Shown here: positions 1-58,196 of the stretch, piece after piece
Position numbering within the stretch: the stretch's first letter is position 1
How the letters are laid out: each line of letters opens with the position of its first letter
Assembly (NCBI GenBank): GCA_947303735.1
Contig: CAMYZD010000002.1
Coordinates: 1-58,196, forward strand
Direction of reading: 5' to 3'
Length of the DNA stretch: 58,196 nt
Source of the DNA: an uncultured Bacteroidales bacterium
GTDB lineage: Bacteria > Bacteroidota > Bacteroidia > Bacteroidales > P3
Notes under the pieces: generated by a model
Seen by the model: the letters and a program-made list of their open reading frames with translations, nothing else
Told to the model about the DNA's origin: nothing
The model's database searches: none
Program-made: the position numbers and the translations under genes

Positions 1-1304
1 TTGTGGTAGGTGTCGGCAATCTCGCGTATCTGCTCTGGCGAGAACTGGATGTATTTCTTCTCGAAGGGCTCGCCTTTCTGCCGCAGGTCGATGAAGAGCA
101 CTTCGCCCTCGCGGTCGCGGTAATGCACCTCTTCGCCGTTCTTGGTCTCCACGCGGGCTTTCTTGTTGTTGTTCAGTATCCAGAGCGTGACGCTGATGTC
201 GGTGGAGTAGAACATATTGCGCGGCAGGATGATGATGGCCTCCACCTTGTCGTTCTCGATGAGCTTGCGGCGTATGGCCAGCTCGGTGCCGTCGGCACTC
301 AGCGCACCGTTGGCCAGCAGGAAGCCCGCCACACCACGGGTGGAGAGTTTTGACAGGATGTTCAATATCCAGCCGTAGTTGGCGTTGGAGGTGGGCGGCA
401 CATCGTAGCCGCTCCAGCGCGGGTCGGAGGTGAGCTGGTTGGCCTCGCGCCAGTCCTTCTGGTTGAAGGGCGGATTGGCCATGATATAGTCGGCCTTGAG
501 GTCGGGATGGTGGTCGTTGTGGAAGGTGTCGCCCTGACGGATGTCGGCCGAGATGCCCCGGATGGCGAGGTTCATGCGCGCCAGCTTGAAGGTGGTGTTG
601 GTGTTCTCCTGTCCATAGACGCTCACGTTCTTCATATTGCCGTGATGGGCTTTGACGAACTTCATCGACTGCACGAACATGCCGCCCGAGCCGCAACAGG
701 GGTCGTAGATCTTGCCGTCGTAAGGCTCGATAAGCTCAGCGATGAGGTTGACTATCGATTTGGGCGTATAGTATTCGCCCTTGCCCTTGCCTTCGGCGAT
801 GGCGAACTTGCCAAGGAAATACTCATACACGCGGCCGATGAGGTCGTTCTCGGCATCGGCGACGGTGTCCAGCTTGTTGATTTCGTCGAGCAGCGAGGCA
901 AACTTTGTCTTGTCCAAGCCCAGGTTGGAATAGTAGTTGTAGGGCAGGGCACCCTCCAGCTGTTTGTTCTTCTTCTCGATATCGACAAGCGCGTCGTCGA
1001 TAATCTGGAAGATGTTGGGCTGCTTGGCATTCTCCATGATGTACGACCAGCGGCACCGCTCGGGTAGGTAGAACACATTTTCCGCAGTGTAGAACTCTAC
1101 CGTATCGACATACTCTTTCAGTCCTTGCTCAATGAGTTCCTGCTTGCGTTGCTCGAAGCGGTCGCCCGCATACTTGAGGAAGATAAGACTTAGTACCACA
1201 TGCTTGTATTCGGCAGGCTCGACAGCTCCGCGCAATTTGTTGCACGACTCCCACAGCGCCGCCTCCATTGTTTTTGTCGGTTTGGTTTTGGTTTGTTTAG
1301 TCAT
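1..1304 (-). CDS. hsdM: Type I restriction-modification DNA methyltransferase subunit M (HsdM), 3' part runs off the window
   Basis: Reverse-strand translation begins MTKQTKTKPTKTMEAALWESCNKLRGAVEPAEYKHVVLSLIFLKYAGDRF. It contains YDPCCGSGGMFVQS (SAM motif) and ADYIMANPPFN (NPPF motif). No stop before base 1, so it is missing from the ORF track. Confidence 0.93.
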   Translation of the reverse strand, partial: MTKQTKTKPTKTMEAALWESCNKLRGAVEPAEYKHVVLSLIFLKYAGDRFEQRKQELIEQGLKEYVDTVEFYTAENVFYLPERCRWSYIMENAKQPNIFQIIDDALVDIEKKNKQLEGALPYNYYSNLGLDKTKFASLLDEINKLDTVADAENDLIGRVYEYFLGKFAIAEGKGKGEYYTPKSIVNLIAELIEPYDGKIYDPCCGSGGMFVQSMKFVKAHHGNMKNVSVYGQENTNTTFKLARMNLAIRGISADIRQGDTFHNDHHPDLKADYIMANPPFNQKDWREANQLTSDPRWSGYDVPPTSNANYGWILNILSKLSTRGVAGFLLANGALSADGTELAIRRKLIENDKVEAIIILPRNMFYSTDISVTLWILNNNKKARVETKNGEEVHYRDREGEVLFIDLRQKGEPFEKKYIQFSPEQIREIADTYH

Positions 1305-1396
1305 AGCTATTATTGTTTGCGAGGATACTATTGTTGCCAATACAACCTATAGCCTTCTGCCATTAAGGTTGGAGAAGATGAGGTGTGAAATAGGGG

Positions 1397-2146
1397 TCAG
1401 TTGATGGCCTGGGTGGAGGCGCGGCGGAGTTCAAAGTCGCGGCCGAGGTATTTTTCGCGGACGTCGGGGTCGGCGGCCATCTCCTCGGGGGTGCCGTGGT
1501 GTAGCACGCGGCCTTCGTAGAGAAGGTAGGCGCGGTCGGTGATGCTGAGGGTTTCGTGGACGTTATGATCGGTGATGAGGATTCCGATGTTGCGGTCTTT
1601 GAGGTGGGCGACGATGTCTTGAATGTCCTGCACGGCGATGGGGTCGACGCCGGCGAAGGGCTCGTCGAGAAGTAGGAACTTGGGGTCGTTGGCGAGGGCT
1701 CGTGCAATTTCGGTACGTCGACGTTCGCCGCCAGAGAGTTGGATGCCTTTGTTGGTGCGAATATGGTCAAGTCCGAATTCGCGGATGAGGGACTCGAGTT
1801 TTTCTTTGCGTTGTTGGGGGTCGAGGTCTTCGCGGAATTCGAGGATAGACATGATGTTGTCCTCGACTGTCATCTGTCGGAATACGGAGGCTTCCTGTGC
1901 CAGGTAGCCTACGCCTAGCTGGGCACGGCGGTACATGGGGAGGGAGGTGATTTCGGTGTCGTCGAGAAAGACGCGGCCGGAGAAAGGCTTGATGATGCCT
2001 ACTATCATATAGAAAGTGGTGGTCTTGCCTGCTCCGTTGGGACCTAGTAGGCCGACGATTTCGCCTTGGCGCACATCGACGCTCACTTCTTTGACAACGG
2101 TGCGTGAGCGGTATTTTTTGACTATATTCTCAGTTCTCAGTTGCAT
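1397..2146 (-). CDS. lptB: LPS export ABC transporter ATP-binding protein LptB
   Basis: 249 aa. Walker [10 protein letters not shown], signature [15 protein letters not shown], Walker [17 protein letters not shown]; LptB-like throughout. Confidence 0.93.
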
Positions 2147-2185
2147 GATTGGTTGCTATTTGTGTATGGGTTGCAGGGTAGGGAA

Positions 2186-3163
2186 TTATATGATGCCTTC
2201 GCGGAGGATGTCGTGAAGGTGCAATACGCCAAGGTAGTGTCTGTCGGTATCGACTACGATGAGTTGGGTGATGCTGTTTGTGCGCATGAGGTGTAGCGCG
2301 TTGATGGCATATTCAGTGTCGGGTATGGTTTTGGGCGTGGGGCACATGATGTCGGTAGCTGTGAGGTGCTCGACGGAGTGGTTGGCCTTGAGCATGCGGC
2401 GGAGGTCGCCGTCGGTGATAATGCCCAGTATCTGTTGCTGGTTGTCCACAACAGCGGTGCATCCGAGGCGTTTGGAAGTCATCTCTAGGATGGTGTCGCG
2501 TATGGAGGCGGAGGGAGCGACCTGCGGTCGGTCGTTTTGTTTGTAGAGGTCGCTGACGCGCATGTAAAGTTGTTTGCCTAGTGCGCCGCCGGGATGGAAG
2601 CGTGCAAAGTCGCGCGCAGTGAAGTTGCGGCATTCGATGAGTGCCACGGCCAAGGCATCGCCAAGTACCAATTGGGCAGTAGTGCTAGAGGTGGGGGCAA
2701 GGTTGTTAGGACATGCCTCGTGCTCAACGGTGGCATCGAGTACAATGTCGGCCTGTTGGGCAAGAAAGGAGTCGGTGTTGCCTACGATGGCGATGAGCTT
2801 GTTGCCAAAATTCTTGACTAGTGGAATGAGGACTTTGATTTCGGGGGTGTTGCCGCTTTTGGAGAGGCAGAGGACCACGTCGCCAGGCTGTATCATACCG
2901 AGGTCGCCATGGATGGCGTCGGCGGCGTGCATGAAGAGGGCGGGGGTGCCTGTGCTATTGAACGTAGAGACTATTTTGGAGGCGATGTTGGCACTTTTGC
3001 CAATTCCGGTAATTATGACCCTTCCAGAGGCCGAAAAAATGGTTTCTACCGCCTCGGAAAAGCTAGAATTGAGGCGTTTTTCGAGATTTTCGATAGCTTT
3101 TTTTTCATCTGCAATAACTTGTATTGCAATATTTTGTAGTTCTTCTTTAGATTTTTGTATCAC
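2186..3163 (-). CDS. kdsD: D-arabinose 5-phosphate isomerase (KpsF/GutQ/KdsD family), SIS plus CBS domains
   Basis: Contains VIITGIGKSANIASKIVSTFNSTGTPALFMHAADAIHGDLGM and CBS repeats. The ORF-track start at 3343 overlaps recQ; a GTG start near 3163 (VIQKSKEELQN) is more plausible. Confidence 0.9.
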   Translation of the reverse strand: MIQKSKEELQNIAIQVIADEKKAIENLEKRLNSSFSEAVETIFSASGRVIITGIGKSANIASKIVSTFNSTGTPALFMHAADAIHGDLGMIQPGDVVLCLSKSGNTPEIKVLIPLVKNFGNKLIAIVGNTDSFLAQQADIVLDATVEHEACPNNLAPTSSTTAQLVLGDALAVALIECRNFTARDFARFHPGGALGKQLYMRVSDLYKQNDRPQVAPSASIRDTILEMTSKRLGCTAVVDNQQQILGIITDGDLRRMLKANHSVEHLTATDIMCPTPKTIPDTEYAINALHLMRTNSITQLIVVDTDRHYLGVLHLHDILREGII

Positions 3164-3193
3164 TTTTTTTCTGCCAATTAAAGAAATTTTACT

Positions 3194-3201
3194 AACTTTG
3201 G
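3194..3201 (+). promoter_or_regulatory. Bacteroidetes -7 box (TAACTTTG) upstream of recQ
   Basis: Matches TAnnTTTG about 30 nt before the recQ start. Confidence 0.5.
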
Positions 3202-3230
3202 ACTGCAAAATTACATGTTTTTTTTGAATT

Positions 3231-5432
3231 ATGATGGATTTGCACGCAAAGTTAAAAGAAATATTTGGCTTTGATAATTTCAAAGGCGACCAGGAGGCTA
3301 TTATACAAAGCCTTATGAGTGGAAAGGATACCTTTGTTATCATGCCGACAGGTGGTGGAAAGTCGCTCTGCTACCAGTTGCCGGCTATGCTTTGCAAGGG
3401 TACTGCCATTGTGGTTTCGCCCTTAATTGCGTTGATGAAAAACCAGGTCGACGCGGTGCGTTACACATCGGGTCAGGACTGCGTGGCACATTTTTTGAAT
3501 TCCTCTCTCTCAAAGGCGCAGACCAAGGAGGTGAAGGACGACTTGCTAGAGGGTGGCACCAAATTGCTGTATGTGGCTCCGGAAACCCTTAGTAAGGAAG
3601 ATACCATAGAGTTTTTACAACAATTGGAGATTTCTTTCTTCGCCATTGATGAGGCGCACTGCATATCAGAGTGGGGTCATGATTTCCGTCCCGAATATCG
3701 TCGCCTGCGTGATGCAGTTGACCACATCAATAGCAACGCCCCTATATTGACACTCACTGCCTCTGCCACCCCCAAGGTGCAGCAGGATATTATAAAGAAT
3801 CTCCGCATGGAGCATGCGCAGGTCTTTATCTCTTCCTTTAACCGCCCTAATCTATATTATGAGGTGCGACCCAAGCCGAACGAGCCTATCGAACTGCATA
3901 AGGAGATCATCAAGTTTATCCGCGAGAACGAGGGCAAGAGTGGCATCATCTACTGCCTCACCCGTAAACGGGTGGAGGACTTGGCAGAGTTGTTACAACT
4001 CAACGGCATCAAGGCACTGCCATATCATGCTGGGTTGGACCACAAGGTAAGGGCAGAGAATCAGGACAAGTTCCTCATGGAAGAGGTGGACGTTATAGTG
4101 GCGACCATCGCTTTCGGCATGGGTATTGACAAACCCGACGTGCGTTTTGTTATCCACCACGATATCCCCAAGAGTTTGGAGGGGTATTATCAAGAAACTG
4201 GTCGCGCAGGACGCGACGGTGGCGAGGGTAAGTGCATTGCCTTCTATTCCGAACACGACGTGGAAAGGCTGTATAAGTTCTTTACCGACAAGAATATCAC
4301 TGAGCAAGAGATGGCAAACCAGTTAGTGCAAGAGGTGGTGAGCTATGCCGAGTCGTCGGCCTGTCGTAGGCTCAATCTGCTGCGCTATTTCGGTGAGGAC
4401 TACAACCAGCCCAATTGTGGATGCTGTGACAATTGCCTACACCCCAAACCCCGTGTCCCTGCCAAGGAGGAGATGCAATATGCCCTTGAGACGGTGCTCG
4501 CTACCAAGCAGGCATTTAAGACACAGGATATTGTGGATGTAATGCTTGGAAAGAAGAATAGCCATACTAAGGTTTATCGGCAGGATGAGTTAGAGGTGTG
4601 GGGTCAGGGTACCGACCACGATGCGCTGTTTTGGAAAGCGGTGCTGCGTGAGGCCCTCTTTGAGAAGCTGTTGGTGAAAGAGATAGAGATGTATGGGGTG
4701 CTGAAGTTGACCCCTGCCGGACACAAGTTTATCAAGAAGCCGTATGATATCAGTGTGGCGTGTGATCACGATTATGGCAGCGGGGCTGTGGAGGATGACG
4801 ACTTGGAGGCGCAGGGTGGAGGTGGTGCCGCTGCAGGCGACGAGGCCCTTTATGCCCAGCTCAAGGGATTGCTGAGGTCTATTGCCCAGCGTGAGAAACT
4901 GCCACTGCATGTGATATTCGAGGACCGCTCTATCAAAGATATGACTATCCAGTATCCCTGCACTGTGGAGGAGCTCAGCCGTTGTACCGGAGTGGGTATT
5001 GCCAAGGCACAAAAATATGGCACCCCCTTTGTGGAGTTGATTAAGAAATATGTCGAAGAGAATGAGATAGAGCGTCCGCAGGACATTGTGGTGCATAGTG
5101 CGGCAAAGCGGTCGGAGAATAAGATATATATCATTCAAGCCATTGACCGTCGTAAGTCGTTGGAAGACATCGCCCGAGGTAAGAGCCTTACGCTAGACGA
5201 ATTGCTCACCGAGATGGAGCGCATTATTTCATCTGGCACCAAACTTAATATCGACTACTATATTGATGAGAATATTGAGGCGGAGCACCAGGAGGTGCTG
5301 ATGGATTACTGGCGCGAGTCGGAGAGCGGCGACCTGCAGGAAGCCTATGCTGAATTTGAGGACGATGAGGACTATACCGAGGAGGAAATACGCCTGATGC
5401 GCATCAAGTTCCTGTCCAATTATGGATATTGA
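3231..5432 (+). CDS. recQ: ATP-dependent DNA helicase RecQ
   Basis: 733 aa. MPTGGGKSLCYQLPA, DEAHCISEWGHDFRPEY, QETGRAGRDG, zinc-binding cysteines, HRDC-like C-terminus. Confidence 0.95.
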   Translation: MMDLHAKLKEIFGFDNFKGDQEAIIQSLMSGKDTFVIMPTGGGKSLCYQLPAMLCKGTAIVVSPLIALMKNQVDAVRYTSGQDCVAHFLNSSLSKAQTKEVKDDLLEGGTKLLYVAPETLSKEDTIEFLQQLEISFFAIDEAHCISEWGHDFRPEYRRLRDAVDHINSNAPILTLTASATPKVQQDIIKNLRMEHAQVFISSFNRPNLYYEVRPKPNEPIELHKEIIKFIRENEGKSGIIYCLTRKRVEDLAELLQLNGIKALPYHAGLDHKVRAENQDKFLMEEVDVIVATIAFGMGIDKPDVRFVIHHDIPKSLEGYYQETGRAGRDGGEGKCIAFYSEHDVERLYKFFTDKNITEQEMANQLVQEVVSYAESSACRRLNLLRYFGEDYNQPNCGCCDNCLHPKPRVPAKEEMQYALETVLATKQAFKTQDIVDVMLGKKNSHTKVYRQDELEVWGQGTDHDALFWKAVLREALFEKLLVKEIEMYGVLKLTPAGHKFIKKPYDISVACDHDYGSGAVEDDDLEAQGGGGAAAGDEALYAQLKGLLRSIAQREKLPLHVIFEDRSIKDMTIQYPCTVEELSRCTGVGIAKAQKYGTPFVELIKKYVEENEIERPQDIVVHSAAKRSENKIYIIQAIDRRKSLEDIARGKSLTLDELLTEMERIISSGTKLNIDYYIDENIEAEHQEVLMDYWRESESGDLQEAYAEFEDDEDYTEEEIRLMRIKFLSNYGY

Positions 5433-5483
5433 TAGACCTCGTCTTGGAGTGATACTATTTTTCAACATATATCCTTACAAACC

Positions 5484-5870
5484 ATGTTAACCACAGGATT
5501 GAAAGGCCACCTTGAGCAGACTGTCACCGAGGAGGTGACGGCCGACCGCATAGGCAGCGGCTTGGTGAAGGTGTTTGCCACCCCTATGATGATAGCCTTA
5601 GTCGAACAAACCTGCAACGAGAGCGTTACCCCCTTCTTAGAGCCGGGTCAGGGTACCGTAGGCACGCATGTGGATGTGTCTCACTGTGCTGCCACACCTG
5701 TTGGAATGAGGGTGTGGTGTGATAGCGAGTTGGTAGAGATAGACCGCCGCCGATTGGTTTTCTCCGTGAAGGCTTTCGACGAGTGTGGTTTGATTGGCGA
5801 GGGTAGGCACGAACGGTTTATTATCGATTCAGAGAAGTTCCAAGCCAAGATCGATGCTAAGAAACTATAA
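5484..5870 (+). CDS. Thioesterase family (FlK-like hotdog fold)
   Basis: 128 aa hotdog-thioesterase-like sequence: ATPMMIALVEQTCNESVTPFLEPGQGTVGTHVDVSH. Confidence 0.75.
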   Translation: MLTTGLKGHLEQTVTEEVTADRIGSGLVKVFATPMMIALVEQTCNESVTPFLEPGQGTVGTHVDVSHCAATPVGMRVWCDSELVEIDRRRLVFSVKAFDECGLIGEGRHERFIIDSEKFQAKIDAKKL

Positions 5871-5921
5871 ATGTTCTCATTTGGGAAATTTGCTTCGTTG
5901 AGTGCCATTCTATAATAAACG

Positions 5922-5944
5922 TTCGGATTATCTGATAATCCGAA
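5922..5944. promoter_or_regulatory. Perfect 10-bp inverted repeat TTCGGATTAT-CTG-ATAATCCGAA
   Basis: Read directly. It ends 13 nt before the ATG at 5958 and has no U-tract. Confidence 0.6.
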
Positions 5945-5957
5945 TAAATACCACATT

Positions 5958-8333
5958 ATGAAATTTGAGAGACTACCTTTTAAACAATCGGTTTTCCGCT
6001 ATCTGGCTATAGTGGGAGTGTTTATGGTGGCGATGGTGGTGCTGAAGGTGGTGGAGTATTTCGCATTGGGGATTGCCGCACAGAATGGCAGGCAGGTGTG
6101 GATGAATGCGCTGGCGTATAATCTTATAGTGGCCTCGTGGATGGCCTTGGGTATTGGAGTGCTGTACTATTTGATAAGGCTGTTTTCGGAGAAGATGGCG
6201 GTGGCGGCGGTCTCGTTATTGTTTGGAGTACTGTTGCTTTCTGAGATTGGACTGACGCTGTATCAAGCGCATAATGGCTTTCTTTTGGGTAGCGAGTTGG
6301 TGGCACGACCGTTTGGGGAGATATTGTTAGCTATCAAGGGGGCAATGGGCGTAGTGCTGCCAATGGTGATTATAATATTGGTCCTATGCGGATTTATAGC
6401 TATTGCGAAGTGGAGGGCCGGACATCCCACACGTGCGACATGGATAGTGGCAGGGGTGATGGTGCTGTTGATATTGTTGTCGCTGATATTTAAGATGTCG
6501 CACTTGATAGAAAAACAGTTTTCAAACTATATTCTCAACAAGACCCACTATTTGATAACGGATTGTGTCGACTATTTCCAGCACTCTGAAACGACTACGG
6601 TTGGTTATGACGAAGCGATGGTGAAGGAACTGCTTGCCACCCATCCCGAATGGGGTGTTCCGCAGGATATGCAGTATCCGCTGGAACGACAGACATCAGT
6701 GGATAGTTTTCTTTTGCCCTATTTCGAAGAATTGAAAGGAGGGGCAACCCATCCGCATGTGGTGATACTGTTGGTGGAGTCGTTGGGTGCAGAGCTTATG
6801 GAATCGGGCATACTACCATATGTCGATTCGTTGGCTGCCACGGGACTTTATTGGCGGAACTGCCTTTCTACCACTATTCGCAGTTATGGAGCAGTACCGG
6901 CCATCACAGGGTCGGTGGGAGGTCCTAAGTGCTTCCAATTTGGCATTATGCCTGACCATAACAGCCTTTTCTCGCTGCTGAAAGAGGAGGGATACAATAC
7001 TCGCGCCTATTACACAGGAGACTTTAATTTCGATTGCATATACGAATATTTGCTAGCCCAGCGAATGGATTATTTTTCTCCCATTTTTGAGGAATTTAAA
7101 GCCAACCCTTCGAGACCTACGACGAACTGGTGGGGGTATGAGGACGACACGCTTTTCGACTATACATTGAGGAATTTGAGGGCTCTGGCAACACAGGAGC
7201 CTTCGACACCTTATCTGACTTTGGTGACCACTATGACGATGCACGAAGAGTTGGCGTTGGCTGACAAAGAGTTGCAGAAAAGGTATGAGCAAAAGGCAGA
7301 GCGGTTGAGGCGTCGAGAGACTGGTGACCTTTTGGCGTCGATTTATCCTGCTTGTCTGTTTGCCAACGATTGTTTGAGAAAGTTCATGCATGAGTACCGC
7401 AGCCTTCCAGGGTATGAGAACACCATTTTCGTCATCACTGGAGACCATGCCACAGGTCGTACACATGGCGACAAGCTATCGTACCATCATGTGCCGTTGA
7501 TTATTTGGTCGCCACTGATTAAGCATGCCAAGAGGTTTGACCATGTTGTGACACACAATGATGTGGCACCAGGGATTTATGGCCTCCTCACTTCAAAATA
7601 TGGGCTTAAGGCTCACGAGACAGTACATTGGTTGGGCGACGGATTAGGACCCACACCCAAGACGATGCTTGTGCTCAACTATAATCATTCGATTCATGAT
7701 ATCATATTCCACAACCATTACTATGAGTCGGGGGATAATTTTACACCCGAAAAGCTCTATTCGTTTGGGGAGGATATGGTGCTGAAGCCTTGCGAGGATG
7801 AGGTAATGCTTGACTCGTGTAGGAGACAGCTGGAGTTGATGAAGTATCTTTATTCCTACACCTATCTCTCGAACCGTCTGACAGCCCATCCTGTGGGAAC
7901 GAGGAGATACAAACTAGTGGAACATTTTCAGGTGGATGAGGCGGAATGCTTGGTGTCTGATGTGCCTTCTAGTGAGACAACTGCCCCTAGTTGTACGTTT
8001 TACTTTACCACACAATTGGAAGGTTGCGAGGGGTATAGCACTGTGCGCCTTACGATGGAGGCGGATGCCTCTGTGAAGGGAGATTTGGGTGCTGAGCAAT
8101 ATCCGGATATATACTTCGTATTAAAGGGTAAGAAGGAACAGTTTTATTCTAATAAGTTGTGTAAATGCTACACGGAAGGACAGCATGTGGTTGTTTCAAA
8201 AGAATTTGCGCTGAATAAGGAAGGGGACAATAGTTTGCAGGTGACGATGATGCAACCTCATACTGATGATAGGCCGAGAGACGGCGAGGTTTCACTCTCA
8301 AATATTTGGTTTACCATTGAGTATGGGAAGTGA
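5958..8333 (+). CDS. LTA synthase/sulfatase family membrane protein (phosphoglycerol transferase-like)
   Basis: Several N-terminal TM segments; VVILLVESLGAELMESG, TTIRSYGAVPAITGS and FVITGDHATGRTHG are typical of membrane sulfatase-fold enzymes. Confidence 0.85.
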   Translation: MKFERLPFKQSVFRYLAIVGVFMVAMVVLKVVEYFALGIAAQNGRQVWMNALAYNLIVASWMALGIGVLYYLIRLFSEKMAVAAVSLLFGVLLLSEIGLTLYQAHNGFLLGSELVARPFGEILLAIKGAMGVVLPMVIIILVLCGFIAIAKWRAGHPTRATWIVAGVMVLLILLSLIFKMSHLIEKQFSNYILNKTHYLITDCVDYFQHSETTTVGYDEAMVKELLATHPEWGVPQDMQYPLERQTSVDSFLLPYFEELKGGATHPHVVILLVESLGAELMESGILPYVDSLAATGLYWRNCLSTTIRSYGAVPAITGSVGGPKCFQFGIMPDHNSLFSLLKEEGYNTRAYYTGDFNFDCIYEYLLAQRMDYFSPIFEEFKANPSRPTTNWWGYEDDTLFDYTLRNLRALATQEPSTPYLTLVTTMTMHEELALADKELQKRYEQKAERLRRRETGDLLASIYPACLFANDCLRKFMHEYRSLPGYENTIFVITGDHATGRTHGDKLSYHHVPLIIWSPLIKHAKRFDHVVTHNDVAPGIYGLLTSKYGLKAHETVHWLGDGLGPTPKTMLVLNYNHSIHDIIFHNHYYESGDNFTPEKLYSFGEDMVLKPCEDEVMLDSCRRQLELMKYLYSYTYLSNRLTAHPVGTRRYKLVEHFQVDEAECLVSDVPSSETTAPSCTFYFTTQLEGCEGYSTVRLTMEADASVKGDLGAEQYPDIYFVLKGKKEQFYSNKLCKCYTEGQHVVVSKEFALNKEGDNSLQVTMMQPHTDDRPRDGEVSLSNIWFTIEYGK

Positions 8334-8508
8334 GATGGGTTTTGTTGAGTGATTGTTTTGTTGGTTGGCGCGGATGATGGATAGTTCTTGCTATAAATTG
8401 GATGTTATGGATTTAAAATGGACAAATGCTTGGTCGCCAGATGTATTCTCCTTTTTGGTGCCTCTTTATGATTAGCTACTGCATTAATAACACCTACTAG
8501 AGAAACTT

Positions 8509-9933
8509 ATGCATAAGAATATTGTTTTATTAATGATGGTGACGTTGATGCTGACGGGTTGTGGCGTTGAGCCGCCGGCACCTTATGGCCCCTGTCCGTC
8601 AGAGGCACAGCTGCGTTGGCAGCGTATGGAGATGAATATGTTCTGCCATTTTGGACCAAATACATTTTCGGGTCGTGAATGGGGCGACGGTACGGAACCC
8701 GAAGATATGTTCAACCCGACACTACTCGACTGCCATCAATGGGCTGAGGTGGCGAAGACCGCTGGTATGAAGGGCATTATCATCACCGCCAAGCACCACG
8801 ACGGTTTCTGCCTTTGGCCCAATCCGGCAAGCGACCACACGGTACGACAGTGCCGCTGGCGTGACGGCAAGGGCGATGTACTGCGTGAGTTGTCGGATGC
8901 CTGCGGACAAGCCGGTCTAAAGTTCGGCATCTATATCTCTCCATGGGATCGCAATGCCCCCACATATGGCACGCCTGAATATAACGAGACTTTCCGCCTC
9001 ACGCTTGAGAACGCACTAACGCAATATGGCGACATTTATGAGCAGTGGTTTGACGGTGCCAATGGCGAGGGCCCCAATGGTCGACGGCAGGAATACGATT
9101 GGCCGCTTTTTAACGGCACCGTGGCACGTCTGCAACCGCAAGCAGTCATATTCAGCGATGTGGGGCCGGGCTGTCGTTGGGTGGGCAACGAAGAGGGTAG
9201 GAGTGGAGAGACCTGTTGGTCGCTGCTCAACACTCAAGGGTTCGAGCCAGGAAGGTCGCCTGCTGTGGATGTGCTCAACGAGGGCGAACCTGACGGGACC
9301 TGTTGGCTGCCTGTCGAGACCGATGTCTCCATCCGCCCAGGGTGGTTCTATCATGCCGACGAGCGGCCCAAAAGCCTACAACAGTTGCTTTCCATCTACT
9401 ACACCAGCGTGGGACGCAACTCCTTGTTGCTACTCAATGTGCCACCCGACACAAGAGGACTGATACCCGTCGCCGACTCTCTGCGACTGTTCGAGTTGCG
9501 CAAAGCTCTCGATAGCATCTTTTCCCACGATTTGGCACGGGATGCCCGCGTCACGGCTTCATCCTTCCGTGGCAGAGATTATCGCCCTTCGAATGTAACA
9601 GACACGCAGTATCACCGCTATTGGGCAGTTGACGACTCCTGCCTTTCGCCTACCATAACTCTCTCCTTCGACCACCCAGTCACCTTTAACCGCATCATGC
9701 TGCAAGAGTACATTCCGTTGGGACAACGCGTTGCGCAGTTTGAGGTTGAAGTGATGCAGGGCGAGGATTGGCATCTGCTTAGTAGGGGCACCACCATTGG
9801 CTACAAGCGCATCCTTCTCACCGAACAGACTACAACCACGGCATTGCGCATCCGTTTTGTTGAATGCCGTGCCTGCCCCGTCATCAACCGTGTTGCACTA
9901 TTTCAAGACAATATTTATACCGGCAAATTGTGA
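8509..9933 (+). CDS. Alpha-L-fucosidase (GH29), lipoprotein
   Basis: Lipobox LTGC; GMKGIIITAKHHDGFCLWPNPASDHTVR, YGDIYEQWFDGANG; C-terminal F5/8-like domain. Confidence 0.88.
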   Translation: MHKNIVLLMMVTLMLTGCGVEPPAPYGPCPSEAQLRWQRMEMNMFCHFGPNTFSGREWGDGTEPEDMFNPTLLDCHQWAEVAKTAGMKGIIITAKHHDGFCLWPNPASDHTVRQCRWRDGKGDVLRELSDACGQAGLKFGIYISPWDRNAPTYGTPEYNETFRLTLENALTQYGDIYEQWFDGANGEGPNGRRQEYDWPLFNGTVARLQPQAVIFSDVGPGCRWVGNEEGRSGETCWSLLNTQGFEPGRSPAVDVLNEGEPDGTCWLPVETDVSIRPGWFYHADERPKSLQQLLSIYYTSVGRNSLLLLNVPPDTRGLIPVADSLRLFELRKALDSIFSHDLARDARVTASSFRGRDYRPSNVTDTQYHRYWAVDDSCLSPTITLSFDHPVTFNRIMLQEYIPLGQRVAQFEVEVMQGEDWHLLSRGTTIGYKRILLTEQTTTTALRIRFVECRACPVINRVALFQDNIYTGKL

Positions 9934-9941
9934 AAAGTGAA

Positions 9942-10838
9942 ATGAATCGTCAGCTCATAGGCCATCTTGCCAGTTTTGGTGCTTACGCCATATTTGGTCT
10001 CAACATCGTCTTCTGTAAGGATATTGCCAACCAGGGCGAGTTGTCTCCCATCTTCTTATTCACGCTCCGTGCCTTGTGTGCCGGCATTCTCTTTTGGCTG
10101 TTAGGACTCTTCACTCGGCGCGAAAAAGTGCCTCCTATCGACCTCCTGCGCATGGCAGGTGCCGCCTTATTGGGGTTGGTAATACCCCAAATGACTTTCC
10201 TCACGGCCATCACCATGACAGCTCCTATCGACTTGTCGGTTGTGCAGTCTATGACACCTATTATGACCATGTTTGTAGCAGCCATCTTTCTCAAAGAGCC
10301 CATCACATGGAAAAAAGCAGGTGGAGTGGCACTCAGTTTTGCCGGTGTGCTTTGGCTCATATTCCAGTCCACTCATGCCGCAGGTCCTGTGCAAACACGC
10401 CCGCTAGGCATCATTCTCACTATCACCAATGCGCTCTGCTTTGCCTTATATTTGGGTATATGCCGACCAGTAATTCAACGCTATAGTGTGGTGACACTAA
10501 TGAAATGGATGTTCCTTTTTGCCTTTCTGGTCTCGCTGCCTTTCTCAGCGGGGCAGATGCTTGCCCTCGACTATGCAACAGTCCCGGCAAAGGTATGGTG
10601 GGAAGTAGGCTACTTGATTGTATTTGCCACATTTGTTGCCTATTTCCTTATTCCAATCGGTCAGCAACGCATTCGTCCAACTTTGGTGAGCATGTATGGC
10701 TATCTTCAGCCTATCATAGCGTCGGCAGTGGGCATAGCCATTGGTATGGACCGCCTCACATGGATGAAACTTTTGGCGGCAATTTGTGTCTTTGCTGGGG
10801 TCGCCGTCGTCAACCGCAGCCGAGCACGAACGCCATAA
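9942..10838 (+). CDS. EamA/DMT-family transporter
   Basis: Ten-TM EamA duplication; start MNRQLIGHLASFGAYAIFGLNIVFCKDI. The ORF-track start at 9864 overlaps the GH29 gene. Confidence 0.85.
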   Translation: MNRQLIGHLASFGAYAIFGLNIVFCKDIANQGELSPIFLFTLRALCAGILFWLLGLFTRREKVPPIDLLRMAGAALLGLVIPQMTFLTAITMTAPIDLSVVQSMTPIMTMFVAAIFLKEPITWKKAGGVALSFAGVLWLIFQSTHAAGPVQTRPLGIILTITNALCFALYLGICRPVIQRYSVVTLMKWMFLFAFLVSLPFSAGQMLALDYATVPAKVWWEVGYLIVFATFVAYFLIPIGQQRIRPTLVSMYGYLQPIIASAVGIAIGMDRLTWMKLLAAICVFAGVAVVNRSRARTP

Positions 10839-10985
10839 ATTTGCTGCTAAATCATGTAAGCTTCAACCCCTCGAAATTGGAGTAATTTGACTATTTTCGT
10901 CCCCTATTTTATAGTTTTTTTAATGGCTATAAGATAATGTTTTGTACTAGTAGTCAGGTAGAAATAAAAAAATAGCAAAAAAAAG

Positions 10986-11016
10986 TTTGCTATTCAAAAA
11001 AAAAGTTGTACTTTTG
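10986..11016 (+). promoter_or_regulatory. Bacteroidetes promoter TTTG-N19-TACTTTTG
   Basis: TTTG at 10986-10989 and TACTTTTG at 11009-11016, directly upstream of tRNA-Ala. Confidence 0.75.
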
Positions 11017-11040
11017 CACCCGCTTTCGAGAGAGAAACAC

Positions 11041-11114
<74 letters not shown>

Positions 11115-11120
11115 CTCCAA

Positions 11121-11147
11121 GAGGTTCAAACGAACCTCTTTTTTTGT
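11121..11147 (+). terminator. Rho-independent terminator after tRNA-Ala
   Basis: GAGGTTC-AAAC-GAACCTC followed by TTTTTTTG. Confidence 0.8.
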
Positions 11148-11323
11148 TTTTCTTACATCTGTGGTTCGTAGGATATTGTTGGTGGCGGGGCGCTTTTTTT
11201 CCCCTCCAATTGTGAATAGTTTCGAGGTCTTCTCCCTTTCTCTGCACGTCGAAAAAAGTGAAGTGAGATACAATAATAGTCGTAATTGAGCGTTACACAC
11301 AATATGTTATAGAAATTATTATC

Positions 11324-12118
11324 ATGTTGCTACAATCCTTGTCTGAGTACATCAACGCCAACGCGCCGATGTCCAATCTCCCTGAATTGCTCGACCTTCA
11401 CCACAGTAACCCCCTAGGCCTGCATCCCATTGTAATACCCATATTCCTATTAGTGGCTGCTGTCGCTATGCATTTGACTACCAACCGTATTTATCATCAA
11501 GACAAGCGTAGCTTCTATCCACTGCTCTACACTTTGGTCGCGCTCGCCGTGGTAGCAACCTACTACTATTGTTTCTCGGACGACTTGCCTCTGTTCGAAG
11601 ACGTTGACCTCCATCGTAAAGAGATTAGTGTCGGCTGGTTCTGCCAGCGGAATGTGGTGGGCTTTGGCTGGTCAATTCTCGGCGAGGTATTGCTCACCTA
11701 TGTCGTCTATTGTTTCATGACAGCATTGATGCAGTTGGTTGCTCATATGAGCGACATGATGGGCATGGAAGAAAAACAATGGCAGGAGTGGCAGGCCGTT
11801 ATCTTCGTTATGATTCTCGGCGCTGCCATCGCTGGTCTGTTCGACGAGTTCGCACCTATCACCGGAGTCTGGATTATGGTAGTGTACCAAGCATTAATGC
11901 TGCTGATGATTGTTGCCAAGATGGTCATCGATATTGTCCGTACCCATAATTTTGGCCGTTGTTTGCTTGTGGCCGCCACTTTCTTTGTCGGTATTGAGGC
12001 TGCCACTATGCTTGCCATTGAATGCATCGAAGGCTACATCTACATTTTCATTCCTGTGGTCTTCATCTTCACCACGGTAAGTGTGCACTACAAGAAGTCG
12101 AAAAAAAGTGACCAGTGA
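11324..12118 (+). CDS. Hypothetical multi-TM membrane protein
   Basis: 264 aa with several hydrophobic segments; no family recognised. Confidence 0.75.
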   Translation: MLLQSLSEYINANAPMSNLPELLDLHHSNPLGLHPIVIPIFLLVAAVAMHLTTNRIYHQDKRSFYPLLYTLVALAVVATYYYCFSDDLPLFEDVDLHRKEISVGWFCQRNVVGFGWSILGEVLLTYVVYCFMTALMQLVAHMSDMMGMEEKQWQEWQAVIFVMILGAAIAGLFDEFAPITGVWIMVVYQALMLLMIVAKMVIDIVRTHNFGRCLLVAATFFVGIEAATMLAIECIEGYIYIFIPVVFIFTTVSVHYKKSKKSDQ

Positions 12119-12221
12119 TCAGTGACACGAAATTAAGTAATTAGCGATTAGTGATTAGACAAATGAAGACGGTAGCCAATTCCATTTTTCATTTTTCAAT
12201 TTTCGACTTTCACAGGTCACT
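12107..12221. repeat. Dispersed short repeat, copy A
   Basis: AGTGACC...GGTCACT ends; core cagtgacacgaaattaagtaattagcgattagtgattagacaaatgaagacggtagcc...ttttcgactttcacaggtcact shared with copy D. Confidence 0.8.
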
Positions 12222-12276
12222 GATTACAAGTCACTCATCAGAATAAAGTTTTTTTATTCATATTGCGAAAAAGTTG

Positions 12277-12284
12277 TATCTTTG
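12277..12284 (+). promoter_or_regulatory. -7 box TATCTTTG upstream of the second tRNA
   Basis: Matches TAnnTTTG 18 nt upstream of the tRNA. Confidence 0.65.
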
Positions 12285-12301
12285 CATCGCATTTCAGCAA
12301 T

Positions 12302-12374
12302 GGGGTATTAGCTCATTTGGTAGAGCATTTGGTTCGCAATCAAAAGGTAACGGGTTCGACTCCCGTATACTCCA
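12302..12374 (+). tRNA. tRNA-Ala (anticodon CGC)
   Basis: Acceptor GGGGTAT/ATACTCC with G3:U70, anticodon loop TTCGCAA, T arm ACGGG-TTCGACT-CCCGT. Confidence 0.93.
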
Positions 12375-12393
12375 CGATAAGAAAGTAAAAACT

Positions 12394-12448
12394 AAAAGGT
12401 AAAAACTAAAACATGTTCACGAGAAAACACTTTTAGTTTTTACCTTTT
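12394..12448. repeat. AT-rich inverted repeat, copy 1
   Basis: AAAAGGTAAAAACTAAAA (12394-12411) and exact complement TTTTAGTTTTTACCTTTT (12431-12448). Related copy at 50407-50460. Confidence 0.85.
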
Positions 12449-12461
12449 GTTTATAGTTGAT

Positions 12462-13211
12462 ATGAAAATAGCTCTTTTAGGATATGGCAAGATGGGCAAG
12501 GCCATTGAGGCTTTGGCCCCCGAACGTGGTCACGAAGTGGTAGTCACTATCGATGACGAGGACGACTGGATGGATAAATTGGACGACTTGCGCGACTGCG
12601 ATGTTGCCATCGAGTTCTCCACCCCCGCCACCGTGGTAGGAAACATCATGCGCTGTTTCGACATGGATATGCCTATCGTGGTTGGCACTACCGGTTGGTA
12701 CGATCAGTTGGAAAGCGTGGCGCACGACTGCCAGCAGCGTGGACAGTCACTCTTTGTCGCCTCCAATTTCAGTATCGGCATGAACATCATGTTCGAGTTA
12801 AATCGTCGGTTGGCCCAGATGATGAACGGATATGATGACTATCAGGTGGAAATCACCGAAACACATCACATCCATAAACTGGATGCCCCTAGTGGCACCG
12901 CTATCACATTGGCCAACGACATCATTGACGAGCTTGACCGTAAGGACGAGTGGCAGCTGCGCAAAACCATCACCGAACAGGGTACTACCGAGGCACACCG
13001 TCGGCTGAAAAAGGATGTAGTGCCAATTATCGCTATCCGCCAGGGCGAAGTTCCGGGTGTCCACGAAGTGGTCTATGACAGCGATATCGACACTCTCACC
13101 CTTCGTCATTCTGCCAAAAGTCGCAAAGGTCTCGCACTGGGTGCTCTGTTGGCTGCTGAATTTCTTGAGGACAAGAAAGGCTACTTCACCATGAAAGACC
13201 TGTTAAGCTAG
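12462..13211 (+). CDS. dapB: 4-hydroxy-tetrahydrodipicolinate reductase
   Basis: MKIALLGYGKMGKAIE, FSIGMNIMFELNRR, ETHHIHKLDAPSGTAI. Confidence 0.95.
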   Translation: MKIALLGYGKMGKAIEALAPERGHEVVVTIDDEDDWMDKLDDLRDCDVAIEFSTPATVVGNIMRCFDMDMPIVVGTTGWYDQLESVAHDCQQRGQSLFVASNFSIGMNIMFELNRRLAQMMNGYDDYQVEITETHHIHKLDAPSGTAITLANDIIDELDRKDEWQLRKTITEQGTTEAHRRLKKDVVPIIAIRQGEVPGVHEVVYDSDIDTLTLRHSAKSRKGLALGALLAAEFLEDKKGYFTMKDLLS

Positions 13212-13289
13212 GTAGGTGACTATCGGATGGTGATTTGAGCACTTGATTATCTTTAAACTTTCAAGCTTAGCGAACCATTACGCCTTTAC

Positions 13290-14252
13290 GTGAAACGAAA
13301 GACACATATCCTGCAGTACTTCCTTTTCTCGGCATTGTTGCTTGCCATCATGCTGGGCTGCTCGATGTTGGGTGCTGTGCGCTTCGGCTGGCAGGAGATG
13401 TGGCAGTCGCCAATTTTCCTCAACCTCCGGTTGCCACGTATCGTTCTCTCCGTGTTGGTGGGGGCTGCATTGTCGGTTTGTGGTGCCGCTTATCAGTCCA
13501 TCTTCCGCAATCCGCTCACCGACCCCTATGTCTTGGGCATCTCTTCAGGTGCTTCGCTTGGTGCGGCTATCGCTATCCTTTTGGGTCTTGAGGCCTACCT
13601 GCTGGGCATCGGTGCCTGCGCCCTTGCCACAGGCCTGCTTACCATTGTTGTCATCTATCGTATTGCCTCCATCGGCAACCGCATGCACACTACCACTCTC
13701 TTGCTCACGGGCGTCTGTCTCACATTCCTCATCTCGGCCATTATCTCCTTTCTGATGGTGCTCAATCACGACAAGATGGACAGCATCATCTTCTGGACCA
13801 TGGGTAGCTTTGCCTCTGCCACTTGGCGCGATGTGGTTATTGTGGCCCCGGTCGTTTTGGTGGGCATCGGTGTGGTGCTATACTATTGCCGTGACCTTAA
13901 TCTGCTGCTTGTCGGTAGCGAAACCGCTAAGAGCCTAGGAGTAGAGGTGGAACGGGTCAAGAAAGTGCTGCTTCTAGTCACCACCCTCATGGTCGCCTTC
14001 TGCGTCTCTACCTGTGGCGTGATAGGGTTTGTGGGTCTCGTAGTCCCCCATTGCATCCGCCTTATTTGTGGCCCCGACAATCGCCGTATTATTCCCTACT
14101 CCATTATTTTTGGAGGCCTATTCCTCCTCTTGTGCGACACCTTAGCTCGCACCGTCCTCCGTCCTGCCGAGTTGCCCGTAGGCAGCCTCACGGCACTAGT
14201 CGGAGCGCCCCTTTTCATATATCTCCTCTATCGAAACAAAAAAGGTTATTAA
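13290..14252 (+). CDS. FecCD-family iron/cobalamin ABC transporter permease
   Basis: RLPRIVLSVLVGAALSVCGAAYQSIFRNPLTDPYVLGISSGASLGA; GTG start. Confidence 0.92.
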   Translation: MKRKTHILQYFLFSALLLAIMLGCSMLGAVRFGWQEMWQSPIFLNLRLPRIVLSVLVGAALSVCGAAYQSIFRNPLTDPYVLGISSGASLGAAIAILLGLEAYLLGIGACALATGLLTIVVIYRIASIGNRMHTTTLLLTGVCLTFLISAIISFLMVLNHDKMDSIIFWTMGSFASATWRDVVIVAPVVLVGIGVVLYYCRDLNLLLVGSETAKSLGVEVERVKKVLLLVTTLMVAFCVSTCGVIGFVGLVVPHCIRLICGPDNRRIIPYSIIFGGLFLLLCDTLARTVLRPAELPVGSLTALVGAPLFIYLLYRNKKGY

Positions 14253-14289
14253 TCCCCCTGCCTCATAACTTCTTACCTATCTATCAACC

Positions 14290-15048
14290 ATGATTACACT
14301 CCGCGACCTCTCTTGCAGCTATGGTGACCGAATCGTCCTAAGTCACCTCGATACCCAGTTCGAGGAGGGTGGCTTCTATGCCATCATGGGGGCTAACGGA
14401 TGTGGTAAGACCACCCTCTTGCGTCTCGTGGCGGGTTTGCTTGCTCCTCAACAAGGCACTGTCCTCTTAGATGGCACGAACGTCCTTCAATTCTCTGCCC
14501 GCCAGCTGGCACAACGCATGGCGTTTGTCCGTCAGCATCCTCAGACGGATTTCGAGTTCTCGGCTTTCGAGACCGTCCTCATGGGACGCAACCCATACCA
14601 GCACCACCTTCAGAACGAATCGGAGGCCGACTGGCAGATCGTGGAGCAGTGCATGAAGCATACCAACACCTGGCACCTTCGCTTTGCTAAGCCCAACGAG
14701 ATGAGTGGAGGCGAGTTGCAGCGGGTGATGATAGCTCGGGCACTGGCTCAGCAAACCCCTATCCTGCTGCTCGACGAGCCAGTCTCAAACCTCGATATCT
14801 CCCACCAATTCGAGATACTAGACCTCTTGCGTCAAATCAATCGTGAGCAGCACAAGACCGTCCTCCTTGTCATCCACGACCTTAACATGGCTTGGCAGTA
14901 TTGCGACCGCTTGCTGTTGCTCCACCAAGGCGGCATCCAATACCAAGGCCCCACCCACGAAGGCCTCACCCTCGACAATATCTCCACCGTCTTCGGAGTT
15001 ACAGCCAACCTCCAAGGCGACACCATCTGCCTCAGTCCTCGTCATTAG
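14290..15048 (+). CDS. Iron/cobalamin ABC transporter ATP-binding protein (FecE-like)
   Basis: GANGCGKTTLLR, MSGGELQRVMIARALAQ, LLLDEPVSNLDI. Confidence 0.92.
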   Translation: MITLRDLSCSYGDRIVLSHLDTQFEEGGFYAIMGANGCGKTTLLRLVAGLLAPQQGTVLLDGTNVLQFSARQLAQRMAFVRQHPQTDFEFSAFETVLMGRNPYQHHLQNESEADWQIVEQCMKHTNTWHLRFAKPNEMSGGELQRVMIARALAQQTPILLLDEPVSNLDISHQFEILDLLRQINREQHKTVLLVIHDLNMAWQYCDRLLLLHQGGIQYQGPTHEGLTLDNISTVFGVTANLQGDTICLSPRH

Positions 15049-15050
15049 CT

Positions 15051-15917
15051 ATGAAACGCATATTGTTGTCTGTCGTATTCTGCTTAGCCTGCTTGTCGGC
15101 CTTCGCTACAGGGCAGGAGAGCGATGTAATATATTATCGCGGTCAGCGGTGGAGGCTCTTGGCTAGGCCTGCCGATGCCGATTCATTGTTGTCTGACGCA
15201 CTGGCTAAAAGCCTACCCCAAGACAGGTGCAAATCTACTGCCAATTGGGGTGGATATGTCGGCTATTGGAGTGTGTGTGGCGGCATGCTTGTGCTCGACA
15301 GCATTTGGATAGAGAACCTTAAGGATGGCGAATGTGTGGATGCCACGTTGCCCAAATCTTTCATCCAGCAGGTATTTAAAGCTTATGACGAGAAAGGAGT
15401 TGTCGTGACTCGCTGGTATTCGGGTACCCTGCGGCTGGCCCAAGGCAACATGATTCGTTACGAACATGACGGCTGGAACCGTAACTACGAGACTGAAATG
15501 GAATTGACTGTCCACAACGGAGGTGTTGTCGACAGTGTGGAATACCACAATAGGATAGTCTGCGAAGGCTTCGACTTAGAGAGTTTAGAGAGTCTTTCCC
15601 TGCAAGCCTTGAAAGAATGGGACAGTCTACAGCTAGGATTCCTTCCGATAGCCAAGCAGTACCCCCAACTTAATGGTAAAGAGCGTATCTTTTTCGTAGT
15701 TTCTGATTTCTCGGTCGACCCTCAGGGCAACCTGACTGATATAGCCAAAGTCAGCTGTCATGCACAATTGGATGAAAAACTAGAGCAACAACTAGCACTA
15801 GAGTTCAAACGCTATCTGATGAACATCCGCCCGTGGAAGGTGTTATACATCAAAGGAAAATACTGCATACCACATCCGGGAACTTGGTCTATCCCGATAA
15901 GGCTTAATTCTCAATAA
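15051..15917 (+). CDS. Hypothetical exported protein
   Basis: Signal peptide MKRILLSVVFCLACLSAFATGQ, starting right after the ABC ATPase stop. The ORF-track start (14892) overlaps the ATPase. Confidence 0.75.
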   Translation: MKRILLSVVFCLACLSAFATGQESDVIYYRGQRWRLLARPADADSLLSDALAKSLPQDRCKSTANWGGYVGYWSVCGGMLVLDSIWIENLKDGECVDATLPKSFIQQVFKAYDEKGVVVTRWYSGTLRLAQGNMIRYEHDGWNRNYETEMELTVHNGGVVDSVEYHNRIVCEGFDLESLESLSLQALKEWDSLQLGFLPIAKQYPQLNGKERIFFVVSDFSVDPQGNLTDIAKVSCHAQLDEKLEQQLALEFKRYLMNIRPWKVLYIKGKYCIPHPGTWSIPIRLNSQ

Positions 15918-15932
15918 AAAATACGATAAAAG

Positions 15933-16823
15933 ATGACTCGCGAGCAAAAGATATACAAAGTAACTCTGGTAGGCAGTGCCGGTAATGTGGCGCTGCTCAC
16001 CTTCAAGTTTGTTGCTGGTTTTTTGGGGCATAGTGCCGCCATGATGGCCGATGCGGTGCATTCGCTTTCCGACTTCATGACCGATATTATTGTACTGCTC
16101 TTTGTGCGTGTTAGTGCCAAACCGCAGGATGAGTCGCACGACTATGGCCATGGCAAGTATGAGACCTTGGCCTCCTTCTTTGTGGGGTTGGCGCTGGTGG
16201 CGGCCGCCACAGGCATCATCGTCAGTGGCTCGGTGAAGTTTGCCTCGTGGCTGCGCGGTGAGCAACTTCCGGCTCCAGGCCGGTTGGCTCTGTGGGCTGC
16301 GCTCCTCTCCATCGTGGTCAAGGAACTGCTGTATCGCTATACTGTCCATGAAGGTAAGAAGTTGGAGTCGGATGCCGTGGTGGCAAACGCCTGGCATCAT
16401 CGCAGCGACGCGCTTTCCTCCATAGGTGCCGCCATAGGCATCGGAGGTGCCATTCTGCTGGGTGACCGCTGGACGGTGCTCGACCCCCTTGCTTCCATCG
16501 TTGTAGGTGCCCTGTTGGTGAAGGTGGCGGTCGACTTGTTGAAGGGGAGCATGAATGAACTGACCGAGAGCTCTCTGTCGGCTGATACCGAGAAGGAGAT
16601 AGAGGACATCATCAAGGCGTGTCCCGATGTTTGTGAGCCACACAATATCCGTACCCGCAAGATAGGCAACCGCATTGCCATCGAGGCGCATATCCGCATG
16701 GATGGCGACACCCCTCTACGCGTGGCCCACGACCGTGCCACCGACATCGAGCACCGACTCAAGGCCCGCTTCGGCAAGCAGACCCATGTCACCCTCCACA
16801 TGGAGCCAACAAAATGTGAGTAA
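15933..16823 (+). CDS. Cation diffusion facilitator family transporter
   Basis: HSAAMMADAVHSLSDFMTDIIVL, HDYGHGKYETLASF, NAWHHRSDALSS. Confidence 0.93.
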   Translation: MTREQKIYKVTLVGSAGNVALLTFKFVAGFLGHSAAMMADAVHSLSDFMTDIIVLLFVRVSAKPQDESHDYGHGKYETLASFFVGLALVAAATGIIVSGSVKFASWLRGEQLPAPGRLALWAALLSIVVKELLYRYTVHEGKKLESDAVVANAWHHRSDALSSIGAAIGIGGAILLGDRWTVLDPLASIVVGALLVKVAVDLLKGSMNELTESSLSADTEKEIEDIIKACPDVCEPHNIRTRKIGNRIAIEAHIRMDGDTPLRVAHDRATDIEHRLKARFGKQTHVTLHMEPTKCE

Positions 16824-17121
16824 GAAATGGTCTAACCTTCTTCCCAGAGTGGTTAGGTGGTGCTTTCGAGGTGCCTTTGGTCGATTGTCGCATCTTCACC
16901 GTTCGTTATTAGATTCATCATCGTTTTGCATAGCGATGGGTAATAGGTTTTATATTTGATATTCAGAGAATAAAACATTTATTCATTGTTTTTCCATCCT
17001 TGAGATGGTCTTAGGTGAGGGGGTGTCTGAAAGAGAGTGGTGGGGGCGGGTTTGGTGGTGTGTGGAGGGGCAATTTGGGGACTATTTTTTACGAAAAAGT
17101 CATTATGTCAATATTTATTTA

Positions 17122-17129
17122 TATTTTTG
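17122..17129 (+). promoter_or_regulatory. -7 box TATTTTTG upstream of holB
   Basis: Matches TAnnTTTG about 20 nt before the ATG at 17150. Confidence 0.55.
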
Positions 17130-17149
17130 TAGATTAATTTGCGAGTATT

Positions 17150-18205
17150 ATGCAGTTTAAAGATATTAAGGGTCAGCGTGTTTTGATAAACCGCCTGACA
17201 GAAATAATTGACTCGGGGCGCGTAAGCCATGCTCAAATGTTTCTAGGACCCACTACGAGTGGGAGCCTGGCGTTGGCTATTGCGTACGCCCAATATCTCA
17301 ACTGCGAGAATAAGCAGCATTATGGCGAGGGGGCGGAACTGAGGGCCGACTCGTGCGGGCAATGCCCCAACTGTCGCAAGTATGAGCAGCTGATGCATAG
17401 CGACCTGCATTTCGTATTTCCTAGTGCCACCACAACCACAGTTTCGAGCAAGCCCTGTTCGGAGGACTTCCAGGAGGAGTTTCGAGATTTTCTTAATGAA
17501 TACCACCAAGTGGGTTCGGAGGATGAATGGTATGCTCGGTTGGGCATTGAGAACAAGCAGGGCATGATTCGCGAGAAGGATGCCGACAACTTGGTGAGGA
17601 CGCTTGCCCTCAAGTCGTATGAGGGGGGCTACAAAGTAGTGGTGATGTGGCTTGCCGAGCGCATGAATCTGGATGCTGCCAATAAGCTGCTCAAGACTTT
17701 GGAGGAGCCTACGGATAAGACCTTGTTGCTGTTGGTGGCAGAGAGTCGTGACCGTATGCTGCAGACCATTTTGTCGAGGGTGCAGTTGGTAGTGGTGAAG
17801 GATTTGGGGATGGGAATCCCTGAAGAACGCCGTGCGGAGTTTGCCCAGATGTTTGTTTCGTGGATGAGGCTTTTGTTCAAGTTGGACATGCAGACCCTCT
17901 CGGCATGGGTGGACCAAACGGCTACCATAGGACGCGAGTCGCAGAAGCGTTTCCTGCAATTCGTGCAAGAGTCGTTGCGTGCCTGTTTTCTGAAGACGGT
18001 TGCCGGAATCGAACTGCCTGGCGAGTTGGTGTTTGGCGATGAGAAGTTCGACATCTTCTTCCCCAGCATGATAACGGTTAACAACATAGAACAGATGAAC
18101 CAAGCGGTCAACGATGCCGCCTATGCCATAGAGCGCAATGCCAATGCGAAGATCACCTTCATGCAGCTTTCGTTTACGATGAGCAAGATGATCAAGAAAA
18201 GGTGA
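17150..18205 (+). CDS. holB: DNA polymerase III delta-prime subunit
   Basis: FKDIKGQRVLINRLTEIIDSGRVSHAQMFLG, CGQCPNCRKYEQLMHSDLHFVFP, AANKLLKTLEEPTDKTLLLL. Confidence 0.88.
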   Translation: MQFKDIKGQRVLINRLTEIIDSGRVSHAQMFLGPTTSGSLALAIAYAQYLNCENKQHYGEGAELRADSCGQCPNCRKYEQLMHSDLHFVFPSATTTTVSSKPCSEDFQEEFRDFLNEYHQVGSEDEWYARLGIENKQGMIREKDADNLVRTLALKSYEGGYKVVVMWLAERMNLDAANKLLKTLEEPTDKTLLLLVAESRDRMLQTILSRVQLVVVKDLGMGIPEERRAEFAQMFVSWMRLLFKLDMQTLSAWVDQTATIGRESQKRFLQFVQESLRACFLKTVAGIELPGELVFGDEKFDIFFPSMITVNNIEQMNQAVNDAAYAIERNANAKITFMQLSFTMSKMIKKR

Positions 18206-18259
18206 ATGTAACTAATCAATGACAATTGGATATTGAAAAATATATATTTCTAGCTAATT

Positions 18260-19867
18260 ATGGAAGAAAAGAAAGAGAAAGATATTTTAAAAGAACAAGA
18301 TACGCCCATTAATGAACCCAAGGGCAACCAGCCAGAGAGCGTGGACGATGATAATGTGGCTACGGCTGAGGATTTGGAGGCGTTTATCCGCGACCACCGC
18401 GAGAAGGACCGTGGGAAGTTGAAGGAGGACAAGGAGGACAGGATGGATGTCTTTGGCGAGTATGCAGCGCCCGAAAATTCTATAGACCCTTATCTGGAAC
18501 CCGATCCGACCCTGCCATGGGTGAAGTACGAAGAGAATCTGTTTCTGAGTCGTGGCTGCAAGCGGTGTCCCGAATCGTATATCCCTGTCAGTGAGTCGGA
18601 GGTACGCAGCTGTAGCAAGGTTACTTCGTGCAATTGGATGCGAGGCATCCGTCAGCCGGGAGGCAGTCAGTTCGACTGTGTCGAGGTTCGTTTCAAGAAT
18701 AACCGCAAGGACTTCTTCCGTCTCCCAGATGGGTTGGAAGTGACGGAAGGCGATGTGGTGGCCGTGGAAGGAATGCCGGGTCACGACATCGGCATTGTGA
18801 GCCTTACGGGCGAGGTGTGTCGCATACAGATGAAGAAACGCCATGTGGACCCCGCAGGCGAGAATGTGCGCAAACTGTTTCGCCGTGCCAAGAGTTCCGA
18901 TATCGAGCGCTGGGCCGAGAGTCTGAAGAATGAACATGGAGCCCTGCTAAAGACCCGCCAGATAGCTGCCGACCTCAATTTGGAGATGAAGGTGAACGAT
19001 GTGGAGTATCAGGGCGACAATGCTAAGGCGATATTCTACTACACCGCCGACGACCGCGTGGACTTTCGTACGCTCATCAAGGTGTTGGCCGAGGAATTCC
19101 ATGTCCGCATCGAGATGAAGCAGATAGGCGTACGCCAAGAGGCTGGTAAGGTGGGTGGTTTGGGTACCTGTGGCCGCGAGTTGTGCTGCAGCACATGGCT
19201 GACCAATTTCAAGTCGGTCACCACCAGTGCCGCCAAGGTTCAGCAGATTTTGCCCAACCCACAGAAATTGGCAGGACAGTGCGGCAAGTTGAAATGCTGC
19301 CTAAACTTCGAGTGCGAGGTCTATGCCGATGCCCTGAAAAAGTTTCCCCCGGCCAATACACCTATACGTTTCCAGAAGGGGTTGGCTCTGTATAAGAAGA
19401 CGGATGTGTTCCGCGGCATCATGTGGTACTGCTACGAGGGTGAATGCGAGCTGCATGCCCTCAAGGCCGAGAGCGTGAAGAAGATTATCGAGATGAATCG
19501 TAATCAGGAGTACCCCGAGAAGATGGAAGACTACCAGGTAGAGCTGATGTCGACGGCTGCCTTGGCCCAAGAGACCACCAGTGCCGACTTTGAGCGCGAG
19601 TTGCGTCGCATGGCCGACGACATGTCGGATAGTGTGTCCGAGAGGGATGTCAAGCAGGAGGAACGCAAGGAGGAGCGTCGCGACCGTAAGGGCGGCGACC
19701 GCAGGGGTGGCGACCGCCGCCAGCAACGCGCCCGTGAAGAGCAGCGCGCCCGCGACGAACAGCGCCGCGAAGAAACCCGCATGCGCAACACTACCAACAA
19801 CCGTCACAGCGGCGCCCGCAACAACCCCCGTCGCAGCAGCGACAAGGAGAAACGAGGTAACCAATAA
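18260..19867 (+). CDS. PSP1-domain protein (RicT/YaaT-like)
   Basis: FDCVEVRFKNNRKDFFR, KVGGLGTCGRELCCSTWL, KLAGQCGKLKCCLNFE; low-complexity Arg/Glu/Asp-rich tail. Confidence 0.88.
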   Translation: MEEKKEKDILKEQDTPINEPKGNQPESVDDDNVATAEDLEAFIRDHREKDRGKLKEDKEDRMDVFGEYAAPENSIDPYLEPDPTLPWVKYEENLFLSRGCKRCPESYIPVSESEVRSCSKVTSCNWMRGIRQPGGSQFDCVEVRFKNNRKDFFRLPDGLEVTEGDVVAVEGMPGHDIGIVSLTGEVCRIQMKKRHVDPAGENVRKLFRRAKSSDIERWAESLKNEHGALLKTRQIAADLNLEMKVNDVEYQGDNAKAIFYYTADDRVDFRTLIKVLAEEFHVRIEMKQIGVRQEAGKVGGLGTCGRELCCSTWLTNFKSVTTSAAKVQQILPNPQKLAGQCGKLKCCLNFECEVYADALKKFPPANTPIRFQKGLALYKKTDVFRGIMWYCYEGECELHALKAESVKKIIEMNRNQEYPEKMEDYQVELMSTAALAQETTSADFERELRRMADDMSDSVSERDVKQEERKEERRDRKGGDRRGGDRRQQRAREEQRARDEQRREETRMRNTTNNRHSGARNNPRRSSDKEKRGNQ

Positions 19868-19892
19868 ATAGAATAACCTAAAAATGATAGAT

Positions 19893-20372
19893 ATGAGAAA
19901 GTCGATCGGGATAATGCTACTGGCGGCAGTGATGTGTCTGCAAGCTTGCGACAAGAATGTGTTCTATGCAGCCGAACGGGATGTCGACGAGTCGGGGTGG
20001 AACATGAAAGAACCGGTGGTGTTTGACGTCAACATAGAGGACACACTGCAGGTCTACGACTTCTTTATCGATGTGCGCAACAGCGTGCACTATACCAAGG
20101 CCAATACCTTCTTTTTCATCAATACCACCTTCCCCGATGGGAGTGTGGCATACGATACCCTCGAGTGTCCCCTCGCTGATGTGGAAGGGCATTGGTACGG
20201 TCGCCGTACGGGTCGCTATGTCGACAGCCGCTATGTCTTTCAGCGCCATGTCATCTTTCCTCGGGCAGGAAGGTATCATTTCGAGGTATACCACGGTATG
20301 CGCGACACCAATGTGGTGGGTCTGAAGAGTGTGGGCATGAGGATAGAACACTTCGGAAGGGTAGGGGATTGA
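19893..20372 (+). CDS. gldH: Gliding motility lipoprotein GldH
   Basis: Lipobox LQAC; CDKNVFYAAERDVDESGWNMKEPVVFDVNIEDTLQVYDFFIDVRN is GldH-like; follows the PSP1 gene. Confidence 0.85.
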   Translation: MRKSIGIMLLAAVMCLQACDKNVFYAAERDVDESGWNMKEPVVFDVNIEDTLQVYDFFIDVRNSVHYTKANTFFFINTTFPDGSVAYDTLECPLADVEGHWYGRRTGRYVDSRYVFQRHVIFPRAGRYHFEVYHGMRDTNVVGLKSVGMRIEHFGRVGD

Positions 20373-20437
20373 GACCCTCTCGTAATAGCAAGGAAAAAAT
20401 AACTTCATAGTTCAGAAAACGTCTAAACCAATAATAT

Positions 20438-22696
20438 ATGGCACAGAATAAGAGTAAGAAGGACAAGAGCCAAACGATACGCACAGCGTGGAAGATATTT
20501 GCCGGGCTGTGGATATTCATTTTTCTCTTCTTCACCCTGCTCTCGCTGGGGTGGCTGGGGTTTATGCCCTCGTTTGAGGAGCTGGAAAACCCCAAAAGCA
20601 ACCAAGCCACCGAGGTGATATCGGCCGATGGTGAGATACTGGGCTTCATCGGCATTGAGAACCGCTCGAACGTTACCTACGACGAGCTATCGCCCAACCT
20701 CATCAACGCACTGATAGCCACCGAGGACGTGCGTTTCTATAGGCATTCGGGTATCGACTCGCGCAGCCTGTTCCGCGTCTTCTTCAAGACCCTGATAGGT
20801 CGCCATAGCAGCAGCGGCGGCGGTAGCACCATCACCCAGCAGCTGGCCAAAAACCTTTTCCCACGTGAGCACAAGGGCAAGATAGGCACCGTGTTCTCGA
20901 AGTTCAAGGAGTGGGTAGTGGCGGTAAAGCTGGAACACAACTACTCCAAGCAGGAGATCATTGCCATGTATTTCAACACGGTTGACTTCGGTAGCAACTC
21001 CTTCGGCATCAAGACAGCGGCAAAGACTTTCTTCGACAAGTCCCCTGCCGACCTAAGCGTCACAGAGGCAGCCATGTTGGTAGGTCTCCTGAAAGCTCCC
21101 ACGGCCTATAGTCCTATCCTGCACCCTGAGAACGCGCTGAACCGTAGGAACACAGTCCTCTCGCAAATGAAACGCTACGACTACCTCACCGAAGAGGAGT
21201 TTGAGCAATACAAGGAGGAACCCATCGATGTGTCGCACTATACCCCCCAGAGCCACAACGACGGCCTGGCTACCTATCTGCGCGAATATATCCGCAACTA
21301 TATGAAGGACTGGTGTAAGCACCATCGCAACAATGAGGGTGAACACTACGACGTCCACAAGGACGGACTGCGCATCTATACCACCATCGACTCGAGGATG
21401 CAGCGTTATGCCGAAGCCGCCGTGCGCGAACACATGAGCAAGGAAGTGCAGCCTCAGTTCAACCGCGAGTTGAAGACTCGTGGTGGCAACCCCTTCAACG
21501 ACATCTCGCCCGACCAGCAGGAGAAAATATTGGTGCAGGCAATGAAAAACTCCGACCGCTACTACCAGTTGCATCACGTCCAAGGCAAGAGCGACAAGGA
21601 GATACGTAAGATATTCAAAGAGAAAGTGCCCATGCGCGTCTTCTCATGGAAAGGCAATATCGACACCACTATGTCGCCCTGGGATTCGCTGCTCTACTAC
21701 AAAAAGTTCCTCAATGTGGGCATGATGTCGGTCGAACCCGGGACGGGCTACGTCAAAGCCTATGTGGGCGGCATCAACTATCGCTACTTCAAATACGACA
21801 ACGTGATGAGTCACCGTCAGGTAGGCTCCACCTTCAAACCCTTTGTTTACACCATGGCTCTGCAGGATTTGGGCATGTATCCCTGTACCGAAGTGCCTAA
21901 CGCACAGGTCTGCTTCGAAGTTTGGGGACAGCCCGACTGGTGCCCCAAGAACTCCTCCCACGAGCGTGAGAACCAGATGGTGACCTTGAAATGGGCCTTG
22001 GCACACTCCATCAACTGGGTCTCAGCCTATCTGATGAAGCAGGGCTCGCCGGAGCAGGTCATTAGCATTGCCCGCAAGATGGGCATCGCTAGCGATATCG
22101 ACCCCGTGCCTGCCATCTGTGTCGGCACTCCCGAGATAACCGTCTACGAGATGGCTGGAGCTATGGCCACCTTCGCCAACAAGGGCGAATACGTCGAACC
22201 CATCTTTATCACCCGCATCGAAGACAGCAAGGGCACCGTGCTCGACCGCTTCACCCCCGAGCGTCACGAGGCCATCAGCGAACGTACTGCCTACATGATG
22301 ATCGAGTTGATGAAAGGCGTGGTGCAGAGTGGTACGGGTGTGCGCCTTAACTATAAGTATAAGCTCAACGAATTCAGCAATGCCATAGCGGGCAAGACCG
22401 GCACCACTCAGAACAACTCCGACTGCTGGTTTGTGGGCATCACTCCCAAACTCGCCACCGCCATCTGGACTGGCGGCGAGGTACGTAGCATCCACTTCCG
22501 CAATATGACCTTCGGACAAGGTGCCGCGCAGGCGCTGCCTATTTTCGGCTACTACATGCGCAGCATCTATACCGACAAGACACTCAAGTTCCCACGTGGC
22601 GATTTCGACCGTCCCAACGTCCCCTTAGACGTGGAGCTCGACTGCAGCCGTTTCCAACAAGAGATACAAGAAGAGGAACCCTTCTATGACTTCTAA
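20438..22696 (+). CDS. Penicillin-binding protein 1A (transglycosylase/transpeptidase)
   Basis: ATEDVRFYRHSGID, GGSTITQQLAKNLF, RQVGSTFKPFVYTMAL, AGKTGTTQNNSDCWFVG. Confidence 0.94.
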   Translation: MAQNKSKKDKSQTIRTAWKIFAGLWIFIFLFFTLLSLGWLGFMPSFEELENPKSNQATEVISADGEILGFIGIENRSNVTYDELSPNLINALIATEDVRFYRHSGIDSRSLFRVFFKTLIGRHSSSGGGSTITQQLAKNLFPREHKGKIGTVFSKFKEWVVAVKLEHNYSKQEIIAMYFNTVDFGSNSFGIKTAAKTFFDKSPADLSVTEAAMLVGLLKAPTAYSPILHPENALNRRNTVLSQMKRYDYLTEEEFEQYKEEPIDVSHYTPQSHNDGLATYLREYIRNYMKDWCKHHRNNEGEHYDVHKDGLRIYTTIDSRMQRYAEAAVREHMSKEVQPQFNRELKTRGGNPFNDISPDQQEKILVQAMKNSDRYYQLHHVQGKSDKEIRKIFKEKVPMRVFSWKGNIDTTMSPWDSLLYYKKFLNVGMMSVEPGTGYVKAYVGGINYRYFKYDNVMSHRQVGSTFKPFVYTMALQDLGMYPCTEVPNAQVCFEVWGQPDWCPKNSSHERENQMVTLKWALAHSINWVSAYLMKQGSPEQVISIARKMGIASDIDPVPAICVGTPEITVYEMAGAMATFANKGEYVEPIFITRIEDSKGTVLDRFTPERHEAISERTAYMMIELMKGVVQSGTGVRLNYKYKLNEFSNAIAGKTGTTQNNSDCWFVGITPKLATAIWTGGEVRSIHFRNMTFGQGAAQALPIFGYYMRSIYTDKTLKFPRGDFDRPNVPLDVELDCSRFQQEIQEEEPFYDF

Positions 22697-22709
22697 GAAA
22701 GTTGAAATA

Positions 22710-22786
22710 GAGTGACCAGTGACCAGTGACACGATAGCGCTCGTATCACAGGTCACAGGTCATAGGTCACAAAAACAGGTCACTCA
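22710..22786. repeat. Dispersed short repeat, copy B (degenerate)
   Basis: gagtgaccagtgaccagtgacacg...cacaggtcacaggtcataggtcac...ggtcactcat; same AGTGACC/GGTCACT ends as copy A. Confidence 0.65.
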
Positions 22787-22787
22787 T

Positions 22788-23954
22788 ATGAAAGCGGCAG
22801 ACAATTCTCAATTCCTAAGGGCAGACACTGGTGTCAGCCCCGACAATCCTCAATTCAAAAAAGACCTTCTCGGTATGTCGCTGACGGAACTGCAGCAGCT
22901 CTGTGCCATGGAGGGTATGCCCAAATTTGCTGCACGACAGATATGCGACTGGCTCTATGCCAAGAGGGTCGACAGCATTGATGCTATGACCAACCTCTCG
23001 CTCAAAGCCCGTAGCCGCCTGAACGAGATTGCCTACATTGGTCGCCATGCTCCAGTACAATGCCAGGTCTCAAAAGACGGTACCAAGAAATACCTATTTG
23101 AAATTGAAAATTTAAAAGTGAAAAGTGAAATTTCGCGTGAACAGACATCTCAAGACTCCGATAATTTCAATTTTCAATTAAAAAAGTACGTCGAGGCCGT
23201 CTACATCCCTGAACTGAATACCAGCGGAGGTTCTCCGCGCGCCACCCTCTGCATCTCCTGTCAAGTAGGCTGCAAGATGGGCTGCCGTTTTTGCGTCACT
23301 GGGCAGCAAGGCTTCCATGGCAACCTCTCGGCCTCCGATATCCTCAATCAGATATTCTCCATCCCCGAATTTGGCCAGCTCACCAATATCGTATACATGG
23401 GCATGGGCGAACCGATGGACAACCTTTCCAGCGTTCTGCATAGCACGGATGTCCTTACCTCCGATTGGGGCCTCGGTTGGAGCCCCCACCGCATTACCGT
23501 CTCCTCTGTCGGCATCATCCCCGGGCTGAAACGTTTCTTGGACACTTGCCAATGTCACCTTGCCGTAAGCCTCCACAACCCCTTCCCGCAAGAACGGCTC
23601 TCCATCATGCCCATGCAGCGAGCCTATCCCATTGCCGACGTGATTGCCCTGCTCAAACAATATGATTGGAGCGGCCAGCGGCGCGTCTCGTTCGAATACA
23701 CCATGTTTGCCGGGCTCAACGACTCCACCCGTCATGCTGCCGAACTGGTACGCCTGCTGAAGGGGCTCCATTGTCGAGTGAACCTCATCCGTTTCCATTC
23801 CTCGCCCGACACCCCCTATCGCACTGCCTCCCCTCAGTCGATGAACCAATTTCGCGACTACCTCAATAACCATGGCATCACCTGCACCATCCGTGCCTCC
23901 CGCGGCGAAGACATCATGGCCGCCTGTGGCCTGCTGGCTGGGCAAAAACAGTGA
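22788..23954 (+). CDS. rlmN: 23S rRNA (adenine2503-C2)-methyltransferase RlmN
   Basis: RATLCISCQVGCKMGCRFCVTGQQGF, YMGMGEPMDN, SLHNPFPQERLSIMPM, CTIRASRGEDIMAACG. Carries an unusual segment at aa EIENLKVKSE...FNFQLKK. Confidence 0.93.
   Translation: MKAADNSQFLRADTGVSPDNPQFKKDLLGMSLTELQQLCAMEGMPKFAARQICDWLYAKRVDSIDAMTNLSLKARSRLNEIAYIGRHAPVQCQVSKDGTKKYLFEIENLKVKSEISREQTSQDSDNFNFQLKKYVEAVYIPELNTSGGSPRATLCISCQVGCKMGCRFCVTGQQGFHGNLSASDILNQIFSIPEFGQLTNIVYMGMGEPMDNLSSVLHSTDVLTSDWGLGWSPHRITVSSVGIIPGLKRFLDTCQCHLAVSLHNPFPQERLSIMPMQRAYPIADVIALLKQYDWSGQRRVSFEYTMFAGLNDSTRHAAELVRLLKGLHCRVNLIRFHSSPDTPYRTASPQSMNQFRDYLNNHGITCTIRASRGEDIMAACGLLAGQKQ
23098..23182. repeat. Repeat-like insert within rlmN
   Basis: AATTGAAAATT (23102-23112) and AATTTTCAATT (23169-23179) flank an in-frame segment between KYLF and YVEAVYIP. 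Composition matches the intergenic repeats. Confidence 0.65.
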
Positions 23955-24025
23955 TTGGTGACTAGTGATTGGTGATTAGACAAATGAATGTGGCAGCTCT
24001 ATTCACTTTTCACTAATCACTTTTT
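23951..24025. repeat. Dispersed short repeat, copy C
   Basis: cagtgattggtgactagtgattggtgattagacaaatgaatgtggcagc...cacttttcactaatcact; supplies the rlmN stop codon. Confidence 0.7.
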
Positions 24026-24101
24026 TTGCAATTTTTTTTCGCGATGACATACTAAAATGAAAAAAAATACGTAGAAAAGTTTTTATTTCTAAAAAAAAGT
24101 G

Positions 24102-24109
24102 TATTTTTG
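24102..24109 (+). promoter_or_regulatory. -7 box TATTTTTG upstream of the ECF sigma gene
   Basis: Matches TAnnTTTG upstream of 24187. Confidence 0.6.
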
Positions 24110-24186
24110 CAAACTGAAATTAAGGTATCACTAATACGGATATTATCGAAACAAAACTATCAGTTCAACATTTAACAGCGATAGAA

Positions 24187-24780
24187 ATGACTAACGAAGC
24201 AGTTGGCACGCTCACCGATAACGAGCTGATACAAGGTTATATGAATGGTAACCCGAAGTGTTTTGATGTCCTCCTCTCACGATATCAAGCAAAAGTCTAC
24301 GGCTACATTTTCTCTGTAGTGAAAGACAAAGATGTGGCAGACGATATCTTTCAGGACACCTTCTTTAAGGTCGTTGCCACCCTCAATAATGGCGACTACA
24401 AGGATGAAAATAAATTCATCCATTGGGTCATGCGCATCGCCCACAACCTGATTGTCGATTATTTCCGTCGTAACAACAAGATGCCCCTTGTCCCCAACCG
24501 TCCCGATTGTGACGTAGTGGACACGCTAAAACTCCACGATGACAACGTTGAGCAGAGCATCATGCGCCAGCAGACCAGCCGCAATGTGCGCAAACTCGTC
24601 AAGATGCTTCCTCCCGAGCAGCGCCGAGTGGTTATTCTCCGTCATTACGGCAAGTGCGACTTCAAAGACATTGCCGCCCGTACTGGTGTCAGCATAAACA
24701 CCGCTCTGGGTCGAATGCGCTACGCAATCATCAACCTTCGCCGTCTCGCAGAAGAACACAACATGTACTCGGAGCTCTGA
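24187..24780 (+). CDS. RNA polymerase sigma-70 factor, ECF type
   Basis: DIFQDTFFKVVATLNNG, WVMRIAHNLIVDYFRR, LPPEQRRVVILRHYGKCDFKDIAARTGVSINTALGRMRYAIINLRR. Confidence 0.92.
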   Translation: MTNEAVGTLTDNELIQGYMNGNPKCFDVLLSRYQAKVYGYIFSVVKDKDVADDIFQDTFFKVVATLNNGDYKDENKFIHWVMRIAHNLIVDYFRRNNKMPLVPNRPDCDVVDTLKLHDDNVEQSIMRQQTSRNVRKLVKMLPPEQRRVVILRHYGKCDFKDIAARTGVSINTALGRMRYAIINLRRLAEEHNMYSEL

Positions 24781-25002
24781 TACCCTCCGAAAAAATGTTA
24801 ATTAACATTTCTCCGTACAATAATTATAGCCAATTTGAGTTTTTAGGGTGAAAACTTTCAATAGAAAGCAAACACCAATGTTTTTGAATTGAAAATCATA
24901 GAGGCTTATCCTTGGTATGCCCTCATGCGTAGGCAGCCGATTATCAATTCTCAAGCAGCGGAACAGAGAAAACTAACCCTATGTTCAACCTAATTGGCGC
25001 GT

Positions 25003-25164
25003 ATGATGCACGACTACAAGTTCACTGACAACGTCACATCTTATGAAACTGCAAGCACACTCGTACAACCGTCGCCACACGTTGTACAAAACATCCTCCA
25101 ATATGCGAGGTGCTACCAAAACATCCGCATAGGAGATGTAAACATTAAAGTTTATCTCAACTAG
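25003..25164 (+). CDS. Putative 53-aa small protein downstream of the ECF sigma gene
   Basis: Clean frame MMHDYKFTDNVTSYETASTLVQPSPHVVQNILQYARCYQNIRIGDVNIKVYLN* with C/G-biased third positions, followed at once by a terminator. Below the ORF-track length cutoff. Confidence 0.55.
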   Translation: MMHDYKFTDNVTSYETASTLVQPSPHVVQNILQYARCYQNIRIGDVNIKVYLN

Positions 25165-25174
25165 TTAAAAAAAG

Positions 25175-25210
25175 AAGCCTCGGTCCGTAGAACCGAGGCT
25201 TTCTTATTTT
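25175..25210 (+). terminator. Rho-independent terminator
   Basis: AAGCCTCGGT-CCGTAGA-ACCGAGGCTT followed by TCTTATTTT. Confidence 0.85.
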
Positions 25211-25213
25211 GCT

Positions 25214-25312
25214 GAACAGTGACACGAAATTAAGTGATTAGTGAATAGTGATAAGACAAATGAGGGCGGCAGCCAATTTCAATTTTCAACTTTCACAGGT
25301 CACTCCTCTGTC
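25214..25312. repeat. Dispersed short repeat, copy D
   Basis: cagtgacacgaaattaagtgattagtgaatagtgataagacaaatgagggcggcagcc...ttttcaactttcacaggtcact, closely matching copy A. Confidence 0.8.
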
Positions 25313-25657
25313 TCGGAACAAATACTTATCTGTCATAAACCCTAACGACTGATTTGGGTTAAAGACCAGACAAAGTTGAACAAGGGTGTGGTATGACAAA
25401 GGGAAGCTGAATCTTACGGGGTAGAATAAGAACTATATCGTTTTTTTCTACTTGATAAAACTCTAACGCACAATTCCCATGAGCATTTTTTTGTAGTTAT
25501 TCATCATCCTTTTTTTTTAACAAAAAGTACAATAAAAAAATAGAAGCAATAGATTTAAACAATGATTCAGACAATTATTATTTTTTTTATAATATTGGTT
25601 TCCTTATATTTGGAATGAACTTTATCCGAAAAGGCATCATATATCAAAAAAAATGCG

Positions 25658-25665
25658 TATATTTG
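25658..25665 (+). promoter_or_regulatory. Candidate -7 box TATATTTG for the accessory gene train
   Basis: Matches TAnnTTTG; about 400 nt upstream of the first gene at 26061. Confidence 0.5.
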
Positions 25666-26060
25666 CACTTTGAAATCGACGCGAGTTGTCGTGCGATGCG
25701 AAGAAGCATTTGCTATTGGTCCACTTTCTAAATTTCGCCAAAATTTATTCCAAGGACTTCAATACTGGTGCCTTTTGCTTTTGTTTATGTGTTGGTCATT
25801 CGCCACTGCATAGGGAAGCATAGGATAAGGTTCAAATTAGTTTTATTTGGAAAAGACGTTTGGCAATGCCTAGAAAGTATAGGACTAAAGCAACACGAGT
25901 TCTATGCTTTTTTAGTGCTGTATAACCGCCTCTGATGGGGAACTCAAGGAGGCGCAAAGAAAGAAAAAAGAATGATAATGGGTGATAGATTTGAACATAA
26001 GTAACATTCTATATACACAGAAATAGTAACCCATCTCTGTGAATTAAAAATTGACTAAAA

Positions 26061-26675
26061 ATGAAAAAAGAATTTTTAACCGCTAAACAAAAAAACTTAA
26101 TAGTGTCTTTTGCTACAATTGCAACCGCCACTATGATGTGTGCATTCAGCATAGCAGGTAAGGTTGAACCCAAAGACCCTCCGAAGGACAAGAAACCCGT
26201 GGTGGCTTTTGCGCACCTCAATCCCCAGCCGGACAGTGTGACAGTATCAATCCTGGGCGAAGATGTGGCAGCAATCGTTTTCGGTGCCAAGAAAGCTACA
26301 CTGAGTCATCTTAACCCCATGGACCCCCCTGCTGATGGCGAGGTCACAATCGGTGGTGTGAAAGTTGTGAGTAACCTCGGTACACTGAACAAAACGGATT
26401 TGATAACGATTCAATTCCTAATGGCGGATAGTGCATTCTACAACCAGGGAGCTATTACGGTGACTTCCCCATATGCTCCTAGTCATGCCATATCCTTTTT
26501 TAAAGGAAAGAATAGAACTGATTTACTTTTTTCGCTTCAAAGTAGTGAGATAGGTATTGTTGAAAATGGCAAGTTGATTAAAGTTGTCCGCTATCACAAT
26601 GCGCGTCAAATAACCCGTTTTTTTCGTCTTGTTTCTCAAAATGAATTTTACGATAAAATAATCGAAAACCAATAA
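26061..26675 (+). CDS. Hypothetical exported protein, first gene of the caspase/tubulin locus
   Basis: 204 aa; N-terminal hydrophobic segment IVSFATIATATMMCAFSIAGKV; no family recognised. Confidence 0.7.
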   Translation: MKKEFLTAKQKNLIVSFATIATATMMCAFSIAGKVEPKDPPKDKKPVVAFAHLNPQPDSVTVSILGEDVAAIVFGAKKATLSHLNPMDPPADGEVTIGGVKVVSNLGTLNKTDLITIQFLMADSAFYNQGAITVTSPYAPSHAISFFKGKNRTDLLFSLQSSEIGIVENGKLIKVVRYHNARQITRFFRLVSQNEFYDKIIENQ

Positions 26676-26685
26676 TAATCCTGTC

Positions 26686-27846
26686 ATGAAACGAATTGTT
26701 CTTATTATTTCTACTATGCTGATATCATTGTGCGCTTTCGGGCAAAAAAGGCCGACAATGCATGCAATTATTTTTGCTGACACCTATGATGACAAAATTG
26801 GTCCAGGAGCAGATATTAGCAAAACAAAATTTGGTGATTTGCTTTATGCAATTGCCGCAAGTATTGACTATGATGACGACTTTGAATATTATACTGGTGA
26901 TGCTTGTCGTAAGGCAACATTAATGAACGTTCTGGACAATTTTCATTGCGATACAGCAGACGTTGTTGTATTTTGTTATTTAGGACACGGTGTAAGGGCG
27001 CTCGATGACACGTCAATGTTTCCTCAAATGTGCCTGCATGAGAAAAATCAGAAGGACTTTGTTCCTTTAGATTATGTAAGAAACCGATTAGCAGTTCATG
27101 GGGCTCGTGTCACATGGGTTATTGGAGATTGCTGTAATTCCTATAACGAATATGTACGACCGAAGAACCCTGAGGTTGCAGGAGCGACAATGTTGCCTGG
27201 TGCATCAACAAATCTTATCAATCAATTGTTCGTCAAATTTACAGGGGTGATAACAATGTGTGCATCAAAACCAGGAACTTTTGGATGGTGCAATAGCATT
27301 ACAGGAATGTACTTTAACAATGAACTTATTCGAGCCATAGAATCCCCCAGCATCAACAATCTCATACCAAATCGGCCATGGTCGTCAGTGATGAATATGG
27401 TTATGAAAAGTTTGGCAGGACAAACTTTCTATGACAAGAATGATGTTCAGAGAACCCCATATAAAATGGAGCCGCGCTATAGAATTGAACCAAGAAACCC
27501 AATGAAGAATCCTAAAAAACATGAACCAGATGATGGCGAAATAGTAAAAGAACCAACTCTCCAAAATGAACTCAGTGCTATTTCTAATAGCAAGAAACAT
27601 GGCATAGAACGCATGCGGCTTATCACAAAAATACAAGAATCGTATTTTGCTTCCGACGCAATAGTTCGTACCGTGAGTCAAGAAAATGTAGCATACGGTA
27701 CGCCATATACCATTGAAGAATATCTAAATCATTTAGCGCATTCAAAGAACATCGTAAATGTAGTTGTCCGCAATATTAAGCGAGATGCATCAAACAAGGT
27801 TAATTATATGGAGATCCATGAATTTTATTCTGAACTGAAAAAATAA
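26686..27846 (+). CDS. Exported caspase-family (C14-like) peptidase
   Basis: Signal peptide MKRIVLIISTMLISLCAFGQ. Candidate His in ADVVVFCYLGHGVRA and candidate Cys in VTWVIGDCCNSYNE, with the usual beta-strand context of caspase p20. Confidence 0.82.
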   Translation: MKRIVLIISTMLISLCAFGQKRPTMHAIIFADTYDDKIGPGADISKTKFGDLLYAIAASIDYDDDFEYYTGDACRKATLMNVLDNFHCDTADVVVFCYLGHGVRALDDTSMFPQMCLHEKNQKDFVPLDYVRNRLAVHGARVTWVIGDCCNSYNEYVRPKNPEVAGATMLPGASTNLINQLFVKFTGVITMCASKPGTFGWCNSITGMYFNNELIRAIESPSINNLIPNRPWSSVMNMVMKSLAGQTFYDKNDVQRTPYKMEPRYRIEPRNPMKNPKKHEPDDGEIVKEPTLQNELSAISNSKKHGIERMRLITKIQESYFASDAIVRTVSQENVAYGTPYTIEEYLNHLAHSKNIVNVVVRNIKRDASNKVNYMEIHEFYSELKK

Positions 27847-27855
27847 TAAAAAGCC

Positions 27856-28701
27856 ATGAGAAAATTTGTATTATGCGTAATAACGCTGTTTACTTTCAAT
27901 TGCTTACATGCACAACAGCAAACTAATCTCCGCCCAGCCACAGGTATTGATAGTGCCTTCTGTTATTTTGATTCAGACGGCGCACACTTACGAGCAGAGC
28001 TCAGCATAGAAGAAGTCAAAATAATTGAAGCTACCGCAATACGAATAGTAGAAGAGTTTAATTCTAATGTGGCGCAACTCTGGAAGCCATGGACACAGGA
28101 AGAGATGGAGAAGTATACTCCGAAAGAAAGGGAAGAATTCAAAAAGGGCATTGAGACGTCCACTTGGAAACTCTTCATTGCTGATGCAAAGGAGTACTAT
28201 ACCCATGAAACCTCTAACTACAAGGTCTATAAAAGTAATGGGGTTTACTATTACCAAGACCAGTATGGGAAGCCTAAACGTGCTTATAATCCACAAAAAG
28301 ATGATAATGGGGTATTGCGAGAAACGGTGGAAGAAGATATAAAACATCTTCCTGCCAGAATTGAGATTACGAGTAAATATAGGAAAACCAGCACCATGAG
28401 AGAAGTGAGAAAATATCTCAACAACATTAAAAACAACCATACATACTCAAAAGTTGTTTTCAATGCTGGAGGGATTACCGTCTCAAACAAATTACGAAGA
28501 GATGCTGAAGGCCGTTATGTTGGAACAATCTGTTATTATCAAGATTTTTCTGGGTATAGACCTGACGGTGGTTCGTATTCAGACAGAACACTTAGGTGTG
28601 TGACATACTATGTTTACATTACTGTTCAAGGAACACCTGATGGAGATATGATTGTATGGAACATTAAACTTGGCGATATTCGCGCAACTGCTACAGAGTA
28701 G
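27856..28701 (+). CDS. Hypothetical exported protein, paralogue 1
   Basis: Signal peptide MRKFVLCVITLFTFNCLHAQ; central block identical to the next gene. Confidence 0.8.
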   Translation: MRKFVLCVITLFTFNCLHAQQQTNLRPATGIDSAFCYFDSDGAHLRAELSIEEVKIIEATAIRIVEEFNSNVAQLWKPWTQEEMEKYTPKEREEFKKGIETSTWKLFIADAKEYYTHETSNYKVYKSNGVYYYQDQYGKPKRAYNPQKDDNGVLRETVEEDIKHLPARIEITSKYRKTSTMREVRKYLNNIKNNHTYSKVVFNAGGITVSNKLRRDAEGRYVGTICYYQDFSGYRPDGGSYSDRTLRCVTYYVYITVQGTPDGDMIVWNIKLGDIRATATE

Positions 28702-29348
28702 TTGTCTTTCACAATAATTAACCACAATAACAATCATGAGATTATTACTTACATTCTCTGTCTTCTTGAGTTGTTGCTTGTCACTCCATGCTCAAACAGT
28801 AGAATCCCCCACTCCCCGAAGGATAGAAGATAATTATGCATACATTGATTCTTCTGGTTTTCACTTTAAAGGAGAGTTGTCTCATGATGAAGTAAAAATA
28901 ATTGAAGCTGCCGCAATACGAATAGTAGAAGAGTTTAATTCTAATGTGGCGCAACTCTGGAAGCCATGGACACAGGAAGAGATGGAGAAGTATACTCCGA
29001 AAGAAAGGGAAGAATTCAAAAAGGGCATTGAGACGTCCACTTGGAAACTCTTCATTGCTGATGCAAAGGAGTACTATACCCATGAAACCTCTAACTACAA
29101 GGTCTATAAAAGTAATGGGGTTTACTATTACCAAGACCAGTATGGGAAGCCTAAACGTGCTTATAATCCACAAAAAGATGATAATGGGGTATTGCGAGAA
29201 ACGGTGGAAGAAGATATAAAACATCTTCCTGCCAGAATTGAGATTACGAGTAAATATAGGAAAACCAGCACCATGAGAGAAGTGAGAAAATATCTCAACA
29301 ACATTAAAAACAACCATACATACTCAAAAGTTGTTTTCAATGCTGGAG
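28034..29348. repeat. Direct repeat: 438-nt blocks 28034-28471 and 28911-29348, offset 877
   Basis: Identical base for base by direct reading; bracketed by differing bases at 28033/28910 and 28472/29349. Confidence 0.95.
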
Positions 29349-29593
29349 AAGTTTTTTTCCCAAGCAAACTTAGACGTGATAGTGAAGGTAGATACGTCAG
29401 TACTCTATGTTATTATCAAGACTTTACTGGGTATTATCCAGATGGAAGTTTCTTCACGGATAGTTCTTATCATTGTATTACTTTTTATGCTTGGCCTATT
29501 GTGTTAGAAACCACATCAGAAGGAGATGCAATGGTTATTTGGCAAATAAAGCTCGGTGATATCCGAGCAACACAAGATGTAAATAATGAATAG
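28736..29593 (+). CDS. Hypothetical exported protein, paralogue 2
   Basis: Signal peptide MRLLLTFSVFLSCCLSLHAQ; tandem paralogue of 27856-28701. Confidence 0.8.
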   Translation: MRLLLTFSVFLSCCLSLHAQTVESPTPRRIEDNYAYIDSSGFHFKGELSHDEVKIIEAAAIRIVEEFNSNVAQLWKPWTQEEMEKYTPKEREEFKKGIETSTWKLFIADAKEYYTHETSNYKVYKSNGVYYYQDQYGKPKRAYNPQKDDNGVLRETVEEDIKHLPARIEITSKYRKTSTMREVRKYLNNIKNNHTYSKVVFNAGEVFFPSKLRRDSEGRYVSTLCYYQDFTGYYPDGSFFTDSSYHCITFYAWPIVLETTSEGDAMVIWQIKLGDIRATQDVNNE

Positions 29594-30356
29594 TTCCAAG
29601 ATTAGAAAGATATACATTGGAATGCTGGTACTTCTAATGGTACCAACAACAACCAGAAGTCAGGCTTTGCCATTTGTGTTACCAGACTTCTATGTTAATC
29701 GGATTATAACCATAGATCATTTTATGCAGCGTTTTAATCGAGAAGACATCCCTATATTTCTTGATTCTGCAGATGCAGAGCTGCCATACAAACAGGTTAT
29801 TACTTGTTTTTGTATAGATTCTGTCCGACACCGAGGAGAGGAGGTGATGGAATTTTCCCGTAAAATGGTTGATGAAAATGTTAGATTAGACTATGCAATG
29901 CCGAATTATTATTGTGAGTTAGAATGTTCTGCGAAATATAGGAAAGAAAGTACAACAATAATTATACGAATGGTTGTAGAAAAAAGCCCACAAGACTTTT
30001 ATTCCTGGGTAATTGCAGATGCAGAAGGCGAGGTCCTTACGGTTGCGCCAAATAGGACTTCATCAAAAATGAAGCTTTCTCCAGCTGATAATGAACGCTA
30101 TTTTCTTGATTTACGAGATGTTTTAAATGGACATCCGAATGACATAGCAAACTATACTTTTTCGGGATGGACAGTGGATCAAACATCCACTTTTATGGCA
30201 CTCGTTGCCAACAAATTGTTGATAATTGAATCTATCAAAAACATGAGATATGTATTTGATGCTGGAGGATATACCTTCAAAGTCCAATGTATAGATAGAG
30301 AAACTAATAATAATGGATGGCTGATCTATGATTTTGCAAAAAATGAACAAGAATAA
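29586..30356 (+). CDS. Hypothetical exported protein, possibly a divergent third relative of the preceding pair
   Basis: Signal peptide MNSSKIRKIYIGMLVLLMVPTTTRSQ; contains SAKYRKESTT and NMRYVFDAGGYTFKV, echoing TSKYRKTSTM and SKVVFNAGG. ATG overlaps the upstream stop. Confidence 0.7.
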   Translation: MNSSKIRKIYIGMLVLLMVPTTTRSQALPFVLPDFYVNRIITIDHFMQRFNREDIPIFLDSADAELPYKQVITCFCIDSVRHRGEEVMEFSRKMVDENVRLDYAMPNYYCELECSAKYRKESTTIIIRMVVEKSPQDFYSWVIADAEGEVLTVAPNRTSSKMKLSPADNERYFLDLRDVLNGHPNDIANYTFSGWTVDQTSTFMALVANKLLIIESIKNMRYVFDAGGYTFKVQCIDRETNNNGWLIYDFAKNEQE

Positions 30357-31407
30357 CAAATTATTACTATTTTTGACATTGACTATTTTCCTGTCAACAA
30401 GGACTTTCGCCCAAGGGCAATTCAGTCCAGGAAAAGCCACTCAATGTGTTGAAAGGGCATATTTAGAACTAAATCTATATGCGGGAATCATATCAAAATA
30501 TGACGGATCTTCCATTGAAATAAATACAATTAAAGAAGGTTTGTTAGAATGCTTTGACAAGGATTGTATTGTTGAAATGGATATTTATCGTTTAATCGGA
30601 CAGAAAGAGAATACATCTCAACAGCAACCAATAGAATATTATTTACATAAACTTGAGGAGATAGCAAAAGATAGAGAAGTGCATTTCGTAATGATAGGGA
30701 AGCCTATGGTTCTATATAATCAAGAAATAATTGCTACAATTAAAGTTACTTCTACCAGTAATTCGTATTGTTGTAAGGCAAAGGTTGGTCTAAATGAAGA
30801 GTATAAAGTCCGTTATATGAAATTCGTTGAATACGAAGAGGCCAATAATATCCGCCCTAAAACAGAGATAAAATATGTGTATATAGACAGGTCTGTGGAT
30901 AAATCAGAATATTGCCAAGCGGGGAAAAACAGATATGTGGCATGGGGAATAGTTGGAATAGGTTATCCTTTGAGTCTTTCAACAAACCTCGAGGGAAGAA
31001 TTGGCAAAGATATCGGAGTTGGTCTATATGGAGAGATTGGGGCCAGCTGGACACTAATAGATTATAGCTGGCAGAGGGAGAATACCTCAAATAGATACTT
31101 TAGCTATGCTTATGGTATCAAGTTTTACCCTTTCAGAGGACTATATATAGATTGTGGTTATGGTACAATTGCTAAATCCTATGTGGATTTAAGAGATGTG
31201 AAAATGGGTCAGTCTGAAGCAGAAAGACTTGTGGACAATGGCCTAGGCGTACTTTTCCATGTGGGTTATAATTTTGTTGGAGATCTCGAAGATTATAAAT
31301 CCAATTATTATATTGGTGTCAGTACTGGTATGTCGTATGACGTTAAAAACAATGTATTTGCACCATCAATGGGCATTCGGTTTGGGATTGCATGGGGAAC
31401 GAAGTGA
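30343..31407 (+). CDS. Exported protein with a barrel-like C-terminal half, paralogue 1
   Basis: Signal peptide MNKNNKLLLFLTLTIFLSTRTFAQ; C-terminal alternating aromatic/glycine strands (YGIKFYPFRGLYIDCGYGTI, LFHVGYNFVG). Confidence 0.7.
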   Translation: MNKNNKLLLFLTLTIFLSTRTFAQGQFSPGKATQCVERAYLELNLYAGIISKYDGSSIEINTIKEGLLECFDKDCIVEMDIYRLIGQKENTSQQQPIEYYLHKLEEIAKDREVHFVMIGKPMVLYNQEIIATIKVTSTSNSYCCKAKVGLNEEYKVRYMKFVEYEEANNIRPKTEIKYVYIDRSVDKSEYCQAGKNRYVAWGIVGIGYPLSLSTNLEGRIGKDIGVGLYGEIGASWTLIDYSWQRENTSNRYFSYAYGIKFYPFRGLYIDCGYGTIAKSYVDLRDVKMGQSEAERLVDNGLGVLFHVGYNFVGDLEDYKSNYYIGVSTGMSYDVKNNVFAPSMGIRFGIAWGTK

Positions 31408-31463
31408 TTAAAATAATGCACAAATCATCTTTTAGAGAATACGGATTCATGTTTTTTTATCAA

Positions 31464-32561
31464 ATGTACAAGAGTAATACACATAAGATTATACTATTGC
31501 TGACATTGATTATGTTAATGCCACACAATGGGTATTCGCAAAACAAATTAGGTGGTAAAGCACAACAGCACGTTGTACATACATATTCTATGCTTAATTC
31601 GTATGCGGGGATTGTAAAAAAGAATGGAGGATATTCCATAGAAATCGACTACCACAAACAAAAAGTATTGGAATGTTTTATAGCAGACACTGAATGCCTA
31701 GTTCAAATGGACATTTACAAGTTGGTTAATAATAGAGATCCTTCAATGCAACAAACATTGAGATTTTATCTGCAGAAATTAGAAGAAATAGCTAAAGACA
31801 GAGAGGTATTTTTTTCTGTGGTTGGGAAACCATCGATTTTGAAAAATGAGATAATAGTAACAATTGAAGTTGTATCTACAGCGAACTCATACCGCTGCAA
31901 AGCAAAGGTCGGTATAAACGGCAGTCTAAAAATCTGTTACATTAGATTTTCTGATTTTGAAAATATTCCCAACATAGAAATTATTAAACCACCTAAAGAA
32001 CCTGCTATACACCAAACAATGCTCAATTTTTCGGCAGGTGTGAAACTCACCAATGGTACCAATCTAGGGTTTGGCATTGGTGGGTTATCGAATAATTGGT
32101 TTCTAAACCGCATGAAATTTGGAATCGAATATGAATTATTGTTCGGTCAAAAGTACCCCCATTATCCGACAGCTTCTGGTAGTATGCCTTCAACATTGAC
32201 TTATGCAGCAAAGAAGAATGGTGATTTCGGATTGGGAATAAATATTGGATATATGTTTTTCCCAGGTAAATACGATAGCTATGACATAAGAGACTGGAAT
32301 TATAACAACGACCGTGGACTCTCATTTTTCATTGGAATTGGTGGGGTGTTTTATGATTTTTGGGATGAAAAGACCGGACCTTTGAAGTCGGATTATACGA
32401 GCCATTATAACTCAGCATTGTATATAAAACCGTCCTTACGTTGGGACATTGGTAATATTGGACTGGAGACTGGTTACTACATTTGTCCACAATATAATCC
32501 TATTCGAGGGTTTTGTTTTCAGATGACACTCAACATACAATTAAAAACAGCTAAAAAATGA
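31464..32561 (+). CDS. Exported protein with a barrel-like C-terminal half, paralogue 2
   Basis: Signal peptide MYKSNTHKIILLLTLIMLMPHNGYSQ; shares FYLQKLEEIAKDREVFFSVVGKP with the preceding gene. ORF extends to 31392. Confidence 0.7.
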   Translation: MYKSNTHKIILLLTLIMLMPHNGYSQNKLGGKAQQHVVHTYSMLNSYAGIVKKNGGYSIEIDYHKQKVLECFIADTECLVQMDIYKLVNNRDPSMQQTLRFYLQKLEEIAKDREVFFSVVGKPSILKNEIIVTIEVVSTANSYRCKAKVGINGSLKICYIRFSDFENIPNIEIIKPPKEPAIHQTMLNFSAGVKLTNGTNLGFGIGGLSNNWFLNRMKFGIEYELLFGQKYPHYPTASGSMPSTLTYAAKKNGDFGLGINIGYMFFPGKYDSYDIRDWNYNNDRGLSFFIGIGGVFYDFWDEKTGPLKSDYTSHYNSALYIKPSLRWDIGNIGLETGYYICPQYNPIRGFCFQMTLNIQLKTAKK

Positions 32562-32914
32562 AAAGATATATTCTCGCTTCTATTCTAGTACTTACGCTTG
32601 CCCTTCTAACATCATGTGGCAAAACAATATTCTATTCAGGAGAAATGATTCTTGACGGCACAACGGTACGCTACCTTGTAGATGTAGCCGACCAATCTAT
32701 GAAGGTCACAGCAGAAGGTACTACCCCAGATTCACCCATAACTGTAAGACTATTGATGATTAGCACAGCTGATCAATCCGGAATTTGGTACTACCGTGAT
32801 TTTATTGACACGGTGCCATATGAACACAAGTGGTCTCTTGATAATAATTGTGAGTATAGCCTATGGCTTATAAAAAATGGAGAAGAAATAAGTTTTGGCC
32901 AGTTTAATCTATAA
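32558..32914 (+). CDS. Small lipoprotein
   Basis: Lipobox LLTSCGK; ATGA overlap with the upstream stop. Confidence 0.75.
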   Translation: MKRYILASILVLTLALLTSCGKTIFYSGEMILDGTTVRYLVDVADQSMKVTAEGTTPDSPITVRLLMISTADQSGIWYYRDFIDTVPYEHKWSLDNNCEYSLWLIKNGEEISFGQFNL

Positions 32915-32929
32915 AATGGAAACAATAAA

Positions 32930-33973
32930 ATGAGATACTTTAAAATAGTCATTTTTATACTACTGATAGGAATAGTCGGTTGCGAACCCGATTTCCCAGA
33001 TAATACTATAACGATTCCAGATGGAACTTATTTTCTGATACCAGACACGATGGACACGATAACTCTCGGTAATAACAGATGTGTGACAATCCATGGTAAG
33101 GACAGTTGTTTTGTAGAAATCCTTGATAACCTCACCCGTTCTATTATGTATGCTACAGGTGACAGATATTTTGATGGAGTTACAACATACCTGCTACTAT
33201 ATCCACAAGCTGTCGGTAAGGCACATTGCAGGCTATATAACAATAGATTGAATTTTGACACTATAATTGAGATTTCGGTAATTGAAGCACACCCTGCTGA
33301 TACAGACTATACAGTATACACCTTTTATCCATCAGACAGGAACTTCCCTCTTACACAAAGAGAAGCCAGAATTAGTGTAACAGGACCGAAGATTATGGGT
33401 AGTAAGATTACGGACCAATTCATCCTCTCAGGATCGAGCGGGAATCGAAGTAGCGGAAACAAGTGTATCTCGTATATTGACCTTCGTTTTAACTATGTTG
33501 GTACAGCATTTGTAAAATTCTACAATGAGGAGTTTGATACATTGATTCGGGTAGACATCCTCCCGACGTATACGACTTATGAGGAACCTCCGCTAGATTT
33601 TGATGACACACGGGATTCTATAGTCGCAAAATTAGGAGTGCCACAAGAAGAAAGTTCCGAAGAACAATATTTGAGTTATAGCTATAATGGATCATTATAT
33701 GAATATACCCTTCGAGTAAACATGCTATCTTCAGGTGTAATAAAAGATTATGAGGTGTCTTTTACCGACGATGAGGCTAAGGAGGAATTAAAATTATTTA
33801 TTGAGGAACGATATAAAAAGATGAACAACACATGGAATGGCTATTATATCTACGCCCGTGCTTACGACACAACTTATCCAAACATTTATGATAGTGAAAC
33901 CAAGGTGCTGGTTGAAAACTTCTTGCAAGGAAAGATTGTCTATAAGAATCCAGAAAATCATTCAAATTGGTAA
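32930..33973 (+). CDS. Lipoprotein, FDDT-motif family member 1
   Basis: Lipobox IVGCEPDF; EEPPLDFDDTRDSI followed by a conserved C-terminal domain. Confidence 0.78.
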   Translation: MRYFKIVIFILLIGIVGCEPDFPDNTITIPDGTYFLIPDTMDTITLGNNRCVTIHGKDSCFVEILDNLTRSIMYATGDRYFDGVTTYLLLYPQAVGKAHCRLYNNRLNFDTIIEISVIEAHPADTDYTVYTFYPSDRNFPLTQREARISVTGPKIMGSKITDQFILSGSSGNRSSGNKCISYIDLRFNYVGTAFVKFYNEEFDTLIRVDILPTYTTYEEPPLDFDDTRDSIVAKLGVPQEESSEEQYLSYSYNGSLYEYTLRVNMLSSGVIKDYEVSFTDDEAKEELKLFIEERYKKMNNTWNGYYIYARAYDTTYPNIYDSETKVLVENFLQGKIVYKNPENHSNW

Positions 33974-33977
33974 TAAT

Positions 33978-34799
33978 ATGAAACACTTTGTGAATAGCCT
34001 AATCGTATGTCTAGGAGGATGTATACTATTTATGATGTTCTCCTGTGAAGTAGAAGCTACTGCATCAGCAAATGTTGTTGTTGAAGGCTCTAATCCAACG
34101 CCATTACCACATCAAATAAACCGGTGGTTGTCTACAGATTGGATTGGCGATGAAATTACTATGTTTATTACAGATAACCCTAAAGATATTCAATTCTTAT
34201 GCATCTCGGGTAAGCTAATCTCTATCGAGATGAATGATTGTTTTGTTTCCAAATATTATACATCATATTCATCAAGTATTTCTAGTTCTTTCTACAGAAT
34301 CGATGGCAGAATAACCCCGCTACACGTTGGAAAAACATACCTCCATATTCAAGATTCATTATTTGATACTCTTATCAGTGTAAAAATATTGGCTGAATTT
34401 TACACCTATACAGAGCCTCAGATAGATTTTGATGATACTGAGGATTCTGTTAATACCAAATTGCATGAACTCTTTGGTCACTGTACATACTATTCTGACA
34501 GTCATTATTACCAAATAGGAGACTCTCGTTGCCGATACAATCTATACGTCAACTACTCAGAGGATGGCGTAGTGGACAATTATATCGTAGAGTTGTATCA
34601 AGGAGTGGAATCAGCCGAACTTACAGGATACATTAATGAACGTTATTACAAGACAACAGCATCTGTGGGTGGTTTACCTGTGTATATCAAAGCTCATAAT
34701 AATGAATACCCTAGCATCTCTGATGCCACTGTGGTGGTAATACCTGACCTGACGGCTCACAAGGTGAAATATCAGAATCCGCTGACATATAGCAACTAA
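33978..34799 (+). CDS. Lipoprotein, FDDT-motif family member 2
   Basis: Start MKHFVNSLIVCLGGCILFMMFSCEVE; TEPQIDFDDTEDSVNTKL. The ORF-track start at 33837 overlaps the upstream gene. Confidence 0.78.
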   Translation: MKHFVNSLIVCLGGCILFMMFSCEVEATASANVVVEGSNPTPLPHQINRWLSTDWIGDEITMFITDNPKDIQFLCISGKLISIEMNDCFVSKYYTSYSSSISSSFYRIDGRITPLHVGKTYLHIQDSLFDTLISVKILAEFYTYTEPQIDFDDTEDSVNTKLHELFGHCTYYSDSHYYQIGDSRCRYNLYVNYSEDGVVDNYIVELYQGVESAELTGYINERYYKTTASVGGLPVYIKAHNNEYPSISDATVVVIPDLTAHKVKYQNPLTYSN

Positions 34800-34903
34800 C
34801 TAACACTCCGTACAATAAATAATTTTGGAAAAACAAAACAAGCAAAGAAAAGTTGTGGACAATAACCTAAAACTCATTCAAACTAGTAAATTAAGAAATA
34901 AAA

Positions 34904-35722
34904 ATGAAGAAAATATTGTTAAGCATTGCTAATATCATGTTAATTTCTGTCTTCAGTGGTTGTGAAATTGATATTGACCATAGTAACACCATCTATAGCA
35001 TCAATGGTTGGGATGGTAGAACTCCATATGAACACACGTTGAATGAAGGCCTGTCAACCAATTATGAAGGTGAAGAAATAAACATGTTCATCACGGATTT
35101 AAGTGAGGCAATACAATTTAGAAGTATCGTCGGTGAAGAACCCGTAGTTGTGGAGCCTGATTGCTTTGTAAGTCCGAGTTATGTATATGGACCATCGGGA
35201 TTTGACGAATCATTTGCTTTTTCGGTCTCTCTGCGTCCAAAGCATGTAGGGCGTACATTCATACGTGTATATAATTCAAAGTATGATGTAAAGATTCCAA
35301 TCAATATTCTTCCTGAATATCACATATTTACAGAACCACAGATAGATTTTGATGATACCGAGGATTCTGTTAATACAAAACTGCATAAACTCTTTGGCAA
35401 CCTTACATACTATTCCAACAGTCATTATTACCAAATAGGAGACTCTCGCTGCCGATACAATCTATACGTCAACTACTCAGAGGATGGCGTAGTGGACAAT
35501 TATATCGTAGAGTTGTATCAAGGAGTGGAATCAGACGAACTTACAGGATACATTAATGAACGTTATTACAAGACAACTGCATCTGTGGGTGGTTTACCTG
35601 TGTATATTAAAGCTCATAATAATGAATACCCTAGCATCTCTGATGCCACTGTTATAGTAATGCTTGACATAACGGATCATAAAATTAAATATCAAAATCC
35701 ACTAACCTATAGTAATCAATAA
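34904..35722 (+). CDS. Lipoprotein, FDDT-motif family member 3
   Basis: Lipobox VFSGCEID; C-terminal domain nearly identical to member 2. Confidence 0.8.
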   Translation: MKKILLSIANIMLISVFSGCEIDIDHSNTIYSINGWDGRTPYEHTLNEGLSTNYEGEEINMFITDLSEAIQFRSIVGEEPVVVEPDCFVSPSYVYGPSGFDESFAFSVSLRPKHVGRTFIRVYNSKYDVKIPINILPEYHIFTEPQIDFDDTEDSVNTKLHKLFGNLTYYSNSHYYQIGDSRCRYNLYVNYSEDGVVDNYIVELYQGVESDELTGYINERYYKTTASVGGLPVYIKAHNNEYPSISDATVIVMLDITDHKIKYQNPLTYSNQ

Positions 35723-35735
35723 AAATCTGTTCAAT

Positions 35736-38700
35736 ATGTCCAACCATCTTATTATTGGCCTCGGTGGCACAGGCGGGAAAGTGCTGCGCGAATTCCGCAG
35801 AAGACTCTTTGAGGAATATGGCAAAAACGATCTTGAGAATCCCAAAGTAGGGGAATATTTTGAGTATGTTTACGTTGACTCCTCAACAAGTGATTTGAAC
35901 GAACGCTGGGAAGCCATGGCCACAAATATGTCGTTAGGCGATGCCCAAAAAGTGAACATTCATAGTGTTCCAATGGAGATGCTCAATGACCTCCAATCTT
36001 TTTCTGGATTAAACTCATTTGTTTCTTCACAGGATGTGGAAGACATGAAAGCCAAAATCGGGCAGGCAATCACGGCTGGCATTGGGGGACAACGGCGTCG
36101 CCTGGGTCGCATACTACTTGCCGCAAATTTGGCCAGTATTTCCGATCAGAAAAATTTTGAGCACACGATTCGTGCAGCTATTGGAAGACTGCATTCGAGA
36201 AGTGGACACGAAAACGTTACGTTCCATATATGTGCCGGACTAGCCGGTGGAACTGGGTCAGGAACTGTGATAGATGCTATCAGCCTACTCCGGAAGTGGT
36301 TTCCTTATGACACTGCCACCCACAACAATAAGATTCTATTATTACTTTATGTACCTGAGTCGACACTGGTTGATAACACACACGATGCTGGCTACTATCA
36401 AGCTAATGGATATGCCGCATTGCAGGAAATAAATGCACTAGCACTTGGTCAATATAAGCCATACGACATTACAGGCCAACGTACGCCTACGGGACAACAC
36501 GCCCGTATTACAGCAGGGTTTGAAGCTGCATATATCTACAGCAATACAACAGAAAATGGCAACAAGAAAGATTTACAGAAACGATTACCCTCAGACGTGG
36601 CTGAGTTTTTGTTTCAATCAATCAGCATGTCTGGTGGTCAGCTTCAAAGACTGAGTAATTGTGAAAATAATCCCCCCACGCCAGAAAATGATCAATCAGG
36701 TAACCCTGCCCACTGTTGTCAATTCATGACATTCGGTGTGACCCGTGTAGAATATCCAGAAATAGAGATCCGCCAATTTGCCACATATAGTTTCGCATTG
36801 CAAGCTGTTCGGGGGTTGCTTTACAACTATTGGATTAATGGACAGGGCTATGATGTGCGTGCCAACAACCAAGTTGGACTTACGTATAGTTCGACAGTGA
36901 GAGAGCCTGGGACTTTACAGAGATTGAAACTGACTGATGACTATTTAATGCTCAGTCAAGCCATATCCAATGAGGGAGCCGATACTTGGCAAAGCATCAA
37001 AAGCACATGGGGCAAATACTCAGAAAGTGCAATAAAGTCTATTGAGAAATATCCCCAAAAAGAAAGCTGGCCCAATAGACTATCCACGATGATGAGAGAA
37101 TTTTATGAAAACAAATTCCGCAGCATGGGTGTGGAGAAGTTTTTTGGGGTGCAGAATGCCAACCTTGATGCCTATGCTTCACTAGTCTGCAAACATATAG
37201 AACATGAATTGTTCCAAGAGTGGCTAACTGGCACTAAGAGTATTGTTGAGGTAGCAAAGTATGTTGAAGAACTCATTGCATCAAGCCAGGAAAGAATTGG
37301 AGAATATGATACAAGTATCGCTAATGAACTATCAGAAGGAGAGAAAAATGGTGCTGCCGCTGCTATAACAAACACTAAATACAATAATGTCGGATTTGTG
37401 GGGAAGGCGGTGTTTGCCAAATTAGAAAAACTGATTCACCAATACAAGGATGAGTTGGAGCAACAATACCGACACGAAACAATGGCACAGGCAACACAAT
37501 ATGCAAAAGAATTGTTGATGCATATTGTAAGCAAATTATCAACCCTACAGAACACTCTGAGAGATGTTAACGACCTGTTCGTTGGCATTGCGAAAAAAGC
37601 AGAGACCGAAATGGCAAATCGCTGTTCTGCCAATAGTCCTCAAGATGGAATATTCAGATGCTACAATCCTGCTGACGTTCGTCAAATCATCAAACAGTTT
37701 GAAATCAACAGAAAATACCAAGATCAATCACTTGCTGCCATTCGAGATGAAATTGTATCGATGATTGGAAACGATGGTCATGAGACCTTTAGCTTATTGA
37801 AAGACAAAGTTGACACACAGAGTGCCGTGAGTATAATTTTGAAAAATTGTGAACAAGTGGCTGTTTCTGTAATGGGTGAGTATGGGAACACAAACCCATC
37901 GGCAAAACTCATTGATGTAAATATCCTTGAAAAACTACGCACCTCGTTTACTAAACAGGAAGACTTAGACAACTTCGTCAAAGAAGTACTTTCTAATGCC
38001 GAATGCAATTTCCAGTTTGACGCCACACAGTCTGCCACGGTCACAGCACCTATGCCACACATGATTCAATTAAGAATTCCAAACGCTGTTGGAGAAGCTG
38101 ACCAACAATTCCGCAATGATGTGATTGCGGAGTTTGCCAGACAGTTCGCTGGATTCAATGTTGCTAACGACGTGGCTTTATGCGACAAGAGCAATCGAAT
38201 TGTGATAGTAAGTGCATGGAGCAATATGCCTCTGCGTGTAATGAAGAATACATCAATTCTAAAAGAAAAGTACGATGCCTTAGTATCAACAAACAATCAA
38301 GATTACGCCTTTCATCGTATGCTTCTGCACACTGAGAATTTTCTTCCCAATGCCTTGCCTCAGTTATTTAACCCCACGCCTTACGAAGTTAAGCAGATGG
38401 CATTTGAGCCCCTTCTTTTGGCTTTTGCACTGAACTTGCTCCCACAGCAGCTTGATCCAATGTTAGGTCAAAATGTATATACGTTGACCGAAACAACTAT
38501 AGCAGGAATTATACCGCACGCACTAGGGCCTGATTTTGCTGCCAGTTGGAAGACCTTATCAGGAAGTCATAAACTCACCATCATGTTGATAGAACAAGTA
38601 AATCAAACGATGGCTCAAGCAGCCGTGACAGTACCTCAGAAAAATGAAATCGCTAATCGAATAAAGGATGTACTACAGCAACATGTCCTTACTAGCTTGT

Positions 38701-38780
38701 GCGAGAACAAGCCATTACACCCAGATTGGATGGTGTATAACCAAGAAGCAACAAAGATAATTACAAACAGATTAAGCTGA
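35736..38780 (+). CDS. Tubulin-like (FtsZ/tubulin superfamily, Tubulin_2-type) GTPase, 1014 aa
   Basis: N-terminal HLIIGLGGTGGKVLREFRRRL and tubulin signature CAGLAGGTGSGTVIDAISLL, followed by a long mostly helical C-terminal region. Confidence 0.85.
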   Translation: MSNHLIIGLGGTGGKVLREFRRRLFEEYGKNDLENPKVGEYFEYVYVDSSTSDLNERWEAMATNMSLGDAQKVNIHSVPMEMLNDLQSFSGLNSFVSSQDVEDMKAKIGQAITAGIGGQRRRLGRILLAANLASISDQKNFEHTIRAAIGRLHSRSGHENVTFHICAGLAGGTGSGTVIDAISLLRKWFPYDTATHNNKILLLLYVPESTLVDNTHDAGYYQANGYAALQEINALALGQYKPYDITGQRTPTGQHARITAGFEAAYIYSNTTENGNKKDLQKRLPSDVAEFLFQSISMSGGQLQRLSNCENNPPTPENDQSGNPAHCCQFMTFGVTRVEYPEIEIRQFATYSFALQAVRGLLYNYWINGQGYDVRANNQVGLTYSSTVREPGTLQRLKLTDDYLMLSQAISNEGADTWQSIKSTWGKYSESAIKSIEKYPQKESWPNRLSTMMREFYENKFRSMGVEKFFGVQNANLDAYASLVCKHIEHELFQEWLTGTKSIVEVAKYVEELIASSQERIGEYDTSIANELSEGEKNGAAAAITNTKYNNVGFVGKAVFAKLEKLIHQYKDELEQQYRHETMAQATQYAKELLMHIVSKLSTLQNTLRDVNDLFVGIAKKAETEMANRCSANSPQDGIFRCYNPADVRQIIKQFEINRKYQDQSLAAIRDEIVSMIGNDGHETFSLLKDKVDTQSAVSIILKNCEQVAVSVMGEYGNTNPSAKLIDVNILEKLRTSFTKQEDLDNFVKEVLSNAECNFQFDATQSATVTAPMPHMIQLRIPNAVGEADQQFRNDVIAEFARQFAGFNVANDVALCDKSNRIVIVSAWSNMPLRVMKNTSILKEKYDALVSTNNQDYAFHRMLLHTENFLPNALPQLFNPTPYEVKQMAFEPLLLAFALNLLPQQLDPMLGQNVYTLTETTIAGIIPHALGPDFAASWKTLSGSHKLTIMLIEQVNQTMAQAAVTVPQKNEIANRIKDVLQQHVLTSLCENKPLHPDWMVYNQEATKIITNRLS

Positions 38781-38784
38781 GACC

Positions 38785-39555
38785 ATGAAATCAAATAAAC
38801 CCAAAACCAGAAAAGGGCATTGCACAAACTATACAAATTGCCCATTGGCTGATAATGGAGATGTTCAAGAAATTCCCATTGGAGATGACTTTATTTGCAA
38901 CCTATGCAAATCTGAATTAGAAGAGGAGCCTCCTAAGCCAAAGAAAATTTGGTTATGGATGCTTGTTGCAATTGTCATGATTGTTGTTGCAGTATTACTA
39001 GTCCGTCAGTGTAACAATATAGAACCTGAATCAATTGAAACGGACACTATTTTCAATCAATGTGGTGACACGGTATTCCTAAATGGTAAAGATACCATCA
39101 GAATTGGGCTTAATGCCAAAGTACAAATTGACACCTGTTTTAATGAATGTGGTGACACCTTATTTGTAAGATGCTCTGATACCATGATAAGAAAGACTAC
39201 TACAGTCTATACGGTTTTCAACAGACGAGGAGACACTATTATAAAGCGAGGATGCGACACATTGGAAATACGAGTATTTATCAAAAAGCCGACAATGCCG
39301 GACACTCACCATATTAATCCTCCTAAACCCATTCCTCAGATTACGTCAAAACCCGTATATGGGAATTATTATGGTCCGAGAAACACGTCAGGTGAGCCTC
39401 ATGGGAAGGGAGGTCGTGTTGAAGTGACAGTGGAATATCACTGGGGACATTACGTTTTTTCACCAGGAGATAGAATAGTAAACACCACTTACGAATATGG
39501 GCAACTACGACATGGTAAAGTTATTCGGAAAGATGGAAATACATACCAAATCTGA
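38785..39555 (+). CDS. Zinc-ribbon transmembrane protein with three internal repeats
   Basis: CTNYTNCPLADNG...FICNLCKSEL, TM segment IWLWMLVAIVMIVVAVLLV, then three FNxxGDT repeats. Confidence 0.72.
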   Translation: MKSNKPKTRKGHCTNYTNCPLADNGDVQEIPIGDDFICNLCKSELEEEPPKPKKIWLWMLVAIVMIVVAVLLVRQCNNIEPESIETDTIFNQCGDTVFLNGKDTIRIGLNAKVQIDTCFNECGDTLFVRCSDTMIRKTTTVYTVFNRRGDTIIKRGCDTLEIRVFIKKPTMPDTHHINPPKPIPQITSKPVYGNYYGPRNTSGEPHGKGGRVEVTVEYHWGHYVFSPGDRIVNTTYEYGQLRHGKVIRKDGNTYQI

Positions 39556-39653
39556 CAATAGTCTGATCTCTTGATATGACGAGATGCTACACGTCCTTTG
39601 GGATAAACGCTCGGTATTATTATTCGAAAGATTGATTAAATCTCAATACTAGA

Positions 39654-40253
39654 ATGAAACTCCCGATACCCTACCCTTACATTGCCTCTTGGGCAGATAC
39701 GAGGATTGTACCGTCACTTTTGCGCTATGAGCAATTGCCGACAGCCGAATTTTTTTATGGAAAGGCATACCCTATTCTAAAATCGCTCTATGATAGATAT
39801 ACTACGGATTGCACAGAGGTATTAGATTTCATTCATGAAATATATATCGACATTATGCGGCCACGTGCTATCAAAAAGCGTTGTAAACTAGAAACGTTCA
39901 ACTATAAGTGTGCTCTGCATAACTGGGTTGGGGTCGTGGCGATACGATATTGCTACGCCTGTTTTAAAAGACGGATTCCAACTGAAGAATTGTCTGATAG
40001 TGAAGGTTTCTCTACAGCAGAACCATCTATACTGACAAACATGGACAGGTTGAACCATGAAGACGTGGAGGCAATACTAAAGATGATGCCGAATGAAAGA
40101 TATAGGAAATTGATTCGCCTTCGCTATTTGGATGGTCTTGACAACGAAGAAACTGCAAGGGAGATGGGTATGAATATGGAAAACTACTACAATAAGCACC
40201 GATTGGCTAAAGTGCAATATGTACAGGTATACTTAAAGGAGATGTCAAGATGA
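39654..40253 (+). CDS. ECF-sigma-like protein
   Basis: MMPNERYRKLIRLRYLDGLDNEETAREMGMNMENYYNKHRLAKVQ resembles sigma region 4; N-terminal region-2-like. Confidence 0.7.
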   Translation: MKLPIPYPYIASWADTRIVPSLLRYEQLPTAEFFYGKAYPILKSLYDRYTTDCTEVLDFIHEIYIDIMRPRAIKKRCKLETFNYKCALHNWVGVVAIRYCYACFKRRIPTEELSDSEGFSTAEPSILTNMDRLNHEDVEAILKMMPNERYRKLIRLRYLDGLDNEETAREMGMNMENYYNKHRLAKVQYVQVYLKEMSR

Positions 40254-40723
40254 ATCAAATTGATGACAACACATTGACAGCCTATCTAGAGGGAAGTCTT
40301 TCGCCAAAAGACAGCTTAAAGGTAGAGAGAGCCATTGAAGAGGATGATGAACTAAAAGCTGTAGTAGATGGATGGCTTGATATGGTAGATGCAATGTGCG
40401 ATGAAATGCAACAGGAGGATGATAATACGTCACGAATGGAAGCATGTAAAAGTATAGGGAAAGTTATGGGGGGAATTAAGGAGGCCCCTAAAAGAAGAGT
40501 CATGCTTTTTAAGCCCGATGAGAATCATTTTAAAAAAATTCTCGTTGCAGCATCCCTTATTACATTTGTCAACCTTGCTATTGTATGGTTTCTGAATAAC
40601 ACAGATAACACCACTTCTTATGATGTACCAATGAATGTAGACTTTGACAAATGTCCAATAGATACAGATTCTGCTCCTGTTGATTCTGGATTATTTACAG
40701 AAGATTTATCATTGTACAAATAG
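40250..40723 (+). CDS. Anti-sigma-factor-like single-TM protein
   Basis: MNQIDDNTLTAYLEGSLSPKDSLKVERAIEEDDELKAVVDGW plus TM ILVAASLITFVNLAIVWFL. ATGA overlap with the sigma-like gene. Confidence 0.65.
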   Translation: MNQIDDNTLTAYLEGSLSPKDSLKVERAIEEDDELKAVVDGWLDMVDAMCDEMQQEDDNTSRMEACKSIGKVMGGIKEAPKRRVMLFKPDENHFKKILVAASLITFVNLAIVWFLNNTDNTTSYDVPMNVDFDKCPIDTDSAPVDSGLFTEDLSLYK

Positions 40724-40859
40724 ATAATAAGTTACAATTTTTAAATAGAAAAAAAGAGCTTTCCCAAGTTTAAGGCGGGCATTACAATAGTCAAGAACTA
40801 AAGTTTGACAAGTAAATTCGGGTTACAAATTCGTTTATGATAGATTAGTCGTCAAAACT

Positions 40860-41036
40860 GGCCTGAAGGTCAAAAATCCCTATAACCCAAGGCAACGCCT
40901 TGGGTAAATGGTGTATGCGTCTGGCATCCTGAAAGGGCAAAAGATTACGCTTTTGCCCTTATTCATGGCGTTGATAGCATGTCCTCTAATACCCAGGGCG
41001 ATGCCCTAGGCTATTTGCCTCTTGGCTTTTCAGGCC
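40860..41036. repeat. Cluster of nested palindromes
   Basis: Outer GGCCTGAA/TTCAGGCC; inner ACCCAAGGC-AAC-GCCTTGGGT, AAGGGCAAAAG-ATTACG-CTTTTGCCCTT, and CCCAGGGC-GAT-GCCCTAGG (one mismatch). Confidence 0.8.
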
Positions 41037-41198
41037 ATATGTATCCGCAAACATAGAGCCCAAGCCTCGCCAAAACCATATGTGATATAGAACTAGAGCA
41101 AAAACACTTTAGTATTGATAAAGAAAATAGTCCCCACCGATAGATTTTACCCTTTTGTGTATTCTATATAGACAGAAATAAACAAATCATCCTGTCCT

Positions 41199-42404
41199 AT
41201 GAATACACTATATCAATTCTTCGCTCAAGGTGGCACGTCCGCCACATTGATTATCCTCTCGCTGACCATCTGTCTGGGCTTGATGCTCGGCAAGATAAAG
41301 ATTATGGGATTCTCGCTCGGCATCACCAATGTGCTTTTTGTGGGTATCGTACTGAGCGCGATAGGTGTTGCCACCAACAATGAGCTTATTGGTTTGATGA
41401 AAGACCTCGGCCTGGTGCTCTTCATCTTTACCGTGGGTTTGCAGGTGGGGCCTTCTTTCTTCTCTAACTTTCGCAAAGGTGGCCTACAGCTCAACCTGTT
41501 GGCAGTAGCTATCGTCGTGTTGGGTGTGGTGACAACGGTGATGATTTCCATATTAAGTGGCGAGACACTAGACGTGATGGCCGGAGTTTATAGCGGAGCT
41601 ATCAGCAGCACTCCAGGCATGTCGGCAGCACAACAGGCGGTTAATTGTACTGGTATAGGCTCGGCGGATGTGATTGCTAACGGCTATGCTGTCACCTATC
41701 CCATCGGTGTGGTGGGTCCCATCATCTGTTGCATACTTATACGCAACATCTGTAAAGTGAGTCTGGAGCAGGAGCCAGTATGTCTGATGGAGCCTATCGA
41801 CTCTGAGCCACTTAACACTGTGGGTAGCCAAGAAAACACTGTGGGCAAGAGTCTGGTGGTGGTGTTCGTAGGGATGGGACTCGGTGTGGCGATAGGCTCT
41901 ATCGCTATACCTGTGGGGCTGAGTGTTCCATTAAAACTCGGTTTGGCTGGGGGGCCTCTGATTGTAGCCATACTTATCGGTCACTTCGGCACCAAGAAGG
42001 GCATTATCAACCGAGAGGTCACCTCTGGCACATCGATGTCAATGCTACGCGAACTAGGTATTTCTCTTTTCCTTGCGTCAGTGGGACTATCAGCAGGAGG
42101 CTGTTTCATACAGACAATCTTAGACGGCGGCTATATGTGGGTGGTCTATGGGATGGCTATCACCATGCTGCCTGTGCTGACTGTTGGCCTCTTCGCTCGT
42201 CGTTATCTGAAAGTGAACTTTTACACTTTGATGGGACTTGCTGGTGGAGCTTCGACTGACACCCCTGCACTTGCATACGCAAATAGTGTGGCCAATAATC
42301 CAGCTAATAGTTTACCCGCCTCAAGCTACGCAATAGTTTATCCCCTCACCGTGTTCATGCGCATATTCACCGCACAAATGATGGTGATGGTGGCTGTAGC
42401 GTGA
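41199..42404 (+). CDS. AspT/YidE/YbjL-type (aspartate:alanine exchanger family) transporter
   Basis: GLMLGKIKIMGFSLGITNVLFVGIVLSAIG, YSGAISSTPGMSAAQQA, LMGLAGGASTDTPALAYAN: two-half repeat typical of the family. Confidence 0.85.
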   Translation: MNTLYQFFAQGGTSATLIILSLTICLGLMLGKIKIMGFSLGITNVLFVGIVLSAIGVATNNELIGLMKDLGLVLFIFTVGLQVGPSFFSNFRKGGLQLNLLAVAIVVLGVVTTVMISILSGETLDVMAGVYSGAISSTPGMSAAQQAVNCTGIGSADVIANGYAVTYPIGVVGPIICCILIRNICKVSLEQEPVCLMEPIDSEPLNTVGSQENTVGKSLVVVFVGMGLGVAIGSIAIPVGLSVPLKLGLAGGPLIVAILIGHFGTKKGIINREVTSGTSMSMLRELGISLFLASVGLSAGGCFIQTILDGGYMWVVYGMAITMLPVLTVGLFARRYLKVNFYTLMGLAGGASTDTPALAYANSVANNPANSLPASSYAIVYPLTVFMRIFTAQMMVMVAVA

Positions 42405-42469
42405 GCGTCGGTAAATCTGTCAAATATATTATAAGAACGAAAAAAGTTTACCATGTCGGTAAAAATGTG

Positions 42470-42477
42470 TATTTTTG
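42470..42477 (+). promoter_or_regulatory. -7 box TATTTTTG
   Basis: Matches TAnnTTTG. It overlaps the ORF-track start 42475, so the true start is probably 42502. Confidence 0.65.
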
Positions 42478-42501
42478 CAATTGGAAAATAACTACAACCG
42501 C

Positions 42502-44085
42502 ATGAATTCTAACCGCCGCAGATACCCCATAGGTATACAGACTTTCTCAGAAATACGAGAGGGCAACTATGTGTATGTTGACAAGACAGATTTGGTGTGG
42601 CAGTTGGCCAACTCAGTAAAATACACTTTTCTCAGCCGCCCTAGGCGTTTCGGGAAGTCGCTTCTGGTTACCACGCTGAAGTCCTACTTCGAGGGCAGGC
42701 GCGAACTGTTCGAAGGACTAAAGATAATGGAACTGGAGCAGGAGTGGAAACGGTATCCAGTGATTCATTTGGATATGAGTCTGGCAAAAAACAAGGAAAA
42801 TGCAGCCGATCTGCAACGATATCTAAAATGGTATTTGAGCGAGCTGATGCCACCCTATACGTCGAAGGATGAGCAATTGCCGGGCGAGAAATTGACAAGT
42901 CTAATCAGAACGCTATATGAGAAAACTGGCAAACAGGTGGTGCTTCTTATTGATGAATACGATGCCCCGCTGCTAGAGGTGATGCATGAGAAAGAAAACC
43001 TGGAGTCCATGCGCAAAATAATGCAGGAGTTCTACCAACCCTTGAAAGCCTGCGAGGCGATGATTCGCTTCTGTTTTCTAACGGGCATCACCAAGTTCAG
43101 CCAGCTCAGCATCTTTTCCACGCTCAACAACATCATGAATATCTCCATGATGCCGAAATTCTCAACCATCTGCGGCATTACCGAACACGAACTCACCACC
43201 ATTTTGAGAGACGACATCGATATTATTGCAGAAGAATACGGTTACAGTCATGATGAGATGCACTCGTTACTGAAACGCCAATACGATGGGTATCACTTCT
43301 GTGAAGATTCCGACGAAATATACAACCCATATAGCCTCATCAATTGTTTTTTCCAAAAACGCATCAAGAACTTCTGGTTCGAGAGTGGAACTCCAACCTT
43401 CCTCTTCAACCAGATGCGACGTTTTAAGACCGACATCACCGGGCTTGATGATATCGAGGCACCAGAATCCGCTTTCTATTTGCCAACTGAGAATCTGGAA
43501 AGTGCTCTACCATTGCTTTATCAAGCTGGTTATCTTACCATAAATGACTACAACCGAGAGTTAGAGACTTATACCTTAAGCATTCCCAATCAGGAGGTGC
43601 GCATAGGATTTGCAAAAGGCCTAATGCCAATCTATTCTGGTTTGGGTGAAGGCGATGTGCAGGTTGGCTGCGCAGCAAAGATGTGGAAAGCCCTGAAACG
43701 AGGCGATATTGATCAATGCCTGCGAGAGCTGAAAGCATTCCTTGCCGGTGTGCCATATGTGGAAGGATTCAAAAAAAAGCTTGCTGAGGCTGCCACGAAG
43801 GAAGGGTTCTATGAGTACACATTCTTTCTCATCCTATCAATGCTCAACGTATACGTGCAGACTCAGGTGAAATGCCACAACGGGCGTGTTGACATGATTG
43901 TCTACCATGCCGACACAATCTATATTTTCGAGTTTAAAACCAGAGCCTCCGCCGAAATTGCATTGCAACAGATAGTATCAAAAAAATATGCTACTCGCTT
44001 CGCCACTGATGAGCGCAAGGTGGTAAAAGTGGGTGTGAACTTCGACATTGATACCTGGACTATTGGAGAATGGGTGATTGCATAA
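42502..44085 (+). CDS. AAA-ATPase-like / PD-(D/E)XK nuclease family protein (DUF1703-type)
   Basis: YPIGIQTFSEIREGNYVYVDKTDLVWQL, SRPRRFGKSLLVTTLKSYF, LLIDEYDAPL, IYIFEFKTRASAEIALQQI. Confidence 0.9.
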   Translation: MNSNRRRYPIGIQTFSEIREGNYVYVDKTDLVWQLANSVKYTFLSRPRRFGKSLLVTTLKSYFEGRRELFEGLKIMELEQEWKRYPVIHLDMSLAKNKENAADLQRYLKWYLSELMPPYTSKDEQLPGEKLTSLIRTLYEKTGKQVVLLIDEYDAPLLEVMHEKENLESMRKIMQEFYQPLKACEAMIRFCFLTGITKFSQLSIFSTLNNIMNISMMPKFSTICGITEHELTTILRDDIDIIAEEYGYSHDEMHSLLKRQYDGYHFCEDSDEIYNPYSLINCFFQKRIKNFWFESGTPTFLFNQMRRFKTDITGLDDIEAPESAFYLPTENLESALPLLYQAGYLTINDYNRELETYTLSIPNQEVRIGFAKGLMPIYSGLGEGDVQVGCAAKMWKALKRGDIDQCLRELKAFLAGVPYVEGFKKKLAEAATKEGFYEYTFFLILSMLNVYVQTQVKCHNGRVDMIVYHADTIYIFEFKTRASAEIALQQIVSKKYATRFATDERKVVKVGVNFDIDTWTIGEWVIA

Positions 44086-44123
44086 CATTCCTCAAATAAA
44101 ACAACAGCAAATGGGTATTGCTG

Positions 44124-44131
44124 TACCTTTG
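44124..44131 (+). promoter_or_regulatory. -7 box TACCTTTG
   Basis: Matches TAnnTTTG, upstream of the small ORF at 44188. Confidence 0.5.
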
Positions 44132-44187
44132 CAGAATAGATTAATACTGAACCCGTTTGCCTAATAATAGTAATTATTGTAACCGTC

Positions 44188-44358
44188 ATGCCTATGGACA
44201 CTTCAATCATTCTGAGCAACTTGGGCTTGTATGCCAAACGAGTGGGGCGCACGGTGGCGCGGCCAGTGGTGATTTTGTACTCTTTCATCGAGATGCAGGT
44301 CGATGCACTGCTGGATAAATGGTTTCCCGACTATACGGCGACAGAGGAGGTGCTGTGA
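44188..44358 (+). CDS. 56-aa small protein, translationally coupled to the FtsZ-like gene
   Basis: MPMDTSIILSNLGLYAKRVGRTVARPVVILYSFIEMQVDALLDKWFPDYTATEEVL*; TGATG overlap with the next start. Confidence 0.65.
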   Translation: MPMDTSIILSNLGLYAKRVGRTVARPVVILYSFIEMQVDALLDKWFPDYTATEEVL

Positions 44359-44897
44359 TGGGAATTAAAGTAGTCGGCATAGGCGGATGCGGGTGCAATA
44401 TTGTTGATAACATCTGCCGCACGGACGTGCAGGATGTCGATTTTGCTCTTGTCAATAGGGATGAATTGTCCCCTTACTCATCTAATGCAGAAAGACTATG
44501 TGTCAACGCCGATGCAAAGGACTTGGACAAGGGTCTACAAATATTGCTAAACGGCATCCCCCATACCCTTATCGTTGTAGCCGGTATGGGAGGCAAATAT
44601 AGTGCAAAGGTGGCAGCGGAGCTCTGTCGCCTGCACCAGTCTATCACAAGGCAAAAAGCCCTGTCTATAGCTTTCGTTGTGCTGCCATTCAAGTTTGAAA
44701 CACGAGATCAAAAAGCCACAAAAGACCTTGATTTGATTTCGGAACAGGCTACGCGGGTCGTCACATTCGACAACAACAAACTTCTCCAATTCGAGAATCA
44801 ACCGATGGCTCAGGTCTTTCGCATAGTTGACCAAGAGGTGTGTAATCTCATAGAAGCCGAAAAACACTCATGCCCGCAAACAGAAATTCCATATTAA
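44358..44897 (+). CDS. Short FtsZ/tubulin-superfamily protein (GTPase-domain-only)
   Basis: MGIKVVGIGGCGCNIVDNI, then FALVNRDE and TLIVVAGMGGKYSAKVAAELC, in the order of the FtsZ N-terminal motifs. Confidence 0.72.
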   Translation: MGIKVVGIGGCGCNIVDNICRTDVQDVDFALVNRDELSPYSSNAERLCVNADAKDLDKGLQILLNGIPHTLIVVAGMGGKYSAKVAAELCRLHQSITRQKALSIAFVVLPFKFETRDQKATKDLDLISEQATRVVTFDNNKLLQFENQPMAQVFRIVDQEVCNLIEAEKHSCPQTEIPY

Positions 44898-45901
44898 GGT
44901 ACAAAACCATCGACAGGATGCTCCAGCGGGGAAAGCAAGCCACGTTGGAAGAGTTGGTTTATGCCTGCAACGACGCGCTTCAAGAGACTCTCGGATACGG
45001 CAAGGTGAGCGTTCGGTCGGTTCAACATGACATCCGAGAGATGCGTTACTCGGAGATACTAGGCTACTATGCCCCCATTATCGTTGTCGACAAAAAGTAC
45101 TACACCTACGAGGACCGGAGTTACAGCATCGCTGATACACCCCTCACCGAATACGACATGCAACGATTGTCCGAGGCAGTGAATCTGCTGAAACAGATGA
45201 GTTCCTCAAGGGGTTTTCATGGCGTTGAGGATGTGGTCAACCGACTGGAAGACCACGTAGCTTCAATGCGCTTTAAGGCAGAACCAGTCATCCTCCTCGA
45301 AAGCAACGAGCGGTTGCGTGGCCTAGAGTACATGTCTGACCTGCATGATGCCATTGTCGACCGTCATCCTATTGTCCTCACCTACAAACCATTCAAATGG
45401 CTTGAATCGCAGACATTCTGTTTCTCTCCCTATATCTTAAAAGAGTTCCGCAACCGTTGGTTTGTCTTTGGCAAAAGACATGATGACACAGAGCATCCGA
45501 TAGCCATATTGGCACTTGACCGTATTGAAGGGATTGTGGCGGCGTCGAAGGGCATCAAATACATCTTCGATTTAAAATTCGATCCGAATGTTTTCTTCCA
45601 TGACATTGTTGGCGTTACTAAGTTCGATGCCCCCGTGGAGCATGTAGTCTTCAAGGTGTCCGAGACCCAAGTGCCATACGTTCGCACCAAGCCTTTGCAC
45701 CATAGCCAGAAGGAGTTGGAGACAGCGAATGACGGTAGCGTACTATTCAGCATAGATGTTATTCCTAACTACGAATTGGAGCGTGACTTCCTTGGCTACG
45801 GTGAGTCTGTCACAGTGGTTTCTCCAGAGAGTCTAGTCAAAAAGTTGCAGGCAAGACTTTTACAATCTGTTGAAAATTATGATGCTATAAGCAGGCACTA
45901 A
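44870..45901 (+). CDS. WYL-domain transcriptional regulator
   Basis: wHTH-like N-terminus; YMSDLHDAIVDRHPIVLTYKPFKWLESQTFCFSPYILKEFRNRWFVFGKR; WCX-like C-terminus. Confidence 0.87.
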   Translation: MPANRNSILRYKTIDRMLQRGKQATLEELVYACNDALQETLGYGKVSVRSVQHDIREMRYSEILGYYAPIIVVDKKYYTYEDRSYSIADTPLTEYDMQRLSEAVNLLKQMSSSRGFHGVEDVVNRLEDHVASMRFKAEPVILLESNERLRGLEYMSDLHDAIVDRHPIVLTYKPFKWLESQTFCFSPYILKEFRNRWFVFGKRHDDTEHPIAILALDRIEGIVAASKGIKYIFDLKFDPNVFFHDIVGVTKFDAPVEHVVFKVSETQVPYVRTKPLHHSQKELETANDGSVLFSIDVIPNYELERDFLGYGESVTVVSPESLVKKLQARLLQSVENYDAISRH

Positions 45902-45924
45902 TTTTTATTCAGAAAGTTTTTCGT

Positions 45925-45945
45925 CTACGCAGAAAGACTGCGTAG
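45925..45945. promoter_or_regulatory. Operator candidate CTACGCAG-AAAGA-CTGCGTAG
   Basis: Perfect 8-bp inverted repeat, 9 nt upstream of the TATTTTTG -7 box at 45954-45961. Confidence 0.7.
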
Positions 45946-45953
45946 GTGTGATG

Positions 45954-45961
45954 TATTTTTG
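45954..45961 (+). promoter_or_regulatory. -7 box TATTTTTG
   Basis: Matches TAnnTTTG, upstream of 46009. Confidence 0.65.
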
Positions 45962-46008
45962 CATTTCGAAAAAGAAGCCCCATTACAACGCATAATCTGA
46001 TTTATACT

Positions 46009-47013
46009 ATGAATCAATACATCGTATCCCAATGGTTCAAATATAGGGAAAGCCTTGAGTCGTATTACATTAACATGATCGACGCACTCGAACAAGATAG
46101 GGACGGTAATATCATCCTTTTCGACCCTGAAGAAGATATTCCTGACTGTGAAGAGGAAGATGACGAAGGCAAATGGCACTCCACCGTCATGTTCATGTGC
46201 GAAGATGTCATAAAGAACCTGCTAAACAATGTAATAAACAAAGGACCGAATCATCCTAACCTAAAACTTGTTGACACTACCTATACTCACATTGACGGAG
46301 GCTGCTACGATGTGTTCTATGCATTAAGAGATGGCAAGGGGAATCCCTGGATAATTACTGTTTTTTTCGGTACCTACGACAGTTGGGCACAACTGGAGAA
46401 GATATCTAAGCATCGACTGTTAACATTACTAATGCACCTATCCTTGCGGATGGTGCAAAGCTTGAGAAGGATGAGCGAACGTATTTACGGTAGTCAGATA
46501 GTGCTTTGCAACAGCACATGTAATTGTGCAATCCATCATTTGATAGACCTTCAAGGGCTTGAAACCATGGATAATTCCACGAGATGGGATATCCGCAGAA
46601 CATTAAGTGAACTGCCTAGAAAGTCCATCCAGCCATTGTTCCAACTCATGTCGGAAAAACAAAGAAAACATATATCACTGTGCCTTAATGCGGTAATTGG
46701 GGACGTCGAAGGCTATGAGGATGAGTCAACCAACATTCAGCAACTTGGCAATACTGTCAAGCTCATTGGGAAAAGGCTCGCAGATACACTGATTGACAGA
46801 TTGATTAGATTTGAACTGACTGGTTATTGCGCTTTCTGTTCCGTCGAACCTCGTAGAATAGGAGAACTAAACTATTACAAAGAGGAATCATACCAAAAAA
46901 TGGAGGATTACGACTCTATGTTTGTCGGTAAAAGCTACTTTATCGCTGTTGGAGAAACATTAAATGACCTGATGAATGACATTGATTACAATGTGCACCA
47001 ACTCAGCAACTGA
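46009..47013 (+). CDS. Hypothetical protein
   Basis: 334-aa open frame with a promoter; no family recognised. Confidence 0.75.
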   Translation: MNQYIVSQWFKYRESLESYYINMIDALEQDRDGNIILFDPEEDIPDCEEEDDEGKWHSTVMFMCEDVIKNLLNNVINKGPNHPNLKLVDTTYTHIDGGCYDVFYALRDGKGNPWIITVFFGTYDSWAQLEKISKHRLLTLLMHLSLRMVQSLRRMSERIYGSQIVLCNSTCNCAIHHLIDLQGLETMDNSTRWDIRRTLSELPRKSIQPLFQLMSEKQRKHISLCLNAVIGDVEGYEDESTNIQQLGNTVKLIGKRLADTLIDRLIRFELTGYCAFCSVEPRRIGELNYYKEESYQKMEDYDSMFVGKSYFIAVGETLNDLMNDIDYNVHQLSN

Positions 47014-47145
47014 CATTTTTTATTTTACGGTGATAGATTATGCCCTATTTCGCCTTCTATATAGGCAGAATCTAGCACATATAATGTGCCGGTCACAAAA
47101 TAACAATCAGAAGTTGCGCACGACACAAATAAGTGTAACAGGACT

Positions 47146-47895
47146 ATGGAAAGCACGACAAACAAAATGACGAAAACACAGGTCTTCAATGTTATTATTC
47201 TCGACAAGAGCGGGTCGATGAATAGTATCCGAACAGCTGCCATTGATGGTTTCAACGAGACACTGGCTGGTATCAAGAAAGCGCAGGAACGGTATGGCGA
47301 CACTCAAAACCATTTTGTATCACTCCTTACCTTCTGTGATTGTGAGAAGAAATATGTCTTCGACAAGGTGTCCGCCTCCGAAGCCCCCACTCTGACCCTG
47401 GATGATTACCAGCCCTGTTGCTGCACACCGCTGTACGACGCAATGGGTTTTGCACTGACTTCTATGCGTAGTTACGTCAATGCTATCGAAGACCACGTGG
47501 TTGTGGTGACCATCATCACCGATGGTCTAGAAAACTCCTCTAAAGAATACTCTGGCACGACTATCAAACAATTAGTAGAAGACTTGAAGAAAGAAGGCTG
47601 GACATTCACCTACATGGGTGCCAACCAAGATGCTGTAGAGATTGCCTTCAACCTCTCCATCCGCAATTCGCGCAATTTCAGAGCTTCTCTTAGCGGCACA
47701 CGCAGTGTAATGGCAAAGGATGCCAACACACGCATGAACTTCTTCGAACGACTGGCTGAGTTGAAGGAAGAGGAAGGCCGTGCTCTCATGGGATGTTCCA
47801 TGGTCATGCCTACCATGTTGCCCGAAGAACGTTCTGCCCGTTATGCACAGATGGCCGATGAGGCATTTGACCAAGAGGAAAATAATAATGCGTAA
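47146..47895 (+). CDS. von Willebrand factor A domain protein
   Basis: VFNVIILDKSGSMNSIRTAAIDGFN (MIDAS DxSxS), VVVVTIITDGLENSS. Start may be 47146 or 47167. Confidence 0.87.
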   Translation: MESTTNKMTKTQVFNVIILDKSGSMNSIRTAAIDGFNETLAGIKKAQERYGDTQNHFVSLLTFCDCEKKYVFDKVSASEAPTLTLDDYQPCCCTPLYDAMGFALTSMRSYVNAIEDHVVVVTIITDGLENSSKEYSGTTIKQLVEDLKKEGWTFTYMGANQDAVEIAFNLSIRNSRNFRASLSGTRSVMAKDANTRMNFFERLAELKEEEGRALMGCSMVMPTMLPEERSARYAQMADEAFDQEENNNA

Positions 47896-47948
47896 TTGTT
47901 TGAATATGTTAATGCATGGCATGAGTAATTATTAATAACTGAAACAAT

Positions 47949-49133
47949 ATGAAAAAAGTAATCAAAGCCATATGGCATGGAATCAAGGCCGTATTTACGA
48001 CCATAGTCGATTGGGTGGCGACCCTGCTCGGTATGAAAGAGAACTCAAAGTACGGACGCGTACTGCATTGTATCGTAGGAACCGCTTTTGCAATAGTGCT
48101 CATCTTATGGGTGACAGGCACACTCGTAAGTTTCTGTCGCAGCGTCTACTGGAACGTTGCCGACTTGTGCGGATTCGATGACCGTTACAGCGAGGTGTCT
48201 CTCTCCGAGACGTTCAACGACAACCTTTACTACTATGAAGACTATTGGAGCGACAAAGGCTATCTGACCGACAGTAACGGACATAAGCTATTGAAACACA
48301 TCTCATGTATTGCCAAACCCATGGAAGGCGACTCTCTAGTCTATTTTAGCGACGGTGACAAGCGTGGTTACTTCCATATGCGTGACGGGCATCTTGTGGT
48401 CAAACCTATTTATGAGCACGCGTGGGTGTTCTCTAACGGTTTGGCTGCGGTGGAAGTGAAAGGAAAGGTGAAATTCATCAATTCCGAAGGGCAGGTTGTT
48501 ATTGACAGGAGCTTTGCTTATGATGAGGCTGACGATGGTTACGTCTTCCATGAAGGGCATTGTGCAGTCAACGATAGCACGGGTAAGCACATGGGTCTTA
48601 TAGACCATAGTGGGAACTGGGTACTTCCTCCAATATACAACAGCATCATTCCCAAAGACACCTTTTGGTTGGTTTCGTTAAAGGGACAGCAATCATTACT
48701 CACGTTTGGGTTAGACACTGTAATACCGATGACGGACGCATCGTTTGAGATTGGTGATACAGATATCATAGCTGTCTTTGGCAACCATAGTCTCGGTATC
48801 TATTCCAAACAAGGTAAGCTATTAGAGAGGAACCTTGTTTACAATATTGAACATCTTATGTATGACACTCGTGAAGTAAGGTATGCAACCCACTCTATTT
48901 CTGATGACGAAGAATATTATGTTGACTCTGCTCCTGAGCAGATTAGAGCAATCGCTACTTGCCTACGCTATGAAGCAGAAAATGGTTGGTACGGGCTGAT
49001 GAGTCCAGAAGGCAAACAACTCACAATGCCCTCCTATTCCAGAATTACAGCCGTAGACAAGGATTTATACTTATGTGAAAATAGCTACGGTAACGGCATT
49101 TTACTGAACAGCAAAGGTGTGCTTATAAGATAA
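47949..49133 (+). CDS. WG-repeat-like membrane-anchored protein
   Basis: TM segment VGTAFAIVLILWVTGTLVSF; repeats such as GLIDHSGNWVLPPIYN and GLMSPEGKQLTMPSYSRI. Confidence 0.8.
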   Translation: MKKVIKAIWHGIKAVFTTIVDWVATLLGMKENSKYGRVLHCIVGTAFAIVLILWVTGTLVSFCRSVYWNVADLCGFDDRYSEVSLSETFNDNLYYYEDYWSDKGYLTDSNGHKLLKHISCIAKPMEGDSLVYFSDGDKRGYFHMRDGHLVVKPIYEHAWVFSNGLAAVEVKGKVKFINSEGQVVIDRSFAYDEADDGYVFHEGHCAVNDSTGKHMGLIDHSGNWVLPPIYNSIIPKDTFWLVSLKGQQSLLTFGLDTVIPMTDASFEIGDTDIIAVFGNHSLGIYSKQGKLLERNLVYNIEHLMYDTREVRYATHSISDDEEYYVDSAPEQIRAIATCLRYEAENGWYGLMSPEGKQLTMPSYSRITAVDKDLYLCENSYGNGILLNSKGVLIR

Positions 49134-49175
49134 GGTATGATGACTATGTGTGTATAATCAAGAGTTAAGAGACAT

Positions 49176-49205
49176 AAGCCCCATCCTTTTAAGATGAGGC
49201 TTTTG
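49176..49205. terminator. Terminator between convergent genes
   Basis: AAGCCCCATC-CTTTTAA-GATGAGGCTTTTG hairpin with one mismatch. Confidence 0.65.
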
Positions 49206-49209
49206 TTTC

Positions 49210-50391
49210 TTAATTATTGTTTAGTCGCTGGTAGTAGCGCCACCAAAGGGCGGGGACGTCGCCTTGCATGCATTGCTGGTAGTCGGCATAGGTGCAGGGG
49301 AGCATGAGGTGGCTGGAGTAGACTTCTTGTAGTTCGCTGTTGTGGCAGGGTACTCTCATCCACCAACGGTCGCTGTGTTTTCCTTTGTAGAAGTCGATTT
49401 CAAGCCCGAGGTCTTCGAGGCTTACGAGGTAGTGTCTGCAGCTTGCTGGGTCGGTCAGGGGGTTGTCGTGCTGGCGGTTGTAGAAGCCTTCGATGAAGTA
49501 CCAGAGTCCTTGGGCTATTGCGTGGAGGGTTTGCCCATGGTTATCGTACAACGGGTTGGCCTCGAAGATGCCGATGCATCTCGTCTTGTCACTCATGCCA
49601 GCATAGCGCATCATCTGACAGAGCTGTTCGCCATAGAGTCCGTGGGGCGATGGCGCGCCGTGGGCAGGGGCGTCGCTTTGGCGCACGGCGCAAAGGTCGA
49701 TGCTGAGCATGTCGGCATTGCGGATGAGGGCTTCGGCCCGGTCCATGTCGCTTTGCACTTCGCCAAGGCGGTAGGCGTCGAATTTCAAGTCGTCCATCAG
49801 TTGCACGTAGTTTTGCCCTACGAAGTAGGTTTGGTAACCTATGTTGGCATGGAAGAAGAGGTAGTTGGGGGTTTGCATGATGATGTTGCGGAGCCAGGTG
49901 CGAGAGGTTGTCTGGTCGTTGTCTTCAAGGTCGAAACGGGCGTCGATGGTGGTGATGTTCATGATGCGGTTCATGAGTTCGTAGCCTTTATAGACGGCGA
50001 ATGTGAGGTCTTGGCTACCGCCAAGCAGTATGAGTGTGTTGCCACGGGTGACAACTTCTTTTACCACTTCTGCTAGGGCGTAGTAGGTGTCGTCGGTTGT
50101 CTGTCCGAGAATTATGTTGCCTAGGTCTACAATCTCGGTTTGCTCTGTGGGCAGGGCCAATTGGTAAAGGTAATGGCGAATTTCGTTTGGGGCGGCACCG
50201 CAGCCGGCGTTTTGCTCGGCACCACGGTCTTCTTCGACGCCTAGGAGCACCAGTTTGCCTGTGGGGATGTCGGGGAAACCGGTGGCAGGAGTGTGGGCAA
50301 TGATTTTGGAACCGATGGTGGTGGCGTAGGTGCTGGGATAGTACCCTAGTTCGTCGGGATTTATGGGTGACAAGTATTTATTGATAGACAT
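49210..50391 (-). CDS. Arginase/formimidoylglutamase-family protein
   Basis: VLLGVEEDRGAEQNAGCGAAPNEIRHYLYQL, NTLILLGGSQDLTFAVYKGYE, ADMLSIDLCAVRQSDAP. Confidence 0.82.
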   Translation of the reverse strand: MSINKYLSPINPDELGYYPSTYATTIGSKIIAHTPATGFPDIPTGKLVLLGVEEDRGAEQNAGCGAAPNEIRHYLYQLALPTEQTEIVDLGNIILGQTTDDTYYALAEVVKEVVTRGNTLILLGGSQDLTFAVYKGYELMNRIMNITTIDARFDLEDNDQTTSRTWLRNIIMQTPNYLFFHANIGYQTYFVGQNYVQLMDDLKFDAYRLGEVQSDMDRAEALIRNADMLSIDLCAVRQSDAPAHGAPSPHGLYGEQLCQMMRYAGMSDKTRCIGIFEANPLYDNHGQTLHAIAQGLWYFIEGFYNRQHDNPLTDPASCRHYLVSLEDLGLEIDFYKGKHSDRWWMRVPCHNSELQEVYSSHLMLPCTYADYQQCMQGDVPALWWRYYQRLNNN

Positions 50392-50406
50392 AATCAAAGT
50401 AAAAGG

Positions 50407-50460
50407 TAAAAAGTAAAAACTAAAAGTGGCATGCAGCCACCTTTTAGTTTTTACTTTTTA
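50407..50460. repeat. AT-rich inverted repeat, copy 2
   Basis: TAAAAAGTAAAAACTAAAA-GTGGC-ATGCA-GCCAC-C-TTTTAGTTTTTACTTTTTA; related to 12394-12448. Confidence 0.85.
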
Positions 50461-50469
50461 GTATTTAGT

Positions 50470-52239
50470 TTAGAATGTTTCGCGAATGACGTTGCCGTGG
50501 TCGTCGACAATCATCTTGTAGTACCAGTCGGGATAGCTGGGTTGCATGGGGAATGCGGGGTTGCCGGTCTCGGTGCGCTCAAAGCGGCCGTCTTTCTCTT
50601 TCTTGATGTTGCCGTCGATGTATTTGACCAGCAGGTAGTGGTCGAGTTTGTTCCATTCGCGCATCATGCGTTTTGCCTGACGGTTGGAGAAGTCGTTGAG
50701 CTGTTCGACCAAGGCGTCGTCTTTATCGGTGCGCTTGGCACGGTCGTCGAAGCGGGCCACTTCTTTGATGAAGCCTTCTTCTAGTTCGGTCTGGACTTTT
50801 TGGAGGTCGACAATCATGTCGGAGTAGCGGCTGTAAACGAAGTTGGTGACGCGGTTGAAGAGCCAGAAAGCGGCGGTCTCGCTATAGGTGAGCATGTCGC
50901 CGTTGCCCTCGCGGAAGCATTCAGGGATTTTGGTGATGCCGCAATACATGGGGCAATAGCAGGTGCTGTAGGTGTCGTCGACGCCAAACCAGAGGATGCC
51001 ACCCACTTTGGAGGGCAGCCAGCCGCGGCACTGAGCGACGAAGCTGAAGCCGGTCTGCTGGGTCGAGGTGGCGCGCTCGTGGACGTATTTTTGTCCATTG
51101 ACTTCGAATCCCATAGGACGCCAGCGGTAGGGGCAGGCGAAGGGGCCGGCGCCCATGTCCTTGCTCATGTCCATGGAAGTACCTTCGTAGTGGTCGCGCA
51201 TCAGGTTCATCACTTCGTGGACGTCTACTTTGTGGTCGGGTTTAATCCAAAGGGGCAAACGCTCAGCTTTGGGGTCGCCCATAGCGTATTTCTCGTATTT
51301 GCGCATTTCGCGGTTCACGCGGTTGAACATGGCATAAACGCGGGCGTCGCAGCCACGGATGCCGCTGAAGGTGAGGGGTGCGTAGGTGTCGGCAAAGCTG
51401 AACTCTTCGTCCTTGCCATTGAACCAACCGCAGGCACGGGCATAGGTGACCACGTCGGCAGCATAGACGCATTCAACCTCGGGTTCGTAAAGGTAGTCCA
51501 TATGGGAGCTGCTGATGACGGTATGGAGGCCTTTGCCTTTGGCTTTGTTCCATTTGGTGCCTTCTTGGGGGAACTGGGTGATGCGGGCCTGGTTGGCATG
51601 GCCGCTGACATAGCCGTCGGGGATGCGTCGTGCCACCCAGACAGCACCGTCGGTGTATTTATATTTTAGCTTTTTTGCTAAGTCGGCTTTGACGGGAGCT
51701 CCACGTTTGCCGATAAGTTCGAGAATCCACACCTCGTTGGGGTCGCAGATGGAGAAGCTTTCGCCCTCGCTGCAGTAGCCGTAGTCGGCCACCATCTTGG
51801 TCATCCAATAGATGGCCTCACGGGCGTTTTTGGCGCGTTGCAGGGTGACGTAGATGAGGGAGCCGTAGTCGATGCCCTTGACCTCGTCCTTCCAGCATTC
51901 CTCACGGCCGCCATAGGTTGTCTCGCCGATGGCCAGCTGGTGTTCGTTCATGTTGCCTACCACGCTGTAGGTGTGGGCGACTTGTGGGATTTCAAAGAGT
52001 TTGCGGCCGCTGTCCCAGTCGACCAGCATAAACATGGTGCCGGCGGGATAGTCGGCAGCCTTGCGGTAGTAGAGCTCGCCGTAGAGGACATGGCTGTCGG
52101 CAGCGTAGGTGATCATGGTGCTGCCGTCCTTGGTGGCACCCTTAGTGAAGAGGAAATTGGTGCAGGCGTCAGCTCTTTGTGCGGCAAACATGCTCAGGCA
52201 CAGGGCTCCGACTGCTAAAATGCGGTTCATTTTTCTCAT
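50470..52239 (-). CDS. C69-family dipeptidase
   Basis: Signal peptide then ACTNFLFTKGATKDGSTMITYAADSH (N-terminal nucleophile Cys). Confidence 0.9.
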   Translation of the reverse strand: MRKMNRILAVGALCLSMFAAQRADACTNFLFTKGATKDGSTMITYAADSHVLYGELYYRKAADYPAGTMFMLVDWDSGRKLFEIPQVAHTYSVVGNMNEHQLAIGETTYGGREECWKDEVKGIDYGSLIYVTLQRAKNAREAIYWMTKMVADYGYCSEGESFSICDPNEVWILELIGKRGAPVKADLAKKLKYKYTDGAVWVARRIPDGYVSGHANQARITQFPQEGTKWNKAKGKGLHTVISSSHMDYLYEPEVECVYAADVVTYARACGWFNGKDEEFSFADTYAPLTFSGIRGCDARVYAMFNRVNREMRKYEKYAMGDPKAERLPLWIKPDHKVDVHEVMNLMRDHYEGTSMDMSKDMGAGPFACPYRWRPMGFEVNGQKYVHERATSTQQTGFSFVAQCRGWLPSKVGGILWFGVDDTYSTCYCPMYCGITKIPECFREGNGDMLTYSETAAFWLFNRVTNFVYSRYSDMIVDLQKVQTELEEGFIKEVARFDDRAKRTDKDDALVEQLNDFSNRQAKRMMREWNKLDHYLLVKYIDGNIKKEKDGRFERTETGNPAFPMQPSYPDWYYKMIVDDHGNVIRETF

Positions 52240-52351
52240 AGTGTATTGTGTTTATTAATTGATAATCTTTAAATGAATCAGTCTGCAAAAATACGAAAAA
52301 AATCTATTATATCTAAAAAAGTGCAAGCTTGGGTGATGGTTTTTAGGTTGG

Positions 52352-53281
52352 TTAGTTGGTGTGAGGGCTGACGAAGGTGACTGCGTGGTGGAGGTTTTGC
52401 ACGCGGTAGTGGTTGCTGTGAAGCATCTCTCCATCGATAACCAGCCAGAAGGGGTCGGGGCTGGTCATCTCGACAAGGGTGCCTTGGCGGTATTGCATCA
52501 GTTGTTGGACATCAGGGCGGTTGATATGGGTACCATGGCTATATTCGTTGATGAGGCTGGCGAATTTGAACAGCGACATCCGCTTGAAAAGGTTGATTTC
52601 GATAAGACCGTCGTCGTTCAGTGAAAGAGGGGCACACATGTAGTTGCCACCATTGTAGCGTCCGTTGCCAAGGGTGCAAAGGAGCATGTGGCCGTCGTAG
52701 AAGGGTTGGCCGTCGACGGTCATGCGGACGTAGTTGCTGCGGGAGGTGAAGATGCTGCGGATAATGCCGGTGGTGTAGGAGTGCTTGCCACCGATGATGG
52801 GTTTGCGACGCACGTCGTTGCCTATTTTGCAGACCATGGCATCGAAGCCGAAGTTGCAGACGTTGATACTATAGCGGTCGTTTACCTTCATCACGTCGAC
52901 AGGGTGGGGGACACCCTCAACCAGACGGTTCAAGTCGTTGAAGTCGTCGTGTGAGGCGTAGTACTTGATGTAATCGTTTCCGCTTCCGTTGGCATGGACG
53001 GTGACTTGGACGTTAGGTATTCCGATGATGCCAGTGACGACCTCGTTCAGAGTACCGTCGCCGCCACAGGCGTAGAAGCGTGCCTCATGTCCGGGATGGT
53101 CGTTGCACCATCGGCGGGTCCAAGTGGTTGCATCGCCTGGGGCACGAGTTACGTATATCTGATAGTCGAAATCGGGATGGTCTAAAGCATAGGCCTCCAC
53201 TTTTTGAGTGACTGCAGTGGTGGAGTCTTCTTTTCCAGCACAGGGGTTTACGATAAAAATATGCTTCATCATTGCCTGCAA
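52352..53281 (-). CDS. Diacylglycerol/lipid kinase family protein (YegS/BmrU-like)
   Basis: HIFIVNPCAGKED, FYACGGDGTLNEVVTGI, VHANGSGNDYIKY. Confidence 0.9.
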   Translation of the reverse strand: MQAMMKHIFIVNPCAGKEDSTTAVTQKVEAYALDHPDFDYQIYVTRAPGDATTWTRRWCNDHPGHEARFYACGGDGTLNEVVTGIIGIPNVQVTVHANGSGNDYIKYYASHDDFNDLNRLVEGVPHPVDVMKVNDRYSINVCNFGFDAMVCKIGNDVRRKPIIGGKHSYTTGIIRSIFTSRSNYVRMTVDGQPFYDGHMLLCTLGNGRYNGGNYMCAPLSLNDDGLIEINLFKRMSLFKFASLINEYSHGTHINRPDVQQLMQYRQGTLVEMTSPDPFWLVIDGEMLHSNHYRVQNLHHAVTFVSPHTN

Positions 53282-53339
53282 AAATACTAATAATAATTAA
53301 TATGGCAGAAAAAAAGTCGCCCTATTAACAAAAAAGTTG

Positions 53340-53347
53340 TATCTTTG
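53340..53347 (+). promoter_or_regulatory. -7 box TATCTTTG upstream of lepA
   Basis: Matches TAnnTTTG 17 nt before the ATG at 53364. Confidence 0.65.
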
Positions 53348-53363
53348 CATTTTATTTGAACAG

Positions 53364-55139
53364 ATGAAGAATATACGCAATTTTTGCATTATAGCCCATA
53401 TCGACCATGGTAAGAGTACACTGGCCGACCGTCTATTAGAATTTACTAACACCGTGTCGAAGCGTGAGATGCAGGACCAGGTGCTTGACGATATGGAGTT
53501 GGAGAAAGAGAGGGGTATCACTATCAAGAGCCACGCCATCCAGATGAACTATGGCGAGTATACGCTCAATTTGATTGACACCCCAGGCCATGTGGACTTC
53601 AGCTATGAAGTGTCGCGCTCGATTGCTGCCTGCGAAGGAGCCCTGTTGGTGGTGGATGCCACACAGGGCATTCAGGCACAGACTATCTCAAACCTCTATC
53701 TGGCACTTGAGAACGACTTGGAAATCATTCCAGTGATGAACAAGATAGACCTCGATAGTGCCATGCCCGAAGAGGTGGCCGACGAGATTATCGACCTGCT
53801 TGGCTGCAGCCGTGAGGATATCCTCTCCTGTAGCGCCAAGACGGGCGAGGGGGTTCCTGAGATATTGGAGGCTATAGTGGCCCGTGTGCCAGCTCCTAAG
53901 GGCGACCCCGATGCTCCGCTGCAGGCGTTGGTGTTCGACTCCGTCTTCAATCCCTTCCGTGGCATTATCAGCTATTTCCGCATAGTGAACGGGACGCTGA
54001 AGACTGGCGACCACGTGAAGTTTGTCAGCACTGAGAAGGATTATCATGCCGACGAAGTAGGGGTGTTGAAACTGAACATGGAACCGCGTAAAGAACTGTC
54101 GGCGGGCAATGTGGGCTATATCATCAGCGGCATCAAGACCAGCAAGGAGGTGCGCGTAGGCGATACGATTACCCATGTGGGCCGTCCGTGCGACAAGGCG
54201 ATTGAGGGTTTTGAGGCGGTAAAGCCTATGGTGTTTGCTGGTGTGTACCCTGTTGACACCGACGACTATGAAGAGCTGCGCGCCAGCCTAGAAAAGCTCC
54301 AGCTCAACGATGCCTCTCTCACCTTCGAGCCCGAGAGCTCGCTGGCATTGGGCTTCGGGTTCCGCTGCGGTTTCTTGGGCTTGCTGCACATGGAGATTGT
54401 GCAGGAGCGTCTGGAGCGGGAATTCAACATGGATGTTATCACCACGGTACCCAATGTGCAATATAAGGTGCGCTTGACCAATGGCGAGGAGAAGGATGTC
54501 TACAATCCGTCGGGCATGCCAGAGCCGAACAATATTGCCGAGGTGTACGAGCCCTATATCCATGCCCAGATTATCACCAAGGCCGACTTTATTGGACCGG
54601 TCATCAAGCTGTGTATGGACAAGCGCGGCATTCTCAAAAACCAAACGTATCTCACTACCGACCGCATCGAGATTACCTTCGACCTTCCGTTGGGTGAGGT
54701 GGTGTTTGATTTCTACGACAAGTTGAAGAGTATCTCAAAAGGGTATGCCTCGTTCGACTATTACGTCAATGGTTTCCAGCCCTCTAAGCTGGTTAAATTG
54801 GAGATTCTTCTCAATGGAGACCCCGTCGATGCCCTGTCTACTCTCACCTACGTCGATAATGCCTATCCTATAGGTCGTCGCATGTGCGAGAAACTGAAGG
54901 ACCTCATACCCCGTCAGCAGTTTGACGTGGCCATCCAAGCCGCTATCGGTAGCAAGATTATCGCACGCGAAACGGTGCGGCAGGTGCGCAAGGACGTTAC
55001 CGCCAAGTGCTATGGCGGTGACATCACCCGTAAGCGCAAGCTGCTAGAGAAGCAGAAGGAGGGCAAGAAGCGTATGCGCCAAGTGGGCAACGTGGAGGTT
55101 CCCCAAAGCGCCTTCCTAGCGGTACTGAAACTTGATTAA
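53364..55139 (+). CDS. lepA: Elongation factor 4 (LepA)
   Basis: [81 protein letters not shown]. Confidence 0.97.
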
Positions 55140-55165
55140 TAACCTCTCATCAACCCAACAATTTA

Positions 55166-55705
55166 ATGAAACTATATCTCATCATTATTATCCTAGTGGT
55201 TGCTGTGCTGGCGACTATCGCCCTCACAGGCTACATCTATTATCTTCTTACCAAACGCTTTTTCGACAACCAGCAGAAGACTCAAATGCTGCAGATGCGC
55301 ATCGACGAGCATCGCGAAGCGGTGAAACTGGTCACCCCTATCCGTCTTCAGGCTTATGAGCGCATGGCTCTTTATTTAGAGCGTATCAGCCCCGACAGCC
55401 TTGTGTTGCGTTGCTACCAGCCCGGTATGGACACTAAACTGCTGCAAGGCGTGATGACTAAGACCATCCGCGACGAGTGGGAGCATAACCTCAGCCAGCA
55501 GGTCTACGTCTCGAGCGAGGCATGGAATCGTATCCGTCAGGCAAAGGACGAGATGATTGGCGTGATCAACTCGGCTGCCATCACTATTCCCCAAGATTCC
55601 GACCCTACCCGTCTGGCAAGTGCCATCTTTGCCACCACCACCTCCGGTCAGATGCCCACGGCCTCGGCCTTGGAGTTCCTGAAACAGGAGATGCGAGACC
55701 TCTAA
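55166..55705 (+). CDS. Hypothetical single-TM protein
   Basis: MKLYLIIIILVVAVLATIALTGYIYYL plus conserved-looking cytosolic region. Confidence 0.75.
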   Translation: MKLYLIIIILVVAVLATIALTGYIYYLLTKRFFDNQQKTQMLQMRIDEHREAVKLVTPIRLQAYERMALYLERISPDSLVLRCYQPGMDTKLLQGVMTKTIRDEWEHNLSQQVYVSSEAWNRIRQAKDEMIGVINSAAITIPQDSDPTRLASAIFATTTSGQMPTASALEFLKQEMRDL

Positions 55706-55817
55706 AAGGCATTTCTACCCCCGTTTCGAGGCTCGACATGCCCTCCGCTTTTGCTGTTGCAATGAATTGTCAGTTTTGTAGTTGAGCGTTTAATTTGGTC
55801 AGTTGGATTTTTTTTTG

Positions 55818-55825
55818 TACTTTTG
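55818..55825 (+). promoter_or_regulatory. -7 box TACTTTTG
   Basis: Matches TAnnTTTG just before the ATG at 55836. Confidence 0.6.
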
Positions 55826-55835
55826 CACAATTATT

Positions 55836-57068
55836 ATGAAGAAATATATCTACTTTACCATACTAGTTTTAATAATCGCACTCCCGAGTGCATTATCAGC
55901 CCAAGAGAGGCCCAATCTCCGCCAACAAAACAAAGAGAAACCTAAAATCTCTGCTGGCAATCCGGGCATCAAGATGAATAAACTGAGGACCACCGACCCC
56001 GCTGACGAGTTCTCGGGAGTGACGGCTGAGACCTATGACAAGAAGCCCAAGAAGGATGCCAAGAAAGAGACGAAAAAGACTGAAGTGGGAGCTGTCGACG
56101 AGGCTGATGACGCTAAGAAGAAGACCCCGGTCAATGAGTCGTACTCCTTTGACGAAAATCCGCAGGACAAGGAGGTTGAGCATGTCGAACGTCCCAATCG
56201 AGCCCTAGAGCGTCCGGGTACTCCCGAAGAAGAGGAGGAAAGGGTGGAAAGAAACGATATCATTACTTTACCTTCCTATGTCAACCCTCGTCAGGACGAC
56301 CCCGGTACCGAGAGCGAGGACGATATACTTATGATGGTAGGCGACTCGTCGCTGGTCCATACCTACAAGATGGATATCTCCGAGATGCAGCCTATCGAAC
56401 TGAAGCTTACCAATCCCGAAGCAGGTCAGTACTTTGTATTTCCTACCCCCGAATACTCTATCCCCACCTCTCACTTTGGCCCCCGTCGCCGTCGTTTCCA
56501 TTACGGCTTGGACCTTGCCATGCACACTGGTGAACCCATCTATGCAGCCTTCGACGGAGTGGTACGCTTCTCCAAATATAATAGCTCCTATGGCCACCTT
56601 ATCGTCATACGTCACGACAATGGGCTGGAGACCTATTATGCCCACCTCTCCAAGCGTCACGTCTCGCCAGGTACCCGTGTGAAGGCAGGCGAGGAGATTG
56701 GCCTTTGTGGCAATACGGGTCGTTCCCGCGGTAGCCATCTCCACTTCGAGATACGATATAATGGCAACGCACTCAATCCCGAGAACGTCATCAGTTGTGA
56801 GACACGTACACTCTTGGCACCTACGCTTACCCTCACCCGCAACTCGTTCCGCAAGGTGGCAAAGCCTGGTGCCACTAATAGTTCTTCTTCCCATCGTTCT
56901 GGTTCAAGCAACTATAGCAGTGACGGGAAATATTACAAAGTACGTACTGGCGACACCCTTAGCCGCATAGCCAAGCGCAATGGTACCACAATCAGTAAGC
57001 TCTGCAAGCTCAACGGGCTTAGAGAGTCATCGGTGATACGCCCTGGTCAGAAATTAAGAATTCGCTGA
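55836..57068 (+). CDS. M23 metallopeptidase with LysM domain
   Basis: [51 protein letters not shown]-terminal Lys[29 protein letters not shown]. Confidence 0.93.
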
Positions 57069-57069
57069 T

Positions 57070-57759
57070 ATGCGTCTCGATATTCTCACCCTATTTCCCA
57101 ACATGATGTCTATGTTCTTTGAGGAATCTATCCTTAAACGGGCACAGAATAAGGGCATCGTCGAAGTTGTCTTCCACGACCTCCACGACTATTCCCTCAC
57201 CCGCTACGGCAGCGTCGACGACTATCCCTACGGCGGTGGTGCTGGCATGGTTATGGCTGTCGAGCCGCTCGCTAATTGTATCGAGGGGCTGAAGGCACAG
57301 CGCACCTACGACGAAATCATCTACACCGCCCCCGACGGCGAGATGCTCACCCAGCCGATGGCAAACACGCTCTCGTTGCAGCAGAACCTGATGATACTCT
57401 GCGGACACTACAAGGGGGTCGACGAGCGCATCCGCGAGCATTTCATCACCAAGGAAATCTCCATCGGCGACTATGTCCTCACGGGTGGCGAACTGGCTGC
57501 TGCGGTCATCTGCGACACCGTCGTGCGCCTCATCCCTGGCGTCATCGGCGACGAGCAGTCGGCTCTAGGCGACTCATTCCAAGACGGCCTCCTCGCACCC
57601 CCCGAATACACACGTCCCCCCGAGTTCCGCGGCTGGCGTGTGCCCGATATCCTCCTCAGTGGCAACCATGCCAAGATAGAGCAGTGGCGCTACGAGCAAG
57701 CCCTTCAGCGCACCCAGGAGCGCCGCCCCGACCTCATCAAGGCTATCTCTGAAAAGTAA
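57070..57759 (+). CDS. trmD: tRNA (guanine37-N1)-methyltransferase
   Basis: [62 protein letters not shown]. Confidence 0.96.
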
Positions 57760-57811
57760 TTTTAATGTAAACATTAAATAACAAACCAAAAATAACAAAT
57801 CAAACAAAATC

Positions 57812-58196
57812 ATGAAAAGACTTGTCTTATTATCACTCGCATTGCTGACATTCAGCATAGCAAATGCACAAATCGCCAACGGCCGTATTGGCAATGGCAA
57901 CATCACAATAGCCGGAACCGAATGGACTGACGTCTATGGTATCGACTTCAACAACGACGGTGTACTGGAGTTTCGCCTAAGCGACTTCAGCGGTATCGAG
58001 GGCAATCAGGTCAACGCCTACATCTCGTACAATTGGACCGAAGGAGGCAACAATGTTGTCTCCGACCCCGATGTATGGGACTATGCCGCCGTGCTTGCCT
58101 CTGGTCAGGTCGTTGATGCTAACAGCACTTTCGGCGGATACGGTGATGCCACCTTCCAAGACCTCACCACTGTCCCTGAGCGCATTTTCGTTGGGT
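57812..58196 (+). CDS. Hypothetical exported protein, truncated by the window end
   Basis: Signal peptide MKRLVLLSLALLTFSIANAQ; open to the last base, so absent from the ORF track. Confidence 0.75.
   Translation, partial: MKRLVLLSLALLTFSIANAQIANGRIGNGNITIAGTEWTDVYGIDFNNDGVLEFRLSDFSGIEGNQVNAYISYNWTEGGNNVVSDPDVWDYAAVLASGQVVDANSTFGGYGDATFQDLTTVPERIFVG

What the first reader, a model, noticed from the sequence alone, without database searches (positions are those of the whole stretch)
26061..40723. Candidate undescribed envelope-spanning locus: exported caspase, lipoproteins, barrel-like proteins and a tubulin-like GTPase
Seen: about 14.6 kb, all on the + strand, with many junctions of 15 nt or less or overlapping. 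In order: exported hypothetical, exported caspase-like peptidase (LGHG, DCCNS), three exported proteins (at least two are paralogues), two exported barrel-like paralogues, four lipoproteins (three are paralogues), a 1014-aa tubulin-superfamily GTPase (GGTGSGT), a zinc-ribbon TM protein, a sigma-like protein and an anti-sigma-like protein. Established: caspase-fold peptidases and tubulin/FtsZ-like proteins outside cell division both recur in bacterial conflict or membrane-remodelling loci. Inference: one system in which a cytoplasmic filament-forming GTPase, a membrane linker and surface proteins act together, with the caspase as effector or processing enzyme. I know of no described system with this gene set.
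Basis: partly seen in the sequence, partly recalled or inferred. Interest (0 to 1): 0.9.

Follow-up and report, generated by a model that had tools for sequence, protein, structure and literature searches.

The report
Leader-RNA-controlled caspase–tubulin envelope operon
A gut/rumen bacterium carries an operon that joins two usually separate gene sets, an exported caspase-like protease set and a tubulin-like protein with its membrane linker, behind a folded leader RNA that is missing from Rfam and also precedes many other defence-like and envelope operons.

Summary
The gene list is real. The tubulin-like protein is not new: it is Pfam Tubulin_2, which I identify with the FtsZl1 family published in 2010. 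Caspase relatives occur in 27 other genomes searched, never with the tubulin on the same contig, and none of about 60 FtsZl1 loci has a caspase. The locus is a composite of two separately conserved Bacteroidales modules: (1) exported protein–caspase–two further exported proteins; (2) FtsZl1 plus a zinc-ribbon/transmembrane linker. One relative (L093) keeps the whole order but carries only a decayed tubulin remnant, so the pairing is older than this genome and the tubulin can be lost. It matches no Rfam family. It precedes 4 caspase modules and 4 FtsZl1 operons of this genus (one a weaker match), weakly one caspase module of another genus, and dozens of other operons (TerD, restriction–modification, kinase/FHA, GTPase, vWA, exported proteins). 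Its 59 close copies point at the next gene in 55 cases. Best reading: an RNA-attenuated, inducible envelope/conflict operon; its biochemical action is inferred.

The parts
25658..25666 (+). promoter -7 element TATATTTGC (Bacteroidetes TAnnTTTG type, from own knowledge)
   Evidence: conserved in nearly all copies directly upstream of the RNA (alignment A8)
25669..25915 (+). structured leader RNA: long irregular hairpin, 42 conserved pairs, ends in a U-run
   Evidence: covariance model match 233.9 bits; covariation 74 double-change cells vs 25 +/- 4 in shuffles, 0/500; no Rfam match
25897..25902 (+). GAGUUC strand just before the terminator-like end
   Evidence: near-invariant; complementary to the downstream GAACTC
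25940..25945 (+). GAACTC motif downstream of the U-run, possible antiterminator partner
   Evidence: exact in 42 of 57 copies vs 0.7 expected from shuffles
26061..26675 (+). W1: exported protein, first gene of the caspase module
   Evidence: homologues directly upstream of the caspase in L093-L096, L098, L100, L101, L130-L135
26686..27846 (+). exported caspase-like peptidase (His101, Cys150) with an extra C-terminal domain
   Evidence: PF00656; alignment A2
27856..28701 (+). W3: exported protein of the caspase module, copy 1
28736..29593 (+). W3 copy 2, core 99-100% identical to copy 1 at DNA level
29586..30356 (+). W4: exported protein of the caspase module
30328..31407 (+). W5: exported, possibly barrel-ended protein, copy 1
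   Evidence: weak OMP_b-brl match; weak profile similarity of N-terminus to a protein of other caspase modules
31392..32561 (+). W5 copy 2
   Evidence: 52% identity over 151 aa to copy 1
32558..32914 (+). small lipoprotein
   Evidence: lipobox TSC; homologue only in L093
32930..33973 (+). lipoprotein, paralogue 1
   Evidence: lipobox VGC
33978..34799 (+). lipoprotein, paralogue 2 (corrected start)
   Evidence: lipobox FSC
34904..35722 (+). lipoprotein, paralogue 3
   Evidence: lipobox SGC; 61% identical to paralogue 2
35736..38780 (+). FtsZl1 / Tubulin_2 GTPase-like protein, 1014 aa
   Evidence: PF13809 E 2e-52; invariant GLGGTGG and GGTGSG loops; fold
38785..39555 (+). zinc-ribbon / transmembrane linker with C-terminal MORN-like tip (f5 family)
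   Evidence: homologue follows FtsZl1 in most Bacteroidales operons; invariant C13, C19, C38, C41
39654..40253 (+). ECF sigma factor
   Evidence: TIGR02937 over cut-off; 72% identical in L093
40250..40723 (+). anti-sigma-like membrane protein
   Evidence: weak NF052375 match; overlaps the sigma gene; 45% identical in L093

Best explanation
The locus is a composite, inducible envelope operon. It joins a separately conserved exported-caspase module (W1-caspase-W3-W4 plus variable exported proteins) to a separately conserved FtsZl1-linker pair, behind a structured leader RNA that also precedes many other conflict-like and envelope operons. Most likely working: the leader RNA ends transcription early under normal growth; a stress or infection signal favours the alternative GAGUUC:GAACUC pairing and lets polymerase through. 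The FtsZl1 protein then assembles in the cytoplasm and is held at the inner membrane by the zinc-ribbon/transmembrane linker, whose periplasmic tip positions the exported proteins and lipoproteins. The caspase cuts an envelope target, with W1 as its likely partner or inhibitor, and the sigma/anti-sigma pair reports envelope state. Shown here: composite nature, remnant, export signals, RNA structure, leader position and orientation. Inferred: attenuation, assembly, recruitment, cleavage and the signal.
For: Two modules conserved apart: 51 related FtsZl1 loci in 3 phyla, most with the linker and exported proteins; the caspase module in 10 genomes of the family and 19 of 393 in the order, without a tubulin nearby. 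Syntenic L093 with 29-72% identical genes, the linker and sigma/anti-sigma kept, but only a tubulin remnant (score 21.9; best of 1000 shuffles -2.4, best of 268 control positions -1.5). Leader RNA: covariation; 55 of 59 copies have the first downstream ORF on the same strand, p = 1.7e-12, 54 within 500 nt. Among 82 known loci, E < 1e-9 hits lie only upstream of caspase or FtsZl1 operons, including L021 (72 bits) and, in another genus, L097 (42.6 bits). Downstream genes include FHA, kinase, PP2C, vWA, DO-GTPase1, dynamin, TerD, type I RM, trypsin and caspase domains.
Against: The leader also precedes plain exported-protein genes (BspA repeats, lipoproteins), more so outside the genus, so it need not mean conflict. 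No expression data. Both strands of the proposed antiterminator are nearly invariant, so there is almost no covariation to test it, and the simple stem test around GAACTC was negative. L093 keeps every other gene after losing the tubulin, so the tubulin may be a passenger (though that genome has another FtsZl1 elsewhere). Some class-B and caspase loci lack the leader.
Confidence: 0.6

Rival explanations
1. The caspase module is the working unit and the FtsZl1-linker pair is a passenger that joined and is now being lost; the two do not act together.
For: Caspase module intact without tubulin nearby in 27 other genomes. L093 keeps all other genes with a decayed tubulin. The window tubulin has a very long branch (1.83 against a median end branch of 0.063).
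Against: All GTP-binding residues and the long open frame are kept in the window; the linker survives in L093; both module types share the leader RNA.
Confidence: 0.25
2. It is a variant of the FtsZl1 membrane-remodelling machinery proposed in 2010, with the caspase module as its lineage-specific cargo: filaments reshape the inner membrane and the exported proteins act at the outer membrane.
For: FtsZl1 membership; the linker and exported proteins recur in the class-B operons of Bacteroidales.
Against: No vWA protein, P-loop GTPase, kinase or OmpA-domain protein, the partners that define the published system, was found in this locus; the 2010 paper itself doubts FtsZ-type filaments for this family.
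Confidence: 0.3
3. The leader RNA is a trans-acting or housekeeping small RNA (6S-like) that merely sits between operons; its place before these genes is not regulatory in cis.
For: Own promoter, 6S-like long hairpin with a small 3' hairpin, ends in a U-run; present in 98 of 120 genus genomes.
Against: Up to 11 copies per genome; orientation 55 of 59 toward the next gene, mostly 41-53 nt from it; conserved GAACTC beyond the U-run; no Rfam 6S match.
Confidence: 0.2

Closest known systems
FtsZl1 (FtsZ-like 1) family and its predicted membrane-remodelling operons, Makarova and Koonin 2010 (PMC2875224); I equate it with Pfam PF13809 Tubulin_2
   Same: Same size, N-terminal GTPase domain, central coiled coil and C-terminal domain; operon with membrane/exported proteins
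   Different: No vWA, P-loop GTPase, kinase or OmpA partner here; zinc-ribbon/TM/MORN-like linker and caspase module instead; very divergent (28-40% identical to the relatives aligned)
GTPase-centric and vWA 'NTP-dependent conflict systems' with tubulin and HSP70 (Kaur et al. 2020, PMC7159879)
   Same: Tubulins, peptidases and vWA proteins recur as parts; DO-GTPase, vWA and an HSP70-like gene occur in operons behind the same leader RNA
   Different: The window locus lacks the GTPase/GAP1, MoxR, vWA and HSP70 core; its proteins are mostly exported
Prokaryotic metacaspases/orthocaspases (Peptidase C14), surveyed in PMC3501461
   Same: His-Cys dyad, caspase fold family, sometimes with signal peptides and in operons with surface proteins
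   Different: Fixed exported module W1-caspase-W3-W4 with no Pfam match for the partners; not described in the papers searched
Cis-regulatory leader RNAs (attenuators, riboswitch-like)
   Same: Promoter, structured 5' leader, U-run, possible alternative pairing, set distance to the start codon
   Different: No Rfam match; one RNA shared by dozens of unrelated operons with no common metabolic theme

Membership tests
FtsZl1 / Tubulin_2 (PF13809) | N-terminal FtsZ/tubulin GTPase domain with GGTG(S/T)G loop | tested here: met
   PF13809 179 bits, cut-off 27; GGTGSG invariant; fold matches tubulin/CetZ
FtsZl1 / Tubulin_2 (PF13809) | about 1000 aa with central coiled coil and C-terminal domain | tested here: met
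   1014 aa; two helices of about 49 and 70 residues (503-551, 558-627) then a mixed domain
FtsZl1 membrane-remodelling operon (2010) | vWA protein and P-loop GTPase or kinase in the same operon | tested here: not met
   none among the 15 genes; an exported vWA-like protein adjoins other FtsZl1 genes of the genus
NTP-dependent conflict systems (Kaur 2020) | GTPase/GAP1 or MoxR-vWA core | tested here: not met
   no such domains in the locus
Known anti-phage defence system | match to PADLOC models | tested here: not met
   only a weak caspase match, E 0.002
Peptidase C14 (caspase) | His-Cys dyad in a caspase domain | tested here: met
   PF00656 in 10 of 10 members; H101 and C150 invariant
Peptidase C14 (caspase) | proteolytic activity | not testable with these tools
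   needs purified protein
ECF sigma / anti-sigma pair | sigma-70 family protein followed by a membrane anti-sigma | tested here: inconclusive
   sigma over cut-off; partner has one apparent TM helix but only E 0.0023 to an anti-sigma model
Structured RNA (any Rfam family) | match at gathering score | tested here: not met
Cis-regulatory leader RNA | covarying structure, same strand, just upstream of genes | tested here: met
Cis-regulatory leader RNA | changes downstream expression in cis | not testable with these tools
   needs reporter assays

The most novel reading that the evidence does not exclude
A previously uncatalogued leader RNA, spread through Bacteroidales, is a common attenuator switch for a dispersed set of conflict and envelope operons (caspase module, FtsZl1, TerD, restriction-modification, kinase/FHA, double-GTPase), and in this genome it drives a fused caspase-tubulin machine that acts across the envelope.
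Probability: 0.4. Interest if true: 0.88.

Novelty: new variant of a known kind. Interest (0 to 1): 0.7.

Why it matters
If one RNA fold gates many unrelated defence-like and surface operons, it gives a handle on how gut and rumen Bacteroidales turn such systems on, and a way to find further such operons by searching for the RNA instead of for known genes. It also gives the FtsZl1 proteins, unexplained since 2010, a testable partner set in Bacteroidales: a zinc-ribbon membrane linker and conserved exported proteins.

Tried and rejected
(1) One conserved caspase-tubulin system: rejected by neighbourhoods. (2) Homology of the caspase-module exported proteins (W1-W5) to the exported proteins of class-B FtsZl1 operons (f1-f3, f6-f9): first hits were signal peptides; after trimming nothing convincing was left. 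(3) Known defence system: PADLOC gave only a weak caspase match. (4) Phage origin: the caspase finds nothing in viral contigs. (5) Solved relatives of W1, W3, W4: none believable. (6) Empty-site comparison: the flanking sigma (24187) and permease (41199) genes are common in the genus, but the nearest permease match lies on a different contig from that genome's sigma match, so no clean empty site could be defined. (7) Invertible promoter: an imperfect inverted repeat flanks the promoter in many copies, but every copy aligned has the same orientation, so inversion was not pursued. (8) A conserved stem around the GAACTC motif: simple shuffle test negative.
Full report
WHAT IS THERE. Fifteen + strand ORFs run from 26061 to 40723, with overlaps or gaps of 15 nt or less at 11 of 14 junctions. 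Products, in order: an exported protein (W1), an exported caspase-like peptidase, two paralogous exported proteins (W3), a further exported protein (W4), two paralogous exported proteins with possible barrel ends (W5), four lipoproteins of which three are paralogues, a Tubulin_2 protein, a zinc-ribbon/transmembrane protein, an ECF sigma factor and an anti-sigma-like protein. Start correction: 33978 for the second paralogous lipoprotein. G+C of the locus is 38.5% against 51% and 49% in the flanks; the syntenic locus L093 shows the same contrast, 39.6% against 56%. The unit is therefore compositionally distinct in two genomes, which argues for acquisition and against misassembly. The genome is a 72.6% complete draft.

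THE TUBULIN-LIKE PROTEIN IS A KNOWN FAMILY. It matches PF13809 with 179 bits. [quoted passage not shown] Bacteroides caccae is among their species. That FtsZl1 equals PF13809 is my identification from family features. The AlphaFold model (mean pLDDT 87.7) shows this architecture, and its N-terminal part matches tubulin and CetZ. Nucleotide loops GLGGTGG and GGTGSG are invariant across 33 relatives. In a tree of 49 rows the window protein sits inside the Bacteroidales clade on a very long branch (1.83 against a median end branch of 0.063), while the second copy in the same genome (L003) has an ordinary branch of 0.046; its exact place is unsure.

TWO KINDS OF FtsZl1 LOCI. In the genus there are loci with an exported vWA-like protein next to FtsZl1 (L023, L026-L028 and others) and a second, window-like class. 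A collection scan found 51 related loci, mostly Bacteroidales, plus Thiotrichaceae and Akkermansiaceae. Their common order is: small membrane protein (f4), FtsZl1, zinc-ribbon/TM linker (f5), then exported proteins f2, f3, f1 and others. The window gene 38785-39555 belongs to the linker family, with four invariant cysteines, a TM segment and a C-terminal MORN-like tip. No caspase was found in these loci by motif or by profile.

THE CASPASE MODULE IS SEPARATE. Caspase relatives occur in 10 of 190 genomes of the family and in 19 of 393 of the order. Their neighbourhoods share the order W1, caspase, W3, W4, then variable exported proteins. Every member of the first ten hits PF00656, and His101 and Cys150 are invariant. 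A Tubulin_2 search of the 28 caspase-positive genomes found matches in 8, but only the window genome has both on one contig. Some of these genomes are fragmented drafts, so a distant neighbour could be missed.

A REMNANT SHOWS OLDER PAIRING. L093, from a second species of the genus, repeats the whole window order, including the linker, sigma and anti-sigma genes (with a single W5 and two of the three paralogous lipoproteins), but has only 167 nt where the 3-kb tubulin gene should be. These 167 nt align to the start and the end of the window's tubulin gene (score 21.9; best of 1000 shuffles -2.4; best of 268 control positions -1.5). So the tubulin stood in the ancestral locus and was lost by internal deletion and decay, while the other genes stayed open. 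That genome has another FtsZl1 operon elsewhere (L022), which might compensate.

A STRUCTURED LEADER RNA PRECEDES THE OPERON. Non-coding DNA upstream of the window operon and of L093 aligns over about 360 nt, better than most of the proteins. The same element occurs elsewhere in the genus. An alignment of 22 copies (A9) gives a long irregular hairpin of 42 pairs; 15 pairs show changes on both sides. Observed double-change cells are 74, against 25 +/- 4 in shuffles (0 of 500) and 4 to 38 in slid structures. Relatedness can inflate the shuffle control, but the slid controls keep relatedness. A TAnnTTTG-type promoter element is conserved just upstream and a U-run at the end. There is no Rfam match.

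WHERE THE RNA SITS. In 55 of 59 copies the first downstream ORF is on the same strand (p = 1.7e-12), 54 of them within 500 nt and most often 41-53 nt away. Copies stand before the caspase modules of window, L093, L095/L206 and L098/L209, and before the FtsZl1 operons L020/L179, L022/L198 and L217. With a covariance model (R1), a search of 82 already known loci returned hits with E below 1e-9 only upstream of caspase or FtsZl1 operons, including two not used to build the model: FtsZl1 operon L021 (72 bits) and caspase module L097 of another genus (42.6 bits). Other operons behind the RNA carry TerD, type I restriction-modification, kinase/FHA/PP2C, vWA, double-GTPase, dynamin, trypsin-like, M48 and BspA-repeat genes. 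The model finds 98 of 120 genus genomes, up to 11 copies each, and weaker full-length matches in 25 genera of the order, again mostly just before a same-strand gene, often for exported proteins and once an HSP70-like gene. E-values of the model are rough.

POSSIBLE SWITCH. Beyond the U-run, 42 of 57 copies have an exact GAACTC against 0.7 expected from shuffles; the RNA has a near-invariant GAGUUC just before the U-run. Pairing of the two would compete with the terminator-like end. The copy before the TerD operon (L192) has GAAUUC and GAGUUC, both changed and still pairable. Shared ancestry could also explain the motif, and a simple test for a stem around it was negative. Attenuation is therefore an inference.

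HOW IT MOST LIKELY WORKS. Shown: export signals, module structure, leader RNA and its position. Inferred: read-through on stress or infection; FtsZl1 assembly under the inner membrane; anchoring by the linker; exported proteins and lipoproteins positioned across the envelope; caspase cleavage of an envelope target with W1 as partner. The genes fit both a conflict role and an envelope-maintenance role; I lean to an inducible conflict/stress role because the same RNA precedes TerD, restriction-modification and GTPase systems, while noting its plain exported-protein targets.

NOVELTY. FtsZl1, bacterial caspases and leader RNAs are known kinds. New, as far as the papers and databases searched show, are the exported caspase module, the linker-type FtsZl1 operon, their fusion here and the leader RNA. 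The papers found are PMC2875224, PMC7159879, PMC3501461 and PMC8040213; the last lists thousands of uncurated RNA candidates whose supplement could not be checked, so the RNA may exist there under another name.

Noticed in passing
window 44319-44897 (+) with 44870-45901 (+): A second, short FtsZ-like GTPase-domain protein (192 aa, PF00091 47 bits) with an altered glycine loop (GMGGKYSA) overlaps a WYL-domain regulator; not part of the operon studied.
   Followed up: no
window 27856-28701 and 28736-29593; 33978-34799 and 34904-35722: Paralogous neighbours share 82-100% identical DNA blocks next to diverged ends; the L093 pair of W3 genes is also closer to each other than to the window pair, which suggests gene conversion or repeated duplication.
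   Followed up: partly
L034:7664-9988, L057:6764-9349, L063:1864-4467: Some Bacteroidales FtsZl1 operons carry a second, degenerate FtsZl1 copy in tandem (in L034 with a damaged nucleotide loop), a possible non-hydrolysing partner.
   Followed up: no
window 25630-25650 and about 25760-25775: An imperfect inverted repeat (GGCATnnGTAT / ATACnnATGCC) flanks the leader's promoter in many copies; could be a regulator site. All copies aligned have the same orientation.
   Followed up: partly
L130:4111-12728: In another Bacteroidales family the W1-caspase pair stands next to genes that look like protein kinases, PP2C phosphatase and FHA proteins, without W3/W4.
   Followed up: no
L183, L203, L210, L214, L215: Further operons behind the leader RNA look like another FtsZ-like type: exported, partly vWA-like protein, small protein, 460-540 aa protein (FtsZ-like in L183) and a 1000-1170 aa protein.
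   Followed up: partly
window 25174-25202: Strong bidirectional terminator hairpin separates the upstream ECF sigma gene (24187-24780, found in 54 of 59 genus genomes) from the leader and operon.
   Followed up: yes
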